Assembly (NCBI RefSeq): GCF_014202505.1
Contig: NZ_JACHGW010000006.1
Span: 62,001-126,000 of the forward strand
Source: Armatimonas rosea
GTDB lineage: Bacteria; Armatimonadota; Armatimonadia; Armatimonadales; Armatimonadaceae
Direction of reading: 5' to 3'
DNA length: 64,000 bases
Within the stretch, counting starts at the first letter, position 1. The number at the start of each line of letters is the position of its first letter. Below are positions 1 through 64,000 of this stretch, one piece after another. The notes under the pieces are model-generated. The model was not told the DNA's origin. It did no database searches and saw nothing but the letters and a program-made list of their open reading frames with translations. The translations under genes were made by a program, and so were the position numbers.

Positions 1-1
1 C

Positions 2-1591
2 TTCGATACCTTGGTCTCCGGCCTCAACGCAGGCTCCCAGATCAGGATTCGCACCGCCGACCGCTACCTCTACTGCTACTACACCAGCCGGGGCAACGCT
101 CCCGAGGTCTGTGTGTTCGACGGCCGCACCTCCACCCGGGGCGCGATCCTGGCCTACGGGACGCTGGCAAGCTCGACCGAAGACGCCGTGATGGTCCTCG
201 ATACGGGGCTGACCGATGGCGTGGCACGCGACCTGGTGCTCGGCGTGGGGGGCGTGCCTCCTGCCTCAATTGGCACGGAGGGCACTGGACTCCTGACTCT
301 GGGAGCGGACTGGCCCATCGCGGCGAGCCTGGGGACCTCGCTGACCGTAACGGCCAAGCCCAGCGTTCCCGCCTTCAACCAGAGCTCTAAGAGCTGGCCC
401 AACCAGGTCGGCGTGCGCTTTGGCTGGCTCGTGGTGAACTTCGGCGTGGGGGGCTCCTCGCTCTCCGACTACGGTGGTCTGATCAGCGGCGGAGCGCCCA
501 ACGCTCTAGGCCGCGACCGTGAAGATGAGGTAGCCACTCTGGGCTCCTCAATCGTCCTGACGAACCACTACGTCAACGATGCCCACGCGGCCTCCCAAGG
601 CGCGGCGATCACCCCCACGATGTTTGGCGGGCAGATGCAGGCGCACCTGACGGCCCTGACCGCCATGCCCTTCGTCCAGAAGGTCTATGCCCTGGGTGGG
701 GAGACGGCCTACGAGAGCGGTCTGCGCTCCACGTGGCTCCCCAAGATCAGCCAGGCGGTGGCGGCGGTCAACACGGCCAACGGCGACACCCGGTGTACCT
801 ACCTCAGCACCGATGCCTTCTACGCCTCGGTCGATCTCTACGATGGCGTGCACCCGACGGTCGTTGGGGCCGACCAGATCGCCGACGGTGTGGAGACCGT
901 TCTGCGTGCCACGCTGGACAACACCCCGCCCGCTCTCCTGATCGCCAGCACGGACGAGGGGGGCGTGCAGGTCTCCCTGGGCTTCGATGAGGCGATGGCG
1001 AGCGGCTACGACGGCCTCACGGTCAAGATCAACGGAAGCGCCGCCAGCGTGCTCTCCTACGCCTGGAATGGGCAGAAGACCATCTTGACGCTCACGATGG
1101 CCCGGGGGATCACGAGCACCGATGTGGTGACCCTGGACTATGCGCCGGGCACTCTGACCGACTTTGCAGGCAATGCCCTGGCCTCATTCACTGGGCATTC
1201 GGTATCGAATAATTCCACCGTTAGTGGTGGCGGAGGTTCTGACGTGGCATTTATCGCGACCCCCATGGAGATCTCCTGGGCTGGCAAGTGCAAGTGCTCT
1301 GTGATCGAGCTGCGGGCCGGGGACTGTGTGCCCAAGCGTCTGCACCTGACCGATGCCAATGGAGCGCCCGTCTCCGTGGCGACCGGCACTCTGACCGCAA
1401 AGTTCGTGCAGGCAGGAGTGGTGAAGGTGCCGAGCCTCACGATCACCACCATCGTCGCCGACGAGGGATTCCTCAACGTGAAGCTCGACACGCGCACGGG
1501 CCTCACGGGAGTAGCGAGCTGCGACCTGGTGATCCAGTGGACGGATGGAACGACGGTGCTGCTCTTTGAGGCACCGGTGAGGATTGGATAA
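2..1591 (+). CDS. SGNH-hydrolase-like phage adhesin (5' partial)
   Basis: The frame is open from the first bases of the window, so the true start lies upstream. The middle part has SGNH/GDSL-type blocks: a glycine-rich GVGGSS, an Asn-containing TNHYVND and a block V DGVHP that supplies Asp and His. Block I (GDS) is not visible and may be off-window. A SwmB-like beta repeat follows (VTLDYAPGTLTDFAGN), then an SGGGGS linker and a C-terminal domain with two cysteines (CKC). That last domain matches the C-terminus of the 550-aa protein at 3479-5131 (RAGD..RLHLTDANGAPV against RGSK..RLNLVDADGTPV). Inference: a surface glycan-deacetylating or glycan-binding virion protein. Confidence 0.6.
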   Translation, partial: FDTLVSGLNAGSQIRIRTADRYLYCYYTSRGNAPEVCVFDGRTSTRGAILAYGTLASSTEDAVMVLDTGLTDGVARDLVLGVGGVPPASIGTEGTGLLTLGADWPIAASLGTSLTVTAKPSVPAFNQSSKSWPNQVGVRFGWLVVNFGVGGSSLSDYGGLISGGAPNALGRDREDEVATLGSSIVLTNHYVNDAHAASQGAAITPTMFGGQMQAHLTALTAMPFVQKVYALGGETAYESGLRSTWLPKISQAVAAVNTANGDTRCTYLSTDAFYASVDLYDGVHPTVVGADQIADGVETVLRATLDNTPPALLIASTDEGGVQVSLGFDEAMASGYDGLTVKINGSAASVLSYAWNGQKTILTLTMARGITSTDVVTLDYAPGTLTDFAGNALASFTGHSVSNNSTVSGGGGSDVAFIATPMEISWAGKCKCSVIELRAGDCVPKRLHLTDANGAPVSVATGTLTAKFVQAGVVKVPSLTITTIVADEGFLNVKLDTRTGLTGVASCDLVIQWTDGTTVLLFEAPVRIG

Positions 1592-1595
1592 CGAC

Positions 1596-2096
1596 ATGAC
1601 CACAGAACAACTACGAGCTCTGATCGAGAGCGATCCCGAGGCGCTGGAGCTGGCCCAGGCGGGCAATGACAGCGGGTGTGCAGAGCGCCTCTCGGAGATC
1701 GCGCCCAAGGTGATCGGCCCGGATAAGTTCATCCACGGTATGGACCTAGTGTCGGCTTTTGCCGACCCTGCCGTGGGAGCCGAGGCCTGGGCCAAGCTCA
1801 AGGCAGCGGCCCCCTCAAATGCTGTCGTGGCCCTCGCCGTCGAGTACATGGGGCCGTCTTCCGTGCGCGGTCTCAACATCGCCGACCAGCGCTCTCTGGC
1901 TATGTGCGATCAGCTCCGGCAGCTCGGCGTGTGGAATCAGGCCCAGTGCGATGGCGTGAAGGCGCTCGGCATGGTGGCGCAGACCATCACCGCCGACCAA
2001 GTAAGCGAGGCGATGGCACCTGACCGGGCGATGTTCCGCGACGAAGGCGACGCCGATTCGCCTTGGTTTGTACCAGTAGAGGGAGGGGGTGAATAG
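1596..2096 (+). CDS. hypothetical phage structural-module protein
   Basis: A 166-aa protein starting at ATG 1596, five bases after the previous stop. A TTG at 1584 is in frame but less likely. It is acidic and largely helical in appearance (MTTEQLRALIESDPEALELAQ) and no family is recognised. Tight packing with its neighbours shows that it belongs to the virion operon. It ends in GGE, as does the next small protein. Confidence 0.6.
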   Translation: MTTEQLRALIESDPEALELAQAGNDSGCAERLSEIAPKVIGPDKFIHGMDLVSAFADPAVGAEAWAKLKAAAPSNAVVALAVEYMGPSSVRGLNIADQRSLAMCDQLRQLGVWNQAQCDGVKALGMVAQTITADQVSEAMAPDRAMFRDEGDADSPWFVPVEGGGE

Positions 2097-2097
2097 G

Positions 2098-2217
2098 ATG
2101 AAGAAAGTTTACGTGACTCAGGATACTGATGGGTGGACAAGAGTGGTTGTTGTTGGCTCTGGCACGATCACCGTTGAAGATGTAGACAAGGCGCTGAAGA
2201 AGCAGGGAGGCGAGTAG
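2098..2217 (+). CDS. 39-aa small phage protein
   Basis: ATG at 2098 lies one base after the previous TAG, and TAG 2215-2217 lies one base before the next ATG. The product begins MKKVYVTQDTDGWTRVVVVG and ends KKQGGE. It is a short beta-strand-rich peptide with an acidic tail and no recognised family. The perfect fit between two stop/start pairs supports a real gene. Its last three codons repeat the GGE ending of the upstream gene with different third bases. Confidence 0.55.
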   Translation: MKKVYVTQDTDGWTRVVVVGSGTITVEDVDKALKKQGGE

Positions 2218-2218
2218 T

Positions 2219-2650
2219 ATGGCAAAAGGCACATGGTCTGCACTTGGGACAGTGACCACGGTACTGTCCACCGGGCTCAACTCGCTCGCCAGCAACGCCT
2301 CGGCGATCTCCAACTCGTACACGACCTCGGGCTGGATGCTGGCTAGGGTCACCCTCACGATCTCCTACGCTGTCGCGCCGACCGCCAACACGAGCATCGA
2401 CCTGTTTGCCATCCAGAGTAGCGATGGTGGCACGACCTGGAGCGATGGGAGCGGGAGCGTGACTCCTACCGCGGGTCTCATTAAATCCTTTGGTCTACGG
2501 GCCGTGACGGGGGCGCAGGTGCTCGTTGATACCGTGATGATCCCTCCCGGCCCGATCAAGTTCTTGGCGCGGAGCAATGGCGTGGGCCAGACAGCGGCGG
2601 CCTCTGGCAACACCATCACCATCGAGACCGTCACGGTGGATATGACCTAG
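2219..2650 (+). CDS. hypothetical virion protein
   Basis: A 143-aa protein rich in Ser, Thr, Ala and Val with alternating hydrophobic patterns typical of a beta-sandwich virion protein. A stretch IQSSDGGTTWSDGSG resembles a single Asp-box turn. ATG 2219 follows the preceding stop by one base. No family is recognised. The position between adhesin-like genes suggests a minor structural protein. Confidence 0.55.
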   Translation: MAKGTWSALGTVTTVLSTGLNSLASNASAISNSYTTSGWMLARVTLTISYAVAPTANTSIDLFAIQSSDGGTTWSDGSGSVTPTAGLIKSFGLRAVTGAQVLVDTVMIPPGPIKFLARSNGVGQTAAASGNTITIETVTVDMT

Positions 2651-2652
2651 CC

Positions 2653-3474
2653 ATGATGCGCATTCCTGACATCTTGGGGCCGATCAACACGCTCGTGCCG
2701 CTCAACCGCAGCCACTGGCTCAACGAGAAGCGCTTGGCCTGGTGGCTCTCCCTGCCCAGCCAGAGCGGCGGCAGAGAGTTTCGAGATCTGTGCGGCCTCA
2801 ACAACGCCACGCTGACGAACATGGGCAACACGAGCAACGGCTGGCGGTTTGACACTCCCCGGCCTGGTGCTCTTGGCCCTGCCATCCTCTGTGATGGGAG
2901 CGCGGGGTATCTCTCTGTAGGCTCTCCTGCCGCCCTTAAATTGCAGCCGCCCTTCACAATCGCGGCATGGATTCGCACCCCACACAGCGCCGATTACAAT
3001 TGCGCGATTGCCAATACGACCGCGTTTAATAACAACGCGACATCGTACTCAATCGTAGTGCAGGCAAACGGCTCTGTGTACGCAGATAGGGGGTCGTCGG
3101 GGCCGGTTTCTAGCGCAGCCGGGGTGATTCCGGCAAATACCTGGTGTAGAGTCGCGGTTGTCTACGATACGAGTGCGACAACGATCTATGTCAACGGTCA
3201 GCAGGTTGCGACCGGTGCGGCGGCTCCTACCCTTTCGTACTCTGGCAGTTTGCAGCTGGGAGCCTACGTGGCAGGCGGCGGCAGGTTCAACGGCCTTATC
3301 GACGATCTATCGGTCTTAGGGCGAGCGTTCTCGGCAAGGGACATGGCTGAGGAGTACTGGCTGTCGCTGACGGGATACTTCGGCGTGCTTAATCGCTTCG
3401 GCCTCCCGCTCAACTCTACCTCGTCTTGGTTCCCGTGGTATCGCCGCGGCGATCTACTGCTCAAGGGGCTCTGA
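2653..3474 (+). CDS. LamG/concanavalin-like phage protein
   Basis: A 273-aa protein with a laminin-G-like jelly roll at about residues 85-235. Its key strings are FTIAAWIRT near the domain start, WCRVAVVYDTSATTIYVNGQ in the middle and FNGLIDDLSVLGRAFSA at the end, the usual closing motif of LamG_3 domains. Such domains bind glycans in tail fibres and host-contact proteins. ATG 2653 follows the previous stop by two bases; ATG 2656 is the alternative. Inference: receptor-binding or decoration protein. Confidence 0.65.
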   Translation: MMRIPDILGPINTLVPLNRSHWLNEKRLAWWLSLPSQSGGREFRDLCGLNNATLTNMGNTSNGWRFDTPRPGALGPAILCDGSAGYLSVGSPAALKLQPPFTIAAWIRTPHSADYNCAIANTTAFNNNATSYSIVVQANGSVYADRGSSGPVSSAAGVIPANTWCRVAVVYDTSATTIYVNGQQVATGAAAPTLSYSGSLQLGAYVAGGGRFNGLIDDLSVLGRAFSARDMAEEYWLSLTGYFGVLNRFGLPLNSTSSWFPWYRRGDLLLKGL

Positions 3475-3478
3475 AATT

Positions 3479-5131
3479 ATGGGATACGCAATCCAACAAG
3501 GCAACACCACCATCCCGATGGTTTTCTTCATGCAGGACTCTGCGGCAACGCGACGCCTGGGAAAGACCGGACTGGTGGCTGGCGGGACCCTCGCAGTCAA
3601 GATCTCCAAAAACGGTGGCACGCAAGCAGCTCCAGCGGGGGCGATCACCGAGATCGGGGACGGCTACTACAGGATCGCCCCAAACGCCACGGACGCCAAC
3701 ACCCTAGGGTCGATTGCACTGATTGCCACCGCGACCGGTGCTGATCCGTGTGACGACGTTTTTCTGGTTGTGGCCTACAACCCGTTCGCCGTCGCCGACC
3801 TGGGGTTGACTAACCTCAATGCAACCATTGCCTCACGTGCGGCCCCTGGGGATGCCATGGCCCTGACTGGCGGCGAGCGCACCACACTCCTGGGGGTCTT
3901 CCAGGGAGTGGGGACGTACCTGAAATCGCTCTACGACGGCCTGTCGGGTCGGTACGCCTATCTCGACAACCTCAACATTGGTGGCCCGGTCGCCTCCAAT
4001 GCCTCGATCCTGGCGATCAACCAGAGTGCCAGTCGGCGCATCGTCGTCGCCTGCGTGGGGCAGATGGAGCGCCCGGAATCGGGGAGCAATACGTTCACGG
4101 TCGAGGTTCGTACCTACGACGGGGACGGAGCCGTGGTCGATGCAGATGCCACCCCGACGATCGTGCCCCAAGGCAAGACCTCCGGGTCTCTGGCGGCCAA
4201 CCTCAGCGCAGTCACCCGTGTGAGTGCCGGACTCTACCGGGCAACCTACACCGTGGCGAGCGCGGCGACACTGGAGGAGATCCGCTTCGATGCCAGCGCG
4301 ACCGTAGCGACCGAGGTTTTTACGCTCTCGGCCTACTCACAGGCAGTGGACTTCGTAGCGGCGAACTTCAGCGCGACCGACCGGGCGAACCTGACCAGCG
4401 CGGCCTCGGATGCGGCGGCGGCAAAGACAGCGGCGCAAGCGGCTCAGGCCCGTGCCGAGCTTGCCCTCCCCGCATTCGCACCCGGCAACGCCAGCGGAGT
4501 GCCTCGCGTCTCCGACTTGCCTGCTGCAGCTCCTACCGTCTCGGCGATCTCCGACCGAATCGAGCGTAGCGGTGGCCCTCTGGCACTCACCCAAGCAAGT
4601 GCCTCCAGTGCCGACGGGAAGCTCACGCCCGGCTTTACCAACATGGTCACCCGCTTCCTGACCATGATCGAGAGCTACTCTGGCGGCACGCTCTGGCGCT
4701 TCGTCACGGGGGCACTCTCCCAGGCAGGTGGAGGCGGGGGCAGCGCTGGCACGCAGCTGATCTCTCTCCCGCTGCGCATCGTGCTTGCCTCGGGGGAGGG
4801 CTGCGAGGACTGCCAGAGCGATAGGCTCACGCTCACCCGTGGCTCCAAGCTCGATGTCCGGCTCAACCTGGTCGATGCCGACGGCACACCTGTCCCGACC
4901 ACGGGGACGACGCTCTCGGGCAAGCTGACCACCATGCGGGGCGCGCTCATCGTGGCTCTGGCAGACGGCACTGTGGTCGAGACGCTTGGGAGTGAGGGGC
5001 AGCTCACGGTGTCGCCACTGGACACCAGCATCTCCGAGCTGGCGGGCATTAACCAGTTCAAGCTGGTCATCACAAGGGGCAACGGTGCGGCAGATGTGCA
5101 ATCCGGCGAGATCATCGTCGGGCTGGAATAG
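3479..5131 (+). CDS. phage fibre/baseplate protein with BppU-like ends
   Basis: A 550-aa modular virion protein. The N-terminal 100 residues look like a beta-sandwich attachment domain. A helical Ala-rich stretch at about 300-330 may be a trimeric stalk. A GGGGGS linker at about 420 precedes a C-terminal domain beginning with a CEDC pair. That domain, including DVRLNLVDADGTPV, is shared with the first gene of the window and resembles BppU/tail-fibre attachment domains. Two proteins with one interchangeable tip suggest alternative or stacked receptor-binding modules. Confidence 0.55.
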   Translation: MGYAIQQGNTTIPMVFFMQDSAATRRLGKTGLVAGGTLAVKISKNGGTQAAPAGAITEIGDGYYRIAPNATDANTLGSIALIATATGADPCDDVFLVVAYNPFAVADLGLTNLNATIASRAAPGDAMALTGGERTTLLGVFQGVGTYLKSLYDGLSGRYAYLDNLNIGGPVASNASILAINQSASRRIVVACVGQMERPESGSNTFTVEVRTYDGDGAVVDADATPTIVPQGKTSGSLAANLSAVTRVSAGLYRATYTVASAATLEEIRFDASATVATEVFTLSAYSQAVDFVAANFSATDRANLTSAASDAAAAKTAAQAAQARAELALPAFAPGNASGVPRVSDLPAAAPTVSAISDRIERSGGPLALTQASASSADGKLTPGFTNMVTRFLTMIESYSGGTLWRFVTGALSQAGGGGGSAGTQLISLPLRIVLASGEGCEDCQSDRLTLTRGSKLDVRLNLVDADGTPVPTTGTTLSGKLTTMRGALIVALADGTVVETLGSEGQLTVSPLDTSISELAGINQFKLVITRGNGAADVQSGEIIVGLE

Positions 5132-5141
5132 GAAAAGATAT

Positions 5142-5654
5142 ATGGCATCGTATACAGACTGGGCACGGATGGCGCTGACGGGGACCAGTACAAGCACTGT
5201 ACCGGCGACGGCAGATATCGAGATGCTGGGTGAGGTTGTTGAGCCACGCCTTAACAACCAGTTTCCCACTCAGCTGAGTGGGGCACCTGGATCGCTCTCG
5301 AGTAGCGATCTTGCTGCCTACAATCAAGCCGTTGGTCTCTGCATCGCGGCACTTTTGATCACCACACCTGCGGGCCTCGCATGGCTCCGCTACGTGACGA
5401 GCAAGAAGCAGGGGCCGATTACGAATGGCTACGAGGGAACCACGATGACGCCTGCCCAGGCCCAGGAGTTTCTGCTCGGCCAGGCCAATGTCGCGCTCCG
5501 CCAGATCAGCACGATTCGTGAGCTTATCGCCGCAGCGCCCCCGGCTCCGCTCTTTGGCACGGTCGCAACCCGTAGCCGTGTGCCGGGTATCAGCCTGACG
5601 GAGATCATGCTCGGCGGCAATGTCGCTCTTGGCGAGGGTACTCCCAATGGTTGA
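5142..5654 (+). CDS. hypothetical virion protein
   Basis: A 170-aa protein starting at ATG 5142 (MASYTDWARMALTG). A longer upstream reading frame only shadows the previous gene. It has an N-terminal beta-type part and a helical C-terminus (ANVALRQISTIRELIAAA). No family is recognised. It overlaps the next gene by eight bases, which suggests translational coupling. Confidence 0.55.
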   Translation: MASYTDWARMALTGTSTSTVPATADIEMLGEVVEPRLNNQFPTQLSGAPGSLSSSDLAAYNQAVGLCIAALLITTPAGLAWLRYVTSKKQGPITNGYEGTTMTPAQAQEFLLGQANVALRQISTIRELIAAAPPAPLFGTVATRSRVPGISLTEIMLGGNVALGEGTPNG

Positions 5655-5976
5655 GCCTACTCACCAGATCCGCGTTGGTAAAGAGTGCGTGCTAGGCCAA
5701 CTCACGCCCCTGCCGCAGGGCTCCCAGCTCGGCGCTCAGACCGGCGTCGGACAGATCGAGAGGGCGCACCAGCTCCTGGTCAACCTGGAGGACGAGCAGC
5801 ACTTCCCCGATGGCACAGTCTTCACCGTGGGCCGACGCTCGTTTCGGGTCGCTGCGCCTGGCCTGATCTGGGATGCAGACCCGGAGACCTCCTGCGCTGA
5901 GATTCTCTGCCAAGCTCTCACGGGCGGCAAGGCGGGGGACATGAACACCGTCGTCGATAAGTTGGCAGGAGCATAA
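5647..5976 (+). CDS. hypothetical head-tail region protein
   Basis: A 109-aa protein starting at ATG 5647 inside the end of the previous gene. It contains a compact beta domain (DGTVFTVGRRSFRVAAPGLIW) and a short helical tail ending LAGA. Size and position before the terminator-like gene fit a small connector protein; this is inference only. Its last codons GGA GCA TAA are echoed 12 bases downstream as GGA GCG TAA. Confidence 0.5.
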   Translation: MVEPTHQIRVGKECVLGQLTPLPQGSQLGAQTGVGQIERAHQLLVNLEDEQHFPDGTVFTVGRRSFRVAAPGLIWDADPETSCAEILCQALTGGKAGDMNTVVDKLAGA

Positions 5977-5978
5977 CA

Positions 5979-5996
5979 ATGGAAACAGGAGCGTAA
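5979..5996 (+). other. micro-ORF echoing the upstream C-terminus
   Basis: ATG GAA ACA GGA GCG TAA encodes METGA. It sits two bases after the stop of a gene ending GA and four bases before the next ATG. The last two codons and the stop repeat the upstream ending with one synonymous change. The -1 frame is open from before the main stop through this TAA. Confidence 0.4.
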
Positions 5997-6000
5997 GATC

Positions 6001-6966
6001 ATGGGCAATCCCTTCCCAGCTTTCCATGCCGGACTTCGGGCCGCGATCTCCGCGACCTGGCCCGATATCCAGAGCGGCAGCGACCAGCCGATCTATAGGT
6101 TCGGACAGCGGGCGCGCATCGCCTGGAAAGCCATCTTGGAGCAGGCCAACAACCAATACCCCTACGCGGTGATTTTCCTCTCTGATGTCCCGCAGGCCAC
6201 AAGCTGGGGGCTAAATAATACGATCTGGACGCCGCGTGTGGAGATCTTCTACATCACCAAAGCGGTCGCCAGTGAGCCTGACATGAGCGCTTACCTAGAG
6301 GAGCAGCTGATGGCACTGCGCCAGACGCTCCTCACCTGGTCCACGGGCTTTCAGTTCGCCTACGATGCCTCCATCGAGGTCGGGACTGCCAGCGCGGTGC
6401 AGCAGGCACTCCTCGCCGAGAACATGGACCTCTTTGTCGGCTCGATCGCCTTCGATGTGCGAGTGAGTGACAGTGGAGATAGCCAGCTTCTCTTCTTCGA
6501 TCCGCGCCAGCTCTCGGTGTGCAAGCTGGAGCCCTTCACCCTCACGACCAATGCCGGAGTCACTACGGCCACGACAAACACAGGGGCCGCGGTGGATCTG
6601 CTGACCATGGTCGATGCCATCGCCTACAACCCGACCCAGACCGTCAGTGACTATGCCAACGAAGACGCTCCGATCATGGACTATCGGAGCGGGGGCAAGA
6701 ACGACTTCACCCTCTCGATTGGGGCCATCGACGGGCAGGGGCGCTCCCAGCCTCTCATGGACCTCTGGCACCAAGGGAAAGACGCGCTCAAGTTCTCCCT
6801 GCGTGCCAAGAACCTCGACGGCACCGATGGCAAGTGGCTCATTCTCGTAGGCATCCCCGCGACCCTTAAGAATGGCGTGGTGGCAGGCAAGAGTGCGACC
6901 TTTATGACTTTCAAGCCCACCTGGGGCGTGATGCCGTACTGGGGCATGACCCCGCCGGCACTGTGA
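6001..6966 (+). CDS. tail-terminator-like protein, two domains
   Basis: A 321-aa protein. The first about 165 residues (FHAGLRAAISATWPDIQ to FVGSIAFDVRVSDSG) have the length and alternating helix/strand look of siphophage tail terminator or completion proteins. The second half (about 170-321) looks like a separate beta domain with WHQGKDALKFSLRAKN, possibly tube-like. A fusion of terminator and tube-like domains would be unusual. ATG 6001 follows a short micro-ORF. Assignment rests on gene order as much as on sequence. Confidence 0.4.
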   Translation: MGNPFPAFHAGLRAAISATWPDIQSGSDQPIYRFGQRARIAWKAILEQANNQYPYAVIFLSDVPQATSWGLNNTIWTPRVEIFYITKAVASEPDMSAYLEEQLMALRQTLLTWSTGFQFAYDASIEVGTASAVQQALLAENMDLFVGSIAFDVRVSDSGDSQLLFFDPRQLSVCKLEPFTLTTNAGVTTATTNTGAAVDLLTMVDAIAYNPTQTVSDYANEDAPIMDYRSGGKNDFTLSIGAIDGQGRSQPLMDLWHQGKDALKFSLRAKNLDGTDGKWLILVGIPATLKNGVVAGKSATFMTFKPTWGVMPYWGMTPPAL

Positions 6967-6986
6967 GCAAAGCTACCAAGCTTTGC
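6967..6986 (+). repeat. tetraloop palindrome after a stop codon
   Basis: GCAAAGCT-ACCA-AGCTTTGC is a perfect 8-bp stem starting directly after the TGA of the preceding gene. It has no T-run, so it is not a standard terminator. It belongs to a small family of similar elements in this prophage (20385, 20475, 32772). Confidence 0.6.
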
Positions 6987-7006
6987 AGGAGAAAGACTCT
7001 AGCGAT

Positions 7007-7483
7007 ATGAGTGCACCCGCACGAGTACTTACCCGCCTCCAGGAGCTCGCCCAGGCGGCGGAGAGCTACCCTGAGCGCCTCGCCCGCGCGATCGTGGACG
7101 CCGAGCAGGAGAGCCTCGACGACATCGAGGCGGAGTTCAGACGCCGGAGCGAGGGGACGCTGACCTACTCCGACCTGCGCCGCATGGGCCACCCCTACGC
7201 GCGTCGAGACCCACAGACCCCACTCGATCCCGCCATGCTAAACACCCACAGCGGGGAGCTGCTGGCGGGCTACGAGCAAGAGTCCATCGAGGCTGATGAT
7301 GAGGGTACCAGCGGGATGGTCTTCAACGACTCGGAGCACGCCCACCGGATCATGTCCGGGGGCAAGGGGGACAGCCTGATGGTCGAAAGGCCAATCGTCG
7401 AAGCGGTCGAGGACTTTATCGAAGCGCCCAGGCGAGAGCGCCTTCAGAGGGCGCAGCAGAGTGTGCTCAGTCGGATGGTCTGA
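7007..7483 (+). CDS. HK97 gp10-like minor tail/connector protein
   Basis: A 158-aa protein starting at ATG 7007. The N-terminal half is a charged helix (RLQELAQAAESYPERLARAI). The second half has a gp10-like core (LNTHSGELLAGYEQE, EHAHRIMSGG) and a charged helical end. HK97 gp10-like proteins sit at the head-tail joint, and this gene lies between terminator-like and tube-like genes. Family call is tentative. AGGAG at 6987 is far from the ATG, so an earlier TTG at 6983 cannot be excluded. Confidence 0.45.
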   Translation: MSAPARVLTRLQELAQAAESYPERLARAIVDAEQESLDDIEAEFRRRSEGTLTYSDLRRMGHPYARRDPQTPLDPAMLNTHSGELLAGYEQESIEADDEGTSGMVFNDSEHAHRIMSGGKGDSLMVERPIVEAVEDFIEAPRRERLQRAQQSVLSRMV

Positions 7484-7490
7484 GCCAAGC

Positions 7491-7510
7491 CCTGAGGTGC
7501 GAACCTCAGG
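7491..7510 (+). repeat. tetraloop palindrome between genes
   Basis: CCTGAGGT-GCGA-ACCTCAGG is a perfect 8-bp stem with a GNRA-type loop, eight bases after the previous stop. No T-run follows; the next Shine-Dalgarno (AAAGGAA) lies eight bases downstream. Confidence 0.55.
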
Positions 7511-7527
7511 CACTGAAAGGAAACGAA

Positions 7528-7701
7528 ATGGCAGTCAAGAAGTATGCACTGTACCGCCGGGTCGCTCGCCGCGGCTTTGGGGGGCCGTGCGAGAAGAAGG
7601 TTATCGAAGTCGAAGAGGGCACCCAGCCCCAGGGCGCGATTGAAGTCGCGCCAGAGACCGAGCTGCAGGACTGGGCTCCTGTGGCGGAAGAAGGAGCATA
7701 G
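7528..7701 (+). CDS. 57-aa small phage protein
   Basis: ATG 7528 is preceded by AAAGGAAACGAA, a good ribosome binding site. The product begins MAVKKYALYRRVARRGFGG and ends in an acidic tail APVAEEGA. A basic N-terminus and acidic C-terminus are common in small head-tail proteins. The stop lies four bases before the next ATG. No family is recognised. Confidence 0.6.
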   Translation: MAVKKYALYRRVARRGFGGPCEKKVIEVEEGTQPQGAIEVAPETELQDWAPVAEEGA

Positions 7702-7705
7702 CTAA

Positions 7706-8227
7706 ATGGCACTGACACTCACCTCGTACCTGGTCCCCAACCAGATCACCTATGTCAAGATCACGCCGGGGACGCCCAACGCCTCGGGCGTGCTGGTCTT
7801 CGATAGCGCCAACATGCTCGATATCTCTGAGGCGGTTCTCAAGCGCTTCGTCTCGGTGGAGATGACCCCGATGCAGGAGCTAGAGCAAATCAACAATACC
7901 GACAGCTTTGTAAAAAATAATGTGGTCCAAGCTATTAGCTTCAACGCCACCATCCGCGAGCTGATCCCTTCCAATGTCCTCTCAGCGATTCAGCAGGTCT
8001 GCATGGGCTTCAGCTACGTGCGTGTTGAGGTCGGCTACGCTTCAGAGTTTGCCATTGGCACCACCGTGGTCAAGGCCGCGGTCGCGGGAGTCTGGGGCGA
8101 GGCAGGGGGCATCGGCGTGCAGGCTGGCCAGAACGTGAACTCGCTGACGATCCTCCCTGCAGGCAAGACCAGCGCCAACGGCACCGGATTCTGGGTCGGA
8201 CTTCTGGCAGGAACCATTCCCTTCTAA
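7706..8227 (+). CDS. putative major tail tube protein
   Basis: A 173-aa beta-rich protein (MALTLTSYLVPNQITYVKIT) lying directly upstream of the frameshifted chaperone and tape measure genes, which is the standard place of the tail tube protein in siphophages. Hydrophobic strands and a glycine-rich end (GTGFWVGLLAGTIPF) fit a tube subunit. The call rests on synteny; no motif proves it. Confidence 0.45.
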   Translation: MALTLTSYLVPNQITYVKITPGTPNASGVLVFDSANMLDISEAVLKRFVSVEMTPMQELEQINNTDSFVKNNVVQAISFNATIRELIPSNVLSAIQQVCMGFSYVRVEVGYASEFAIGTTVVKAAVAGVWGEAGGIGVQAGQNVNSLTILPAGKTSANGTGFWVGLLAGTIPF

Positions 8228-8236
8228 AAGGACGCT

Positions 8237-8821
8237 ATGAGCAAGCTACTCTCTCTCTTGCCTCAAGCCCAAGTCTTTGAGGAGACAAGGGCTTTCATTG
8301 ATTCCCGCTACCCGGACTCACCGGAGACGCTGGCCTTTCGCATCGTTCCCGGCCCTCTGCATGACATAGCTGTGCAAGATAAGAAAAACGAGTTACAGCA
8401 GCGCTTTGTCACTGCTGGCGAGGTTATCTCGCTTCCGGGTCAACCACCGCAGACAATCTCCTCGTCGATGTGTAAAACGCTAGCATTGCTCCTTGTGTGC
8501 CAATGCCCGCCTAAGGCAGATCAAACGGTATCAGGGGGCGTGACCGAAGACCTCACAGGGCTAGGCTGGAAGCCCTACACACTCGATACCTGGGTCGAGA
8601 TTGCTAATGGAAGCCCACAGGTTTTCTGGGCATCTGTAGCACTGGTGAGGCTCCTTGAGGCTCGTGCCGCTGGTCTCAAGACGCGGAGATCGTACGTCAG
8701 TCTGGCATATCAGCAGGAAATGCCAGAGGGTGCCAATGAAGACGACCTAGTGAGCCCGACGCTGGACGGGCTCATGGAGGAAGGTATCAAGACTCAAGAG
8801 GCTCTACAGGGAAACGAGTAG
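8237..8821 (+). CDS. tail assembly chaperone, short (G-like) product
   Basis: A 194-aa zero-frame product ending EALQGNE. Its position between the tube-like and tape measure genes, size, and a -1 frameshift signal at its last codons identify it as the G-type tail assembly chaperone, which keeps the tape measure protein soluble during tail assembly. Sequence similarity to known G proteins is not evident. The stop TAG 8819-8821 is bypassed in a fraction of ribosomes, giving the longer product annotated separately. Confidence 0.75.
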   Translation: MSKLLSLLPQAQVFEETRAFIDSRYPDSPETLAFRIVPGPLHDIAVQDKKNELQQRFVTAGEVISLPGQPPQTISSSMCKTLALLLVCQCPPKADQTVSGGVTEDLTGLGWKPYTLDTWVEIANGSPQVFWASVALVRLLEARAAGLKTRRSYVSLAYQQEMPEGANEDDLVSPTLDGLMEEGIKTQEALQGNE

Positions 8822-9042
8822 CCGGGCGGCTGTCGGGGGCGCGTGGCGAGCTGCTCCGCGCCTCCCTTCAGCCGTCCGGCATTCACCCTGACCTTCTGCA
8901 TCGCTTTGACCATCTCCTCACGGGGATGTATCGCGCCCTGGCCGTGATGGTCCCACAGGCAGGACTGCTTCCTGTTCCTGACCCTGACGGGGACTGGCTC
9001 AGTGACTTGGTAGCGCTCCATAGAGAAAGCAAAGACGGATGA
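8237..9042 (+). CDS. tail assembly chaperone, frameshift fusion (GT-like)
   Basis: Decoding in frame to AAC 8813-8815 and then slipping back one base continues with CGA 8815-8817. It adds 75 residues (starting RVAGRLSGARGELLRASLQP) to residues 1-193, giving 268 aa in total. The extension ends at TGA 9040-9042, overlapping the tape measure ATG 9039. The extension has no start codon or ribosome site of its own, and without frameshifting 8822-9038 would be an unexplained gap. In lambda the GT fusion links the tape measure to the tube protein. Confidence 0.8.
8809..8880 (+). promoter_or_regulatory. programmed -1 ribosomal frameshift signal
   Basis: The slippery heptamer G GGA AAC (8809-8815) is in the correct phase. 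After a 5-nt spacer a stem begins: 8821-8832 GCCGGGCGGCTG pairs with 8869-8880 CAGCCGTCCGGC (12 bp, one G-U). Inside it 8835-8843 GGGGGCGCG pairs with 8857-8865 CGCGCCTCC (9 bp, one G-U). The zero-frame stop TAG overlaps the stem base. Heptamer, spacing and stem match the canonical bacterial -1 design. Confidence 0.85.
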
Positions 9043-10610
9043 ACCCAGACGAAGAACTCAAGATCAAGCTCTCGACCGAGTTTGGCGGTATGGACGATGC
9101 GGCCAAGTACGCCGCAGCGCTCCGCAATGTCGCCAACGAAGAGGGAAACCTGGCGCGCGCTTCTCGCCGCGCGGCCAAGGTGCTGGCGGAGTCGGCCAAG
9201 GTCAAGCAGGACGCGATCAAAGCCACGGGGAGCAATGCCCCAGCGCCCAACTACTACCAGCTCTCTCGCAATGAGGTTATTGGGCCTCACACACGGCTAG
9301 GGCTTCTGCAGCAACGTCTGGCAGAGGCAACCGCGCAAGGGGCCGACGATGCACTTCTGAAGGACCTGCGTCTCAAGGTCCGACGCACCCAGCGCTTAAT
9401 TGACCGATCCGGCGAGGGCATTGAAGGACTAAACCACGAGGCCATTGGTCAGGCAATTCTGACTAGCCGCTTCAATGCCGGCCCTTTTCAGCCTCTCGCG
9501 GGCCGAGCTCTTCGCGCCACGCTTACGCCAGAGCGTGCGGCAGAGTTGGCCAAGTCGGTAGCAGGGCTTCCCGGTGGCAAAAAGCTCGCAGAAACGATTG
9601 AGGGGCTTGCTGGAAGCAATGCTGCCTCCGTTGTTGGAAAACTGGTTACGGGTCCTGCTGGCGTGGCCGCTCTGGGTCTTCTAGGGGTGGCCAAGGCCAG
9701 CAAGGCGTTCTACGAAGCCGAGTTTACTCGTGCGGAAAAGACGTCTGCCCTGACGCAAAAGCTAACCGAGTCCATGGCGGCTTTTGGGGATGCCCGAACA
9801 GGCTCTTTAGGCCAGATGATCGGCGGGCCGGGCGCGATGGGAAACGCCTTTGCTTTTCAGAACCGCATTGGTACAGACCCGCTTGCCCGTGCCGCCGCTG
9901 CGCGTCTGGGAATCTCGGACCTCGCCGCCCCTTACGGAAAGATTGATCCGGGGAAAGAGTACATTGAGGCCATCAAGAAACTCTCCCGTGAGGGTGACGA
10001 GATGGTTCGTCGCCGCACTGCGCGTATTTTAGGGATCGAGCGTGAGGTCGAGCGGTATCGCCTGCTCTCGCCTGAGACAAAGAAGGCGATGGAGCTGCAA
10101 TCGCGGATGGAGGGCATCATCAATGACGTTGCCCAGCAGAAGAACGCAGGGGAGTTTGATGCCGCGCAAAAACGACTAGAGAACGCCAAGAACCTGTTTG
10201 ACACCGCCAAGGGTAAAGGTTTTTCTCGGGGCATTACGGACTTGATGAATCGAGAATCAAATGCACTAGAGCTTCTTGCTGGCTTGGCGGATGCCGCAGA
10301 CAAGATTGGTGTTCAAGAGACCGATCCCACCGGGCTGCTCATGCTCCAGAACCCCGCCCAGGCGCTTGGCGTTTACCTAGGCAATAAGCTCGGCCAAAAG
10401 ATTCAGGGAGGCATTTCTGGGGGCGAACAGGGCGGCAAGTCCGAAACCCAGAAGAACACCGAGGCCATGAAAGAAAACACCCAGGCCATGATGCGGCTCA
10501 ACAAAAACATCGGGGAGACCGAGGGCAGCCGCTCGGCACTGGGCAAGATGCGCGGCGATCAGATCTTCGATGCCTACCTCATGGGCGCTCTACAGATGGG
10601 AGCCTTTTGA
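9039..10610 (+). CDS. tail tape measure protein
   Basis: A 523-aa, mostly helical, Ala/Lys/Glu-rich protein directly after the chaperone frameshift region. A hydrophobic Gly/Ala segment at about residues 195-225 (VGKLVTGPAGVAALGLLGVA) is the membrane-like stretch usual in tape measures. The C-terminus is coiled-coil-like (TEAMKENTQAMMRLNKN). At this length a fairly short siphovirus tail would be expected. ATG 9039 overlaps the stop of the frameshift fusion. It ends MGAF, and those codons are repeated just downstream. Confidence 0.75.
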   Translation: MNPDEELKIKLSTEFGGMDDAAKYAAALRNVANEEGNLARASRRAAKVLAESAKVKQDAIKATGSNAPAPNYYQLSRNEVIGPHTRLGLLQQRLAEATAQGADDALLKDLRLKVRRTQRLIDRSGEGIEGLNHEAIGQAILTSRFNAGPFQPLAGRALRATLTPERAAELAKSVAGLPGGKKLAETIEGLAGSNAASVVGKLVTGPAGVAALGLLGVAKASKAFYEAEFTRAEKTSALTQKLTESMAAFGDARTGSLGQMIGGPGAMGNAFAFQNRIGTDPLARAAAARLGISDLAAPYGKIDPGKEYIEAIKKLSREGDEMVRRRTARILGIEREVERYRLLSPETKKAMELQSRMEGIINDVAQQKNAGEFDAAQKRLENAKNLFDTAKGKGFSRGITDLMNRESNALELLAGLADAADKIGVQETDPTGLLMLQNPAQALGVYLGNKLGQKIQGGISGGEQGGKSETQKNTEAMKENTQAMMRLNKNIGETEGSRSALGKMRGDQIFDAYLMGALQMGAF

Positions 10611-10633
10611 TGAATAAGATGGGAGCTTTCTAG
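10610..10633 (+). other. micro-ORF MNKMGAF echoing tape measure C-terminus
   Basis: The ATG overlaps the TGA of the tape measure gene (TGATG) and the ORF reads ATG AAT AAG then ATG GGA GCT TTC TAG. The last four codons re-encode MGAF with two synonymous third-base changes against ATG GGA GCC TTT. The stop lies two bases before the next start. The same ATGAATAAG precedes the echo at 13622. Confidence 0.45.
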
Positions 10634-10635
10634 CT

Positions 10636-13314
10636 ATGGCGGGAATGGCTGGGGTGGATGAGAACGGCAAGGTCACAAAGGGCCGGGTCACGCGCGCCAA
10701 GCTGGACATCAGCGAGACCTACGCGCTCTCGGATGGGGGCGTTTCTGACACGCGGCGGCATGGGGCGGTGTCCCAGATCGCCGCACGCGATAAGGGAGCC
10801 AACTCCTACCGCTCGAACGAAGTGCGCCTCTACGCCTCGGGAGCCTGGGGACTGCGCCCGCTTCAGCTCAAGCCTAGTGCCATGCAGGAGTTCACTGCTG
10901 GAGCGTCTGCGGTCTTCCTGCCATCTTCCACGGGCGTGGGTTCGTCTCGCCAGATCCAGACTGCGCCCATCACCCTCGCCGCCAAGTTTCGCAGGCCCAC
11001 GGGTACGGGCATGGCCAGCGCTCCAGCAGGGGCCAACAGCGACGGGGGCGACCTCTTCTTTCGCTTCAAGGTGCCGGCAGGATCAAGCTGGGACCAGAGC
11101 TCTGCCGTCTCCTCAGAGAGCCACATCACGGCGCTGCTCTCAACGCTCTCGGGCATCCAGACAACGAGCCAGCCGCTTGACATTCTGGCACGCTCCACCA
11201 ACGCCGTCGAGGTCGATGCGGGATTCTGCCTGCGCTTTACCCTACCCGGTGCCAAGCAGCACTCGCCGGACATGGTGGCGATCTTTACCTGGGGACAGTA
11301 CGCGCTTCTGCTTGGTGGCGACGGCGAGGGAGCGCTCTGGATGTATGCTCCCTACACGGTGGGTGGTGATCCGGCCTGGCGCTCGATCCGCTCGCTGCGC
11401 TGGTCTCGTCCTGCTCAAGTCAGCGGGTTTGCCCACACCATCTGCATCTTCCCCCACATGGGTGAGCACGGCGAGAAGCACCTCAGCATCATCTCCGTGG
11501 CGATGGACTCCACCAGCGTCTCCAGCGCCGGGGGCGCTTCCACGCTCTCGCCAGCCAAGGGGGACAGCGGAGCGCACAGCACGACAGAGGACCTGTGGAC
11601 GTTCGATCCGAGCGTGACCGGCCAGCTCGATGTCGCTGCCACAGGCCAGGTCACCACCTCGCGCCGCTTCTACCTCTTGGAGCGGCGCGATCTGCGGGGC
11701 GAGTGGCAGGTCTCCCGCCTCACGTTCCCTGTGGGATCTCCCATTGGCAAGCTGATCGGCGACCCCCACGCCAAGGCGACCCCCTTGACGCTAGGAGGGA
11801 TTCCCTCAACGGACTGGACCGTGCAGAAGCTCTCGCGGGAGTCGGGGGCCATGACCATCACGCCACGGGTCAAGGATGCCGATACCGACTCGACCAGCGC
11901 GATCGATACTCCCTACGTCATCTTCGACTTCTACAGCGACGGGAGCAAGACGCCGCTCCTGTACGGCTACAGCATCTCCCGCGCTCCCTTGGTGGTCACC
12001 AGCGCTCCCGGAGAGTTCACCTGCCCGGTCAAGTCGGTCAGCGTGCAGACGGGGAGCGCCGACCCGCGCAGTGAGGCGGCGCACGTGGATATCGAGGACC
12101 TCACCGATGCCTGGCCGCGCCTGCGCAGGCGCTCTCGCCTCTCCTTCCGCCTCACGACCACCTACACGCCGCCCGGCGGCACAGAGCAGACCATCACGCT
12201 CTTTAGGGGGGCGGCCAAGTCCCCGCGGCGCACCAAGAAGGGGACGAGCTACGGCACCGAGGGATTTGGCACCACGGCCCGCGTCTATCCGTCTGCCGAG
12301 TGGAGCGAGTACAGTGTGAGCTGCGTCGGGATGTGGGAGCGCCTCTCTGCCATGACCACCCGCACGGTTCTCTCCTTCGAGACCTTTGTCGCCGATCCCG
12401 TGGCAGGGACAGCCGCCGACGGCTCGCTGATCCCCTGGAAGGTCACCGATGTGATCAAGCGGGTGCTGACCATCGCGGGCTTTCCCTCCTCCATGCAGCG
12501 CATTCCTGACCTGGGGATTCGCCTCAATCCCGGCGTCGGCACCGGGGACAGCGACCGCATCTTTGAGCCGGGAACCAGCGCGGCGCAGCTCGTGGTAGAC
12601 CTGGCGAGAAGCTACCTGGGGCGCTGGCTGCACTTCGACTACAACGACGGCGCGGAGGGCAAGTGGACACTGATCGGGCCACCGGCGGCGGGAACCGTGA
12701 CGCCACTCTTCGCCTTCACCAAGGACGCTCCCACCGTCGCCTCGGGCTCGCTGGTCTTGCCTCATGCGCTCCATGCCTACCCGGCTGGCACGGCTCCGAC
12801 CTTTGGCCGCGCGACCAGCTACATCCTCCCGCCACAGAAGAACCATATCTGGCTCATCAGTGCGGTCAATGCGGCTCAGGCAGGAGCGGTCAAGATCGAC
12901 AACCATGTCTATAATCCCCTCAGTTATGCGGTGCCTGGAGCCAGCACCGCGCCGGACTACGAGAGCGGACACTACATCGGGCACGAGGAGCTCTTCACTC
13001 TTGCCGATCCTGCGTTCTGGGCAGGAGGGCATCCTCTGACCTACCAGCAGACCCAGAACATGGTCAATTACGTGGCGCTGCGCCTCTTCCCGCTGGTCTG
13101 CATGGCACGCAAGATTCAGCCGATCCACGCGCCCCTGGTCTTTATCCAAGACCCCGTACATAGCGGCTGGCGTCCTCTGCGCTTCTACGACCCGGTGACG
13201 CTCGATGGCGTGGGCTACTACGTGCGGAGCGTCAATATCCTCTACGACAACGACGGACTCCAGATGGCCGACTACGAGCTGGAGCGGTTGATTCCCTACA
13301 AACCAGGGACATAA
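10636..13314 (+). CDS. large tail hub/baseplate-like protein
   Basis: An 892-aa protein immediately after the tape measure gene, where distal-tail or hub proteins are encoded. The central and C-terminal parts contain tail-protein features: DVIKRVLTIAGFP at about 600, then FEPGTSAAQLVVDLARSYLG and WTLIGPP, and near the end VGYYVRSVNILYDNDG. These resemble gp27-like hub proteins that sit on the tube and carry fibres. The N-terminal part is Ser/Thr-rich beta structure. No peptidase or lysozyme motif was seen. Confidence 0.5.
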   Translation: MAGMAGVDENGKVTKGRVTRAKLDISETYALSDGGVSDTRRHGAVSQIAARDKGANSYRSNEVRLYASGAWGLRPLQLKPSAMQEFTAGASAVFLPSSTGVGSSRQIQTAPITLAAKFRRPTGTGMASAPAGANSDGGDLFFRFKVPAGSSWDQSSAVSSESHITALLSTLSGIQTTSQPLDILARSTNAVEVDAGFCLRFTLPGAKQHSPDMVAIFTWGQYALLLGGDGEGALWMYAPYTVGGDPAWRSIRSLRWSRPAQVSGFAHTICIFPHMGEHGEKHLSIISVAMDSTSVSSAGGASTLSPAKGDSGAHSTTEDLWTFDPSVTGQLDVAATGQVTTSRRFYLLERRDLRGEWQVSRLTFPVGSPIGKLIGDPHAKATPLTLGGIPSTDWTVQKLSRESGAMTITPRVKDADTDSTSAIDTPYVIFDFYSDGSKTPLLYGYSISRAPLVVTSAPGEFTCPVKSVSVQTGSADPRSEAAHVDIEDLTDAWPRLRRRSRLSFRLTTTYTPPGGTEQTITLFRGAAKSPRRTKKGTSYGTEGFGTTARVYPSAEWSEYSVSCVGMWERLSAMTTRTVLSFETFVADPVAGTAADGSLIPWKVTDVIKRVLTIAGFPSSMQRIPDLGIRLNPGVGTGDSDRIFEPGTSAAQLVVDLARSYLGRWLHFDYNDGAEGKWTLIGPPAAGTVTPLFAFTKDAPTVASGSLVLPHALHAYPAGTAPTFGRATSYILPPQKNHIWLISAVNAAQAGAVKIDNHVYNPLSYAVPGASTAPDYESGHYIGHEELFTLADPAFWAGGHPLTYQQTQNMVNYVALRLFPLVCMARKIQPIHAPLVFIQDPVHSGWRPLRFYDPVTLDGVGYYVRSVNILYDNDGLQMADYELERLIPYKPGT

Positions 13315-13322
13315 AACAAAGG

Positions 13323-13334
13323 CCAGGAACCTAG
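13323..13334 (+). other. echo of the hub C-terminal codons
   Basis: CCA GGA ACC TAG repeats the ending CCA GGG ACA TAA of the hub gene (PGT stop) with two synonymous changes, eight bases after the first stop. The -1 frame from the gene end runs open into it. No ATG opens this copy (ATA is in that position). Confidence 0.35.
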
Positions 13335-13343
13335 GAGAACGAC

Positions 13344-13622
13344 ATGGACGGACACGTTTACAGTAAGCGGGCGATCACGGACTTCGCCAAGCGAGCCGAG
13401 GAGCAGAAAGCAAAGAACCTGCAGGGGCACTTTGCCGAGAACGCAGGCAAGGGCTACACGCCCCAAGCTCACCAGGCGCTCAGCAACGCCCCCACGATCA
13501 CAGCGACCCGAACGGCGCTCCAGAACACACTGGGCCAGTTCCTCTTGAGGCCCGCCGACGATGGCACGCTGACGGCCGGCACCTTCGGCTTTGACGAGTG
13601 GGGCCGGATGGTGGCAATCTAA
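13344..13622 (+). CDS. 92-aa small tail protein
   Basis: ATG 13344 is preceded by AGGAGAACGAC, a good ribosome site. The product is charged and helical at the N-terminus (KRAITDFAKRAEEQKAKN). It ends in a compact beta part (DGTLTAGTFGFDEWGRMVAI), a pattern seen in small proteins between hub and fibre genes. No family is recognised. The last codons (VAI stop) are repeated in the following micro-ORF. Confidence 0.55.
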   Translation: MDGHVYSKRAITDFAKRAEEQKAKNLQGHFAENAGKGYTPQAHQALSNAPTITATRTALQNTLGQFLLRPADDGTLTAGTFGFDEWGRMVAI

Positions 13623-13642
13623 TGAATAAGGTGGCGATCTAG
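13622..13642 (+). other. micro-ORF MNKVAI bridging two genes
   Basis: ATG AAT AAG GTG GCG ATC TAG starts inside the TAA of the upstream gene (TAATG) and ends in a TAG whose last base starts the GTG of the fibre gene (TAGTG). The last three codons re-encode VAI of the upstream protein (GTG GCA ATC) with one synonymous change. Translation could pass through it by termination and restart. Confidence 0.45.
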
Positions 13643-16600
13643 TGGCCTTCACTCCGACAGCCAAGTGGCTCACCGGGCGCTCTCGCGAGCAGGTCTACAC
13701 TCTGGACTTTACCCTCTCGCTGGAGTGGGCTCCGATTATCGTCGGCTCGGGCGTGGTGGTGCACTTTGTGAAGCGCTGCGACCTCATCGCAGCGGCAGAC
13801 GGTGGCTACCAGCTCGCCTTTAACCCGACCTTTGGGGGTGGCACGCGTGGCCCCTACGTGCAGATCCAGCCCACCTTCCAGCTCGTGGCGGGCTCGATCC
13901 GCACGGTGAGCGCCTCGCCCTACCCCCCGGACTCGACCTACCAGTATGTCTGGAGCCCTGCCTTTGATCCAGCAGGGGGCTGGGTTCAGGCAAACCGACA
14001 GGTGGCCGACTATAAGTGGGGCTGGCTCCTGACGATCTACCCGGGCGATGGCGGCAGTGGGGGAGTGACTCAGTTCGTGGACGTGTCGGCGGGCTCGCCG
14101 GTGACGTTCTGGTACATCGGCACGAGCCTCCCTGCCACGCCCGGGCCACTGGGAGCGACGGTCTATTCCTCATCGGGCGTACCCGCTGGCGTGACGATCC
14201 CACCCGACACGCTCCGGCCCGCCCCGGATGACTGGGAGCGCACCCACGGGCCGACCTACTCCCACACCCTGAGCGGGACGATCACCTTCAGCGGTGGGCT
14301 CTTGGAGGAGTACTTCCTCAACCTCGACCAGCCCTCCGCTCTCGACATCGGGGGGCACTCGGTTCCCAGTGCTCAAGTGTCGGAGCTGGGGAGCGAAGAC
14401 CCCGACCTTGGGCAGCTCCAATGGGCACGCCAGTACTCCGAGCGTAGAGCATCCGGCTCGGTGCAGTCCATCACGGTAAACCTGGGAGCGCTGGGCACTT
14501 ACAGCTCGACCACCGCGGCGAATGCGAGCTTCCCCAACTCGTCCTTCCAGATGCCCTTTGCCCAGGTGAGTGCCTTCTCCCATGCCCTGGGCTCGACGGG
14601 GAGCAGCATGAATGCCACGTACTCGCTGACGGCCCTCTGGAGCGCGGGCGGGGTCACGGTCTCGCCGCAGCCGGTGAGCTACAGCGACTCGGGGGGCAGT
14701 GCCAGCGACTCGGGCGGCACGGCGACCACCAATGCGCTCACAGGCTCTTCTGCCTGGCCGAGCTTCCCGACCTACTTGCCTGGTGGGGGACCAGGGGGAG
14801 GGCAAGCCGAGCGCGGCGGGGTCAAGGTCGGCAATGCCAGCACGCACCTCAAGATTCCCACCCCTCAGACCATGGTCTTCAACGGGCAGCTCCTGCGCCT
14901 GCCCATCGGGGCGGCCAATGACGTGCCCTACGATGTCCAGATCGACACCTACAGCAGTGCTCCAGGCACCGCGCCGGGGAGCCTGGTGACCATCAGTGGC
15001 GTCACTAGCTCTTTCTCGCGCACCTTCACCTACGATGATCGCGCCTCACGCGGGGCAACGCGCCTGGGGAGTGCGATTAGCCGGGCAGGAGGGGGATCTA
15101 CTTGGTACGTGGCCAAGAGCGGCTTTCCTGACAATGCAGGCGTGCGCCTCACGGGCACCAACGCTCCCGCGTGTCTCTCTCGCCGCATGGCGCTTCGGGG
15201 GCGGCGCTGGGGGCTCTACAATGCGACCCTGCCCGACATGGCGGATATCCTCATCGCCCCTTGGCCTAGCTACACCCTGAGCGCGACCGCGACCGCCAGC
15301 GTCACCGGCGGCATCCTAGGCCTCACGGGCGCGACCGGGGCGGGCTCGATCTACTTTGCGAGCGGCACGGTAAGCACGGCCCCCCTCCCAGAGTACCGCT
15401 ACTTCAGCTTCCGTGTGCGGAGCGTGGGGAGCGCCAATCAGAGCGTGCGGCTCCAGCGCTCCGGGAGCGTCTCTATCCCCACCCAGCACACCTACGACTG
15501 GACGGTGACCACGGGAGCCGATGGCGTCTGGACGACCTTCGACCTCGATGCCCTGGGGAGCTTTGGGAGCTCGATCTTGGCAGGATTCATCACGCCCGCG
15601 CTCATGTCCGGCTTCTGGGTCATCACCGTGCCCAGTGGGGCCACAGTGGAGATCGAGTACCTCAAGGCCAGCAAGCACACCTTTGCGCGTCTCGATGCCA
15701 TCCGTGGCCTCTGGAGCACAGGAAACCCTGCACTCACCGGCATTGTGGATGGCTCTCCCTACTACTTCACGTTGGCGGGCACCGACACCCTCCCCTCGTG
15801 GCTGTATGGCGGCTGGAGCCTTACGCCACAGGCCAGCCCAAGCGGGAGCAAGCCCTGGGGGCACGAGCGGCCCACCAATGCCAATGTCAACAGCGGCAGC
15901 TACTTCCCGCAGGCGTGGTTCTACGACGCGGATAACTGGTGGTACATCGCCGGGGGCGGGCTGCTCTACAATCCGAGCGGTGGGGGCTGGGAGGTCTTCT
16001 TCAACCAGGAGCCGTCCGCTGGTCTGGGAGGAACTCCCTCGCCGGGTAGCAGCACAACCCCCGAGAGCAGTCTGGTCGGCCTCGGAATCGACTGCCAGGA
16101 TGTGTATGAGCGTGTCCAGGTCTACTCCGGGGCAGGCGATGTGTTTGGGCACTCAGGGGGCAACTACGGCCTCACCACCACGCTCCAGTTTGGCATCCTC
16201 CTGGGAGCGGCCAGCACGGGCCTTGAGGTTGGCGACACGGACGCGGGCTGGCCTGATGTGGTGGCCTACGACCCCACTCCGGCGGAGCGGGCGCGGGGAG
16301 CGGTGGCAGGAGTGGAGAACTACGCAATTCTCTCGCCTGACCTGCGTAGCAACATCACCTATACCTGGCGCCTCGATCCCGAGGTCGATATCAGTCAGTT
16401 TCTCACCGCCTCGCCGGTGGATCGGGACATCTGGCGCACGATCTGGGCACTCTCCGCCGACGGCAAGGGGCTGGCTGCTTTGGCGAGCGCCGACGGCTGG
16501 TACGCCCTGGCCGCTGTGGAGACATCGGGCGGGACGACGGGAATCCGCTTTAGGCGCTGTGACCATGGGGTGCCCGACGTGCCCTCGGGGATGCGCTGGC

Positions 16601-17088
16601 CGGTCTTGGTCTTTGCCACGACCAACGCGGCGGACAAGTGGCCCTCTCTCGCCCTCGATCCGTGGGGGAAGATCCTCTTGCTCTACGAGCGGGCGGGCGC
16701 GGTGTATCGAAGGTCCTCAGACGATGAGGGCGCTTCGTGGAGTGATGAAACGATGGCATTTAGTTCAGGCAAGTTCCCCGACCAGAGCGCCGACCCCATG
16801 ACCGGGACGCTCCTAACGGCGGCAGTGGCCGCCTCTGGGAGCGACTGGGTGATTAAAGGCCAGGTGCAGCACCCGGGCGATGCAAGCCCATCCGCCGAGT
16901 TCACCTTCCAGTACTGGAATGGGAGCGCTCTGGTCGATCTGAAGGTGAAGAAGAGCGCGTTTCGGCTCGCCTGTGGCTACGAGGTGCAAGGGCGCTGGAA
17001 CCTGGCCTGCACGGTAGCGGGGGAGTCGGACGTGTCTAACTGGTGGTGCGGGGACGGGGAAGGGCGCACGTGGACCCGGATCACGTAG
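13642..17088 (+). CDS. large tail fibre / receptor-binding protein with Asp boxes
   Basis: An 1,148-aa protein starting at GTG 13642, the last gene of the tail operon. The N-terminal part should attach to the hub; the middle is Gly/Ser/Thr-rich beta structure with LPGGGPGGG linkers. The C-terminal third has sialidase-type Asp boxes (SSDDEGASW at about 1035 and GDGEGRTW near the end), suggesting a beta-propeller glycan-binding domain. No catalytic sialidase residues are claimed. Inference: host recognition fibre. Confidence 0.65.
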   Translation: MAFTPTAKWLTGRSREQVYTLDFTLSLEWAPIIVGSGVVVHFVKRCDLIAAADGGYQLAFNPTFGGGTRGPYVQIQPTFQLVAGSIRTVSASPYPPDSTYQYVWSPAFDPAGGWVQANRQVADYKWGWLLTIYPGDGGSGGVTQFVDVSAGSPVTFWYIGTSLPATPGPLGATVYSSSGVPAGVTIPPDTLRPAPDDWERTHGPTYSHTLSGTITFSGGLLEEYFLNLDQPSALDIGGHSVPSAQVSELGSEDPDLGQLQWARQYSERRASGSVQSITVNLGALGTYSSTTAANASFPNSSFQMPFAQVSAFSHALGSTGSSMNATYSLTALWSAGGVTVSPQPVSYSDSGGSASDSGGTATTNALTGSSAWPSFPTYLPGGGPGGGQAERGGVKVGNASTHLKIPTPQTMVFNGQLLRLPIGAANDVPYDVQIDTYSSAPGTAPGSLVTISGVTSSFSRTFTYDDRASRGATRLGSAISRAGGGSTWYVAKSGFPDNAGVRLTGTNAPACLSRRMALRGRRWGLYNATLPDMADILIAPWPSYTLSATATASVTGGILGLTGATGAGSIYFASGTVSTAPLPEYRYFSFRVRSVGSANQSVRLQRSGSVSIPTQHTYDWTVTTGADGVWTTFDLDALGSFGSSILAGFITPALMSGFWVITVPSGATVEIEYLKASKHTFARLDAIRGLWSTGNPALTGIVDGSPYYFTLAGTDTLPSWLYGGWSLTPQASPSGSKPWGHERPTNANVNSGSYFPQAWFYDADNWWYIAGGGLLYNPSGGGWEVFFNQEPSAGLGGTPSPGSSTTPESSLVGLGIDCQDVYERVQVYSGAGDVFGHSGGNYGLTTTLQFGILLGAASTGLEVGDTDAGWPDVVAYDPTPAERARGAVAGVENYAILSPDLRSNITYTWRLDPEVDISQFLTASPVDRDIWRTIWALSADGKGLAALASADGWYALAAVETSGGTTGIRFRRCDHGVPDVPSGMRWPVLVFATTNAADKWPSLALDPWGKILLLYERAGAVYRRSSDDEGASWSDETMAFSSGKFPDQSADPMTGTLLTAAVAASGSDWVIKGQVQHPGDASPSAEFTFQYWNGSALVDLKVKKSAFRLACGYEVQGRWNLACTVAGESDVSNWWCGDGEGRTWTRIT

Positions 17089-17120
17089 CATCGATGCTCT
17101 GGTCACGTAGCTTGAAAGAG

Positions 17121-17160
17121 CTTGAAAAGCTTGTCGGGTATTTCTGCCAAGCTTTTCAAG
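17121..17160 (+). repeat. 13-bp inverted repeat downstream of the fibre gene
   Basis: CTTGAAAAGCTTG (17121-17133) and CAAGCTTTTCAAG (17148-17160) form a perfect 13-bp stem with a 14-nt loop, about 30 bases after the fibre stop and before the terminator. It has no T-run and may be an RNA processing or 3'-end stabilising hairpin. Confidence 0.55.
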
Positions 17161-17180
17161 TATTCGACGCCAAATATTCA

Positions 17181-17229
17181 AAGCCCCCTGGACCCGTGTT
17201 GCGGGTCCAGGGGGCTTTTTGTGTTTTAG
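17181..17229 (+). terminator. strong intrinsic terminator of the tail operon
   Basis: AAGCCCCCTGGACCC (17181-17195) pairs perfectly with GGGTCCAGGGGGCTT (17203-17217) around a 7-nt loop, followed by TTTTTGTGTTTT. It closes the plus-strand structural operon just before a convergent minus-strand reading frame ends. Confidence 0.9.
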
Positions 17230-17483
17230 TACCCCTCGATCCCGATCTCTCGGAAGGCTCGCTCCATGCCCCGCTGCGCCTCGGTGCTTATCGGCGGCCA
17301 AGTCTGCCCCGTGCCGAACTGCCGCGCCAGCTCGGTGATGCGGCCGTATAGCGCGCGCCGGTGCGCTCTCCTCGATGCGTGACCAGCCCAGCGCCAGGCC
17401 GCCCTCCAGCCAGCGCTGGGCGTCGCGGCGCTCGTGTAGACACCATCAAGGTCAAAGAGTAGAGATTCCAGTTTGATTTCCAT
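17226..17483 (-). pseudogene. small HAD-like gene, apparently frame-disrupted
   Basis: An 85-codon minus-strand frame begins MEIKLESLLFDLDGV, the start of a HAD-type motif (DxDG), after an AT-rich promoter-like stretch. The first about 14 codons and the end (YGRITELARQFGTG to IGIEGY) look coding in this frame. The middle, however, has coding-like codons in the -1 frame (reading LHERRDAQRWLEGGLALGW). Two compensating single-base shifts would join them. It is either a decayed gene, a sequencing problem, or a coincidental motif. Confidence 0.4.
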
Positions 17484-17585
17484 ACTATATAAGTCGAAAT
17501 AAACTGCATAAAATCGGTAAGGTTTTGAATAAAAAGTTATTTTTCTGAATACTTTTGCATAACTTTAGGGGCACCACGAATAAAA

Positions 17586-17620
17586 AAGCCCGCCACCGGG
17601 GAACCTTCCGGGGCGGGCTT
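17586..17620 (-). terminator. intrinsic terminator for the minus-strand accessory genes
   Basis: Read on the minus strand, AAGCCCGCC pairs with GGCGGGCTT around an inner CCGG/CCGG stem and is followed by a run of six T. It lies just after the stop of the zinc-ribbon gene at 17638. The surrounding AT-rich gap 17484-17637 holds no other gene. Confidence 0.85.
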
Positions 17621-17637
17621 GTTGGGGGTCTTGGAGG

Positions 17638-18012
17638 CTAGTCGTTACCTCCTTCAAAGGCGGCGGTATCGACTTGCTCGGCGAGCTGGTCTTGCCACTC
17701 CTGGCTGCTCTCCTGCTCCTCAAAGCGTGCCAGCTCGCAGGTCGGGCAGTCACCATCCCGATTGAACTTCAGAGACCACGTAGGAGCGCCACAGGAGGGA
17801 CAGCGCACCTCATCGAAGCCGGTGAAGCGGAGGCCGTACCCGTCGCTGGTCATGTGCGCCTTCAGGCTCTCTACAGGGTTGCCCTCGCCTGTCGTGGGAG
17901 CTCCTGCCAGGATAGCACCGATGGCACGGACGCACTCGTCCAGCTCGGTCTGCATGACCTCCAGCGCGCGCCGCGCTCTCTGCTCTTGGGTGAAGTGGGG
18001 AGGAAAAATCAT
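17638..18012 (-). CDS. small zinc-ribbon protein
   Basis: A 124-aa protein starting at ATG 18012 (MIFPPHFTQEQRARRALEVM). A helical N-terminal half is followed by a zinc ribbon, CPSCG then CPTCE 18 residues on, and an acidic end. No family is recognised. It follows the SWIM gene in the same direction with a G/C hairpin between them and is closed by a terminator. Inference: a small nucleic-acid-binding phage accessory protein. Confidence 0.6.
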   Translation of the reverse strand: MIFPPHFTQEQRARRALEVMQTELDECVRAIGAILAGAPTTGEGNPVESLKAHMTSDGYGLRFTGFDEVRCPSCGAPTWSLKFNRDGDCPTCELARFEEQESSQEWQDQLAEQVDTAAFEGGND

Positions 18013-18037
18013 TGTCGTCTCTTTCTGTGAAGGTCTT

Positions 18038-18060
18038 GGGGGGAGGTTCTCCCTCCCCCC
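18038..18060 (-). repeat. G-run/C-run hairpin between minus-strand genes
   Basis: GGGGGGAGG and CCTCCCCCC form a 9-bp stem with a 5-nt loop between two co-directional genes, without a T-run. A similar G6/C6 hairpin lies at 19848-19876 in the same kind of position. Confidence 0.5.
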
Positions 18061-18068
18061 GTTAGGGG

Positions 18069-18431
18069 CTAGCTCAGCCATGCCCCGTAGGTGTCGCTCA
18101 GGCAATCCTCGGTGAACCCTGCGAGGTGCTCTCGGGAACACTCTAGGAGGAACGCTCCGTCCTCCTGAGCCTGCTCCATAGCGCGGATCTCGATCTCCTC
18201 GTCCACGATGTACTGATGCTTGCAGACGCCACCCTTGCGGAACGCTTCGCACTGGCAGGTGCGGAGCTCGCTGTCCACAAGGTAGCTCCGGGAGCGGTCG
18301 CCGTCTTTGCGAGAGACTTTCCAGAGGTTCAGGTCGCTCAGGAAGTCGCAGATGTGGTACTTGCCAGCATCGCGGAGACCGTTCTTGATCGCGGTCTCGA
18401 TAGCTTCAGGGGTCGGGATGATGAAGTTCAT
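18069..18431 (-). CDS. SWIM zinc-finger protein
   Basis: A 120-aa protein with a SWIM-type motif at about residues 58-72: CQCEAFRKGGVCKH, that is C-x-C-x(8)-C-x-H. SWIM domains bind DNA or proteins. N-terminal helices precede the motif and an acidic helical tail follows. The start ATG 18431 lies beside the divergent operator region 18482-18549. A second SWIM protein is encoded at 26748-27398. Its role in the phage is unknown. Confidence 0.65.
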   Translation of the reverse strand: MNFIIPTPEAIETAIKNGLRDAGKYHICDFLSDLNLWKVSRKDGDRSRSYLVDSELRTCQCEAFRKGGVCKHQYIVDEEIEIRAMEQAQEDGAFLLECSREHLAGFTEDCLSDTYGAWLS

Positions 18432-18481
18432 GGTTTCAGGTTCCTTATGGAGCTTGATTGCTCGGTATGAATTAATTATAT

Positions 18482-18549
18482 CCTGAGTCTCAGGTTATGT
18501 CAATAATCAAGAGGAAGTATTTTGACATAACCTGTATTGACAAAACCTG
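18482..18549. promoter_or_regulatory. divergent operator/promoter region with repeated TTGACAWAACCTG
   Basis: CAGGTTATGTCAA (18491-18503) and TTGACATAACCTG (18522-18534) form a perfect 13-bp inverted repeat. A third copy, TTGACAAAACCTG, lies at 18537-18549, 15 bases after the second. A palindrome CCTGAGTCTCAGG (18482-18494) abuts the first. The TTGACA parts double as possible -35 boxes; GATAAT at 18558-18563 precedes ATG 18573 by nine bases. The layout suggests a regulator controlling both the minus SWIM gene and the plus genes. Confidence 0.6.
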
Positions 18550-18572
18550 ACAAGTGGGATAATCTGCCAACT

Positions 18573-18809
18573 ATGGAATTGACAGAAGAGGAAAAGCAGG
18601 TGCTTCAGGAAGCGGGGCGAATCCTGCGAAGGATGAACACAGACAAGCAGCGTCAGGCGAGCGCGGCCAATGGGAAGAAGGGGGGGCGGCCTCAGAAACC
18701 GCTCTCTGAGATTCCCTGCAACTGTGGCCGGGGAGAGGATGAGCAGCATCCAACTTCCTGCCCACGAGGGCTCGCCGTGCGCCGTCGCATGAAAGCAGGC
18801 ACCTCATGA
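18573..18809 (+). CDS. small Cys-containing phage protein
   Basis: A 78-aa protein starting at ATG 18573 (MELTEEEKQVLQEAGRIL). It has a helical N-terminus, a basic KKGGRPQK patch typical of nucleic-acid contact, then CNC and a later Cys. First gene to the right of the operator cluster; its 3' end overlaps the next gene by four bases (ATGA type). Function unknown. Confidence 0.6.
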   Translation: MELTEEEKQVLQEAGRILRRMNTDKQRQASAANGKKGGRPQKPLSEIPCNCGRGEDEQHPTSCPRGLAVRRRMKAGTS

Positions 18810-19255
18810 GCAGTCTGCCCCAGGGCACGCTGGACAGCCTCCAGACGCACGCGGTATCGGCGCTGGAGAGCTCTATGATCTCCCAGGCGCTCCACGCTCG
18901 CTCTGGCAACCCCAAGGGTGAGGAGCTGGCCCGTAGCGCGACGGAGAACGTCCGGGCAATGGTAGGTATTCTCCACCGCCTAGGAGCTCACGAGGACCAG
19001 CAAGCCGCCGCAGCGCTCGCCCATCCGATTCCCTTCCACGCTCTGGACACTCCCGACGTTCGAGAGCTCCTTGCGGGCTTGGAAGCGCTCTTGCCGGTCG
19101 CGGAACGTGTGGACGCCGCTCGGGGTCGAGCTTGCGCGGAGGTGATCGGTGGCTCTGCGGGGCTGGACTTGGCCGAAGACTTAGCGCAGCTGATCGCGAG
19201 GATCTCGCTAGAGGTGCATGGCCCTGGTGAAGCAGTCACGGGGGCTAGGGAATGA
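18806..19255 (+). CDS. hypothetical helical phage protein
   Basis: A 149-aa, Ala/Leu-rich, almost entirely helical protein. No motif is recognised. Overlaps of four bases on both sides place it in one operon with 18573-18809 and 19252-19467. Confidence 0.55.
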   Translation: MSSLPQGTLDSLQTHAVSALESSMISQALHARSGNPKGEELARSATENVRAMVGILHRLGAHEDQQAAAALAHPIPFHALDTPDVRELLAGLEALLPVAERVDAARGRACAEVIGGSAGLDLAEDLAQLIARISLEVHGPGEAVTGARE

Positions 19256-19467
19256 GCATCACGCCACTACCCGGAGAGCTCTACACGCACCGCAAGGGCG
19301 GGCTCGTCGTCTGCGTGGCCACCGAAGAGGCCACGCAGCGCCCCGTGGTGGTCTACCGAAGCCAAGAGACGAGGCGATACTGGACCAGGCCGCTGGGTGA
19401 GTTCATGGATGGCCGATTTACGCGCGCCTCAGACGCCACCACGCCCACCATTGAGCCGGGCCAGTAA
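19252..19467 (+). CDS. DUF1653-like protein
   Basis: A 71-aa protein with the DUF1653-type pattern: a YTHRKGG start, VVVYRSQE in the middle and WTRPLGEFMD near the end. These small beta-barrel-like proteins occur in phages and bacteria; their function is not known. The stop codon sits in the loop of a hairpin terminator. Confidence 0.65.
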   Translation: MSITPLPGELYTHRKGGLVVCVATEEATQRPVVVYRSQETRRYWTRPLGEFMDGRFTRASDATTPTIEPGQ

Positions 19468-19476
19468 GCCCGGCTC
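19453..19476. terminator. bidirectional terminator-like hairpin between convergent genes
   Basis: GAGCCGGGC (19453-19461) and GCCCGGCTC (19468-19476) form a perfect 9-bp stem. The loop carries the TAA of the plus gene, and the convergent minus gene ends five bases further. The T-run is weak on both strands. Confidence 0.6.
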
Positions 19477-19480
19477 TTGG

Positions 19481-19831
19481 CTAGTACTCGTCCGGTAGCA
19501 GGATTGTCGTGCTGGAGCGGTCGGCCTCTGTGATGACCCAGAGCTTCTGTGGAGCCGTCCCAGGAACCCGGACGGGCAAGTGATAGGCCGAGAGAATCCG
19601 CGCCCCATGCCTCAGAGCCTGGTCGTTGGCGCTCTTGTCCTCCCTACACACGTCGCCCCAGTCCCCGGAGCGGTGCCGGGCGATCAGCCGCCCCGCCTCG
19701 ATGCGCCAGCGGTTCCCGTGCGCCTCATTCAGGGCCTCGATAGCTCCGGGGGTGGCAACGACCTCGCCACAGAGAAAAAGCGGGTTGCCGATGGTCGATT
19801 GTGTCGCCTGCTGTGTTGGTTGTGCTGTCAT
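19481..19831 (-). CDS. plasmid-related/DUF-type small protein
   Basis: A 116-aa protein starting at ATG 19831 (MTAQPTQQATQ). The second half has a conserved pattern seen in many plasmid- and phage-borne proteins: ARHRSGDWGDVC, SANDQALRHGARILSAY and a final ITEADRSSTTILLPDEY. Such genes often occur near antirestriction or mobile-element genes. No enzymatic function is established. Confidence 0.6.
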   Translation of the reverse strand: MTAQPTQQATQSTIGNPLFLCGEVVATPGAIEALNEAHGNRWRIEAGRLIARHRSGDWGDVCREDKSANDQALRHGARILSAYHLPVRVPGTAPQKLWVITEADRSSTTILLPDEY

Positions 19832-19847
19832 CGTGTTTCTCCTTGCC

Positions 19848-19876
19848 CCCTTCCCCCCGCCACACGGGGGGAAGGG
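19848..19876 (-). repeat. 12-bp G-run/C-run hairpin between minus genes
   Basis: CCCTTCCCCCCG (19848-19859) and CGGGGGGAAGGG (19865-19876) pair perfectly around a 5-nt loop. On the minus strand it sits between two genes and is followed by AAGGAG, the ribosome site of 19831, not by a T-run. Confidence 0.55.
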
Positions 19877-19884
19877 TAGCTCCA

Positions 19885-20442
19885 TCACCGAACCCAGAAG
19901 CTGGGAGCCTCCCCGATGCCCTCGACCAGGCGAGTCCCGCGAGTGTTCGGCCCGGCGTTGTTGGTAGTCCTCACGCGGGTTCCGTGGGGGACGTACACGC
20001 TCGCCACCTCGAAAGCCCGGTGTGTGTCGGGGCAGGAGCGAATGGAGGAGGAGCTATCCCAGTCAAAGACCAAGACGGTGAACTCCTTCCCACAAGCTCC
20101 CTTCGGGAAGGTGACGCGAGGCTCCCCAAGCTCCTCACCCCGCAGGGTCTCGGTGAGAGCGTAGCCGAGGCAACCGGCGGCGCGGGTGATCTCCTCGGCA
20201 GACAGGCGGCGCTGGAGAACCACCTTGATCTGCTCAAAGCGCACGGGGACGGAGCGTAAGCAGCTTCCAAGCTCCGCGGGATGATCGAGCGCGATCTTCT
20301 TCCAAGGGAACTGCTCGTCGATGATCTTCTCGATAGCGGCGGCAAGGTCGGGGCTTGCGGTCGCGGAAGTGGGAAGGGCGGCATCGAAGCTACCAAGCTT
20401 CGCTAGAGCGCCAAGGGCAACGATGTTCAGAGTGATTTTCAT
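19885..20442 (-). CDS. hypothetical phage protein
   Basis: A 185-aa protein starting at ATG 20442 (MKITLNIVALGALAKLGSFD). An in-frame GTG further up would extend it across a hairpin, which is less likely. It has mixed helices and strands, with VTFPKGACGKEFTVLVFDWD in the centre. No family is recognised. A tetraloop palindrome lies in its leader and another in its early codons. Confidence 0.55.
   Translation of the reverse strand: MKITLNIVALGALAKLGSFDAALPTSATASPDLAAAIEKIIDEQFPWKKIALDHPAELGSCLRSVPVRFEQIKVVLQRRLSAEEITRAAGCLGYALTETLRGEELGEPRVTFPKGACGKEFTVLVFDWDSSSSIRSCPDTHRAFEVASVYVPHGTRVRTTNNAGPNTRGTRLVEGIGEAPSFWVR
20385..20402. repeat. tetraloop palindrome within early codons
   Basis: CGAAGCT-ACCA-AGCTTCG lies inside the minus-strand gene, where it encodes KLGSFD. 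The same core is found after a stop at 6967 and inside the ParB-like gene at 32772, where it also encodes LGSFD. Confidence 0.5.
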
Positions 20443-20474
20443 TGGTAAATGAACCTTTCGGGAGAGGGAAGTAG

Positions 20475-20492
20475 CGAAGGTACCAACCTTCG
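20475..20492. repeat. tetraloop palindrome in a 5' leader
   Basis: CGAAGGT-ACCA-ACCTTCG (7-bp stem) lies about 35 bases upstream of the ATG at 20442 on the minus strand. Confidence 0.5.
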
Positions 20493-20552
20493 TCGTAGCT
20501 CCCTCCCTCACCTAGAGACTCCCCAAAATCCCCCCTAAACGGAAATAAAAAG

Positions 20553-20580
20553 TACACATTTATTTATTTTCCGGTATAAT
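20553..20580 (+). promoter_or_regulatory. promoter of the 20603-21825 gene group
   Basis: TATAAT at 20575-20580 with TACACA at 20553-20558 (16-bp spacer). Transcription should start near 20587. That places an in-frame GTG (20588) at the very 5' end of the message and a GGAG ribosome site just ahead of ATG 20603. Confidence 0.6.
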
Positions 20581-20602
20581 TATCTCCGTGGAGTATCCAG
20601 AC

Positions 20603-20806
20603 ATGAGAAGCGATTTTGACGACATTTTCGTAGAAGAGGACACTACCACCGAGGCCGAGCGAGCAGCTGAGAGAGCCTACTGGCAGCAGCTCCGCGACAT
20701 TGACCGGGCCGCTGATGCCCAGGTTGCTGAGATTGAGGCCGAGGCCCTGCTCGCTCAGTACGACGACGATCCCAGCCCCTACGCGGGCAATTGGAGCGAG
20801 GAGTAA
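20603..20806 (+). CDS. small acidic phage protein
   Basis: A 67-aa, strongly acidic helical protein (MRSDFDDIFVEEDTTTEAE). ATG 20603 is chosen because GGAG lies nine bases upstream. The in-frame GTG 20588 could act as a leaderless start adding five residues. No family is recognised. First of a run of closely packed small plus-strand genes. Confidence 0.55.
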   Translation: MRSDFDDIFVEEDTTTEAERAAERAYWQQLRDIDRAADAQVAEIEAEALLAQYDDDPSPYAGNWSEE

Positions 20807-20809
20807 GAC

Positions 20810-21055
20810 ATGGAAGATTGGATACCTAGCCCTGGCGATATCGTGCAGGCCAAAGACCCGGCGAAGGCTCCGGGGTGGCGCGGTGAAGTGGTCGGGGTGT
20901 ATCGAGTGAGCCCTGAGAACAACCGCCTCCACTGGGCGGATGTGCGATGGGAGACCGGCCCCAGTGAAGATGACTGCGAGCTGACCCGCATCCCGCTCGA
21001 CGAGCTGGAGCCCTTCGTGTGGCCTGGAGAGGAGCCGGATCATGTTCGACATTGA
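20810..21055 (+). CDS. hypothetical small protein, KOW-like beta pattern
   Basis: An 81-aa protein, MEDWIPSPGDIVQAKDPAK, with a GEVVGVYRVSP stretch reminiscent of small SH3/KOW-like barrels. Overlaps the next gene by 14 bases. Function unknown. Confidence 0.5.
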   Translation: MEDWIPSPGDIVQAKDPAKAPGWRGEVVGVYRVSPENNRLHWADVRWETGPSEDDCELTRIPLDELEPFVWPGEEPDHVRH

Positions 21056-21293
21056 GTCTGAGGAGGATCTTCTCAGGAAGCTCTTTGCCAGCAAGCTGCG
21101 GATCGCGCGGTATCGGGGAGAGCAGCCCGACTTGGCCGAGCTGGAGGCGCAGGTTAGGGCATCTCGCGCCAGCCTGCTCCAGACCCGCTTGGAGACCTGG
21201 GAGCCGCGCTTTGGGAGCGCTCAGGGAACTCGGGAAGCGCTGGCCTACTACACCGAGGGGAGCGGCCTGGTCGTGCAGGGCTTCGGGAAGTGA
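21042..21293 (+). CDS. hypothetical helical small protein
   Basis: An 83-aa, charged, probably coiled-coil protein (LAELEAQVRASRASLLQTRL). It starts within the previous gene and its TGA overlaps the GTG of the next. No family is recognised. Confidence 0.5.
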   Translation: MFDIESEEDLLRKLFASKLRIARYRGEQPDLAELEAQVRASRASLLQTRLETWEPRFGSAQGTREALAYYTEGSGLVVQGFGK

Positions 21294-21598
21294 CCAGAGG
21301 CTCTTCCGGCTGGGTGCGCTACGGTCGGCACTGTGGGGGCACCTGGGTGCATGAGGAAAGCGGTTGCCGGGTTCAGCACTGCGGCCATCCGACTGCACTC
21401 TGGCCCTACTATGGAATCCTGCCCGATGGCTCCGTCCCGCAGATTTGGTTCCCGGAGGGCTTTAGGTGCAAGACTGAGGGCGCATTTCGCTCTAGTCCTA
21501 AGTGGAGCGAGCTGTGGGAGTGTCAGGAGTGGATTTTGCGGGTGTACCGGGGAGAAAGCCCCGAGCTGCTCGACACTGATCAGATAGGGATAAAATGA
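21290..21598 (+). CDS. phage protein with CGHPTALWPYY motif
   Basis: A 102-aa protein from GTG 21290. It contains CGGTW, then VQHCGHPTALWPYYG, a pattern I associate with small phage-encoded proteins of unknown role. Several Cys and His suggest metal binding. It overlaps the neighbours on both sides by four bases. Confidence 0.55.
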   Translation: MTRGSSGWVRYGRHCGGTWVHEESGCRVQHCGHPTALWPYYGILPDGSVPQIWFPEGFRCKTEGAFRSSPKWSELWECQEWILRVYRGESPELLDTDQIGIK

Positions 21599-21825
21599 TG
21601 GCTATTATGGGACGAAAACCAACGGGTGTGACTCCACAGACGCAGGCGCGCATTCCTGCCGACCTTAAGGCGCTGGCCCAGGCCGAGGCGACCAGGCGGG
21701 GAATTTCGCTTTCTGAGCTGATCTGCGAGGGACTTCGCCACGAGCTGGAGCGCGGGCCGGCTGAGATCGCGGGCCAGGCCGCCATTGAGGCGCTGCGAGC
21801 AGAAGGTTATACGGTCGAGAAGTGA
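21595..21825 (+). CDS. ribbon-helix-helix-like regulator
   Basis: A 76-aa protein with a short basic strand region (QTQARIPADLKALAQAEA) and a helix pair (RRGISLSELICEGLRHELE), the pattern of CopG/Arc-type DNA-binding proteins. ATG 21607 (MGRKPTG) is an alternative start. It is likely a small transcriptional regulator of the accessory region. Confidence 0.6.
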   Translation: MMAIMGRKPTGVTPQTQARIPADLKALAQAEATRRGISLSELICEGLRHELERGPAEIAGQAAIEALRAEGYTVEK

Positions 21826-21902
21826 GCAAGGCTGGGGTTATCGTGGGGTGAGCAAACGGGCGTTTCGGAGGAATCCCCACCAATCTGCCGAAAATCTCCG
21901 GC

Positions 21903-23564
21903 GTGGAAACTAACAGGCTGTACTTTGGCGACAATCTCACCGTGCTGCGGGAGAAGATCCCGGATGAATCCGTAGACCTCTGCTACATCGACCCGCCGTT
22001 CAACTCAGCCCGAAATTACTTCGTGATCTTCAAGGACCGCACCGGGGACGCCAGCCAGGCGCAGGAAGCCGCCTTCGTCGATACCTGGAACTGGAGCCAC
22101 GAGAGCGAGTACGCCATGCGCGAATTCACACGCCAGCCCAATCAGGAGCTGCGCGTGTGCATGGAGGCGCTCCACACCATGCTCAAAGAGTCGCCCATGA
22201 TGGCCTACCTCGTGAGCATGGCCCAGCGCTTCATCGAGATCCACCGGGTTCTCAAGCCTACGGGCAGCTTCTACCTACACTGCGACCCGACCGCGAGCCA
22301 CTACCTAAAGATCGTTCTCGATACAGTATTCGGACCGGAAAATTTCAGAAGTGAGGTGATTTGGAAAAGGACTAATTCCCGAAGCACATCGGGTAAGTGG
22401 CCAAGACTTCATGATGTTATTCTTCAGTATTCTTGTAGCACTACAGCAATTTTCCATTCATTACAAGTTCCAGGAGATGTTGCTAAAATGCCTCATACTC
22501 TAATAACAGGCATAGATGGATTAAAATATCAAACCTTTGAGTTAACTGCTCCAGGTGTTACTAAAGATGGTGAAAGTGGAAAACCCTGGCGGGGACACAA
22601 TCCGACTTTGATGGGCAGGCACTGGGCAAATAACTTTGAGACACTTGACAATTGGGACGCAGAAGGTCTTATACATTGGCCCAAAAATGGAGGGTTTCCA
22701 CGTCGTCGAGCACAGGAACCTTTTCAACCCACAGAGCGAGTTGTAACTGTGGGAGATGTTTGGACAGATATTGATCGCATAAATCAATCTGCAAAGGAAC
22801 GTCTCGGCTACCCCACCCAGAAGCCCCTTGCTCTCCTGCGCCGGATCATCGAAGCCAGCTCGAACCCTGGGGACGTGGTTCTCGACTGCTACTGTGGCTG
22901 CGGGACGACGGTACACGCGGCGCACGAGCTCGGGCGGCGCTGGGTAGGGATCGACATTACCCCGATCGCGGTCTCGGTCATCAAGACGCGCCTGGAGCAG
23001 ACCTTCGACGGGCTGAAGGTGCCTATCGACGGGTTCCCGACCGACTACGAGGGAGCGCGCACGCTCTTTGAGACAGACCCCTACCGCTTCCAGACCTGGG
23101 CTTGCACGCTGGTGGGAGCTTACCCACGGCTCAAGAAGGGGGCGGATCGAGGCATAGACGGCGACCTCCCGTTCTACGACAACAACGAGAAGAGCCAGCT
23201 CGCTCTTGTCCAGGTCAAGGGGGGCAAGGTTGGAGCCGCGCAAGTGCGGGATCTGGTCGGGACGGTCCAGCGCGAGAAAGCAGCGCTCGGGCTCTTTGTG
23301 TGTCTCGATGAACCCACCAAGCCCATGCTCACCGAAGCAGCTTCTGCGGGTCTCTGGGAGGCGGGCTACGGCCGAGAGTATCCACGAATCCAGATACTGC
23401 CCGTGCGGGCGCTCCTGGAGGGCACAGTGGACGTTCGGATGCCTCCGCAAGAGAAGCGCTCCCTTCTGGGCTTCAAGGCCGCCAAGGGAGCAGTAAAGGG
23501 CAAACAGACAGCGGCCAAGGTGACCCAGACCAACGGCCAGCCAGAGCTCACCTTCGAGCTGTAA
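21903..23564 (+). CDS. DNA methyltransferase with C-terminal nuclease-like domain
   Basis: A 553-aa protein from GTG 21903. Motif IV IDPPF is near residue 27 and the AdoMet-binding motif LDCYCGCGTTVHAA near residue 322, the order of beta-class (type III Mod-like) methyltransferases. The part between about residues 140 and 300, holding the target-recognition region, is AT-rich with different codon use. The C-terminus (about 400-520) has RGIDGDLPFYD and LVQVKGGK, a PD-(D/E)xK/Mrr-like core. Such phage enzymes modify their own DNA; a nuclease role would be an unproven addition. Confidence 0.75.
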   Translation: METNRLYFGDNLTVLREKIPDESVDLCYIDPPFNSARNYFVIFKDRTGDASQAQEAAFVDTWNWSHESEYAMREFTRQPNQELRVCMEALHTMLKESPMMAYLVSMAQRFIEIHRVLKPTGSFYLHCDPTASHYLKIVLDTVFGPENFRSEVIWKRTNSRSTSGKWPRLHDVILQYSCSTTAIFHSLQVPGDVAKMPHTLITGIDGLKYQTFELTAPGVTKDGESGKPWRGHNPTLMGRHWANNFETLDNWDAEGLIHWPKNGGFPRRRAQEPFQPTERVVTVGDVWTDIDRINQSAKERLGYPTQKPLALLRRIIEASSNPGDVVLDCYCGCGTTVHAAHELGRRWVGIDITPIAVSVIKTRLEQTFDGLKVPIDGFPTDYEGARTLFETDPYRFQTWACTLVGAYPRLKKGADRGIDGDLPFYDNNEKSQLALVQVKGGKVGAAQVRDLVGTVQREKAALGLFVCLDEPTKPMLTEAASAGLWEAGYGREYPRIQILPVRALLEGTVDVRMPPQEKRSLLGFKAAKGAVKGKQTAAKVTQTNGQPELTFEL

Positions 23565-23817
23565 AGGTCAGTCCTCCCGCTCGATCAGCAGGTAGCCAGT
23601 CAGATCCTGCTCTCCCACACCACACCCGCCGCACTGCCAGACCATCGGAGCGATCCAGCACGGGGGAGAAGAGGGGGAAGGATAGGGGCTCACCCGGCTC
23701 GATCCCGAAGCGCTCGCGGAGCTGCGCCAGGCGTGCGTCTGCCTCCAGCTCGGCCTCTAGTACACGGAGGTTGCGGCGAATGGTGGCGGGGTCGGGTGGG
23801 GGCTGGTCGGGGGTCAT
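23548..23817 (-). CDS. last gene of the lysogeny operon, probably frameshifted
   Basis: The 89-aa frame starts MTPDQPPPDPATIRRNLRVL, with a charged helical N-terminus. After LSFPLFSP the reading frame becomes Arg/Ser-rich. The alternative frame, reached by removing one C from a run of five (G-run near 23665), reads MVWQCGGCGVGEQDLTGYLL and stops at 23570, giving a zinc-type CGGC end. A homopolymer indel or sequencing error is likely. Overlaps the upstream gene by four bases. Function unknown. Confidence 0.5.
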   Translation of the reverse strand: MTPDQPPPDPATIRRNLRVLEAELEADARLAQLRERFGIEPGEPLSFPLFSPVLDRSDGLAVRRVWCGRAGSDWLPADRAGGLTFTARR

Positions 23818-24728
23818 ACGCGCTCTAAAGTCAGCGTATCGGAATCGCCGTGAAGCTCTACGCGCACGCTCTGTTTGTCGCCCCCAGGGGCCGTCAAAGT
23901 GACTGCCGAGTATTGGTATTTCTCCTCCCTGCGCTGGCCTGAAACGGGATCTATTCTAATCCAGTACAAGGTGTCTTTTGTGGTGTGCCAATCAAAATCA
24001 CTTAGCTTTGTGCCCATTCCCGTTTCATAAATGCTTCCTACGCCATCGTGCTCAAATTCGTACACGCCCATGTGGCTTGAGGTAGTCCACTTGCCGACAA
24101 TGAGAGGGTCGTGCTCTTCACCTGTCGCGCTGACAAAACCTTTCGCTGCCTGCTTTGCTCCGCAGCTCAATCCGCCCGCCAGCACGATCACCACGCCGAC
24201 AACGGCCCCAAGAATTGCGACACTCTTGACAACCATCGTGATGATGGGGCCGGCTGTGTCCCAGAAGCGTGCCCTGGCCGCCCTCGCCAGCTCCTCGGGA
24301 TTGACACCCATCTCCGCAGCCCTACGCCTTAGCGCTCCCTGCTGGATCACCCCGTAGAGAAAGAGGCCGATGGCGATAGGCCCGGTGATGAATCCGATGA
24401 TGGCAAGCGCCTGGTACCAGTAGAGAGTCGTGTACTGCTTGGTGTATTCCTCGGTGGTGTAGGGATTGGCCGGGTTGAGCTTGCCGTCCACTCCCAGCGC
24501 TCCGGGTGCGTCTGCCTTGGGCGCTTTCTTAGCCTCCTCGGCCTCTTGGCGCTTGCGGGCCTCGTACTTGGCTTGCTCTTCCTGAGCCTCGCGCTTTGCC
24601 TCCGCCTCGGCATCGAAGGGGAGCTTTTGGTTCCAGCCGCACGTCCCACAGAACTGCTGATCGGGAGGCATGGCATTCTTACACTTGCGGCAGTAGACGG
24701 GATCGAGGGGAAGCGGTGGCGTACTCAT
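23814..24728 (-). CDS. zinc-ribbon membrane protein of the lysogeny operon
   Basis: A 304-aa protein with an N-terminal zinc ribbon (CRKC...CGTCG, residues 13-31), a charged Glu/Lys/Ala coiled stretch (40-75) and two hydrophobic segments at about 105-125 and 170-190. A C-terminal beta domain with an Ile-Val-Gly-Lys-Trp start (DPLIVGKWTTSSHMG) resembles lipocalin-like stress domains. It is co-directional with the repressor genes, so it should be expressed in the lysogen. Inference: lysogenic conversion or superinfection exclusion candidate. Confidence 0.6.
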   Translation of the reverse strand: MSTPPLPLDPVYCRKCKNAMPPDQQFCGTCGWNQKLPFDAEAEAKREAQEEQAKYEARKRQEAEEAKKAPKADAPGALGVDGKLNPANPYTTEEYTKQYTTLYWYQALAIIGFITGPIAIGLFLYGVIQQGALRRRAAEMGVNPEELARAARARFWDTAGPIITMVVKSVAILGAVVGVVIVLAGGLSCGAKQAAKGFVSATGEEHDPLIVGKWTTSSHMGVYEFEHDGVGSIYETGMGTKLSDFDWHTTKDTLYWIRIDPVSGQRREEKYQYSAVTLTAPGGDKQSVRVELHGDSDTLTLERV

Positions 24729-24732
24729 GGTC

Positions 24733-25143
24733 TTATCCTAGCAGAATCCTCTCCACCCTGCGAGCCACCTTGTGCCGCTCATCAGCGGGCTCGCCCTCGT
24801 AGCGCCCCGCGTCGCTCCCATCGTCGAGCAGGGGCGGCTGTAGGCGATGCAGGAGCAGCTCCGCCAGCTCGTGAACGAACGCCTTTGCCACCTCGATCTC
24901 TGGGTAGGCGGTATTGATCGCGATGGCGCTGGGGTCGCCGTCGGGTGGGGAAGCTCTCCACTCCCCACGACCAGCGCCGGGGACGTGGTAGAGGTGGACG
25001 CTCACGCCCATCTCCTCGGCGACGCGCTCCCAGGTGGCACGGGAGGCCAGCGGGAAGCCCTGGGCATAGCGTGCGAGGCGGGCGGCGACAAGCTCGGCTA
25101 CCTGCCTTTGGGTACTAGGAGAGATGGCGGGCAGTCGAGACAT
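24733..25143 (-). CDS. ImmA/IrrE-like metalloprotease, variant motif
   Basis: A 136-aa protein with a FVHELAELLLH motif at about residue 90. ImmA/IrrE proteases normally have HExxH; here the second His position is Glu, with a further His four residues on. The gene directly follows an XRE repressor, the usual ImmR-ImmA order in which ImmA cleaves the repressor on induction. The changed motif makes activity uncertain. Confidence 0.55.
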   Translation of the reverse strand: MSRLPAISPSTQRQVAELVAARLARYAQGFPLASRATWERVAEEMGVSVHLYHVPGAGRGEWRASPPDGDPSAIAINTAYPEIEVAKAFVHELAELLLHRLQPPLLDDGSDAGRYEGEPADERHKVARRVERILLG

Positions 25144-25146
25144 GGG

Positions 25147-25590
25147 CTACTCTTCTTTGGGCTCTCCTGTGCCGCCGATAGCCTGCTTGCGCTCCAAGTC
25201 CCGCAGGCGATTCTCCAGGTCGGTCAGCGCCGCCAGCTCGTTTGCCAGCTCCTCTACACGGGCCTTGCGGTCAGGGGGTAGGTTGTCGAATCGCCCACCG
25301 AAGAAAATCCGGTCTTCGTCGGGGACGTACTCGGTCTCAAGGCCAGCCCGCACTGCTCTTGCCTCTCTGGAGAGCGCCGTCACTTCCTCTTCCGATGCGC
25401 CTTCCCCTGCCAGCGCTCGCACGACCAGCTCAAGGGTGCTATCCCGCATCCCACCACCACGCTCCGCTTTATCCAGAGACGAATGGGCGATACCGGCAAG
25501 TTCGGCAAGTTCCCTGAGGGAAAGCCCTAGCCCTAGGCGCTTCTGCTTTATCCACTGACCAAGCCCGGCAGATTCTAAAGCACTGCTCAT
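25147..25590 (-). CDS. XRE-family repressor (ImmR/CI-like)
   Basis: A 147-aa protein starting at ATG 25590 (MSSALESAGLGQW). A helix-turn-helix at about residues 16-60 is recognisable (LGLSLRELAELAGIAHSSLD). The C-terminal half is charged and coiled-coil-like, suited to dimerisation. It is transcribed away from TGTACGC-type operators and from a divergent small HTH gene, the arrangement of a lysogeny switch. Confidence 0.75.
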   Translation of the reverse strand: MSSALESAGLGQWIKQKRLGLGLSLRELAELAGIAHSSLDKAERGGGMRDSTLELVVRALAGEGASEEEVTALSREARAVRAGLETEYVPDEDRIFFGGRFDNLPPDRKARVEELANELAALTDLENRLRDLERKQAIGGTGEPKEE

Positions 25591-25621
25591 TTTTAAGTAT
25601 GTCACTACCTTCTGACACCAT

Positions 25622-25701
25622 TGTACGCCGTTAGGGTACACGCAACCATACCGGTTTAGGCGTACACTTGCCTTGTGTCTTGTACGCTAGTAGGATACAA
25701 T
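25622..25701. promoter_or_regulatory. lysogeny switch operators and promoters
   Basis: Site 1 is TGTACGC-N5-GGGTACA (25622-25640). Site 2 is a half site GCGTACA (25660-25666). Site 3 is TGTACGC-N5-GGATACA (25681-25699). The plus promoter has TTGTGT (25673-25678), 17 bp, TACAAT (25696-25701), overlapping site 3. ATG 25709 follows the -10 by seven bases, so the message is probably leaderless. A minus-strand TACAAT overlaps site 1 in the same way and would serve the repressor gene. Confidence 0.7.
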
Positions 25702-25708
25702 TGAGGTT

Positions 25709-25921
25709 ATGGTACTAAAGAGTTTCAGACCCGAGGGTGTTTCCATTGGGGACGTGGCCCGGAACATGGGCAGGGCTCGCTCAACGGTTCAGAAGATGGA
25801 GACTAGCGAGAATCCCGGCGTCTTCACCGTGAAGCAGTACGCCGAAGCCGTGGGCAAGTCCCCGTTAGAGGTGATCGCCGCAATTCTGGGAGTGGACGAA
25901 AAAAGCGTACAAAATGCTTGA
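25709..25921 (+). CDS. small HTH protein (Cro-like)
   Basis: A 70-aa protein with a helix-turn-helix-like core (VARNMGRARSTVQKMETSEN) followed by a second helical pair (VKQYAEAVGKSPLEVIAAIL). Divergent from the repressor across the operators, which fits a Cro-type antagonist. The ATG lies seven bases after the -10 box. Its end carries the next operator half site. Confidence 0.65.
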   Translation: MVLKSFRPEGVSIGDVARNMGRARSTVQKMETSENPGVFTVKQYAEAVGKSPLEVIAAILGVDEKSVQNA

Positions 25922-25947
25922 CAGACTGTACGCCTGTAGCGTACAAT
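25893..25947 (+). promoter_or_regulatory. second operator-controlled promoter
   Basis: TTGACA (25918-25923), an 18-bp spacer and TACAAT (25942-25947) form a strong promoter. A perfect operator TGTACGC-N5-GCGTACA (25927-25945) covers the spacer and the -10. A weaker site, TGGACGA-N5-GCGTACA, lies at 25893-25911. ATG 25953 is five bases after the -10, so the transcript is probably leaderless. Confidence 0.75.
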
Positions 25948-25952
25948 TAGAC

Positions 25953-26219
25953 ATGCGAACACTCTACACCCCCAACGGCCCCGCCGCCTACCACAAGACG
26001 ATGCACGTAGCAGCGCACCTCTCGATGCGTGGCACTCCCACCGCCAAACGCTACTCGGTCTGGTTTGTCCCGACTGGTGGCGTCGGTCGCGGCCTGGCGG
26101 AGTCCGATCCTCGCCACAAGGCCGCCGTCAAGCGCGCTCTGGAGGCCGGTCCGCTGAATGGGGCGCGTGCGGAGTGGGCGGAGGAGAACGGCGACACGTA
26201 CACGGTGCAGGAGGCCTGA
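25953..26219 (+). CDS. hypothetical early phage protein
   Basis: An 88-aa protein starting at ATG 25953 (MRTLYTPNGPAAYHKTMHVA). It is basic, with an AKRYSVWFVPTGG strand and an Ala-rich helix. Directly controlled by the operator promoter at 25893-25947. No family is recognised. Confidence 0.55.
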   Translation: MRTLYTPNGPAAYHKTMHVAAHLSMRGTPTAKRYSVWFVPTGGVGRGLAESDPRHKAAVKRALEAGPLNGARAEWAEENGDTYTVQEA

Positions 26220-26220
26220 G

Positions 26221-26370
26221 ATGAAGACAAGGCCCGCACGCACCATCACGATCTACAGCGCCAAGGTCTACGTCGCCTGGGACAAGTTCCCGCCGCTCTG
26301 CGCTCCCGACTCGGTATGGAAGGAGTGGCACAGGCTCCAGGCTGAGGCCGGGGAGGCACCGACCTCCTAA
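26221..26370 (+). CDS. 49-aa small phage protein
   Basis: ATG 26221 follows the previous TGA by one base, with GGAGG about 8 bases upstream. The product begins MKTRPARTITIYSAKVYVAW and ends EAGEAPTS. Coupling to the previous gene supports it. Function unknown. Confidence 0.55.
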   Translation: MKTRPARTITIYSAKVYVAWDKFPPLCAPDSVWKEWHRLQAEAGEAPTS

Positions 26371-26373
26371 CAG

Positions 26374-26433
26374 TTTCCCGGTAGAGGAGATGTGTACTCC
26401 TCCTCCCCGCTATGGCCCCGGCGTACCGGGAAA
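26374..26433 (+). ncRNA. branched RNA structure at the start of a 377-bp gene-free stretch
   Basis: TTTCCCGGTA (26374-26383) and TACCGGGAAA (26424-26433) pair perfectly over 10 bp and enclose GAGGAG/CTCCTC (26384-26389/26397-26402). GGCCCC within the enclosed part can instead pair with GGGGCC just downstream, an alternative fold. This looks like a leader RNA or attenuator. No reading frame of interest is present. Confidence 0.45.
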
Positions 26434-26456
26434 GGGGCCGATTCGTTTACTGCTCT

Positions 26457-26483
26457 CCCCCGGCGCACTCCGGGGGCCTTTTT
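26457..26483 (+). terminator. intrinsic terminator in the structured stretch
   Basis: CCCCCGG (26457-26463) and CCGGGGG (26470-26476) form a 7-bp stem with a 6-nt loop, followed by CCTTTTT. It would end transcripts from the 25893 promoter unless read-through or the upstream fold prevents it. Confidence 0.65.
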
Positions 26484-26484
26484 G

Positions 26485-26568
26485 GAAAAGCGCAGGTAGC
26501 CACCTAGCGAGACGCAGCGCCCGCCGCTCTTGCCGTGATGGGGCAGGGTTCGATTCCCTGGCTTTTCC
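26485..26568 (+). ncRNA. tRNA-like element (acceptor and T arms only)
   Basis: GAAAAGC (26485-26491) pairs with GCTTTTC (26561-26567), preceded on the 3' side by a canonical T arm CAGGG-TTCGATT-CCCTG (26544-26560). The 84-nt length is that of a class II tRNA. However, no proper anticodon arm can be drawn, the D arm is reduced to AGGT-AGCC-ACCT, and no CCA follows. It may be a decayed tRNA, a tRNA-mimic RNA, or an attachment-site remnant. Confidence 0.45.
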
Positions 26569-26571
26569 TTT

Positions 26572-26747
26572 TGCTGAGGCGACCTCTCAGCAGACGCGAC
26601 GCGCTCCGGCGAACAGGGGCGCACAGATTCGGTGTTCGTTCATTCACTTCCTCGGGGTAGCTCAACACCTGCCCCGAGGTCAGAAAAACAAAAAGGGTCG
26701 GAGCGCTACGAACGCTCCGGCCCCAATCCTCGAAAGGATCATTTACC
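26572..26747 (+). ncRNA. hairpin-rich leader of the 26748 operon
   Basis: Three more stems follow the tRNA-like element: TGCTGAG/CTCAGCA (26572-26592), CCTCGGGG/CCCCGAGG (26650-26679) and GGTCGGAGCG/CGCTCCGGCC (26696-26722, 7-nt loop). A small ATCCT-CGAA-AGGAT hairpin just before the GTG of the next gene includes its likely ribosome site. No gene is seen. The series suggests a regulatory 5' leader. Confidence 0.45.
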
Positions 26748-27398
26748 GTGACGATTCTATCATCCGACCTGACTGCCATGCCAACTGGACGCGAGACCAA
26801 AGCAATCACCACGAGCTTGATGCGCTCCCAGACCCTGCTCTGGAAGGGCTACAAGATGCGTCGTGTCCAGGCTGGCGTCGTCGAGGTCAAGGGGCAGCCC
26901 ACCGAGCACAAGATTCGCGGTGGTGGCACTCGCATCGACACCCACGGCCCCTACACCGTGGACACCATTGCCCGCACCTGCACCTGTGCCGGATTCGCCA
27001 ATCGCTCGATCTGCGCCCACCTTCCTGCCGCGATGGAGTTCCACGCGGCCTACCAGCGCGGGGAGAGCCCGACGGTGCGCATGGTGACCATCTCCCGTGA
27101 GCTGATCGCACTGCGCGAGATCGAGGGGAGCCGCTACCACTGCCAGGAGGGCCGCATCGTGGTCTTCCGCTCCTGGGAGCAGGCGGGAGCCTACTGGAAC
27201 CAGCGCCCCGACCTGATCGAGCACACCGAGCTGGTCGAGCTGCGGAGCATTGACCTGGAGGAGCTGGCCGCGACCAGGCGCTATGCCGGGCTGATGCTGG
27301 AGACCGGCGAGGGAGCGCAGGAGATCCCGCTTCCCGAGGTCGATTGGTCGGCCCGTGCCACACGAACCAATGCTGCTAAGAGAGAGGACTTTGACTGA
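26748..27398 (+). CDS. SWIM zinc-finger protein, second copy
   Basis: A 216-aa protein from GTG 26748; ATG 26778 is the alternative. Around residue 80 it has CTCAGFANRSICAH, a C-x-C-x(8)-C-x-H SWIM motif, preceded by a short beta stretch. The C-terminal part has a beta/helix mix (EGRIVVFRSWEQAGAYW). TGATG overlap couples it to the next gene. A different SWIM protein lies at 18069-18431. Likely a DNA-binding accessory protein. Confidence 0.6.
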   Translation: MTILSSDLTAMPTGRETKAITTSLMRSQTLLWKGYKMRRVQAGVVEVKGQPTEHKIRGGGTRIDTHGPYTVDTIARTCTCAGFANRSICAHLPAAMEFHAAYQRGESPTVRMVTISRELIALREIEGSRYHCQEGRIVVFRSWEQAGAYWNQRPDLIEHTELVELRSIDLEELAATRRYAGLMLETGEGAQEIPLPEVDWSARATRTNAAKREDFD

Positions 27399-27835
27399 TG
27401 TCTAACCCAATCGCCTTCTCGCTTCTGCTTGCCTACGCCCAGGCGCAGGAGGCCAAGCGCGCCCTCGATGCCATCGACTTTGGCTACTACGACGATCTCA
27501 CCACGACCGAGAAGTGCCGCCTTTGGTGGGATCAGCTCGATCACCTCTTCCCCGCCGTGGCCACGACCTGCCCGCCGGTGACGGTCGAGGACCTGATCGC
27601 GCACGACGAGCTCGACACTCTCCGGGACACCGAGAGCATCGCTAGCCTGGAGGCGCTGACCCCCGCCGAGCTGCGGGACCAGCGCTGGCGCTTCGAGTGC
27701 TACGACGAGTGGGAGGCTCCCGACTCCGAGCACGTGGACTACAAGCTCGACCACTACCTTCGCCAGCTCCGCCACCAAGCGATGGCCGCCGCTGGCGTTT
27801 CTGTCTCGCTACCGACCTACCAGGAGGGCAATTAG
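27398..27835 (+). CDS. hypothetical early phage protein
   Basis: A 145-aa acidic helical protein with several Trp and Tyr (EKCRLWWDQLDHLFPA). Starts at an ATG overlapping the previous TGA. No family is recognised. Confidence 0.55.
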   Translation: MSNPIAFSLLLAYAQAQEAKRALDAIDFGYYDDLTTTEKCRLWWDQLDHLFPAVATTCPPVTVEDLIAHDELDTLRDTESIASLEALTPAELRDQRWRFECYDEWEAPDSEHVDYKLDHYLRQLRHQAMAAAGVSVSLPTYQEGN

Positions 27836-28456
27836 ATGCCTACCACTAAGCCAATCAGGGTTGTAGATTCTTCTCGACCCGCGCCCCCAGCAGGCACCAA
27901 GACCCACAAGCAGGGATGTCCCTGCCCGATCTGCAAGATGCAGCGCAAGAAGGCCGAGCAAGAGGTGCGCGCCGAGGAGTACGCCCTGGCGATCCGCACC
28001 CAGAAGGCGGAGGAGCTTGCCAAGGTCGAGAGCCTTGAGGCCCAGGTCTCCCGAGTGCAGGAAGCCCTTCGCACGATGGAGGACAGCCGCAACATTCTCC
28101 AGACCCAGCTGCGCAACACTAACGAGGAGCTCAAGGCGGCCAAGGAAGAGAACGATGCTCTGAACACTGAGGCCGGCATCAACCACCGCAAGCTGATCGA
28201 CCAGAGAGCACAGATCGACGAGCTCCTGGCCCACGTGACCAGCGCGGAGAAGGAGCTGACCGCGATGCAGTCGGAGCTCGCCTCGATCACTGGAAGCCGA
28301 GAGCAGCAGTTCCGGGAGTGGGACGAGGAGCGCAACGTGCTTCAGGCCATGCTGGAGCACGCCGAGATAAGTCGGAGCGGGGCACGGCTGATGATCGCCC
28401 TTGTGGTCTCGCTTGCCTTGGCGCTGGGGATTGTGATCGGGAAGGTTGGACGATGA
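27836..28456 (+). CDS. Cys-rich, coiled-coil, C-terminally anchored protein
   Basis: A 206-aa protein. A CPCPICKMQ cluster near residue 28 could bind metal. Residues 35-180 form a long heptad-like coiled coil, and the last about 20 residues are a membrane segment (MIALVVSLALALGIVIG). The layout resembles a cytoplasmic rod tethered to the membrane. Followed by another small membrane protein overlapping by four bases. Role unknown; spanin-like or membrane-organising functions are possible. Confidence 0.55.
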   Translation: MPTTKPIRVVDSSRPAPPAGTKTHKQGCPCPICKMQRKKAEQEVRAEEYALAIRTQKAEELAKVESLEAQVSRVQEALRTMEDSRNILQTQLRNTNEELKAAKEENDALNTEAGINHRKLIDQRAQIDELLAHVTSAEKELTAMQSELASITGSREQQFREWDEERNVLQAMLEHAEISRSGARLMIALVVSLALALGIVIGKVGR

Positions 28457-28710
28457 ACTGGAACACCCCCGACGCCCCCGACCAGTACGCCGCGCTGGTT
28501 CGCTCCCGTGCCCAGGTTCAGGCCGCGATTTGTGCAGACCGCCGCCGCGATGCTCTCTCTCTCTGGCGACTCCGGGGCGCTCTCCTTGCCATCGTCTTCG
28601 CCGTGATCGTACTGCTGGTCGGACTGATCGACTCGCCTGCGGATCACGTGGGGCCGGACGAGATGGCTCATGTGCGGGCTGGGCGTCAAGTCGTTGAGGT
28701 GACCCGGTGA
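28453..28710 (+). CDS. small single-pass membrane protein
   Basis: An 85-aa protein from ATG 28453 (MNWNTPDAPDQYAALV). One hydrophobic segment, LRGALLAIVFAVIVLLVGLI at about residues 40-60, is flanked by Arg on the inside. It overlaps both neighbours by four bases. Its adjacency to the coiled-coil membrane protein suggests that they work together. Confidence 0.55.
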   Translation: MNWNTPDAPDQYAALVRSRAQVQAAICADRRRDALSLWRLRGALLAIVFAVIVLLVGLIDSPADHVGPDEMAHVRAGRQVVEVTR

Positions 28711-29090
28711 GCATAATGCCCTGCCCGTTCTGTGGGCGTAACTCATTCCGCACAAGGGCTTCCGCAGGCTATCTAGTCATGTGCGCTTCCTGCGGAACCA
28801 CCGGCCCCGGCGACAGCCTCACTGGAGGAGGCACTACGCACGACACGCAGGAGGAGGCAATCGCCGCATGGAACAAGCGCCACACTCCCGCCCCAAGCAA
28901 CACCCAACAAGCCGCCGCCGCCGTTCTAGCCGCTCAGGAGGCCAAGGGCTTGAGCAAGTACGGCACGACGCTCGACACGGCGGGACTCAGCCTGCTTGAG
29001 ATAGCCGAGCACTACCAGCAAGAAGCCGCCGACGCCCTGATGTACGCGACGGCGATGGTGGAGCTGATGAAGAAAGAGGCCGCCTCATGA
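28707..29090 (+). CDS. Lar-like zinc protein with helical C-terminal domain
   Basis: A 127-aa protein from GTG 28707. The N-terminal 50 residues show the Lar/restriction-alleviation pattern: CPFCG, CASCGTTGP and EEAIAAWNKR. The C-terminal half (LLEIAEHYQQEAADALMYAT) is a helical module like those in small phage nucleotide-metabolism proteins. Lar-type proteins can modulate host type I restriction; that function is not proven here. Confidence 0.6.
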   Translation: MSIMPCPFCGRNSFRTRASAGYLVMCASCGTTGPGDSLTGGGTTHDTQEEAIAAWNKRHTPAPSNTQQAAAAVLAAQEAKGLSKYGTTLDTAGLSLLEIAEHYQQEAADALMYATAMVELMKKEAAS

Positions 29091-30184
29091 ACACCCAGAT
29101 GCTTCTGCTCTCCCGGATCGTCGAGACCCCCGGCTTCAATCCGCGCGAGAAGTACGGCGATGAGGAGTTTGCAGAGCTCGTCGAGAGCATCCGCACCAAT
29201 GGGATGATCACGCCCCCGCTGGTGCGCGCCGCCGATGCCGAGGGGATGTCTTGGAGCCTGGTTGCGGGTCACCGGCGCGTGAAGGCCGCTCGCCAGATCG
29301 GTCTGGAGCAGATCGCCTGCGTGTGCCTGCCCTACGCACCGGAGGCGGACAACCTCCCCTTAGCCCTAATCGAGAACCTGCACCGCAAAGACCTCGACCC
29401 CATCGAGAAGGCCAAGGGCTTCAAGCGCATGATGGATCGTGGGCTCAATAAGCTCCAGGTAGGCAAGGTGCTGGGCATCTCGGACGCCTATGTGGGGCGG
29501 ATGCTGTCCTTGCTGGAGCTGCCCAGTCCCATCCAGCAGCTCGTGACCACCAAGGGCCTAGGGCAGGAAGCCGCCTCGCACCTCGCCACGGGGATTCGCC
29601 AGGGGATGCCAAAGCGCGAGGCCACCACGCTGGCACGCACCGCCGCCAAGGACAAGCTCACGGGCTACGAGGTGCGCCAGGAGGTTCGCAAGTCCCTGGG
29701 CGATCCCATGCCACCCGTGCGCCAGCCCAGCGAGATCTTCTTGTCTTTGCCCATGAGCAAGAAGCCCGTTCTCGACTGGGCACTGATGCGCTTTGGGAGC
29801 CTGGCGGGGGCGCTGGAGGCTCTCCAGGCGCTACACGCTCCCGCCACGGCCAAGAAGCAGGCAGGGGAGCCCTCGCCCATCGCGGTGGGCTCTGATGCCG
29901 TCATGGGCACCTGGCGCGATCCCATGGGCGTGGTACGCACGGGTCAGCGGCGCTGGCCTGAGTTCCTCGTGGGCATGAACCAGGGGACGGGCGGGCTCAT
30001 CGCGCTCCCCGCTGGCCCCCTGCCTGCGGGCTTTGTCCTCTGCTGCGAGGTCATGCCCAACGACTCGGTACACATCGCCGCCACGGCCAGCGGTCGGGCT
30101 CGCACGGTCGCCGAGACGATCAAGGACAGCCTGATGGGCCGAAGGATCGATCCTTCGGCGGGCAAGAAGGGCGGCATCAAGTAA
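29087..30184 (+). CDS. ParB-like protein 1
   Basis: A 365-aa protein. ParB/Sulfiredoxin-like N-terminal domain: NPREKYG near 20, VAGHRRVKAARQIG near 58 and ALIENLHRKDLDPIEKAKGF near 90, then an HTH (QVGKVLGISDAYVGRMLSL). ParB proteins bind DNA and CTP. No ParA is encoded nearby, so segregation is not obvious; phage ParB-like proteins often act in replication or transcription control. It overlaps 28707-29090 by four bases. Confidence 0.75.
   Translation: MNTQMLLLSRIVETPGFNPREKYGDEEFAELVESIRTNGMITPPLVRAADAEGMSWSLVAGHRRVKAARQIGLEQIACVCLPYAPEADNLPLALIENLHRKDLDPIEKAKGFKRMMDRGLNKLQVGKVLGISDAYVGRMLSLLELPSPIQQLVTTKGLGQEAASHLATGIRQGMPKREATTLARTAAKDKLTGYEVRQEVRKSLGDPMPPVRQPSEIFLSLPMSKKPVLDWALMRFGSLAGALEALQALHAPATAKKQAGEPSPIAVGSDAVMGTWRDPMGVVRTGQRRWPEFLVGMNQGTGGLIALPAGPLPAGFVLCCEVMPNDSVHIAATASGRARTVAETIKDSLMGRRIDPSAGKKGGIK
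30138..30159. repeat. 22-bp perfect palindrome at the end of ParB-like 1
   Basis: GCCGAAGGATC followed by its exact complement GATCCTTCGGC, inside the last codons of the gene. As RNA it folds into a 9-bp stem with a TCGA loop. It belongs to the same type as the other tetraloop palindromes. Confidence 0.5.
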
Positions 30185-30444
30185 TGGCTCGCACGCTCCT
30201 TCCCGCATCCCAGCGCTGCCCCGCACAGAAGGCATTTGCAGACGCGCTGTGCCCGGATGGCATTGGGGCTAAGGACGCGGCCACGGAGCTGTACCGCCTA
30301 CTGGCGCTAGCCCAGAGCATTCACGACAACCCCAACGCAAAAGAAGCCGACCTGCGCCTGGCGACGGACATCGTAGGCGCAGGTCACATCGTCGCTCATC
30401 ACCTGGAAGCAATCCGGGAGCTGAGCAAAGGACTACCAAAATGA
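30184..30444 (+). CDS. hypothetical small helical protein
   Basis: An 86-aa, helical, slightly charged protein between ParB-like 1 and the sliding clamp, overlapping the clamp start by four bases. No family is recognised. Confidence 0.55.
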   Translation: MARTLLPASQRCPAQKAFADALCPDGIGAKDAATELYRLLALAQSIHDNPNAKEADLRLATDIVGAGHIVAHHLEAIRELSKGLPK

Positions 30445-31664
30445 TTCATGTTTCAACCCGAGACTTAAACCAGGCACTTGCCATCGTCACGCCGCTTGCC
30501 CTGAAGGCGGGCACGCTTCCGATCACGAGCACAGTGCACCTTCTTCCGTCCAGCAACAAGCTGGCCCTGATTACTACGAGCATGAGCGCATGGCTACGGG
30601 CCGAAGTCCCAATGATGAGCAACTCAGGCACTCCTGACCTTGGACTTGGCGAGCCCACGCCCAAGTCTCTAGGCACCGAAGAGGTCGGCACGTGTATCGG
30701 AAGCCGGCAGCTCAACACGCTCGTAAGCACGCTGGAAGCCCCCGATACGCAGATCGCACTTCCCGAAGGAAACAACAAGGCGACGGTCACCAGCGGGCGA
30801 GTCAAGGCCGCTCTCCTATGCCTCCCCGGAGAGGAGTTTCCACACCCTGCCAGTGATGGACAACTTGGGCAGCCGACCGTGCTTCCCGCCGAGGTATTCT
30901 GCATGGCTCTCCAGAGTGCCATTGCCTTTGCCGCAACGGACACGAAGCGAACGGCCCTTTGTAGCGTCCTGCTCGATGGCGACCGACAAGAGGTGCGATT
31001 TGTGGCTACGGATACGCACACGCTCTTTCGTAGGTCGCTCTCGGGAGGGAGCTACACCGGGGTCTCGCCCCTGGGCAAGTGCCTGATTCCCATGGAGTCT
31101 GCCACACACGTGCTTCGGATCGTGCGTGCACTGAAAGCCCTGGAGGTTTCCCTACGAGTCCTCAAGCCGGAGACGGGTGGTAGCTACTTGGTTGTTGGTC
31201 TGGCTTCCGGCGATATGGCAGTGACGATGACGCTTCGGCTTTCCGAGGAGGCGTACCCCAACTACGAGCGCGTCATCCCGACGGCTCACGAGAGGGAATG
31301 GACGCTGGATCGAAAGGACGCGCTGACCGCCATCTCTCGCGTCTCCATTGCCGCCAGTGACAATGCGAACCGCTGCGTCCTGTGTAACTACGACCGCCCC
31401 TCATCTGCACTGATCACGGCTGAATCGGGCACTATCGGCGTGATCGAGGACGAGCTGGAGGTAGCCGCCAATGGTGAGCCGATTGAGATCTGCTTCAACG
31501 CAAAGCTGTTCAAGCGGTGTCTTGATGCGATGGTGGGCGATGGCGTCTCCCTGCGGATGACCGAGCCCCTGCGGCCAAGCAGTATTGTGCCCACCGATGA
31601 GCCCGCCACAGACGGGTGGCACGTCTCGACGTTGACAGTTCTGATGCCGATGCAGGTGGTTTGA
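30441..31664 (+). CDS. dnaN: DNA polymerase III beta-clamp-like protein
   Basis: A 407-aa protein with the length and fold pattern of bacterial beta clamps. Recognisable parts are TRDLNQALAIVTPLAL at the start, LPGEEFPHP near 130, a second-domain start LPAEVFCMALQSAIAFAATD, YPNYERVIPT near 275 and a C-terminal TLTVLMPMQV, the usual clamp ending. It would tether the replicative polymerase to phage DNA. No phage polymerase gene is in the window, so it probably recruits a host enzyme or one encoded to the left. Confidence 0.8.
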   Translation: MIHVSTRDLNQALAIVTPLALKAGTLPITSTVHLLPSSNKLALITTSMSAWLRAEVPMMSNSGTPDLGLGEPTPKSLGTEEVGTCIGSRQLNTLVSTLEAPDTQIALPEGNNKATVTSGRVKAALLCLPGEEFPHPASDGQLGQPTVLPAEVFCMALQSAIAFAATDTKRTALCSVLLDGDRQEVRFVATDTHTLFRRSLSGGSYTGVSPLGKCLIPMESATHVLRIVRALKALEVSLRVLKPETGGSYLVVGLASGDMAVTMTLRLSEEAYPNYERVIPTAHEREWTLDRKDALTAISRVSIAASDNANRCVLCNYDRPSSALITAESGTIGVIEDELEVAANGEPIEICFNAKLFKRCLDAMVGDGVSLRMTEPLRPSSIVPTDEPATDGWHVSTLTVLMPMQVV

Positions 31665-31680
31665 GAAGGTTCGTACCTTC
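31665..31680 (+). repeat. tetraloop palindrome after the clamp stop
   Basis: GAAGGT-TCGT-ACCTTC starts immediately after TGA 31662-31664. It is the same placement as the palindrome at 6967. Confidence 0.5.
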
Positions 31681-31696
31681 TTTGAGGAGCAATACC

Positions 31697-31921
31697 ATGA
31701 GATGCAAGCGATGTAAGTGCGATATTTCCCGTCCCATCGAGCAGTTTGGCAACCCCGCCGGACTGCCCGATCAGGGCGATGGCCCGGTCTGCGCCGTGTG
31801 CTGGCTGTCCACCACGACCAGGGGAATCTACGGCGGCCCCGTGATGCCAGTCAAGCTGCCCATTCAGCAGCTCAGCATAGACGTGAGCCTCGATCTTGAG
31901 CAGAAAGCGGTGGCAGCATGA
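31697..31921 (+). CDS. small zinc-finger protein
   Basis: A 74-aa protein from ATG 31697 (MRCKRCKCDISRPIEQFG) with GAGG ten bases upstream. CxxC (CKRC) and a later CAVC pair are a typical small zinc ribbon. It overlaps ParB-like 2 by four bases. Confidence 0.6.
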   Translation: MRCKRCKCDISRPIEQFGNPAGLPDQGDGPVCAVCWLSTTTRGIYGGPVMPVKLPIQQLSIDVSLDLEQKAVAA

Positions 31922-33852
31922 TCCCCCCTGTAAACCTGTCCCTGCCCTTAGAGGAGATGGACAATAACAACCGGCACATTGGCCCGGGCGTCTTTCCTCT
32001 GGCCGCGATCTCGGAGCGCCCTGGACATAACCCGCGCAAGGACTACGGCGAGCATGATGGGAGCTTCGCCTCCCTGGTTGAGTCGATCAAGCAGTTTGGG
32101 ATGATCCAACCCCCCGTAATCATCCCGACCAGCACCGCCGGTGAGGCGTGGTTTGTGGTGAGTGGGCATCGGCGTATCGCCGCTGCCCGCGCCGCTGGCA
32201 TGGAAGAGGTGCGCTGCATCGAGCTGGGCTGGGACTGGACAACCGATGAGAGTGGCAAGGACCTCGCCAAAGACACCCTTGCCAGCTACACGGAGACAGA
32301 GCAGAGCATCTATGCCCTGATCGAGAACCTCCAGCGTAAAGAGCTCAACTGCATCGAGGTCGCCGAGGGGGTTCACAGTCTGGAGCGCCTCGGCAAGACG
32401 CAAGAGGAGATCGGGCGCTGGATCGGACGCTCCCAGGGGGCCGTCTCGAAGCTCTCCCGGCTTCTGACCCTCCCCGACGGCGTGCGGGCTTACCTGCGCA
32501 CCGGAGAGCTCTCCCAGAGCCACGGCGAGGAGCTGCTGCCTTTGCTCGGGGAGTCGTTCCTGACCGGGGAGATCGAGACGCTGGCAAGCCGGGCGGTGGA
32601 GCAAGGGCTCACCGCCAACGGACTGCGCCACGTGGTGCGGGAGAAAGTCGAGCGCGCCACCCCCAAGCAAGTCACTCTCGAGGAGTATTCGGCACCGAAT
32701 GATGAAGGGTTCGACAGCGAGCTCGATGCACGAATCGCCCGGACACTGGCGGGCACCAAGGGACTCGACAAGTCGGAGCTTGGTAGCTTCGACAAAGACC
32801 CGAAGCCCATGCCCCGCGATGACAACGGCCTGACGCGCAAGGAGAGCGATAAGGAGTTCGCTGCGGCGATGGCTCCCGATCCCGACGTTGTGCCGCTGTC
32901 GGAGCTACCAGCCCCAAAGCCTTCCCCTGAAGTGCAGGCACGAATCAGCCTAGGCAAGTGGCTTGATGAGATCGGCCTCAATTGGATCGAGGCCGCAGGC
33001 AGGCTCTGCGATATCACGGGACCAGGCGGCGATGTCCACAAGCCTGGTATGTGGATTCGCTTGGAGCCGGAGACCGCGCTGAAGCTCATGGAGCTGTGTG
33101 ACTGGCACCTGCAAGAGCACGGGGACATTGCCGGCAGCGCGATGGGGGCCAAGCTAAACGATGTGGTGAACTCGTTCCACGCCGCCAAGCTGGAGATGCG
33201 ATCGGAGGCGGATGCGGCCAAGCAGGCGCTCTCTGCAACCCTCCCTGTCTTTGAGGAGCCAGCGCCCGCACAGACTAAGCCCCTCACTCCTTCCGAAGCT
33301 GGCGAGAAACAACGCCAGAAGGAGCTGGCAGACCAGCAAGCGGCGCAGAAGAAAAAAGCCCAGCGGCAGGCAGAGCACGAGGCCAGGGCCGCAGAGAAGG
33401 CCAAGACCGATGTCACCTTCCGTGTGAGCTACTGCTACCCCCAACACGGTGAGTGGCAGGGTGGGGGCGAGTGCGAGACCCTGGACGGTTTTACCGCCAG
33501 CTTCAAGAGCCTCGTCGAGGCCCGTGCGTTCGCGGCAGAGGAGTCTGCTCGAAACCCGCGCTTCCTGGTTCACGTGACAATCTGGACGGAGCACATAGAT
33601 CGCCAGTCCGACCGATGCCAGCAGCGGGGCGATCTTTGGTTCTTCCGCGGGCAGTCCGTTCCTGGTGGCGTCTCCAACTCGATCCCCAGCGAGGAGAGCC
33701 TGGCCGTGGTCGGGTGCGTGCTGAGTGAGCTGTACCAGGTCGAAGGCGCGAAAGACGAGGAAGATCCGGGCGACCCCGCCAACTTCCAGATCTTTCCCGA
33801 GGCTCAGACCACCCGCGGGCTCGTCGATGACATGGCGGGGAGGCTGGTCTGA
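31918..33852 (+). CDS. ParB-like protein 2 (long)
   Basis: A 644-aa protein. The N-terminal ParB module has NPRKDYG near 40, VSGHRRIAAARAAGM near 80 and ALIENLQRKELNCIEVAEGV near 125, then an HTH (KTQEEIGRWIGRSQGAVSKL). The remaining about 380 residues contain a charged Ala/Glu/Gln coiled region near 470-500 and a beta-rich end. Much longer than usual ParB (about 300 aa). It contains a tetraloop palindrome at 32772. Two ParB-like genes flank the clamp gene. Confidence 0.75.
   Translation: MIPPVNLSLPLEEMDNNNRHIGPGVFPLAAISERPGHNPRKDYGEHDGSFASLVESIKQFGMIQPPVIIPTSTAGEAWFVVSGHRRIAAARAAGMEEVRCIELGWDWTTDESGKDLAKDTLASYTETEQSIYALIENLQRKELNCIEVAEGVHSLERLGKTQEEIGRWIGRSQGAVSKLSRLLTLPDGVRAYLRTGELSQSHGEELLPLLGESFLTGEIETLASRAVEQGLTANGLRHVVREKVERATPKQVTLEEYSAPNDEGFDSELDARIARTLAGTKGLDKSELGSFDKDPKPMPRDDNGLTRKESDKEFAAAMAPDPDVVPLSELPAPKPSPEVQARISLGKWLDEIGLNWIEAAGRLCDITGPGGDVHKPGMWIRLEPETALKLMELCDWHLQEHGDIAGSAMGAKLNDVVNSFHAAKLEMRSEADAAKQALSATLPVFEEPAPAQTKPLTPSEAGEKQRQKELADQQAAQKKKAQRQAEHEARAAEKAKTDVTFRVSYCYPQHGEWQGGGECETLDGFTASFKSLVEARAFAAEESARNPRFLVHVTIWTEHIDRQSDRCQQRGDLWFFRGQSVPGGVSNSIPSEESLAVVGCVLSELYQVEGAKDEEDPGDPANFQIFPEAQTTRGLVDDMAGRLV
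32772..32793. repeat. tetraloop palindrome inside ParB-like 2
   Basis: GTCGGAGCT-TGGT-AGCTTCGAC (9-bp stem, one G-U) encodes SELGSFD. It is nearly the complement of the element at 20385. Confidence 0.45.
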
Positions 33853-33860
33853 TGAGAGCG

Positions 33861-34061
33861 CTACTGCTCTATTTTGGGGGGCGTGCCCGACACGCCCCTC
33901 TTTTCGGCGTACTCCCGGACAGCCTGCTCGATGATCGCTGCCTCGCTAATGCCGTAGCGCAGGATGAGCGCCTCAAGAAGCGCTTTACAGTCGGCGGTGA
34001 TCCGGCTTGCCAGCCGGAAGGGTTTGGTCGGTCTATTCACGATAGCGATAGTAGTCATCAT
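33861..34061 (-). CDS. ribbon-helix-helix regulator
   Basis: A 66-aa minus-strand protein with the RHH pattern: a polar strand (KPFRLASRITADCKALLE) and a helix pair (YGISEAAIIEQAVREYAEK). It is divergent from the Gp37/Gp68-like gene across a promoter with TGTAC-type half sites, so it could regulate that promoter. ATG 34061; a longer overlapping plus-strand frame is a shadow. Confidence 0.65.
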   Translation of the reverse strand: MMTTIAIVNRPTKPFRLASRITADCKALLEALILRYGISEAAIIEQAVREYAEKRGVSGTPPKIEQ

Positions 34062-34104
34062 GTACCTCTAGTGCAAATTATGCTGTACTTATTTTACCTC
34101 ATGG

Positions 34105-34133
34105 TTGATACTGTGTACCGTTTGGTGTACAAT
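34105..34133 (+). promoter_or_regulatory. promoter of the DUF5131 operon with TGTAC half sites
   Basis: TTGATA (34105-34110), a 17-bp spacer and TACAAT (34128-34133). TGTACCG and GTGTACA flank the spacer as an imperfect version of the immunity operator, one base closer. ATG 34171 lies 37 bases downstream with AAAGG ahead of it. Confidence 0.65.
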
Positions 34134-34170
34134 TCCTTTAGACCCAAGGAGACAGAGAAAGGTTACACCA

Positions 34171-35208
34171 ATGGCTAAAGACAGCAAGATTGAATGGACG
34201 CATCACACCTTTAACCCGTGGCGTGGATGCACCAAGGTTTCGGAGGGGTGCAAGCACTGCTACGCGGAGACCCTCAGCAAGCGAAACCCCAAGGTGCTTG
34301 GGATTTGGGGGCCGCAGGGGACGCGCGTGATGGCGAGTGAGTCCATGTGGCGCGAGCCGCTCAAGTGGAACGAGGAAGCCAGAGCAGCAGGGGAGCGCCA
34401 TCGGGTGTTCTGTGCCAGCTTGGCCGATGTGTTCGAGGGGCCGGAAACCTGTAGCGAGGAAGCGTACCAGGTGGTTCGTGAGGCGCGGGAGAAGCTCTTT
34501 AGACTCATAGAGGCGACCCCTGATCTTGATTGGCTCCTGCTGACCAAACGCCCAGAGAACATGATGAAGTTTTGTCCGTGGCCGTGGGCGAATCTTTGGC
34601 CCCGAAATGTTTGGGCAGGCACCTCAGTCGAGAACCAGTCCGCTGCCGATAAGCGCATCCCGGAGCTGCTGAATGTTCCTGCCAAGTACAGGTTCCTGAG
34701 CTGTGAGCCTCTCCTAGGCAGGTTGGATATTCTCCCGGCCATTGGCGCTTGGTGCTCTTGTGGGTGGAGGCAAGTATCGCCTCGGCAAATAGATCGCTCT
34801 CTTGCTACGCATCTAGACAGCAATAATCCGTGCCCTCGGTGCGGCGAATCTGTAAGCCTCTCGCCGCGCGGTATCCACTGGGTGATCGCTGGCGGTGAAT
34901 CTGGCTCCGACGCTCGCCCGATGCACCCCGATTGGGCGAGATCGCTTCGGGATCAGTGCCAGAGCGCCGGAGTGAGCTTCTTCTTCAAGCAACACGGGGA
35001 GTATCGGCAGGCTGAAGGTGATGAAGGGAGATTGCCTGAAGGATGGCCCTCAGTGCCTTACCGAGGGTTGCCTACTCACTGTTTCTGTGAGCCAGGACCT
35101 GATACTCTCGACACCCTTGTGATCCGTGTTGGCAAGAAGAACGCCGGTCGCCTGCTCGATGGCCGCACCTGGGACGAGCTGCCCACCGTGGAGGCGTCCC
35201 ATGCGTAA
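34171..35208 (+). CDS. phage Gp37/Gp68 family (DUF5131) radical-SAM-like protein
   Basis: A 345-aa protein starting at ATG 34171 (MAKDSKIEWTHHTFNPWRGC). It has the Cys cluster CTKVSEGCKHC, WLLLTKRPENM near 125, AGTSVENQ near 150, FLSCEPLLG near 175 and VIAGGESG near 235, all characteristic of the family. An extra Cys-rich insert (CSCGW...CPRCG, about 195-225) looks like a zinc finger. The family is common in phages; its chemistry is not established. First gene of a tightly overlapping operon. Confidence 0.8.
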   Translation: MAKDSKIEWTHHTFNPWRGCTKVSEGCKHCYAETLSKRNPKVLGIWGPQGTRVMASESMWREPLKWNEEARAAGERHRVFCASLADVFEGPETCSEEAYQVVREAREKLFRLIEATPDLDWLLLTKRPENMMKFCPWPWANLWPRNVWAGTSVENQSAADKRIPELLNVPAKYRFLSCEPLLGRLDILPAIGAWCSCGWRQVSPRQIDRSLATHLDSNNPCPRCGESVSLSPRGIHWVIAGGESGSDARPMHPDWARSLRDQCQSAGVSFFFKQHGEYRQAEGDEGRLPEGWPSVPYRGLPTHCFCEPGPDTLDTLVIRVGKKNAGRLLDGRTWDELPTVEASHA

Positions 35209-35476
35209 GCTCATCACCTCGAAGTTTCGGGGCTTCCTCACCTCCCCCGACCTGCGCACCGAGCCGGGTAAGTCCCGCCTCAACCTGCTCCTGTGCGCCC
35301 TGGCGGTCTCCTCACTCTCCCTGCTGTCTACCGCCTGCCACACCGAGCCCACGGTCATGGTGGCGATGCAGAAGGATGGGGCCATGCTTCGGAGCACAGG
35401 GGCTGATGCCGTGCGCCAGGCCCGAAGCGCGGCTCTCACGACCGTGGGCTATATGGCCCAGATAGGGGGCTGGTGA
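35201..35476 (+). CDS. small predicted lipoprotein
   Basis: A 91-aa protein from ATG 35201, overlapping the previous gene by eight bases. A basic start is followed by a hydrophobic stretch (LNLLLCALAVSSLSLLSTAC) ending in a lipobox-like STAC. Surface or periplasmic location is likely. A spanin-like role is possible but there is no partner evidence. Confidence 0.5.
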   Translation: MRKLITSKFRGFLTSPDLRTEPGKSRLNLLLCALAVSSLSLLSTACHTEPTVMVAMQKDGAMLRSTGADAVRQARSAALTTVGYMAQIGGW

Positions 35477-35477
35477 G

Positions 35478-35933
35478 ATGGCCTTCAAAGTCCCTGAAGC
35501 CAAGCGCGTGACCTTCCATCCGGCCTTTGGACCAATGGATATCAGCATGGGCAATAACGGTGTCTTCGAGCTCTACCACAAGGCCACCGGGCGGACGCTC
35601 TACTGCATCGCCTCGGATGGTCTTGGCTGGGAGCACGTCTCCGTATCGGTCAAGGGAAGCTCTCAGACTCCCGCGTGGGCCGACATGAACTTCGTCAAAG
35701 ACCAGTTCTGGGGCGAGGAGGATGCCGTGATGCAGCTGCACCCTCCGAAGGGCGACTGGATCAACAATCACGCCTCCTGCCTGCACCTCTGGCGTCCTTA
35801 CTTTCTGGAGATTCCCTTGCCACCCTCGGCCATGGTCGGGGTGAAGGGCATCGAGCCTGAAGACGTTGAGCGGATCGGAGCGCGCAAGCTCCGCGAGATC
35901 GCGAGCCAAGAGCTGACTGGAGTGACGCTATGA
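35478..35933 (+). CDS. DUF7694-like phage protein
   Basis: A 151-aa protein with WADMNFVKDQFWGEEDAVMQ, HPPKGDWINNHASCLHLWRP and PPSAMVGVKG, a pattern I recognise from many phage and mobile-element proteins of unknown function. It overlaps the next gene by four bases. Confidence 0.65.
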   Translation: MAFKVPEAKRVTFHPAFGPMDISMGNNGVFELYHKATGRTLYCIASDGLGWEHVSVSVKGSSQTPAWADMNFVKDQFWGEEDAVMQLHPPKGDWINNHASCLHLWRPYFLEIPLPPSAMVGVKGIEPEDVERIGARKLREIASQELTGVTL

Positions 35934-36157
35934 CTCCCTGCCCCTTCTGCGATAGCCTCGATGTCCGCACCAGCGCCACGCAAGACCTACCGCCTCGTCC
36001 CACGATCTCGCAGCGCCGGAATGCTAGCTGGACTGCCTACGCCTACTGCCGAAACTGTGGCGCACGCGGTCCGCAGGTCACGACGATCCGCGAGTTCAGC
36101 AACGTAGCTCATGACCTGGCTTTACAGGCGTGGGAGGGGAGAGTCCGCAATGGCTAA
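35930..36157 (+). CDS. Lar-like zinc protein
   Basis: A 75-aa protein with CPFC at the start and CRNCGARGPQ near 45, then a helix ending in AWEGRVRNG, the Lar/restriction-alleviation pattern. Related in layout to the N-terminus of 28707-29090. Confidence 0.65.
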   Translation: MTPCPFCDSLDVRTSATQDLPPRPTISQRRNASWTAYAYCRNCGARGPQVTTIREFSNVAHDLALQAWEGRVRNG

Positions 36158-36656
36158 AGGCAAGTCCGCCCCCGTCCTGAACCTCTTCGACTTCGAGGAG
36201 CCCGAGACCGTGATTGACGTAGACCTGGTACTCAGCAACGATCACGCTGTCACTGCGCATATTCCCGGCTTCGAGAGCATGGCCCCGGCAACACAGAAAG
36301 CCCTTGGCGATGTGGTGCAGTCCGTTGTGGCTCTCGCGCAAGAGGTTCTGGATACATCAAGCCAGCAAGGTGCTGGCCCTGCCAAGGCCGCGGACTCGTT
36401 TGCCCTGGGACGCCTCGAAGACCAATGGCCCCACGCCTATGCCTTCGTCGCCCAGGCGCGTAAGAGTGGCCTCACCGACCCTGCCCTGACCCCGGTGCAG
36501 GTGAGCACTGCTGGGCGCCGTGAGTTCGACCTGGCCGAGCTGGCACGCTACGCCAACGCGCTGCTCCGTGGGGTGCGCTCTGATCGACCTACGATGACGC
36601 CGGAGCGCTGGGCCCAAGCGACCGCGAAGGCGAGAGAGATGGGAGGGAAGTCGTGA
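36150..36656 (+). CDS. hypothetical phage protein
   Basis: A 168-aa protein from ATG 36150 (MAKGKSAPVLNLFDFEEPET). It has an acidic N-terminus and helical rest (EFDLAELARYANALLRGVR). No family is recognised. It overlaps both neighbours. Confidence 0.55.
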   Translation: MAKGKSAPVLNLFDFEEPETVIDVDLVLSNDHAVTAHIPGFESMAPATQKALGDVVQSVVALAQEVLDTSSQQGAGPAKAADSFALGRLEDQWPHAYAFVAQARKSGLTDPALTPVQVSTAGRREFDLAELARYANALLRGVRSDRPTMTPERWAQATAKAREMGGKS

Positions 36657-37201
36657 ACACGCTTGCGACCCTTTCAGAGTGCGGAACCTTCCGCTATGAC
36701 CTGACCCGTGAGTGGACACGCGGGCTCTACGACGACGACCGCGGGGTTCTTCTCATCATGCTGAACCCCAGCACAGCAGACGCGACCAAAGACGACCCGA
36801 CGATTCGGCGAGCGATTGGTTTTGCGAAGGCGTGGAAGTGCTGCTCGCTGACCGTCGTGAACCTCTTTGCCTATCGCGCCACCGACCCCAAAGACCTGCT
36901 TGCCAGGATTGAGTCAGGGGAGGACGCAGTAGGCAAAGAGAACGACCAGCACATCATTGCCGCGCTGGAGAGAGCCGAGAGCCGAGGGGACTATATCGTC
37001 GCCGCGTGGGGGGCGAACGGCTCCCACAAGCTAATCAAGCCCCGGCGCGATGCTGTCCTCAGAATGCTCCCCGTGGCCGACACGTGCTGCCTGGAGACCT
37101 GTGCGAGCGGCGACCCGAAGCACCCACTGTACTGCAAGGGCTGGCTAGTTCCGGTTCAGTACGAGTTCCCGCGAAGCGCATGGGAGGCCAGCAATGCCTG
37201 A
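36653..37201 (+). CDS. DUF1643 protein
   Basis: A 182-aa protein from GTG 36653 with the DUF1643 signature: GVLLIMLNPSTADATKDDPT near 33, VVNLFAYRATDPKDL near 68 and AAWGANG near 118. It is common in phages and islands; function unknown. It overlaps the next gene by eight bases. Confidence 0.8.
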   Translation: MNTLATLSECGTFRYDLTREWTRGLYDDDRGVLLIMLNPSTADATKDDPTIRRAIGFAKAWKCCSLTVVNLFAYRATDPKDLLARIESGEDAVGKENDQHIIAALERAESRGDYIVAAWGANGSHKLIKPRRDAVLRMLPVADTCCLETCASGDPKHPLYCKGWLVPVQYEFPRSAWEASNA

Positions 37202-37751
37202 ACTGATCGAGGGAGCGACTTATCGCTTTATCGGGGACTCTGCTGCCTACCGTGGCCGCACCGGGGTTCTCTCTGGCGTGCGTCGTCAGGGTCGCCACTG
37301 GTTTGGCTCCCTGAGCAACCACGCGGAGTGGATGAAGGCAGGACTGCCGCCACAGATCGAGGTGATGGACACGGAGCTGGAGCTGGTGAGCGCTCCAAAG
37401 GCAAAGCCCGCGGCCTCGGTGCCTGCCTCTGTGGCCTTCGATGGCATGGAAGCGGATCTCGTGGCCCTGATCGAGTTCGCCGCCCAGGAGCGGGGCTTCG
37501 AGGTCGCCAAGGTCGGGCAGTTCCGCGCTGACGGCTCTGGTACGACCGTTGGCTACCCCGATATGTCTTTCCGCCGCCCGAGCTGGCCCCGTGGTCTGGT
37601 CTGCCTGATCGAGGTCAAGACCAAGGCAGGGGTTCTCTCGCCCGAGCAGCAGAAGCTCAACGACCAGGGCTGGAGCTTTGTCGCAAGGTCTACTGATGAG
37701 GCCCTGGTGCTCCTCGATATCTTTGAGCGAAGTTTCGGAGGGAAACTGTGA
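37194..37751 (+). CDS. VRR-NUC-type nuclease with N-terminal extension
   Basis: A 185-aa protein. The C-terminal about 95 residues carry a PD-(D/E)xK core of VRR-NUC type: GYPDMSF, then CLIEVKTKAGVLSPEQQKL. The N-terminal 60 residues are a small beta domain (GRTGVLSGVRRQGRHWFGSL). VRR-NUC proteins cut branched DNA; in phages they usually act as Holliday-junction resolvases. Overlaps the final HTH gene by four bases. Confidence 0.75.
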   Translation: MPELIEGATYRFIGDSAAYRGRTGVLSGVRRQGRHWFGSLSNHAEWMKAGLPPQIEVMDTELELVSAPKAKPAASVPASVAFDGMEADLVALIEFAAQERGFEVAKVGQFRADGSGTTVGYPDMSFRRPSWPRGLVCLIEVKTKAGVLSPEQQKLNDQGWSFVARSTDEALVLLDIFERSFGGKL

Positions 37752-38083
37752 ACCGAATCGCTTATAGCGTGGAGGAAGCTGCGCAGCTCTGTGGTGTCTC
37801 CGAGGAGAACATTCGGGAGATGATCCGTGCCGGCAAGCTCCTTGCCCAGCCCATGGGGGCCACGGAGCGCGGTCACCTGCGGATCGGTGCCGTCGAGCTG
37901 GAGCGCTTCTTTCTGGGGATGCCGAGGCCCTCTCAAACTGCTTTAGGCATCGGCTCCGTCACTGTCGCCACTGCTCCGGCTACTGTAGCAACTGAGCACA
38001 AAACTGTATCAACCCCGGTGCGTTCCCGTCGGTCTCCATCGGGCCGTGTCGGTGCAGATCGTGAGGAAATCCGCTATGAGTAG
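37748..38083 (+). CDS. excisionase/MerR-like HTH protein
   Basis: A 111-aa protein from GTG 37748. An N-terminal winged HTH of the excisionase family is clear (YSVEEAAQLCGVSEENIREM, IRAGKLLAQP, GHLRIGAVELERFF). The tail is Thr/Val/Arg-rich and low complexity. Last phage gene before chromosomal sequence, a common place for Xis-like regulators. Confidence 0.65.
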   Translation: MNRIAYSVEEAAQLCGVSEENIREMIRAGKLLAQPMGATERGHLRIGAVELERFFLGMPRPSQTALGIGSVTVATAPATVATEHKTVSTPVRSRRSPSGRVGADREEIRYE

Positions 38084-38171
38084 AGGGCACCTAATCTGCG
38101 GGGTCGGCATTTCGGTTCTATTCTACGCCATGCCCTGCAATTGCGGAAAGCCTACTCCCTGCTCAGATTGG
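38084..38171. other. probable right prophage boundary
   Basis: Phage-type overlapping genes stop at 38083 and a host-type lipoprotein gene ends at 38152. A reading frame starting at ATG 38130 (MPCNCGKPTPCSDW) then runs antisense into the lipoprotein gene. It may be the head of a phage gene cut by integration. The attachment core could lie near 38130-38171, but the left end is outside the window. Confidence 0.35.
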
Positions 38172-38646
38172 CGTAAACATAATAAAGCTTCCCTTCTTCA
38201 AAACGAAGCGCGATCCCGTTGTGCCTGTAGCTGTCCTCTCCATAACCCTTTTGTGGCGCGAATCCGAGGGAGATTATGCGTGGCTTGATCTCTTTGAGCT
38301 CCTGCCCACGTTTCAGAACAAGCGTCTGTATGCCCTTCTTGAGCTCCACAGTAAAGTCCTGCTCGTAGCGGGTGTGGAAGGCGACAAGGCGGTGGTCCTG
38401 ACTAAACTCGAACTCGGGGGAGCCATCTTGCACGGAGCAAAGTTCGGGGTCGGAGCCGGTGTACTCCATGTACCGGACACAGGAGCCCTGCTGTCGCTTG
38501 AGCTGGTCGAGTGAGTCACCACCTTGCATGCCCAAGACGGTTCGGCGGTCCAGATCGATCTTGATCGGCTTTGGCGGGCCGTTCTGACAGCCACTGGTGC
38601 TGAGGATTAGTAGCCCAAGGTACAGGCATCGCCTGCCTCGTGTCAT
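38152..38646 (-). CDS. predicted lipoprotein
   Basis: A 164-aa protein. Signal MTRGRRCLYLGLLILSTSGC with a TSGC lipobox at Cys20, then a mostly beta domain. No family is recognised. Overlaps the GH62 gene by four bases, so it is the last gene of a minus-strand cluster with the peptidase and GH62 genes. Confidence 0.6.
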   Translation of the reverse strand: MTRGRRCLYLGLLILSTSGCQNGPPKPIKIDLDRRTVLGMQGGDSLDQLKRQQGSCVRYMEYTGSDPELCSVQDGSPEFEFSQDHRLVAFHTRYEQDFTVELKKGIQTLVLKRGQELKEIKPRIISLGFAPQKGYGEDSYRHNGIALRFEEGKLYYVYANLSRE

Positions 38647-39587
38647 GGCTTTACCGTGAGCAGGCCGAGCTTCCAGGGGATTTTTCCGTAGGCGGTTCGG
38701 TACTCGGTGTCGCTGGCACCTTGGAAGAGAAACTGGAGGTTTTGAGGGTCTATCTCCAGGGTTTCGTCGTTGCGGGAGCGGAGCAGCTCGCCGTGGCTAA
38801 TATTGGTTGTCCAGGGCGACGGGCAGTTGGTGAGGCCGGCGAAGGGCTTCTCCCAGCTATCGGCGAGGGGCTTCCAAGGACCCGTGAGGGTGTCGGCGAG
38901 GTAGGCTTTGAAGTAGCGGCGCCCCTTGCCTTGGGCCTCCACGATCGTGAGGTACGGAGAGCGTCCCTTGAGCTTGTAGGTGTGGGAGGCCTCGAAGATA
39001 TCGGCTTGGAGCGCGAGGGTGGGCGCCGACCAGACGCCACCCGGGAAGTGCTGGTGCTCGGTCTGGGCGCGCCAGAGCTTGCCGTCGAGGGAGGTCCAGA
39101 AGAGGTGGGCGTGGGTGGTGTCGCAGATCACCCAGAAGTCGAGCCACTTGGGCTTGGCGGGGGGATTTGCCATCAGGGGCTGTGGCTTGCTCCAGCTCTT
39201 CAGATCGCTCAGGTCGGTTGTCGTGGAGTAGCAGGGCTGGAAGGGCGGGGTTCGGGAGTCGTCGGCGAGCTGGTAGATCAGAAACCAGCGCTTCTGGGGC
39301 GTGTAAAAAAAGAGCTGGGGCGCGCAGTAGTACTTATCGTGGAGCGCAAGGACATGGCGCGGTGCCGTGGCGGCATCGGCCCAGGTCTTGAAGCGGCTCC
39401 CGACAATATCCACCCGCCCCGATGCAAACCGGACCGTCGCGTAGAGGTTCCAGAATCCCTGGTCAAAGACAAGGGTCGGGTCCTTCACGGCAACTTGGGG
39501 ATCGGCTCCACCCCGCTCTGGCCCAAGAAGAGGGGCGGAGACCTGCCAGGAAAACCGCCCTGTGGTGAAGCTGTCGTCGGGGTACAT
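38643..39587 (-). CDS. GH62-like alpha-L-arabinofuranosidase
   Basis: A 314-aa protein from ATG 39587, seven bases after the peptidase gene. Family hallmarks in order: VKDPTLVF, then YYCAPQLFFYTPQKRW, WLDFWVICD, LWRAQTEHQHFPGG, FEASHTYKLKG and SHGELLRSRNDETLEIDPQ. GH62 enzymes remove arabinose from arabinoxylan and are normally secreted, yet no signal peptide follows this start. Either an upstream start within the peptidase gene is used or the protein exits another way. Confidence 0.75.
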   Translation of the reverse strand: MYPDDSFTTGRFSWQVSAPLLGPERGGADPQVAVKDPTLVFDQGFWNLYATVRFASGRVDIVGSRFKTWADAATAPRHVLALHDKYYCAPQLFFYTPQKRWFLIYQLADDSRTPPFQPCYSTTTDLSDLKSWSKPQPLMANPPAKPKWLDFWVICDTTHAHLFWTSLDGKLWRAQTEHQHFPGGVWSAPTLALQADIFEASHTYKLKGRSPYLTIVEAQGKGRRYFKAYLADTLTGPWKPLADSWEKPFAGLTNCPSPWTTNISHGELLRSRNDETLEIDPQNLQFLFQGASDTEYRTAYGKIPWKLGLLTVKP

Positions 39588-39594
39588 AGGGCGC

Positions 39595-41262
39595 TTACTT
39601 GGGGAAAATAAAGCTGACTCCGGGACCGCCATCGTTGGTTTGAGGATTCTCGGGGAGATTTTCGTGGGTGCGGTTCCACTCTGCCATCTCGCGGACCGAG
39701 ATCTTTCCATCGCCATTGGTATCGGCGTTGATGGCACTACCGGTGGGAGTGACACGGCCGAGAGCCGTGGTGATGTGATAGTTAAACTCCCCGTGGCTAT
39801 ACTGCCGTCCCGCGACAGTCTCAAACTCGGTGTCGGCGGGACGCGCGTTTTCGTCGAAGCGGCACGCTGTGGCAATAAAGGTCTTACTGTTTTGCAGGTT
39901 GTCGATAAAGCCGCCACTTCGGCACTGCTGCATAAAGATCGCGCGGGAGGCGTAGGAGATGGCGTTGAGCTTGTTGGCAAAGTCGGTGTCGGTGATCGCG
40001 CCGCCCCGCAGGTTGAGGGTGGCGTTCATTCCACCGCCGCCGTGGTCAAAGGTCCAGACAAAGAGCGTGTCGTTGCTATCGAGCTTGGGGAGGCTATTGG
40101 CGGCATCGCCATTCTTCAGCCCATCGAGGACCTTATTTACCCATGTGGGGCTGGCGGGAAAGTCGGTGACAGTGCTAGGGTGGCGGTACTTGGGATTGGC
40201 TGAGGCATAGTCGGCACCATCGCCGTAGAGCACGAAGATGTTCTCAGGCTTATAGCCATTGTCCAGCAGGGTCTTGTACATCCAAACGGTGTCGTTCCAG
40301 AAGCACTCGCCCGCAAAGTTCTCCGCCAGATCGCCACAGATGAGCACGGCGTAGTGTTTGACGAGGTACTTGCTCCAGTCGATCTTGGGAATTCGGACAT
40401 CGACCCGGCGAATGACATCCACATTGAGGCGCGTGGTGTTGAGATTCGTGAGGGCTTTGTCGATCTGATACTTGCTGATGCGGCTCACACTGTCGGTGAG
40501 GACATTGAGCTCCCCATCGCGGAGCGCGAGACCTCTAGCCCCCGCCTGAGGTAGCTCGATCTTATCGTGGGTTTTCTCCACCGTGTCGGTGTAGCGGGCG
40601 ACCTGCGAGCCATTGCCGGTGAGGACATAGAGCCCGCTCTGAAAAAACGCCATGGCGCTCATCTCCGCGCCTGGTGCCCAGCCACGGCTGACGATGCGCT
40701 TGGTAGCCAGGTCAATCTTGAAGATCGCACTGGAGAAGCCCGCCTCCATCGCCACAAAAACCTCCTTGCCATTGGAGGCCACCGCGGTGAGCTCGCCGGA
40801 CTTGAGCAGTGCACTCTCGGGTTCCTGGCCCGCATTGGGATCGGTGACCGCATCGAGGCGTAGGAGCTCCGTGGTCTGGCCGCTGGCGATATTGAGCCCG
40901 ATGAGGATCTTGCGCGCGCCATCGCCCAGAACAAGCTGATCGGCGGTGTGCTTGGAGATCGAGAGCTTTTCAATCCCGACGTTGTAGCGACGTAGCACCT
41001 CGCCTTTCTCCCCAAGTGCGGCTACCGTCCGCGGCGCGCCAGCAAAGAGCTTCCCATCGAGGTCTGTCAGCGTCTCAAACTTATCTTGTTGTGCGAGGCG
41101 AAGCTCGCTTAGCTTCCCGGCCTGTACAAACTTCGAGAGGCTGACAGGACGGAGCTGAGGAGAGAGCTGCGGGTCGAGCCGGTTGATCTGTGAGAGGCTG
41201 GCACCGGCCCAGAGGGTCAGGACACTCGCCAGTGAGAGCCCCAGAAGAGTCTTTCGTTTCAT
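39595..41262 (-). CDS. caspase-fold (peptidase C13-like) protein with EF-hand
   Basis: A 555-aa protein with a signal peptide (MKRKTLLGLSLASVLTLWAG). Residues 30-290 look like a beta-propeller of repeated strands. The C-terminal half is legumain/caspase-like: HYAVLICGD, NIFVLYGDG, then FDHGGGG with the catalytic His and MQQCRSGGF with the catalytic Cys. A calcium-type loop DTNGDGKISVRE lies near 520. Likely a secreted cysteine protease, in an apparent transcription unit with the GH62 protein. Confidence 0.7.
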   Translation of the reverse strand: MKRKTLLGLSLASVLTLWAGASLSQINRLDPQLSPQLRPVSLSKFVQAGKLSELRLAQQDKFETLTDLDGKLFAGAPRTVAALGEKGEVLRRYNVGIEKLSISKHTADQLVLGDGARKILIGLNIASGQTTELLRLDAVTDPNAGQEPESALLKSGELTAVASNGKEVFVAMEAGFSSAIFKIDLATKRIVSRGWAPGAEMSAMAFFQSGLYVLTGNGSQVARYTDTVEKTHDKIELPQAGARGLALRDGELNVLTDSVSRISKYQIDKALTNLNTTRLNVDVIRRVDVRIPKIDWSKYLVKHYAVLICGDLAENFAGECFWNDTVWMYKTLLDNGYKPENIFVLYGDGADYASANPKYRHPSTVTDFPASPTWVNKVLDGLKNGDAANSLPKLDSNDTLFVWTFDHGGGGMNATLNLRGGAITDTDFANKLNAISYASRAIFMQQCRSGGFIDNLQNSKTFIATACRFDENARPADTEFETVAGRQYSHGEFNYHITTALGRVTPTGSAINADTNGDGKISVREMAEWNRTHENLPENPQTNDGGPGVSFIFPK

Positions 41263-41363
41263 GGAAACAATGCTACCCGTTAACGAAAGTCTGTAAACTT
41301 CCCAAGGAGTAAATACGCCATTTTGGAGACGCTACTCTGCGCTGGGGCGGCGATACTGCTACT

Positions 41364-45275
<3,912 letters not shown>

Positions 45276-46232
45276 TTAGGCGAGGGCTTCTGGACGCCCA
45301 CGCTCGGTGGGGGGGACGCTCTCCAGGAGCAGTTCCAGGGAGGGGAGGCGGCGGAGGAAGGCGACTAGGCTCTGGGAGTCGCGGTCGTCTTGGTTGGTCT
45401 TGCGGGTCACGAGCGCGATCGTGCGACCGGGGGTGGGCGGGGCGAAGGGGATTGCGCGGATGCTGGAGTCTGGGCGGCGGGTGGCGAGGGCGGGCAGGAT
45501 CGCACAGCCAAGGCGCGCGGCGACTAGGGCGCGCTGGGTCTCTAGCCCCGCGGCGTGGACAATGCGCTTGTGGGAGAGAAAGCCCGTGCCGCAGGCGGCG
45601 AGCACCTGGTCGCGCAGGCAGTGCCCTGGCTCGAGGAGGAGAAGCTCGTCGAGCGGGACATCCTCGACTCTGAGCTGTGCATGCTGGGCCAGCGGGTGCT
45701 CGTGCGCCACCCCGAGCCAGAACGGCTCGCGAAAGAGTGGATAGACCGCCAGGTCGCCTTCGTCTTGAGGGAGTGCCAGCAGGGCCGCATCGAGCTGGCG
45801 GGCACGGAGCAGGCGCAGGAGGTCGTCGGTGAGGGCCTCGGTGAGAACGAGCTGGAGGTTGGCGTAGGAGGCGAGCAGGCTCGGCAGGATCAGAGGGAAG
45901 AGGTAGGGAGCCAGGGTCGGGAAAGCCCCGAGGCGGAAGCGGCCACAGAGGGGCGCGCTGGCGTCCTGGAAGGTCTGGGCGAGGAGGGTGGACTCGTCCA
46001 GGACCACCAGCGCTTGCCGCACGACACTCTCGCCCTCCGGGGTGAGGGAGACACTGCGGCTGGAGCGGGTGAAGAGTGGCTTGCCAAAGGCGGCCTCGAT
46101 CTTCTTCACGGTCGCGGAGAGAGTCGCCTGGCTCAGGCCAAACTCCTCCGCAGTGCGGGCAAAGTGCCGGCGCTCGGCTAGGGTGACCAGCAGGCGCAGG
46201 TCGCGCAGGGAGAGGTTCTCGATCCGATCCAT
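45276..46232 (-). CDS. oxyR: OxyR-type LysR regulator
   Basis: A 318-aa protein from ATG 46232 (MDRIENLSLRDLRLLVTLAE); an ATG six codons upstream is possible. N-terminal LysR HTH (RTAEEFGLSQATLSATVKKI). The OxyR peroxide switch is intact: GHCLRDQVLAAC has two Cys nine residues apart, as C199/C208 in E. coli OxyR. With katG next to it, peroxide-induced activation of katG is the obvious role. Confidence 0.85.
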   Translation of the reverse strand: MDRIENLSLRDLRLLVTLAERRHFARTAEEFGLSQATLSATVKKIEAAFGKPLFTRSSRSVSLTPEGESVVRQALVVLDESTLLAQTFQDASAPLCGRFRLGAFPTLAPYLFPLILPSLLASYANLQLVLTEALTDDLLRLLRARQLDAALLALPQDEGDLAVYPLFREPFWLGVAHEHPLAQHAQLRVEDVPLDELLLLEPGHCLRDQVLAACGTGFLSHKRIVHAAGLETQRALVAARLGCAILPALATRRPDSSIRAIPFAPPTPGRTIALVTRKTNQDDRDSQSLVAFLRRLPSLELLLESVPPTERGRPEALA

Positions 46233-46262
46233 CGGGCTATCGTAGCACACGAAGGGATCAAT

Positions 46263-46808
46263 TTAAGCCATCTGAACCTCTCCGACGACTTCAATGCCAT
46301 GGCCCTCTAGGGTCGCTTCACGGATCCGCGCAGTCCAGTTGGAATCGCCCTCTGTCACAATCAGGCCCTTGATCCCGGTGCGCCACGCCTGCAAGACATG
46401 GTTGGGGTCATCGTCGAAGACCATCTCCTGGCCCTCGAACGGCGGCCACTCCACCTGGGTGGGGACCCCAAAGTGATCCAGGCCGAGGGTCTTGAGCTCC
46501 TTGGAGAACCGCTTCTGTTTCTTCTGTGCCTTTTGTTGGAGCCGGCGCTTCTCCTGCTCTACCGTGATCACCCGCTCGACCGGGAGCCCACTCAGGCGGC
46601 ACCAGAGCCAGAGCTTGGCTGGGTGTTCCGCTGCCGTGGAGTAGAGCGTCAGCGAGTGACCGGCCCGTGCGAGGTCTCGGAGGAGGGCGCGTGCCTCCTG
46701 ACGGACTTCCCCACGAAACGAGCGGTGTGTCAGTGCGGGTTGTGCATTGTCCGAGGTCTCTTCCCCTTTGCGGAGAAGGACACCTTCCAGGTCGAGTGCT
46801 ATCTTCAT
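46263..46808 (-). CDS. HAD-like hydrolase
   Basis: A 181-aa protein. Motif I is ALDLEGVLL (nucleophile Asp, with the second acidic position Glu instead of Asp), motif II TLYSTA, and motif IV VFDDDPNHV. A basic linker (EKRRLQQKAQKKQKRFSKEL) sits in the middle. The Glu in motif I may alter activity. Substrate unknown. Confidence 0.6.
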   Translation of the reverse strand: MKIALDLEGVLLRKGEETSDNAQPALTHRSFRGEVRQEARALLRDLARAGHSLTLYSTAAEHPAKLWLWCRLSGLPVERVITVEQEKRRLQQKAQKKQKRFSKELKTLGLDHFGVPTQVEWPPFEGQEMVFDDDPNHVLQAWRTGIKGLIVTEGDSNWTARIREATLEGHGIEVVGEVQMA

Positions 46809-46875
46809 GATGGGCGTTCCTAGTAATTATAGTAGTATAGCAGTCTACACATAATCTGGACAAGTCTGTACAAGT

Positions 46876-47328
46876 CTACGGACAGAGCGCCGCAAGGAGC
46901 CCATCACACGCACGGTCGAGGAGCTGGTAGGTCAGGGCGAAGTTGCCGTCGTACCACGGGTCGGGGACTTCGTCGTAGCCGAGGTCAGGGGCGAACTCCA
47001 GGATGGGGCGCAGGATACCGGTGGGCACCCCAAGACGCTGGACATCGCGGAGATTGTCGTGGTCCATCGTGAGGAGGTAGTCAAACTCCCCCAAGTCTGC
47101 GCCGGTGAGCTGGCGGGCACGGATGCCGGAGAAGTCAATCCCGTGCTGGTGAAGAATCTGCTGTGTCCCCCGGTGTGGCGGCTCGCCGGCGTGCCAGCCC
47201 CCGGTCCCTGCGGAGTCGCACGTGAGCTGGTGGGCGAGCCCTGCGAGCGCTACTTTATGGCGAAAGAGTGCCTCGGCCATGGGGGAGCGGCAGATATTGC
47301 CGAGGCAGATAAACAGGACACGGGGCAT
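46876..47328 (-). CDS. low-molecular-weight protein tyrosine phosphatase
   Basis: A 150-aa protein with the P-loop CLGNICRSPMAEA (CX5R) at residues 8-20 and the general-acid motif DPWYDG near 122. Cytoplasmic enzyme; in many bacteria it acts on tyrosine kinases of polysaccharide synthesis or on phosphoarginine. 18 bases separate it from greA. Confidence 0.85.
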   Translation of the reverse strand: MPRVLFICLGNICRSPMAEALFRHKVALAGLAHQLTCDSAGTGGWHAGEPPHRGTQQILHQHGIDFSGIRARQLTGADLGEFDYLLTMDHDNLRDVQRLGVPTGILRPILEFAPDLGYDEVPDPWYDGNFALTYQLLDRACDGLLAALCP

Positions 47329-47346
47329 GGGGCAGCTTGGAAGGTG

Positions 47347-47817
47347 CTACTCGACCGAGAGAATCTCGAGGGTCATCGAGCCGCCGGGGGTAGCGACCGT
47401 GACGGTCTCGCCCACTTTCTTTCCCATGAGCGCGGCCCCCACGGGCGAGGCGACCGAGATCAGGTCGTTGATCGGATCGGCCTCGTAGGAGCCCACGAGC
47501 GTGTAGGTGAACTCATCGTCGAACTCGGTGTCACGGACGCTGACCTTGGAGCCCATTCCGACGATACCACTGCCGGGGACGCTCTCGGGGACGATCATGG
47601 CGCGCTCTAGCATGGCCTGGAGGTCGGCGATCCGGCCGCCGATAAAGCCCTGCTGGCGCTTGGCGTCTTGGTAGTCAAAGTTCTCGGAGAGGTCCCCGAG
47701 GTCCCGTGCCTCACGGATACGCACGGCAAGCGCGGGCATCTCGACGCTGCGGAGGTGCTCTAGCTCGTCTTCAATTTTCTTCTTGCCTGAGGGGGTCAGG
47801 ACGATTTCTTCTGCCAT
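47347..47817 (-). CDS. greA: transcription elongation factor GreA
   Basis: A 156-aa protein of standard length. The N-terminal coiled coil is clear (ALAVRIREARDLGDLSENFD with the acidic tip D-x-x-E) and the C-terminal FKBP-like domain follows (MGSKVSVRD, VGSYEADP, ISVASPVGAALMGKKVGE). It rescues backtracked RNA polymerase. Divergent from rpoB, whose product it acts on. Confidence 0.95.
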   Translation of the reverse strand: MAEEIVLTPSGKKKIEDELEHLRSVEMPALAVRIREARDLGDLSENFDYQDAKRQQGFIGGRIADLQAMLERAMIVPESVPGSGIVGMGSKVSVRDTEFDDEFTYTLVGSYEADPINDLISVASPVGAALMGKKVGETVTVATPGGSMTLEILSVE

Positions 47818-47841
47818 AGTCTTTCCCTGGGAAAAGCAAAT

Positions 47842-47863
47842 TGCCCCGAAAGTGTTCGGGGCA
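47842..47863 (-). promoter_or_regulatory. hairpin in the greA leader
   Basis: TGCCCCGAA and TTCGGGGCA form a 9-bp stem with a 4-nt loop about 20 nt before the greA ATG; on the minus strand it is followed by TTTGCTTTT. This is attenuator-like. In E. coli the greA leader ends early to give a small RNA; similarity here is inference. Confidence 0.5.
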
Positions 47864-47871
47864 GTCAGGCG

Positions 47872-47900
47872 ATTATACCAACCAACCTTAGTTCGGTCAA
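47872..47900 (-). promoter_or_regulatory. greA promoter
   Basis: On the minus strand TTGACC, a 17-bp spacer and a perfect TATAAT. The transcript would start near 47865 and carry the leader hairpin. Confidence 0.85.
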
Positions 47901-47930
47901 GAAAAAAGAAAAAAAGTTAAGTCCGTAGTG

Positions 47931-47959
47931 TTGACAGGGAGGTAATACAGCGGTAAATT
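47931..47959 (+). promoter_or_regulatory. rpoBC promoter
   Basis: TTGACA (47931-47936), a 17-bp spacer and TAAATT (47954-47959). It would start transcription near 47966, leaving a leader of about 129 nt before rpoB. Confidence 0.75.
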
Positions 47960-47989
47960 AAGAGTTCGTGCCACAAGAGGAGTATCCGC

Positions 47990-48018
47990 AAAAAGCGCCT
48001 CTGGCGAGTGGCTTTTTT
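47990..48018 (+). promoter_or_regulatory. terminator-like hairpin in the rpoB leader
   Basis: AAAAAGC (47990-47996) and GCTTTTT (48011-48017) pair, with an inner GCC/GGC, and a T-run follows. It lies between the promoter and the rpoB start, so it may act as an attenuator of the operon. Confidence 0.5.
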
Positions 48019-48094
48019 GGGCTCGGGAAGGGGAGGTCAGTGTACCCCGACCGTCCTAACCGATTTGCCCGAACTAGGAGGGGTTCCAGTCCGT

Positions 48095-51000
48095 ATGGAA
48101 ATTCAGCATCAGGCTAAGCGTACCGAGCATGCCGCCCCGATCCCCAATCTTGTCGAACTTCAGCTAGATTCATTTCGCTCGTTCCTTGAAGAGGGGTTGC
48201 ATGAACTGTTCCGATCTTTCTCTCCCATCTATGATTTTACTGGCCAGACGGCCATTGAGCTTGTAGATTTTACTCTGGGTGAACCAAAGCATTCTTTGGA
48301 GCAGTGCCGGTCACGTGATGTGACCTTTGAAGTGCCGATCAAGGCCAAGGTACGACTTACCAGTCCCGGCCAGGAAGTGATCGAGTCCGAGGTCTACCTG
48401 GGCGATCTGCCGTTGATGACCGAGAAGGGGACATTTGTGATCAATGGCGCCGAGCGCGTCGTGGTGTCACAGCTCTCCCGTTCGGCAGGTATCTACTTCC
48501 GCGACTCTCTGAGTAACTTGCTGGAGTGGCAGTTCTTCGCTACCTTGATCCCTTCCGAGGGACCTTGGGTGGATATCGAGACCGACGGCGGTGCGATCAC
48601 GGTGCGTATCGGCCAGAACAAGAAGTTCTCGATCATGACCCTGCTGCGTGCGCTACATGCCTTCGATGTAGCCTCGCCTGAGGGTGAGTTTGTGATCGAG
48701 TTCCGTGAGCTCGTGGGCAAGACCCTCGCCGAGCCGATTATCGACGAAGTGACCGGTGAGGTTCTTCTGGATAAGGGCGCGGTGGTGACCACCGACGACT
48801 ACCGGAACCTGCTGAAGGCCCTGGGCGGTGAGCAGGCGGTTCGTACCCGCAAGACCAAGTGTCTGCTGACGGGCTTCGACCTGGAGACCGACAGCCAGCT
48901 CTTGGACCACTTTGGCACTCGGGTGAGCCTGAGCAGTGCGGAGTTTGACCAGACGGACGAGGACCCGGAGGCGCGCTGGCGCTACGCGGCGACCGATCTC
49001 TACGACGGTGCCGGTAAGCTGATTGTCCCCGCCTATGCCCGCATCGACCGTGAGGCGGCCAAGAAGCTCATGGTGATGGACCAGACCGGTGTCGAGGTCA
49101 TTGAAGTTCATCGCTTCATCGGCCTCTCGCTCGCCATGGAAGAGTCCAAGATCACCGACCGCAAGAGCGCGCTGCACGATATCTACCATAAGATTCGTCC
49201 GGGCGATCCCGTGACCGATGAGTCGGCCAAGGCGCTTCTGCACTCGATGTTCTTCGACACCCGCCGCTACGACCTGGCGAAGGTGGGACGGCACAAGCTC
49301 AATAAGAAGCTGCGCATGACCCTGCCGCTCTCGGTGCGTACGATCACTAAGTACGACCTGATCGCGGTGATCGAGTACTTGATCGGGATGCAGGAAGCCT
49401 CCCGCCCCGATGCGTCGGAAGAGCTCAAGATGCGCTTCACCACCGACGATATCGACCACCTGGAGAACAAGCGCGTTCGCTCCGTGGGCGAGCTGCTCTA
49501 CTCGCAGCTGCGCATGGGCTTCCTCCGCATGGAGAAGGTCGCCAAGGAGCGTATGACCCAGTACGATGCGGAGAATATCATTCCCCAGGTCGTCCTCTCG
49601 GTCAAGCCAGTCAGCGCCGCGATCAAGAGCTTCTTTGGCTCGTCGCAGCTCTCCCAGTTCATGGACCAGACCAACCCGCTGGCCGAGCTCACCCACAAGC
49701 GCCGTCTCTCGGCTCTTGGGCCGGGTGGTCTCTCCCGCCAGAGTGCCAAGCTGGAGGTCCGCGACGTCCACCACTCGCACTACGGTCGTATCTGTCCGAT
49801 CGAGACCCCGGAAGGTCCCAACATTGGTCTGATCGGCTCGCTGGCCGTCCATGCCCGTGTGGACCCGTTTGGCTTTATCGAGACGCCCTACCGGCGCGTG
49901 ATCGACGGTAAGGTCTCCCGTGAGCTGGACTGGCTCCCGGCCGACAACGAGCACCACTACCATATCTGCCCCGCGAGCGTTCGGCTCAACGAGGACGGTA
50001 GCTTTATCACGGCTCAGGTGCAGGTGCGCCACAACCACGAGTACCCGTATGTCCCCGCCAAGCAGGTAGACTACATGGATGTCTCGCCCCAGCAGCTGGT
50101 CTCGGTCGGTACGAGTCTGATTCCCTTCCTGGAGAACGACGACGCCAACCGAGCGCTGATGGGCGCGAACATGCAGCGCCAGGCCGTGCCGACCCTGCGC
50201 CCCGATGCCCCGCTGGTCAAGACCGGTATGGAGCGCCGTGCGGCTCTGGACTCGGGCGCGATCATCGTCGCCAAGCGCGGCGGACGGGTCAAGAAGGTCA
50301 CGAGCGAGGAGATCATTATCGAGACACGCGAGGGGCGGATCGACCGCTACTGGCTACTCAATATGATCCGCTCGAACCAGGCGACCTGTATCACCCAGCG
50401 CCCCGTGGTCGAGCCCGGTCAGCGGGTACGGCAGGGGCAGGTTCTCGCCGATGGTCCCTGTACCGACGGCGGTGAGCTGGCACTGGGGCAGAATGTCCTG
50501 GTCGCCTTCATGCCCTGGAACGGCTACAACTACGAGGACGCTATCCTGCTCTCTCGTCGTATGGTCAAGGACGATGTCTACACGTCGATCCATATCGAGA
50601 AGTACGAGGCCGAGGCCCGCGATACCAAGCTGGGACCCGAAGAGATGACCCGCGACATCCCCAATGTCGGTGAGGACGCTCTCAAGGACCTGGACGAGGA
50701 CGGGATCATTCGGATCGGAGCCGAGGTCCGCAGCGACGATATCCTCATCGGTAAAGTCGCACCCAAGGGCCAGGGTGAGCTCACGGCAGAAGAGCGCCTG
50801 ATTATCGCGATCTTTGGCAAGAAAGCTGAAGAGACCCGCGACGTCTCGCTGCGCGTTCCGCACGGTGAGAAGGGCAAGATTGTCGATGTCAAGGTGTTCT
50901 CGCGCTACAAGTACAAGGACGCCAGCGGCAATATCTTCAACTTCTCCAAGCGCCCGGACTCGCTGGAGTCCCCCTACGATGGCTCGGAGCTGGAGCGGCT

Positions 51001-52141
51001 TGCGCCCGATGAGCTCCAGGCGGGTGTCAATAAGCTGGTCCGTGTCTATATCGCCCAGAAGCGAAAGATCATGGAAGGCGACAAGATGGCGGGACGTCAT
51101 GGAAACAAGGGTGTGGTCTCCAAGATCATGCCCGAGGAGAACATGCCCTTCCTGCCCGACGGGACCCCGGTCGATATCGTGCTGAACCCGCTTGGCGTGC
51201 CTAGCCGTATGAATATCGGACAGATCATGGAGACCCACCTTGGGCTGGTCGCCAAGGAGTTCGGAGCCCAGTTTGTGGAGCCGATCTTCGAGGGGTCCAA
51301 CGAGGAAGAGATTCTCAATGAGATGGGCCGCTTCGGTGAGAAGCGCCGCCGCGAGATGCTGATCCGCTATGTCAAGAGCGATCTGGAGCTCACGGTAGAC
51401 TTCCCGGAGGTCGGGGAGGGTGGCCAGAACCTGGAGGACCTGCTCGGTCCGATGGAAGCGGCTCTCCGTGACCTGGAGTCTGAGGAGCTAGAGCGTGTCT
51501 CGACGATCCTCGCAGGACCCGAGGTGCCGGAGGAGATTCCTGCCGACTACCCCTACGACCTGCTGATCGACGAGATTCGTGACCGTGTCTGGCGCCGCGT
51601 GGGCTTCCACGAGGACAAGTGTAAGATGGACCTGCGCGATGGTAGAACGGGCGAGAGCTTCAACATGCCGGTGACGGTCGGAAATATCTACATGCTCAAG
51701 CTGGCCCACCTTGTCGATGACAAGATCCATGCCCGCTCGACCGGTCCCTACAGCTTGGTTACCCAGCAACCCCTCGGAGGGAAGGCACAGTTCGGTGGAC
51801 AGCGGTTCGGTGAGATGGAGGTCTGGGCTCTGGAGGCGTACGGCGCTGCCTACACGCTGCAGGAGATCCTTACCATCAAGTCCGACGATGTCCTGGGCCG
51901 TGTGAAGACCTACGAGTCGATTGTCAAGGGCGAGCCCATGCTCGAGCCCGGTGTGCCGGAGTCGTTCAAGATCCTGGTCAACGAGCTCCAGAGCCTGGCG
52001 CTCAAGGTGACGGTCGAGGACGCCACGGGCGCTGAGATCGATCTGAAGGACAAGGACGAGGACTTCCTCGACGACGAAGCCAACCGCCGCCGTGCGCAGA
52101 TTCGTCGCCAGCAGGAGTCAGAAGACCTGCTTCTGAGCTAG
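48095..52141 (+). CDS. rpoB: RNA polymerase beta subunit
   Basis: A 1,348-aa protein from ATG 48095 ([19 protein letters not shown]), with AGGAGG about 13 bases upstream. The rifampicin region is intact near 515-545 ([20 protein letters not shown] then [10 protein letters not shown]), predicting sensitivity. Other landmarks: [37 protein letters not shown] and, near the end, [21 protein letters not shown] charged tail of about 30 residues ends the protein. It forms the catalytic core with rpoC. Confidence 0.97.
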
Positions 52142-52165
52142 TTTGTTTTTCTAAGAGTTGGTTGG

Positions 52166-52197
52166 GCCCCGTGCTCTTCAGCTGAAGAGTGCGGGGC
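52166..52197 (+). promoter_or_regulatory. hairpin between rpoB and rpoC
   Basis: GCCCCG/CGGGGC (52166-52171/52192-52197) encloses a palindrome CTCTTCAGCTGAAGAG, giving a long two-part stem in the 97-bp gap. No T-run, so it is more likely an RNA processing or stability site than a terminator. Confidence 0.5.
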
Positions 52198-52238
52198 AAT
52201 GCCTTGTTTCCATGGAAGGAACTTCCGAAAGGGAAAAA

Positions 52239-55200
52239 ATGGCCGACGCTAGTACATTTGATAAGATTCGTATCGGGATCGCTTCGCCCGATCAGATCCG
52301 CACCTGGTCCTACGGTGAGGTAAAGAAACCCGAGACCATCAACTACCGAACCTTCAAGCCCGAGCGCGATGGGCTGTTCTGCGAGAAGATCTTCGGGCCG
52401 ACCAAGGACTGGGAGTGTCACTGTGGTCGCTACAAGAAAGTCAAGTTCAAGGGAGTGGTCTGTGACCGCTGTGGGGTCGAGGTCACCCGTGCCAAGGTCC
52501 GCCGCGAGCGCATGGGGCACATCGAGCTTGCCTCGCCGGTCTGCCACATCTGGTACCTGAAGGGCGTCCCCTCGCCGCTGGCGCTTCTTCTGGACATGAC
52601 CCCGCGTCCGCTGGAGAAAGTGCTCTACTTCGCCAGCTATATTGTCACCGAGATCGACAAGCAGCGCATCAACGCCGGGATGGAGCAGTTCCGCCAGGCC
52701 GTTGAGCAAGAGATTCAGCAGATCGAGGAAGACCGCGATGTTGCTATCGTCGAGTGGCGCGAGGAGATCGCCCGCGAGATCGCGCTGGGCCGTCCGGTCA
52801 ACCCCGAGGCGATGTACAACGAGGACGGCGAGGAGCTAGAGGTCGAGCGGGTCGCCTACACCGAGGAAGAGATCGCCGATAAGTACAAGTACCTCGACGA
52901 TCGCATCCAGCAGGAGAAGAAGGACGCCGAGGAGCAGGCTCTGCTTCTGCGTGCGAGCCTCGACAACCTGCCCAAGGTCGAGAAGAAGATGCTCGTGGCC
53001 GAGGACGACTGGCGCGCGATCGAGCGTCTGGTCGAGGTCGTCAGCCGCCGTGTCGATGAGAGCCTGGAGGATATCATTCAGGCCGGTCTCGGTGGCGCCG
53101 CGATCAAGAAGCTCCTGATGGAGATCGACCTGGACTCGCTCCAGCGCTCGCTGAAGAAGGAGATTGAGGAGACCCAGGGGCCCAAGCGCCTCCGCGCCAT
53201 CAAGCGTATCGAGGTGGTCAATGCCTTTATCGACTCCAAGAGCCGCCCCGAGTGGATGATCCTGGACGCCGTTCCGGTGATCTCGCCCGAGCTACGCCCG
53301 ATGGTGCAGCTGGACGGGGGACGCTTTGCGACGTCGGATCTCAATGATCTCTACCGCCGTATCATCAACCGCAACAACCGCCTGAAGAAGATTCAGGAGA
53401 TTCGCGCCCCCGAGAGCATCGTCAATCACGAGAAGCGGCTCCTGCAAGAGGCTGTGGATGCGCTGATCGACAACGGTCGCCGCACCCGCCCGGTGACGGG
53501 AAGCAATGGCCGTGCGCTCAAGTCGCTCTCGGACATGCTCAAGGGTAAAGAGGGCCGGTTCCGCAAGAACCTGCTCGGCAAGCGCGTAGACTACTCCGGT
53601 CGCTCCGTGATCGTCGTTGGGCCCGATCTGCACCTGCACGAGTGTGGTCTTCCGAAGGAGATGGCGCTGGAGCTCTTCAAGCCCTTTGTGATGAAGACGC
53701 TTGTGGAGCGTGGTTTTACCAGCAACATCAAGACCGCCAAGCGCATGATCGAGCGCATGCGGCCCGAGGTCTGGGACGCGCTGGAGGAAGTGATCAAGGA
53801 GCATCCCGTGATGCTCAACCGCGCTCCCACCCTGCACCGTCTGGGAATCCAGGCCTTCGAGCCCAAGCTGGTCGATGGCAAGGCCATTCAGCTGCACCCG
53901 CTGGTCTGTAAGGCCTTCAACGCGGACTTCGACGGCGACCAGATGGCTGTCCATATCCCGCTGTCGTCGTCGGCGCAGGCAGAGGCCCGCGTCCTGATGC
54001 TCTCCACCCACAACCTGTTCTCGCCCGCCGATGGCTCGCCCATCGTCTCGCCGCAGCAGGACATCGTGCTGGGGGCGTTCTTCCTGACGATGGACAAGCA
54101 GACCGAGATCGAGCCGAGTGGGGACATGACTGAGCACGTCGGCCGTGTCGTCGCCCGCGATATCGTGGATAAGAGCACCGGGACGGTCCTGGTCAAGTCG
54201 GGGCGCTACTTTGGCCCCGATACCGCGGCGGCGATCGCGGCGGCACCGGCCAACTTCGGTCCGCTGGTGCTGGGGGCAACCCACCCGCCGTTTGCCGACC
54301 CCACCGATGCGATCCAGGCCTACGACAATGGGCTCCTGGACCTGCACGACTACATCTCCGTGCGCCTCAAGCCGGGTGAGGGCCTCTCTGCGATCACCGC
54401 AGGGCGCCTGATCTTCAATGAGATCGTCCCCGAGGAGATTCGCTTTGTCAATGCAGCGCTGGACAAGAAGACCATCACGGCTACCATCGCCTCGGTCTAC
54501 CAGAACTGCGGCCATGAGCGGACGATCCAGTTCCTCGACGACCTCAAGGCGACGGGCTTCAAGTGGGCGACCAAGGGAGGCATCTCCTTTGCGCTGACCG
54601 ACATGAAGTCACCGGAGAGCCGCGCTCGTATCCTGAAGGACACGGAAGACGCGGTCAATAAGACCAATACGCAGTACCGCCGCGGTGTGATCTCCCACGC
54701 CGAGCGCAAGCAGCGCGTTCTGACCCTCTGGACCGATGCAACCACCCTGATTGGTGATGAGATTGTGAAGGCGATCGAGCCCTTCAACCCGATCTCGATC
54801 ATCACGACCAGTGGTGCCCGTGGTTCCAAGAAGCAGATCTCGCAGCTCTCCGGGATGCGTGGGCTCATGGCCGACCCGTTTGGAAACATCATCGACTCGC
54901 TTCCGGTGAAGTCGAACTTCCATGAGGGGCTGACGACTCTTGAGTACTTCGTGACCACCCACGGAGCCCGTAAGGGACTCGCCGACACCGCGCTTCGAAC
55001 CGCGGACGCCGGCTACCTGACCCGGCGCCTAGTCGATGTCGCGCAGGATGTCATCATCCGTGAGATCGACTGTGGCACCGAGAACGGTATCTTTGTCGGG
55101 GAGGTGCGCGACGGCAACGACGTGATCGAGATGCTCCACGAGCGCCTCCTGGGTCGCACGTCGCTGGAGGACATCGCCCATCCTGAGACCGGTGAGCTGA

Positions 55201-56660
55201 TCATCGCCAAGGGCGAGATCTTCACCGATGTGATCGCCAAGAAGGTTGCCGGGAGTGGGGTCAAGCGTGTTGGCCTGCGCTCGGTGCTGACCTGTGAGTC
55301 GCGCCAGGGTGTCTGTGCCACCTGTTATGGCAAGGACTTGGCTATCGGCAAGCTGGTCGAGATCGGGGTTGCGGTCGGAATTATCGCCGCCCAGTCGATT
55401 GGTGAGCCGGGGACCCAGCTGACGATGCGAACGTTCCATACGGGAGGGGTTGCCACCGCGCACTCGCTTACCGGTGTTGCGGGAACCAAGCGCCAGCGCA
55501 CCCAGAACCTCCAGATGCTCTTCCAGGACCAGCAGAGTGGACACATCTCGCTGGGTACCGAAGAGGGCAGCGAGCGTGAGAAGGCCCGCCAGGTTCAGGC
55601 CCTCCTGAAGGTGGCGGAAGAGCAGGTCGGTGGACTCCTTCGTGTCGTGGAGCTCTTCGAGGCCCGAAAGCCCAAGGGTGAGGCGATTATCTCCGAGTTC
55701 GGTGGAACAGTCGCCGCGATCCCGATGGAAGGTCTGCGTAAGGTTGTGATCCACTCGCCCCTCAAGGTGAGCGAGGACAACAAGCCCATGACCGGCCAGA
55801 TCGCTGCCGTCTCGATCGTCAATCCCGCCAACAACGAGGAGATCGTCCCGGCGGGCAAGGACCTCGTGGACCGTGATATCCGCAAGATCCGCGAGGCGGG
55901 GCTTGAGAGCATCCTGGTCCGTAAAGAGATTGTGGTGCCCTACCGTGGTGAGCTCAAGGTCAAGGAAGGCGATGTCATCGAGCCCGGTGATCGCCTCACC
56001 GACGGCCCGCTCAACCCGCAGAAGGTCCTGGAGCTCCAGGGGCTACGCGGTATCCAGGAGTACCTGGTGCGTGAGGTCCAGAAGGTCTACAAGCAGCAGG
56101 GCGTGGACATCAACGACAAGCATATCGAGGTGATCGTCCGTCAGATGCTCAAGAAGCGCAAGCTTGTCGAGCCGGGCAACAGCGAGTACCTGCACGGCCA
56201 GCTCGTCGATCGCTTTGAGATCGAGGATGCCAACCGCAAGATTGAGAAGCGCGAGCAAGAGGCCGGGATTCCGGGCAAGCCCGCGACCTCGATCCCGGTG
56301 CTCCTGGGAATCACTGAGGCATCGCTGGCGACCGAGTCGTTCCTCTCTGCGGCGAGCTTCCAGAAGACCACGCGTGTTCTGACCGAGGCAGCTGTCCGTG
56401 GCAAGCGCGACAACCTGATCGGCCTGAAGGAGAACGTCATTATCGGGCGGCTCATTCCTGCAGGAACCGGTCTGGCGCAGTACCGCGCTCTTGAGGTCAC
56501 CAGCGCCGATGGTAGCGCCATTGGCCTGCTCGAAGTGCCGGACTTCCCGCTCTCCAGCGAGGCATCGACCATCCCGGCTCCGGTCCGTGGGCTCGATGAT
56601 GCTCGTCAGCTACTCGGTGGCGATCTTCAGATTGAGGAACCTGTCGAGGCCGAGAGCTAG
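52239..56660 (+). CDS. rpoC: RNA polymerase beta' subunit
   Basis: A 1,473-aa protein from ATG 52239 ([20 protein letters not shown]), with AAAGGG upstream. The first zinc site is [20 protein letters not shown] near 60-80. The catalytic [12 protein letters not shown] motif is near 560, the trigger-loop region follows at 900-950, and a second zinc cluster [13 protein letters not shown] is near 1020. Full length without the long insertions of some phyla. Confidence 0.97.
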
Positions 56661-56683
56661 TCTAAACCGATAAGTTCGTTGAC

Positions 56684-56720
56684 AATCCCTCCTCCGTCTC
56701 TGCGAAGGGGGGATTTTTTT
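56684..56720 (+). terminator. rpoBC terminator
   Basis: AATCCCTCC (56684-56692) pairs with GGGGGGATT (56707-56715, one G-U), followed by seven T. It ends the rpoBC operon before the parvulin gene. Confidence 0.8.
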
Positions 56721-56734
56721 AGAAAGGGATACAG

Positions 56735-57715
56735 ATGATAGTTGCAACGACGCTGGTCGCCATGATGCTCGCGACCGCTCCCCAGGGGACCAAGAAACCC
56801 ACCCAAGCCAAGCCCGCTACCAAGTCCGCCGCCGCCGCTAGCCTGCCGGCCAATGTCGTGGCCCGCTACAATGGGATTGATATTACGGTCGATGACATCC
56901 GCCAGCAGGTCAACGCCACCCTAGCCCGCAAGGTCGTGCCCGATCTCATCCAGCGTGCTGTGATCGAGAAGCAGGCCAAGCTCGCGGGGGTGACCGTCAC
57001 CGCTGCCGAGCTCGCCACCAAGGTCTCGGAGGAGCAGGGGAAGGTGATCTCTCAGATGGCGCAGAGCACGGGGGTGATGATGAAGTTCGACCAGATCACC
57101 CGTGAGTATGGCTTGACCGAGGCCGAGATCAAGGAGAGCGTCCGCCTCAACCTTCTGGCCCGTAAGGCCTTTGAAAAGTCCATCGCTAAAGAGCTGCCGT
57201 CGCTGGATGGCCAGCTCCACCTTGCCCATATCCTGATCGCCACGGTTCCGTTGGCACCTGGTCCCGAGACCCAAACCCCGCTCACCAAGGAGCAGCAGGA
57301 CAAGAAAGACGCCGATCAGAAAGTGCGTCTGGAGCAGATCATCACCGATATCAAGGGCGGCAAGCTCAAGTTCGAAGACGCTGCCAAGCAGTTCTCCGAC
57401 GACAAGGGCTCGGGGGCACAGGGGGGAGACCTTCCCTGGGCGGGCAAGGGCACCTTTGTCCCGGAGTTTGAGAAGGCTGCCTTTGCGCTCCAGAAGCCGG
57501 GAGACATGAGTGTCCCCGTGAAGAGCCAGTTTGGCTGGCACGTCATCAAGCTTATTGCCAAGGGCTCCGATGCCAGCGCTGCCGAGAAGGAAAAGTACCG
57601 CAAGGAGCAGCTCGCACAGCGAACCAGCCAGCCCCAGGCGGTCCAGCAGTGGCTCGCCGGGCTCTCCCGTGGGGCGAAGATCACGTTCAATACCAACGCC
57701 AAGGTCTATAAGTAG
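56735..57715 (+). CDS. parvulin-type peptidyl-prolyl isomerase
   Basis: A 326-aa protein. It begins with a hydrophobic stretch (MIVATTLVAMMLATAP), likely a signal, then a Lys/Ala/Pro linker. SurA/PrsA-like N-terminal helices at about 45-150 follow. The rotamase domain at about 160-275 has LAHILIATV, FSDDKGSGAQGGDLPW and QFGWHVIKL. It probably helps fold exported proteins. An AAGGGA site precedes ATG 56735. It is followed by a strong terminator. Confidence 0.85.
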   Translation: MIVATTLVAMMLATAPQGTKKPTQAKPATKSAAAASLPANVVARYNGIDITVDDIRQQVNATLARKVVPDLIQRAVIEKQAKLAGVTVTAAELATKVSEEQGKVISQMAQSTGVMMKFDQITREYGLTEAEIKESVRLNLLARKAFEKSIAKELPSLDGQLHLAHILIATVPLAPGPETQTPLTKEQQDKKDADQKVRLEQIITDIKGGKLKFEDAAKQFSDDKGSGAQGGDLPWAGKGTFVPEFEKAAFALQKPGDMSVPVKSQFGWHVIKLIAKGSDASAAEKEKYRKEQLAQRTSQPQAVQQWLAGLSRGAKITFNTNAKVYK

Positions 57716-57730
57716 GCTAAGGGACGCCAT

Positions 57731-57768
57731 AAAACGCCCCTGGCAACGAATCTTGCCAGGGGCGTTTT
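57731..57768 (+). terminator. strong intrinsic terminator after the parvulin gene
   Basis: AAAACGCCCCTGGCAA (57731-57746) and TTGCCAGGGGCGTTTT (57753-57768) form a perfect 16-bp stem with a 6-nt loop. Confidence 0.9.
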
Positions 57769-57777
57769 CGTGACTGC

Positions 57778-57806
57778 TTGTTCCGCTGTCGGAGCAGGGA
57801 TATAAT
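57778..57806 (+). promoter_or_regulatory. steA promoter
   Basis: TTGTTC (57778-57783), a 17-bp spacer and TATAAT (57801-57806). ATG 57818 lies 11 bases after the -10, leaving a very short leader without a ribosome site. Confidence 0.7.
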
Positions 57807-57817
57807 CTCTTAACACG

Positions 57818-58966
57818 ATGACTCGAGGCCAGTGGTTCACTCGCGGAAAAGAAAAGGCACAGTCGCACACCCTGGAGGTCCGTCTTGGGCGGCGTACCAA
57901 GGCGCTTGCCCCAACCCTCTCACCCGGTTGCCTTGTTGTGATCGATCACCCCGACCTGGATGCCGTTGCCGCCCAGATGCTCCTTCGTGCACGCCCCGCG
58001 GCCATTATCAACTGCCAGCCGTTTGTCACCGGGCGCTATCCCAACCGTGGCCCACGTGTGCTTCTGGAGGCGGGAATTCCCCTCTACGAGCTACCCGGCT
58101 GTGATCTGTTTGGGGTCCTCAAAGACGGGGAGCGGCTCCGACTCTCCGACCGGCGTCTGGCGGATCTGGAGCTCTTGACGCTCCCTCTCTTGGAAGATCG
58201 CTTAGAGGCCGCCCGGAAAAACCTGGATGCGGAGCTCCAGCGCTTTGCCCAAAACACGCTTCAGTTCCTGGAAAAACCCGAGGAGAGGGCGCTTCTCTTG
58301 GAGACGGGCGCGCTGCCGACACTGAAGACAAACCTCACCGGGCGGCATGTCTTGGTGGTGGTGCGCGGGGAGGGCTACGAGCAGGACCTGCAGCGCCTGA
58401 CCAGCTACCTCCGCGAGCAAAAGCCCGCCGTGATCGCGGTCGACGGAGCCGCCGATGCCCTCCTCGCGCTGGGGGTCCGCCCGGAGCTGGTTCTTGGGGA
58501 CATGGACTCCGTGAGCGATGCGGCGCTGCGCTGTGGCGCGGAGATCGTGGTCCATGCCTACGCCGATGGCCGCTCGCCGGGCAAGGAGCGGGTCGAGGCG
58601 CTGGGAGTCGAGGTCACGCTCTTTCCGACAGCGGGGACGAGTGAAGACGCCGCCTTGCTCCTCGCCTATGAAAAAGGGGCGGACTTGATTGTTGCGGTGG
58701 GCACGCACTCCAACCTGGAAGACTTTCTGGACAAGGGGCGCGGGGGCATGGCGAGCACGTTTCTGGTGCGCCTCAAGGTAGGCAGCCGCCTAGTCGATGC
58801 CCGCGGGGTCTCCCGCCTCTACGGCAAGCACCCGTCGGCCTCGCCCCTCCTCTTCTTCCTCTCCCTCTCCGCGCTCTTTCCCGTGATTGTCCTCGCCGCC
58901 AGCACCGAGTGGGGGAAGAACGCCTGGCAGCTCATTAACTTCTGGCTCCGCTCGCTCCATCGCTAG
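57818..58966 (+). CDS. steA: SteA-like protein (putative cytokinetic ring protein)
   Basis: A 382-aa protein. The N-terminal half has VVIDHPDLDAVAAQMLL, INCQPFVTGRYPNRGP and LLEAGIPL. The C-terminal half has a thiamin-pyrophosphokinase-like fold: HVLVVVRGEGYEQDL, VIAVDGAADALLALG, LVLGDMDSVSD, GTSEDAALLLA and LDKGRGGMASTFLVRL. A membrane segment (FFLSLSALFPVIVLAA) lies near the end. In actinobacteria SteA with SteB affects septal peptidoglycan; no steB is next to it here. Confidence 0.8.
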   Translation: MTRGQWFTRGKEKAQSHTLEVRLGRRTKALAPTLSPGCLVVIDHPDLDAVAAQMLLRARPAAIINCQPFVTGRYPNRGPRVLLEAGIPLYELPGCDLFGVLKDGERLRLSDRRLADLELLTLPLLEDRLEAARKNLDAELQRFAQNTLQFLEKPEERALLLETGALPTLKTNLTGRHVLVVVRGEGYEQDLQRLTSYLREQKPAVIAVDGAADALLALGVRPELVLGDMDSVSDAALRCGAEIVVHAYADGRSPGKERVEALGVEVTLFPTAGTSEDAALLLAYEKGADLIVAVGTHSNLEDFLDKGRGGMASTFLVRLKVGSRLVDARGVSRLYGKHPSASPLLFFLSLSALFPVIVLAASTEWGKNAWQLINFWLRSLHR

Positions 58967-58996
58967 TGGCCCGTGTGGGTCAGGTACACTCGGGGT

Positions 58997-59326
58997 ATGG
59001 AATTTGTCTTTGATCATGTCGCGCAGGTTGTCCCCGATATCTCCGATGCCGTGGCCTGGTATGTGGAGCATGTCGGGGCGAGCGTGCTCTACCAGGACGC
59101 GACCTGGGCCTTTGTGGAGGCGGGCGGGGCGCGGCTGGCGTTTGTGGTGAAGGACCAGCACCCCAATCACCTCGCGTGGCGTGTCTCGCTGGCGGAGCTG
59201 GAGACGCTGGCGGCCAAGCACGAGAAGGCGATCAAGACCCACCGCGATGGGACGCGCTCGTTCTATCTGGAGGCGCCTGGCGGGACGCATGTCGAGATCA
59301 TCACGTGGGACACGGTGCCCCAGTGA
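58997..59326 (+). CDS. VOC-family (glyoxalase-like) protein
   Basis: A 109-aa single-module protein from ATG 58997 (MEFVFDHVAQVVPDISDAVA). It shows the beta-alpha-beta-beta-beta pattern: WYVEHVGASVLYQD, then LAFVVKDQHPNHLAW, and FYLEAPGGTHVEIITWD at the end. Metal-binding His and Glu are present. TACACT lies about seven bases upstream, so the message may be leaderless. Substrate unknown. It overlaps the next gene by four bases. Confidence 0.7.
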   Translation: MEFVFDHVAQVVPDISDAVAWYVEHVGASVLYQDATWAFVEAGGARLAFVVKDQHPNHLAWRVSLAELETLAAKHEKAIKTHRDGTRSFYLEAPGGTHVEIITWDTVPQ

Positions 59327-60099
59327 GACAGGCACCGCGCTGGCCGAGGGCCCGGCTACCGCAGCACCGGGGCAGGTTTGTCGTGGCATCGCACCGGGGC
59401 ACCCACACGCACGACCCGGAGAACAGCCTCGCCGCGCTGGAGGCCGCGATTCAAGTCGGGGTGGACTTTGTGGAGTGCGACCTGCGGACCACCAAAGATG
59501 GCCACATTGTCATCCTCCACGATAGCACAGTGGATCGGACGACCAATGGTAAGGGAAAGCTCGCCGAGCTGACCCTCGCCGATGTCAAGGCGCTCACCCT
59601 CCGCGACTCCCGCTTCCCGGAGCGCACGCGTGAGAGCATCCCGACCTTTGAAGAGCTGCTCCAGACCGCCAAGGGGCGCATGGGCTTCTATCTCGACTGT
59701 AAGGCGGTCGATCCCGAGCAGGCCTTTGCCCTCGTCAAGCGCTACAAGCTCACGGAGCGTGTCTTTGCGTATACGTCAACCGAAGGGGCGGTGGCGTGGA
59801 AGAGAGCCGCGCCCCAGGTCTGTGTTATGACTAGCCCGCCGGAGACCGCCAAGACGCCCGAGGGGATGATTGCCTTCCTGAAGGAGTGGCCCTTTGAGCT
59901 CCTGGATGGCCCCTACAACCTGCCCCCCGAGACGATCGCTGCCGCGAAGACGCTGGGCACGGAGGTCTGGGCCGATATCGAGAACCCACGGGAGAGCCCG
60001 GCGCAGTGGGAGCCCGTGATCGCCCGCGGGGTTACCGGCCTCCAGACCGACCACCCCGCGGAGCTAATCGCCTACCTCAAGTCGGTCAAGCGCCGGTGA
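59323..60099 (+). CDS. glycerophosphodiester phosphodiesterase
   Basis: A 258-aa protein from GTG 59323. Catalytic signature: ASHRGTHTHDPENSLAALEA with His and Glu, then ECDLRTTKDGHIVILHDSTV with the Asp/His pair, and GFYLDCK later. No signal peptide is evident, so it is probably cytoplasmic: it hydrolyses glycerophosphodiesters to glycerol-3-phosphate. Its end overlaps the convergent esterase gene by 14 bases. Confidence 0.8.
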   Translation: MRQAPRWPRARLPQHRGRFVVASHRGTHTHDPENSLAALEAAIQVGVDFVECDLRTTKDGHIVILHDSTVDRTTNGKGKLAELTLADVKALTLRDSRFPERTRESIPTFEELLQTAKGRMGFYLDCKAVDPEQAFALVKRYKLTERVFAYTSTEGAVAWKRAAPQVCVMTSPPETAKTPEGMIAFLKEWPFELLDGPYNLPPETIAAAKTLGTEVWADIENPRESPAQWEPVIARGVTGLQTDHPAELIAYLKSVKRR

Positions 60100-62368
60100 G
60101 GCTCCAGTCGTTGGCAAAGAAGCCTGCCTCTAGGACGCCGCCCATGCCCTCGGTGAGCATCTTGGACCCGAAGACACACCAGTCCGGGTAGGGGGTCCCC
60201 GACGTGAAGTAGGCAACCCGCTCGGTGAGGCGCAGGCCCGGCAGGCCCGTCCCCCCAATCGCCCCGATCAGCCCAACTGCGGAGTCCGGGCGGGGATAGA
60301 CAAAGAGGCAGGCAAGATCGGGCTGGCGCAGGGCCTTGCTCTTATTGCCAAAGACGATACCGTCGCGGTGGACTTTGATCGGGCAGGTGCCAAGGAGCTG
60401 CTTCCAGAGCCGGTTGGTATCGGCGTTGCCGTAGAGAATCACGCTCCGGTCCCGCTCGCGCTTGGGATCGAACTCCGTGTCGGGGAGGAGGTCCGGGGAG
60501 GCGTTGCCGCGGTAGAGGAACTGCTCGGCATCGAAGCGTGCCTTGGCGTAGCTCCAGGCGTTCTCCTCCGGCGAGCCTGCAGTGCCGTAGACCAGCACAA
60601 AGCGCTGCGTGAAGGCCTGCTTGAACGGCCCCGAGCGCAGGTTACTCTTGGCGAGGGTCGGCAGGGCCTTACGCGTCGTCTTCCAGTCCGTGCCGGAGTT
60701 CTCTAGCGTCAGTGGGCCACCGTCGTGCTTGAGTGTCTGGCCATCGACGACGATCTCGCGAATCCCGGCGAGACCCACCGAGAGCCGCGCCGCGTTCTTG
60801 GTTGTCCCTGTGAGCTTGCTACCCTCCCGACGAAGATTAAACGACGAGACTTCTAATGCAGCGGTCTGCTGCTCCAGAGTCGCCCAGGCGTTGGTGGCGC
60901 TGACCGCGGGGTTGACCGTCACGAGGGCCGCCGTCTCCGGGTGCTCGTCGCGGCGGCAGGCGTTGAAGAGGCGCACCATCGGGGGCCAGTCCACGCAGGC
61001 CGCACCCGGGGTCTTGGGGTCGTTGTCCCACCAGTGCCCCGCGCCCGGCTCTTCGTGCCAGAGGAGCTTGGGGTGCCCAATCGCCTCCAGCTCCTTGCGC
61101 ATGGTTCGGGCCTCACTCACCGGGACGTTGTCGTCGGCATCGCCATGCACCACGTAGATCGCGGTCTGCTTCAGGTTCTCCTTGAAGAGGAGCGTATCAT
61201 ACTGGTTGGCCGCGCGGCTAAAGGCAGCCGTGACAGGGTTGGTGCTCGCGACACGGTTGGCACCGCCGTAGCTGTTGAAGCTGATCCAGCCCGCGCTCGG
61301 CCCGATCACCGCAAACTGCCCCGGAAAGAGCGAGCCAATCGACCAGGTGCCGTGTCCGCCCATCGAGTGGCCGGTGAGGTAGCGCTGGGTGGGGTCGTGG
61401 GGGTAGCGCTTCTGGGCATCGGCGAAGACCTCCAGCGCATCCAGGCGGCCCCAGTCCTCCCAGTCGAAGCCGTAGGGGCGGCGGTTGGTGGCGGCGGCGA
61501 GGGTCGCGCTCTCCTTGGAGCCATAGGCCTCCGCCTGACCCTGTGCCTGCACACTGGCCCCGTGGAGCGAGAGAATCAGCGCATTGTCTGGGGCGGGCTT
61601 CTGCGCCGGATTGACCGCGTAGTACTGCACCGAGCCATCGACATTGCTGATAAACGTCCGGCGGTGGGTGAGGGTCGGCTTGCGAACCCGGAGAGAGATG
61701 CTGGCCGTCGCGCTGCCCACTTGTAGGGTCACGGGCAGCTCCTCACCCATGAGCCCCCGCGGAGGCACGAGCTGGAAGGCGGCCTTTCGGACACTCAGTG
61801 GCGGCAGAGGAGGGATCGGGGTTACACGGCCATTGGCGAGAATCTTGAGCCCGCGCTGGGTCTTCTCGCTGGCATTGACCACGACCACGCTTCCCCAGAC
61901 CGGTGCACTCTCGCCCAGGACAAGATCGGGCTGTGTCAGCTCTGCCGTATTGATCGAGATCTCGGAGGTCACCGGCACGAGCTTGCCCGCGAAGCGCCCC
62001 CGGCCTACTGGAAAGAGCAGCTCGTTCTTGCCCGCCTTGAGCCGCACGGGCACAGCGATCCGGTTGTCGCTATAGACATCCCCGATCCGGGGTTCGCCAT
62101 TGACATAGGCCATGCTATGCCCACTGGCCGCCAGGAGAAATGTCTGAGGCGCACTGAGTTCCACCGTGAAGCGCAGCAGACCCAGCCCGCGCCCGGAGAA
62201 CTCGCCGCTCTCACTGGACTGAATGGGGGACCAGGCGATACTCTCCAGCCCCTCTTTGCCGATTATCTTTGCCTGGAGGTTGTCCGCCGAGAAGGCAAAC
62301 CGCCCGCCCCGTCCGCCACTGGGCGCGGCCACGAGGCCCTGCCGAAACTCAATCACACCTTGCTTCAT
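60086..62368 (-). CDS. large alpha/beta-hydrolase esterase
   Basis: A 760-aa protein from ATG 62368 (MKQGVIEFRQGLVAAPSGGR); ATG 62377 is possible but lies in the -10 box. N-terminal beta-sandwich domains (about 1-240) precede an alpha/beta-hydrolase: LILSLHGASV, nucleophile GHSMGGHGTW, an Asp in HGDADDNVPV and His in GAGHWWDN. A C-terminal extension of about 230 residues follows. It resembles carbohydrate esterases of the feruloyl/prolyl-oligopeptidase type. No signal peptide is seen. Confidence 0.65.
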   Translation of the reverse strand: MKQGVIEFRQGLVAAPSGGRGGRFAFSADNLQAKIIGKEGLESIAWSPIQSSESGEFSGRGLGLLRFTVELSAPQTFLLAASGHSMAYVNGEPRIGDVYSDNRIAVPVRLKAGKNELLFPVGRGRFAGKLVPVTSEISINTAELTQPDLVLGESAPVWGSVVVVNASEKTQRGLKILANGRVTPIPPLPPLSVRKAAFQLVPPRGLMGEELPVTLQVGSATASISLRVRKPTLTHRRTFISNVDGSVQYYAVNPAQKPAPDNALILSLHGASVQAQGQAEAYGSKESATLAAATNRRPYGFDWEDWGRLDALEVFADAQKRYPHDPTQRYLTGHSMGGHGTWSIGSLFPGQFAVIGPSAGWISFNSYGGANRVASTNPVTAAFSRAANQYDTLLFKENLKQTAIYVVHGDADDNVPVSEARTMRKELEAIGHPKLLWHEEPGAGHWWDNDPKTPGAACVDWPPMVRLFNACRRDEHPETAALVTVNPAVSATNAWATLEQQTAALEVSSFNLRREGSKLTGTTKNAARLSVGLAGIREIVVDGQTLKHDGGPLTLENSGTDWKTTRKALPTLAKSNLRSGPFKQAFTQRFVLVYGTAGSPEENAWSYAKARFDAEQFLYRGNASPDLLPDTEFDPKRERDRSVILYGNADTNRLWKQLLGTCPIKVHRDGIVFGNKSKALRQPDLACLFVYPRPDSAVGLIGAIGGTGLPGLRLTERVAYFTSGTPYPDWCVFGSKMLTEGMGGVLEAGFFANDWSLTGA

Positions 62369-62404
62369 GCCAGGCATTGTACCCGAGGCGAGTATAATGC
62401 TCTC
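62369..62404. promoter_or_regulatory. back-to-back leaderless promoters
   Basis: Minus strand: TACAAT (62376-62381) with ATG 62368 seven bases on. Plus strand: TATAAT (62393-62398) with GTG 62405 six bases on. The two -10 boxes are only 11 bases apart and point away from each other, so polymerase binding for the two genes must overlap. Neither start has a ribosome site. Confidence 0.6.
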
Positions 62405-63979
62405 GTGCCCGCTCCACTCAAGACCTTCCTCCTCGCGCTCCTGGCGATCTCCGCCTGTGTCGCGGGGATTGCGTTCAAGCCCTTTGGGATCGCCTTGACG
62501 GTCGCCTGTCTGGGAGTGGGGGTGTGCTCTTGGCTGATGCGGCGCCCGATTGCCGGGTTCTGGCTGATGCTGGTCTTCTTTCCGATCTACCCGCTCTTCC
62601 GCGCGTGGGCGGAGCTCAACCTCCCGACTGTCTTGATGGGGATCAAGTTCTGGCCCGATCTGCTCGTCGCCTTGATCTGGGTCTCGATTGTGCTGCGTGC
62701 CACTCTGGAGCGACGGCGGCTGAAGCTCTACGGCGACGACTGGCCCGCCCTTGTCTGGGTGGTGAGTGTGGGCTATGGCTCGCTGATCGCCTTTGAGAAC
62801 CAGCACCCCTTTGTTCTGCTCTTTGGCTGGCACTATGCCTTGCCGCCCGTGATCGGCTACTTCGCGATCCGCCAGATTCGCCCCAGCGCCCGCGAGGCCG
62901 CCGGCCTGGTGCGCCTGCTTCTGGTGACCTATGTCTGTCTGGCCGTTCTCTCAATCGCCGACTATGTCTTTCGCCCGGAGTTCACGGCCAAGCTCGCCCA
63001 GACCGCACGCCCGGAGGTGGCGAAGTGGGCGATGCAGGTCGATGACCAGATCAGCAGTGCCGTGGACTTCTGGAAGCGCTACGCCCGCATGCAGTCGCTG
63101 CTCTTTGAGGAGAATGTCTTTGGCTCGCTCTCGGCCTTTGTCTCGCTCTACTGCCTCTCGTGGTTCACGCTGAGCCGGCGAGCTGTGGGGCGGTACTTCT
63201 GGCTCTGGGGGCTCAGTACAGCCGCGCTCTTTCTCTCGGTCTCGCGGGGGAGCACAGTGGGCTGGGTGGTCGGTGTGGTCGTGCTGATCCTGCTCTGGCG
63301 ACGCTACTCGTGGCGACTGACCGTGGCGCTGGGCTCGATCACGGCGCTGGCAGCGGGGCTCTTTCTCTTCTTCACAGACAACCCCAAGGTGAAGTTCTGG
63401 GTGCAGATGATCGAGAACACGGGGGCACTCGACGGTAAGTTTGGCCAAGACCGGGCGCACCAGTGGAACGCGGGGCTCGATATCTTCGTCCGGCACCCGT
63501 CGGGGATGGGCCTCGGCTCGGTGGGGTATGCGGCGTCGCGCTCCGGGGCGGCCTCGACTATCGTGGCGGATGGCAACTACATCGCCTACCTCGCCGAGCT
63601 AGGAATCCCCGGTGCGCTGGGGCTAGTCGCGATGCTGATCGGCCTCTTCTGGGTGCTGGGGCGCTGGCAGCGCACCACCGACGATCCCGGCCTGAAGGCA
63701 CTGGGAATGGCGCTGATCGCCTATCTGGCCGGTGAGTGTGTCCACGCGGTGAGTGCCAATGTCTTTGAGTACTACTACACCTGGCCGGTCTTTTGGCTCC
63801 TCGTGGGGGTCTATGTCTGCCGCTGCGAGGCGGGCACAAAACCTCTCCCACCCCCTGCCCCTCCCTCTCCCGGGCGTTCGTACCTCACTGGGAAAGAGAG
63901 GGGAGCTCATCTGGTTTGTAAAGCCCCTTTCCCAGCGAAGAATGAGCGCCCGGGAGAGGGGGTGGGGAGAGGTAATTAA
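62405..63979 (+). CDS. O-antigen ligase/polymerase-like membrane protein
   Basis: A 524-aa protein from GTG 62405 (PAPLKTFLLALLAISACVAG after the start). About ten membrane segments are visible. A large loop near 200 is followed by the Wzy_C-type region (GLGLGSVGYAASRS near 370, LAELGIPGALGLVAMLIGLF), characteristic of O-antigen ligases and polymerases. The last about 45 residues (Pro/Gly/Arg-rich) are encoded by a palindromic repeat and are unlikely to be ancestral. A glycosyltransferase-like gene follows. Confidence 0.75.
   Translation: MPAPLKTFLLALLAISACVAGIAFKPFGIALTVACLGVGVCSWLMRRPIAGFWLMLVFFPIYPLFRAWAELNLPTVLMGIKFWPDLLVALIWVSIVLRATLERRRLKLYGDDWPALVWVVSVGYGSLIAFENQHPFVLLFGWHYALPPVIGYFAIRQIRPSAREAAGLVRLLLVTYVCLAVLSIADYVFRPEFTAKLAQTARPEVAKWAMQVDDQISSAVDFWKRYARMQSLLFEENVFGSLSAFVSLYCLSWFTLSRRAVGRYFWLWGLSTAALFLSVSRGSTVGWVVGVVVLILLWRRYSWRLTVALGSITALAAGLFLFFTDNPKVKFWVQMIENTGALDGKFGQDRAHQWNAGLDIFVRHPSGMGLGSVGYAASRSGAASTIVADGNYIAYLAELGIPGALGLVAMLIGLFWVLGRWQRTTDDPGLKALGMALIAYLAGECVHAVSANVFEYYYTWPVFWLLVGVYVCRCEAGTKPLPPPAPPSPGRSYLTGKERGAHLVCKAPFPAKNERPGEGVGRGN
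63842..63972. repeat. large palindromic repeat element
   Basis: Three nested stems: an outer C-rich CCTCTCCCACCCCC against a G-rich end with one extra G, a middle CTCTCCCGGGCG (63865-63876)/CGCCCGGGAGAG (63947-63958), and an inner CTGGGAAAG (63888-63896)/CTTTCCCAG (63927-63935). About 130 bp, MITE- or REP-like, overlapping the 3' end of the ligase gene. Confidence 0.6.
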
Positions 63980-63981
63980 CC

Positions 63982-64000
63982 GTGCGCGTCCTGTTTGTCT
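63982..64000 (+). CDS. start of a probable glycosyltransferase (partial)
   Basis: GTG 63982 opens VRVLFV at the window end, the usual first strand of a GT-B glycosyltransferase. Only six codons are visible. Its place after an O-antigen-ligase-like gene supports a surface polysaccharide locus. Confidence 0.35.

Follow-up and report, generated by a model that had tools for sequence, protein, structure and literature searches.

Termination-reinitiation (TeRe) coupling (PMC6728339, PMC10666635) is the described system that the gene junctions reported here resemble most closely. It operates across overlaps such as TGATG, TAATG and TAGTG or across gaps of 2-4 nt, with an SD contained in the terminal part of the upstream ORF and a minimal module of about the last 15 nt of that ORF, and each of these has its likeness in our locus. 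In E. coli reporters the coupling drops steeply with distance and is nearly lost at a gap of about 20 nt; the upstream gene's final 15 nt are enough for it (PMC10666635). MIRUs (PMC12548453) place a small ORF between two genes and couple it to the downstream gene, a coupling that for our locus is predicted, and they form a repeated, apparently mobile family. Free-standing homing endonuclease genes of T4-like phages offer another likeness, since at nrdA/mobE an ATG overlaps the first of two stops in UAAUGA (PMC2988022). Lastly, the tail assembly chaperones of the lambda G/GT type are made by programmed -1 frameshifting, and the operon studied here has a candidate site of that kind.

Our locus differs from each of these systems. 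Unlike in simple TeRe coupling, two modules stand in series, separated by an ORF of 5-7 codons, and the C-terminal codons of the first gene recur in the second module. Whereas MIRUs are repeated, the insert here is shorter than 25 nt, is unrepeated in the genome and finishes by duplicating the end of the gene before it. In contrast to the T4-like case, no endonuclease ORF was found at the junctions, which hold only the ORFs of 5-7 codons, with three codons before the echo. The new element is that the bridge closes with a repeat of the preceding gene's end, and no earlier description of such gene-end echoes was found in the open-licence literature that we searched.

The window, by which we mean the whole 64,000-nucleotide stretch of Armatimonas rosea DNA that was analysed, has a G+C content of 62% and lies within a contig of 221,851 bases (C6) of a 6.33-Mb genome. 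In window coordinates, the stretch between about -13 and +38 kb has the appearance of a prophage. Searches of Pfam and PHROG gave hardly any matches for its tail genes, and an upstream capsid-type gene has a 41% relative in one viral contig. A slippery heptamer, GGGAAAC, stands at 8809, near the end of the gene at 8237-8821, and a -1 shift there would add 75 residues (window 8809-9042), with a stop that overlaps the ATG of gene 9039. Since this layout is that of a tail-assembly chaperone ahead of a tape-measure gene, we infer from synteny that gene 9039-10610 encodes the tape measure. Most other junctions of the operon overlap or have gaps of at most 10 nt, and are thus of the tightly coupled type. 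Elsewhere in the window, a homologue of DNA polymerase III beta (sliding clamp) lies between two ParB-domain proteins in the putative prophage (29087-33852), and one ORF at 21903-23564 joins a DNA methylase domain to an Mrr-type restriction endonuclease domain.

At four junctions of the tail operon (J1 to J4, Table 1), the last codons and the stop of a gene reappear shortly beyond that stop, as 6-12 nt of sense codons followed by a second stop. Direct reading of the sequence bears out the coordinates given for them in the original prediction and its linkers of 8 or 11 bases (11, 8, 8 and 8 nt from J1 to J4), as well as its statement that the second copy lies in a -1 frame that is open through the copy's own stop, which holds at all four junctions. 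The linker TGAATAAG is identical at J2 and J4. A weaker case proposed at the gene end 17088 is a repeat that is in a different frame, carries one I/V change, has no gene close downstream and is not significant alone.

Table 1. Gene ends, linkers, micro-ORFs and echoes at the junctions of the tail operon (window coordinates)
Junction	Feature	Position	Strand	Remark
J1	First copy, GGA GCA TAA	5968..5976	+	End of gene stopping at 5976
J1	SD core, AGGAG	5967-5971	+	7 nt before micro-ORF ATG
J1	Micro-ORF, METGA*	5979..5996	+	Stop 4 nt before next start, ATG 6001
J1	Echo, GGA GCG TAA	5988-5996	+	
J2	First copy, ATG GGA GCC TTT TGA	10596..10610	+	End of gene 9039-10610
J2	Linker, TGAATAAG	10611..10618	+	Same as J4 linker
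J2	Micro-ORF, MNKMGAF*	10610..10633	+	ATG overlaps stop (TGATG); next ATG 10636
J2	Echo, ATG GGA GCT TTC TAG	10619-10633	+	
J3	First copy, CCA GGG ACA TAA	13303..13314	+	End of gene 10636-13314
J3	Echo, CCA GGA ACC TAG	13323..13334	+	Without ATG micro-ORF
J3	SD of next gene, AGGAG		+	Spans echo end and bases just after; next ATG 13344
J4	First copy, GTG GCA ATC TAA	13611..13622	+	End of gene 13344-13622
J4	Linker, TGAATAAG	13623..13630	+	Same as J2 linker
J4	Micro-ORF, MNKVAI*	13622..13642	+	ATG overlaps stop (TAATG)
J4	Echo, GTG GCG ATC TAG	13631-13642	+	TAG overlaps next start, GTG 13642
17088	Weak case, ATC ACG TAG / GTC ACG TAG	17080..17111	+	22 nt apart, gene end 17088

The echoes were counted by scanning the 40 nt after each stop for a repeat of the last k codons and the stop, synonymous codons being allowed, and at 297 gene ends of this genome the chance expectation was obtained by permuting the downstream sequences. 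Three echoes with k of at least 3 were observed there against 0.05 expected, and all three belong to consecutive junctions (10610, 13314 and 13622) of one operon. None occurs at the 536 host gene ends in the rest of the genome, and none at the 1,987 gene ends of 200 arbitrary viral contigs, where 0.5 would be expected. In other prophages of the phylum the same scan returned 3 echoes among 758 gene ends, two of which depend on uncertain gene calls, the third being a clean tandem repeat of 15 bp; echo-like matches in L087 and L096 were rejected for doubtful gene calls. When the gene ends of J2, J3 and J4 were set against 1,496 downstream sequences, each found an echo of k at least 3 in one or two of them, and each was matched at that level by one of 196 downstream sequences that contain a ribosome-binding site. 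A codon-blind scan at the DNA level also singles out J1, J2, J4 and the 17088 junction. These counts show that the echoes are real, confined to this operon and no general habit of phages; the pattern is statistically exceptional and local.

All six sense-codon differences between the copies are third-base and synonymous, as had been claimed. However, the pattern is weaker than it appears, because a search that matches residues itself selects synonymous differences, so that the claim is partly a product of how the echoes are recognized. Given that J1, J2 and J4 also emerge from the codon-blind scan, part of this selection bias is removed, and within these three echoes the differences preserve coding meaning, including the change from TGA to TAG at J2. 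Only synonymous drift is open to the first copy, which is the genuine end of a coding sequence; the distal copy overlaps the ribosome-binding site of the next gene and hence may be frozen. The pattern hints at a coding constraint that acts on the two copies alike, short of proof.

Three of the junctions, J1, J2 and J4, hold a short ORF of 5-7 codons whose ATG lies at the upstream stop or 2 nt after it and whose start is in frame with the echo, as a bridge requires. An SD core (AGGAG, GGAG and GGTGG, respectively), within or edging the first copy, stands exactly 7 nt before each of these ATGs, a spacing that agrees with TeRe coupling. The micro-ORFs stop 4 nt before the next start at J1, 2 nt before it at J2 and in overlap with it at J4. 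Both steps therefore have the spacing of TeRe sites at J4 (TAATG, then TAGTG), J2 (TGATG, then 2 nt) and J1 (2 nt, then 4 nt), and J3 does not. An ATG over the first of two stops, as at nrdA/mobE, is found at J4 (TAATGA) and J2 (TGATGA), and these two junctions also have what reads as a MIRU-like small ORF with stop/start overlap or near-overlap. A repeated mobile family of the MIRU kind is absent, since TRATGAATAAGRTGG occurs exactly in the genome at J2 and J4 only.

Among junctions with gaps of 12-45 nt, SD-equipped bridging ATG micro-ORFs are present at 3 of 6 in the operon vs 1 of 439 elsewhere (binomial 2e-7), in a test that was framed after the junctions had been seen, that counts GGTGG as a core (2 of 6 if it is not counted) and that takes its background starts from a simple gene caller. 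Without the SD condition, a bridging ATG micro-ORF is found at 17 of the 439 background junctions. The original prediction had offered three options, and of these the micro-ORFs that couple genes are best supported by the SD-equipped bridges at three junctions, although J3, without an ATG, does not follow. RNA folds at the junctions are not consistently better than shuffled ones (z of 1.7, 0.0, -1.6, -2.3 and -0.2), and no Rfam matches were found there.

We propose, with confidence evenly balanced between belief and doubt, that the echoes are duplicated termination-reinitiation modules, which would act as stepping-stone mini-cistrons across gene gaps of 19-25 nt. At these junctions the segment with the gene end, the SD core, the stop and, at J1, J2 and J4, a start codon is present twice. 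The first copy is the coding end of the gene and would also be the initiation site of a micro-ORF of 5-7 codons; the second closes this micro-ORF where the next gene starts or shortly ahead of it, and provides (J1, J2, J4) or adjoins (J3) the ribosome-binding site of that gene. Ribosomes would finish the upstream gene, pass to the micro-ORF, reach the second stop and restart on the next gene, and termination-reinitiation coupling would thereby be kept over the 19-25 nt. Translation of the micro-ORFs and the coupling are predicted from the sequence. So is a local duplication as the source of the echoes, after which synonymous changes would have accumulated in the coding copy and the distal copy would have been held by its role in ribosome binding. 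In favour of this relay, the echoes are about as long as the minimal coupling module (about 15 nt), and a tandem repeat across a gene end is found singly elsewhere, with 15 bp in the prophage locus L033. Against it stand the echo of J3 without an ATG micro-ORF, the 17088 repeat without a following gene, the linkers, which do not recur beyond the second copy, the sharing of TGAATAAG by J2 and J4, and the equivalent gene ends of distant relatives, which have no echoes. If ribosomes were relayed in this manner, the junctions would constitute a tiny natural device that keeps neighbours coupled after their spacing grew and one way for tight operons to gain or swap parts with stoichiometry kept; the distance rule of termination-reinitiation would also become testable on natural sequences.

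The main rival to the relay is that the echoes are recombination scars, left where recombination attached a diverged allele of each gene, or a mobile gene inserted at the gene end, immediately before the old gene end, and we consider it a credible though unlikely explanation. The last codons of the old allele would then persist as the carrier of the next gene's ribosome-binding site, and ATGAATAAG would represent the opening three codons either of the gene that came next in the donor or of an inserted gene since lost. Diverged gene ends under selection would be expected to keep their coding meaning, as do the sense differences and the stop changes (TGA/TAG, TAA/TAG) here, and conservative differences occur just outside some of the echoes (K/R at J3, A/T at J1). 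The repeats end sharply at a stop or start codon. Beyond the second copy the linkers do not recur, identity there being about 30% as counted by eye in the alignments. This excludes a simple tandem duplication of the whole unit and means either that the linker was inserted or diverged freely, or that a diverged allele left the second copy as its remnant. The UAAUGA overlap in which T4 mobE begins at nrdA (PMC2988022) is arranged as at J4, and the presence of the one linker TGAATAAG at J2 and J4 agrees with either a shared origin or a shared requirement. However, three or four similar illegitimate joins would be needed at adjacent genes, each leaving 2-4 codons, and we found no donor allele, intact inserted gene or related homing nuclease. 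The sole HNH_3 match in the genome is remote and on another contig (C4), and the genome has a single further TRATGAATAAG, at a place where no echo was noted. A separate candidate, ATGAATAAG as a repeated element, was rejected; the near-matches on contig C10 look like unrelated gene starts. If the junctions are allele scars, they record gene-by-gene replacement within the tail operon.

It is rather improbable that the echoes are plain local duplications at harmless places, without function and with the micro-ORFs as by-products. Near-tandem repeats with a spacing of 19-23 or 44 do occur at other gene ends or gaps of the prophage (-9017, -5286, -3232 and 27835), the 15-bp case in L033 is of the same sort, and duplications of 20-23 bp would be tolerated only where the reading frame is unbroken. 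Such duplications would nevertheless have to be reconciled with the lack of echoes of k at least 3 at all 1,987 viral gene ends, with the unduplicated linkers, and with micro-ORFs that have the start in the frame of the echo and uniform SD spacing in all three cases.

A further idea, to which we attach only a slight probability, is that the echoed residues themselves matter. By keeping a second, synonymously recoded version of each C-terminus, the phage would let the micro-ORF recreate the nascent peptide together with the stop context and so set the efficiency of reinitiation, and the echoes would then be a cis-acting duplication of the termination context that tunes expression between tail genes.

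Another option in the original prediction, that the echoes are backup C-termini with which ribosomes slipping to -1 near a gene end would finish on the same residues, is hardly tenable. At each of the four junctions the -1 frame does stay open and meets the echo in register; however, no in-frame X XXY YYZ heptamer lies within 150 nt of the five gene ends, the echo junctions thus differing from tail chaperone frameshift sites and from the canonical GGGAAAC elsewhere in the same operon, and in distant relatives of the 10636 gene the ending is other than PGT. Chance, aided by SD motifs and local composition, is equally hard to credit, for although J1 (k of 2, overlapping an SD, the weakest of the four and not significant individually) and the 17088 repeat are each compatible with it, and GGA GCN precedes a stop also at 7701, where the gene end itself contains an SD, J2, J3 and J4 have a single match each among the 196 sequences and far exceed the 0.05 echoes expected.

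For following whether the echo codons change in step with the real C-terminus, no close relatives were found by megablast or tblastn in phages, by a related-locus search of viral and genome contigs, or in the whole phylum. The nearest, at about 35% for the 10636 protein and 41% for the capsid protein, are too far for an alignment of the junctions, and a profile of seven relatives has no conserved stretch long enough to search with. No echoes are present at the equivalent gene ends of distant relatives (25-35%) or of the related genes on contig C15, indicating that the feature is recent or lineage-specific. That contig (L038; 15,318 bases, with ends that overlap by 95 bases) belongs to the same genome and is apparently circular, at about 15.2 kb. 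Relatives of genes 9039 and 13344 are found on it in the order of the operon, with the 10636 gene missing from between them.

Repeats of several other kinds were observed in and around the window. Tandem paralogous genes with common C-termini lie outside it near -31 to -29 kb, and were rejected as echoes because they are related over long stretches. From -9017 to -8985, directly after a terminase-type gene, GACTCTTTGACAC is repeated 20 bp apart, and there is a further TTTGACAC at the stop of that gene. An exact 21-bp repeat, 44 bp apart, spans -5286 to -5222 (C6 56714-56778) and begins at the end of a gene stopping at -5279. At 27816-27858, a 23-bp near-tandem repeat covers a gene end and the following ATG (CCTACCAGGAGGGCAATTAG / CCTACCACTAAGCCAATCAG). 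In the related prophage locus L033, the clean 15-bp tandem repeat lies at 1650-1720 on the minus strand and echoes RTQ and the stop in frame.
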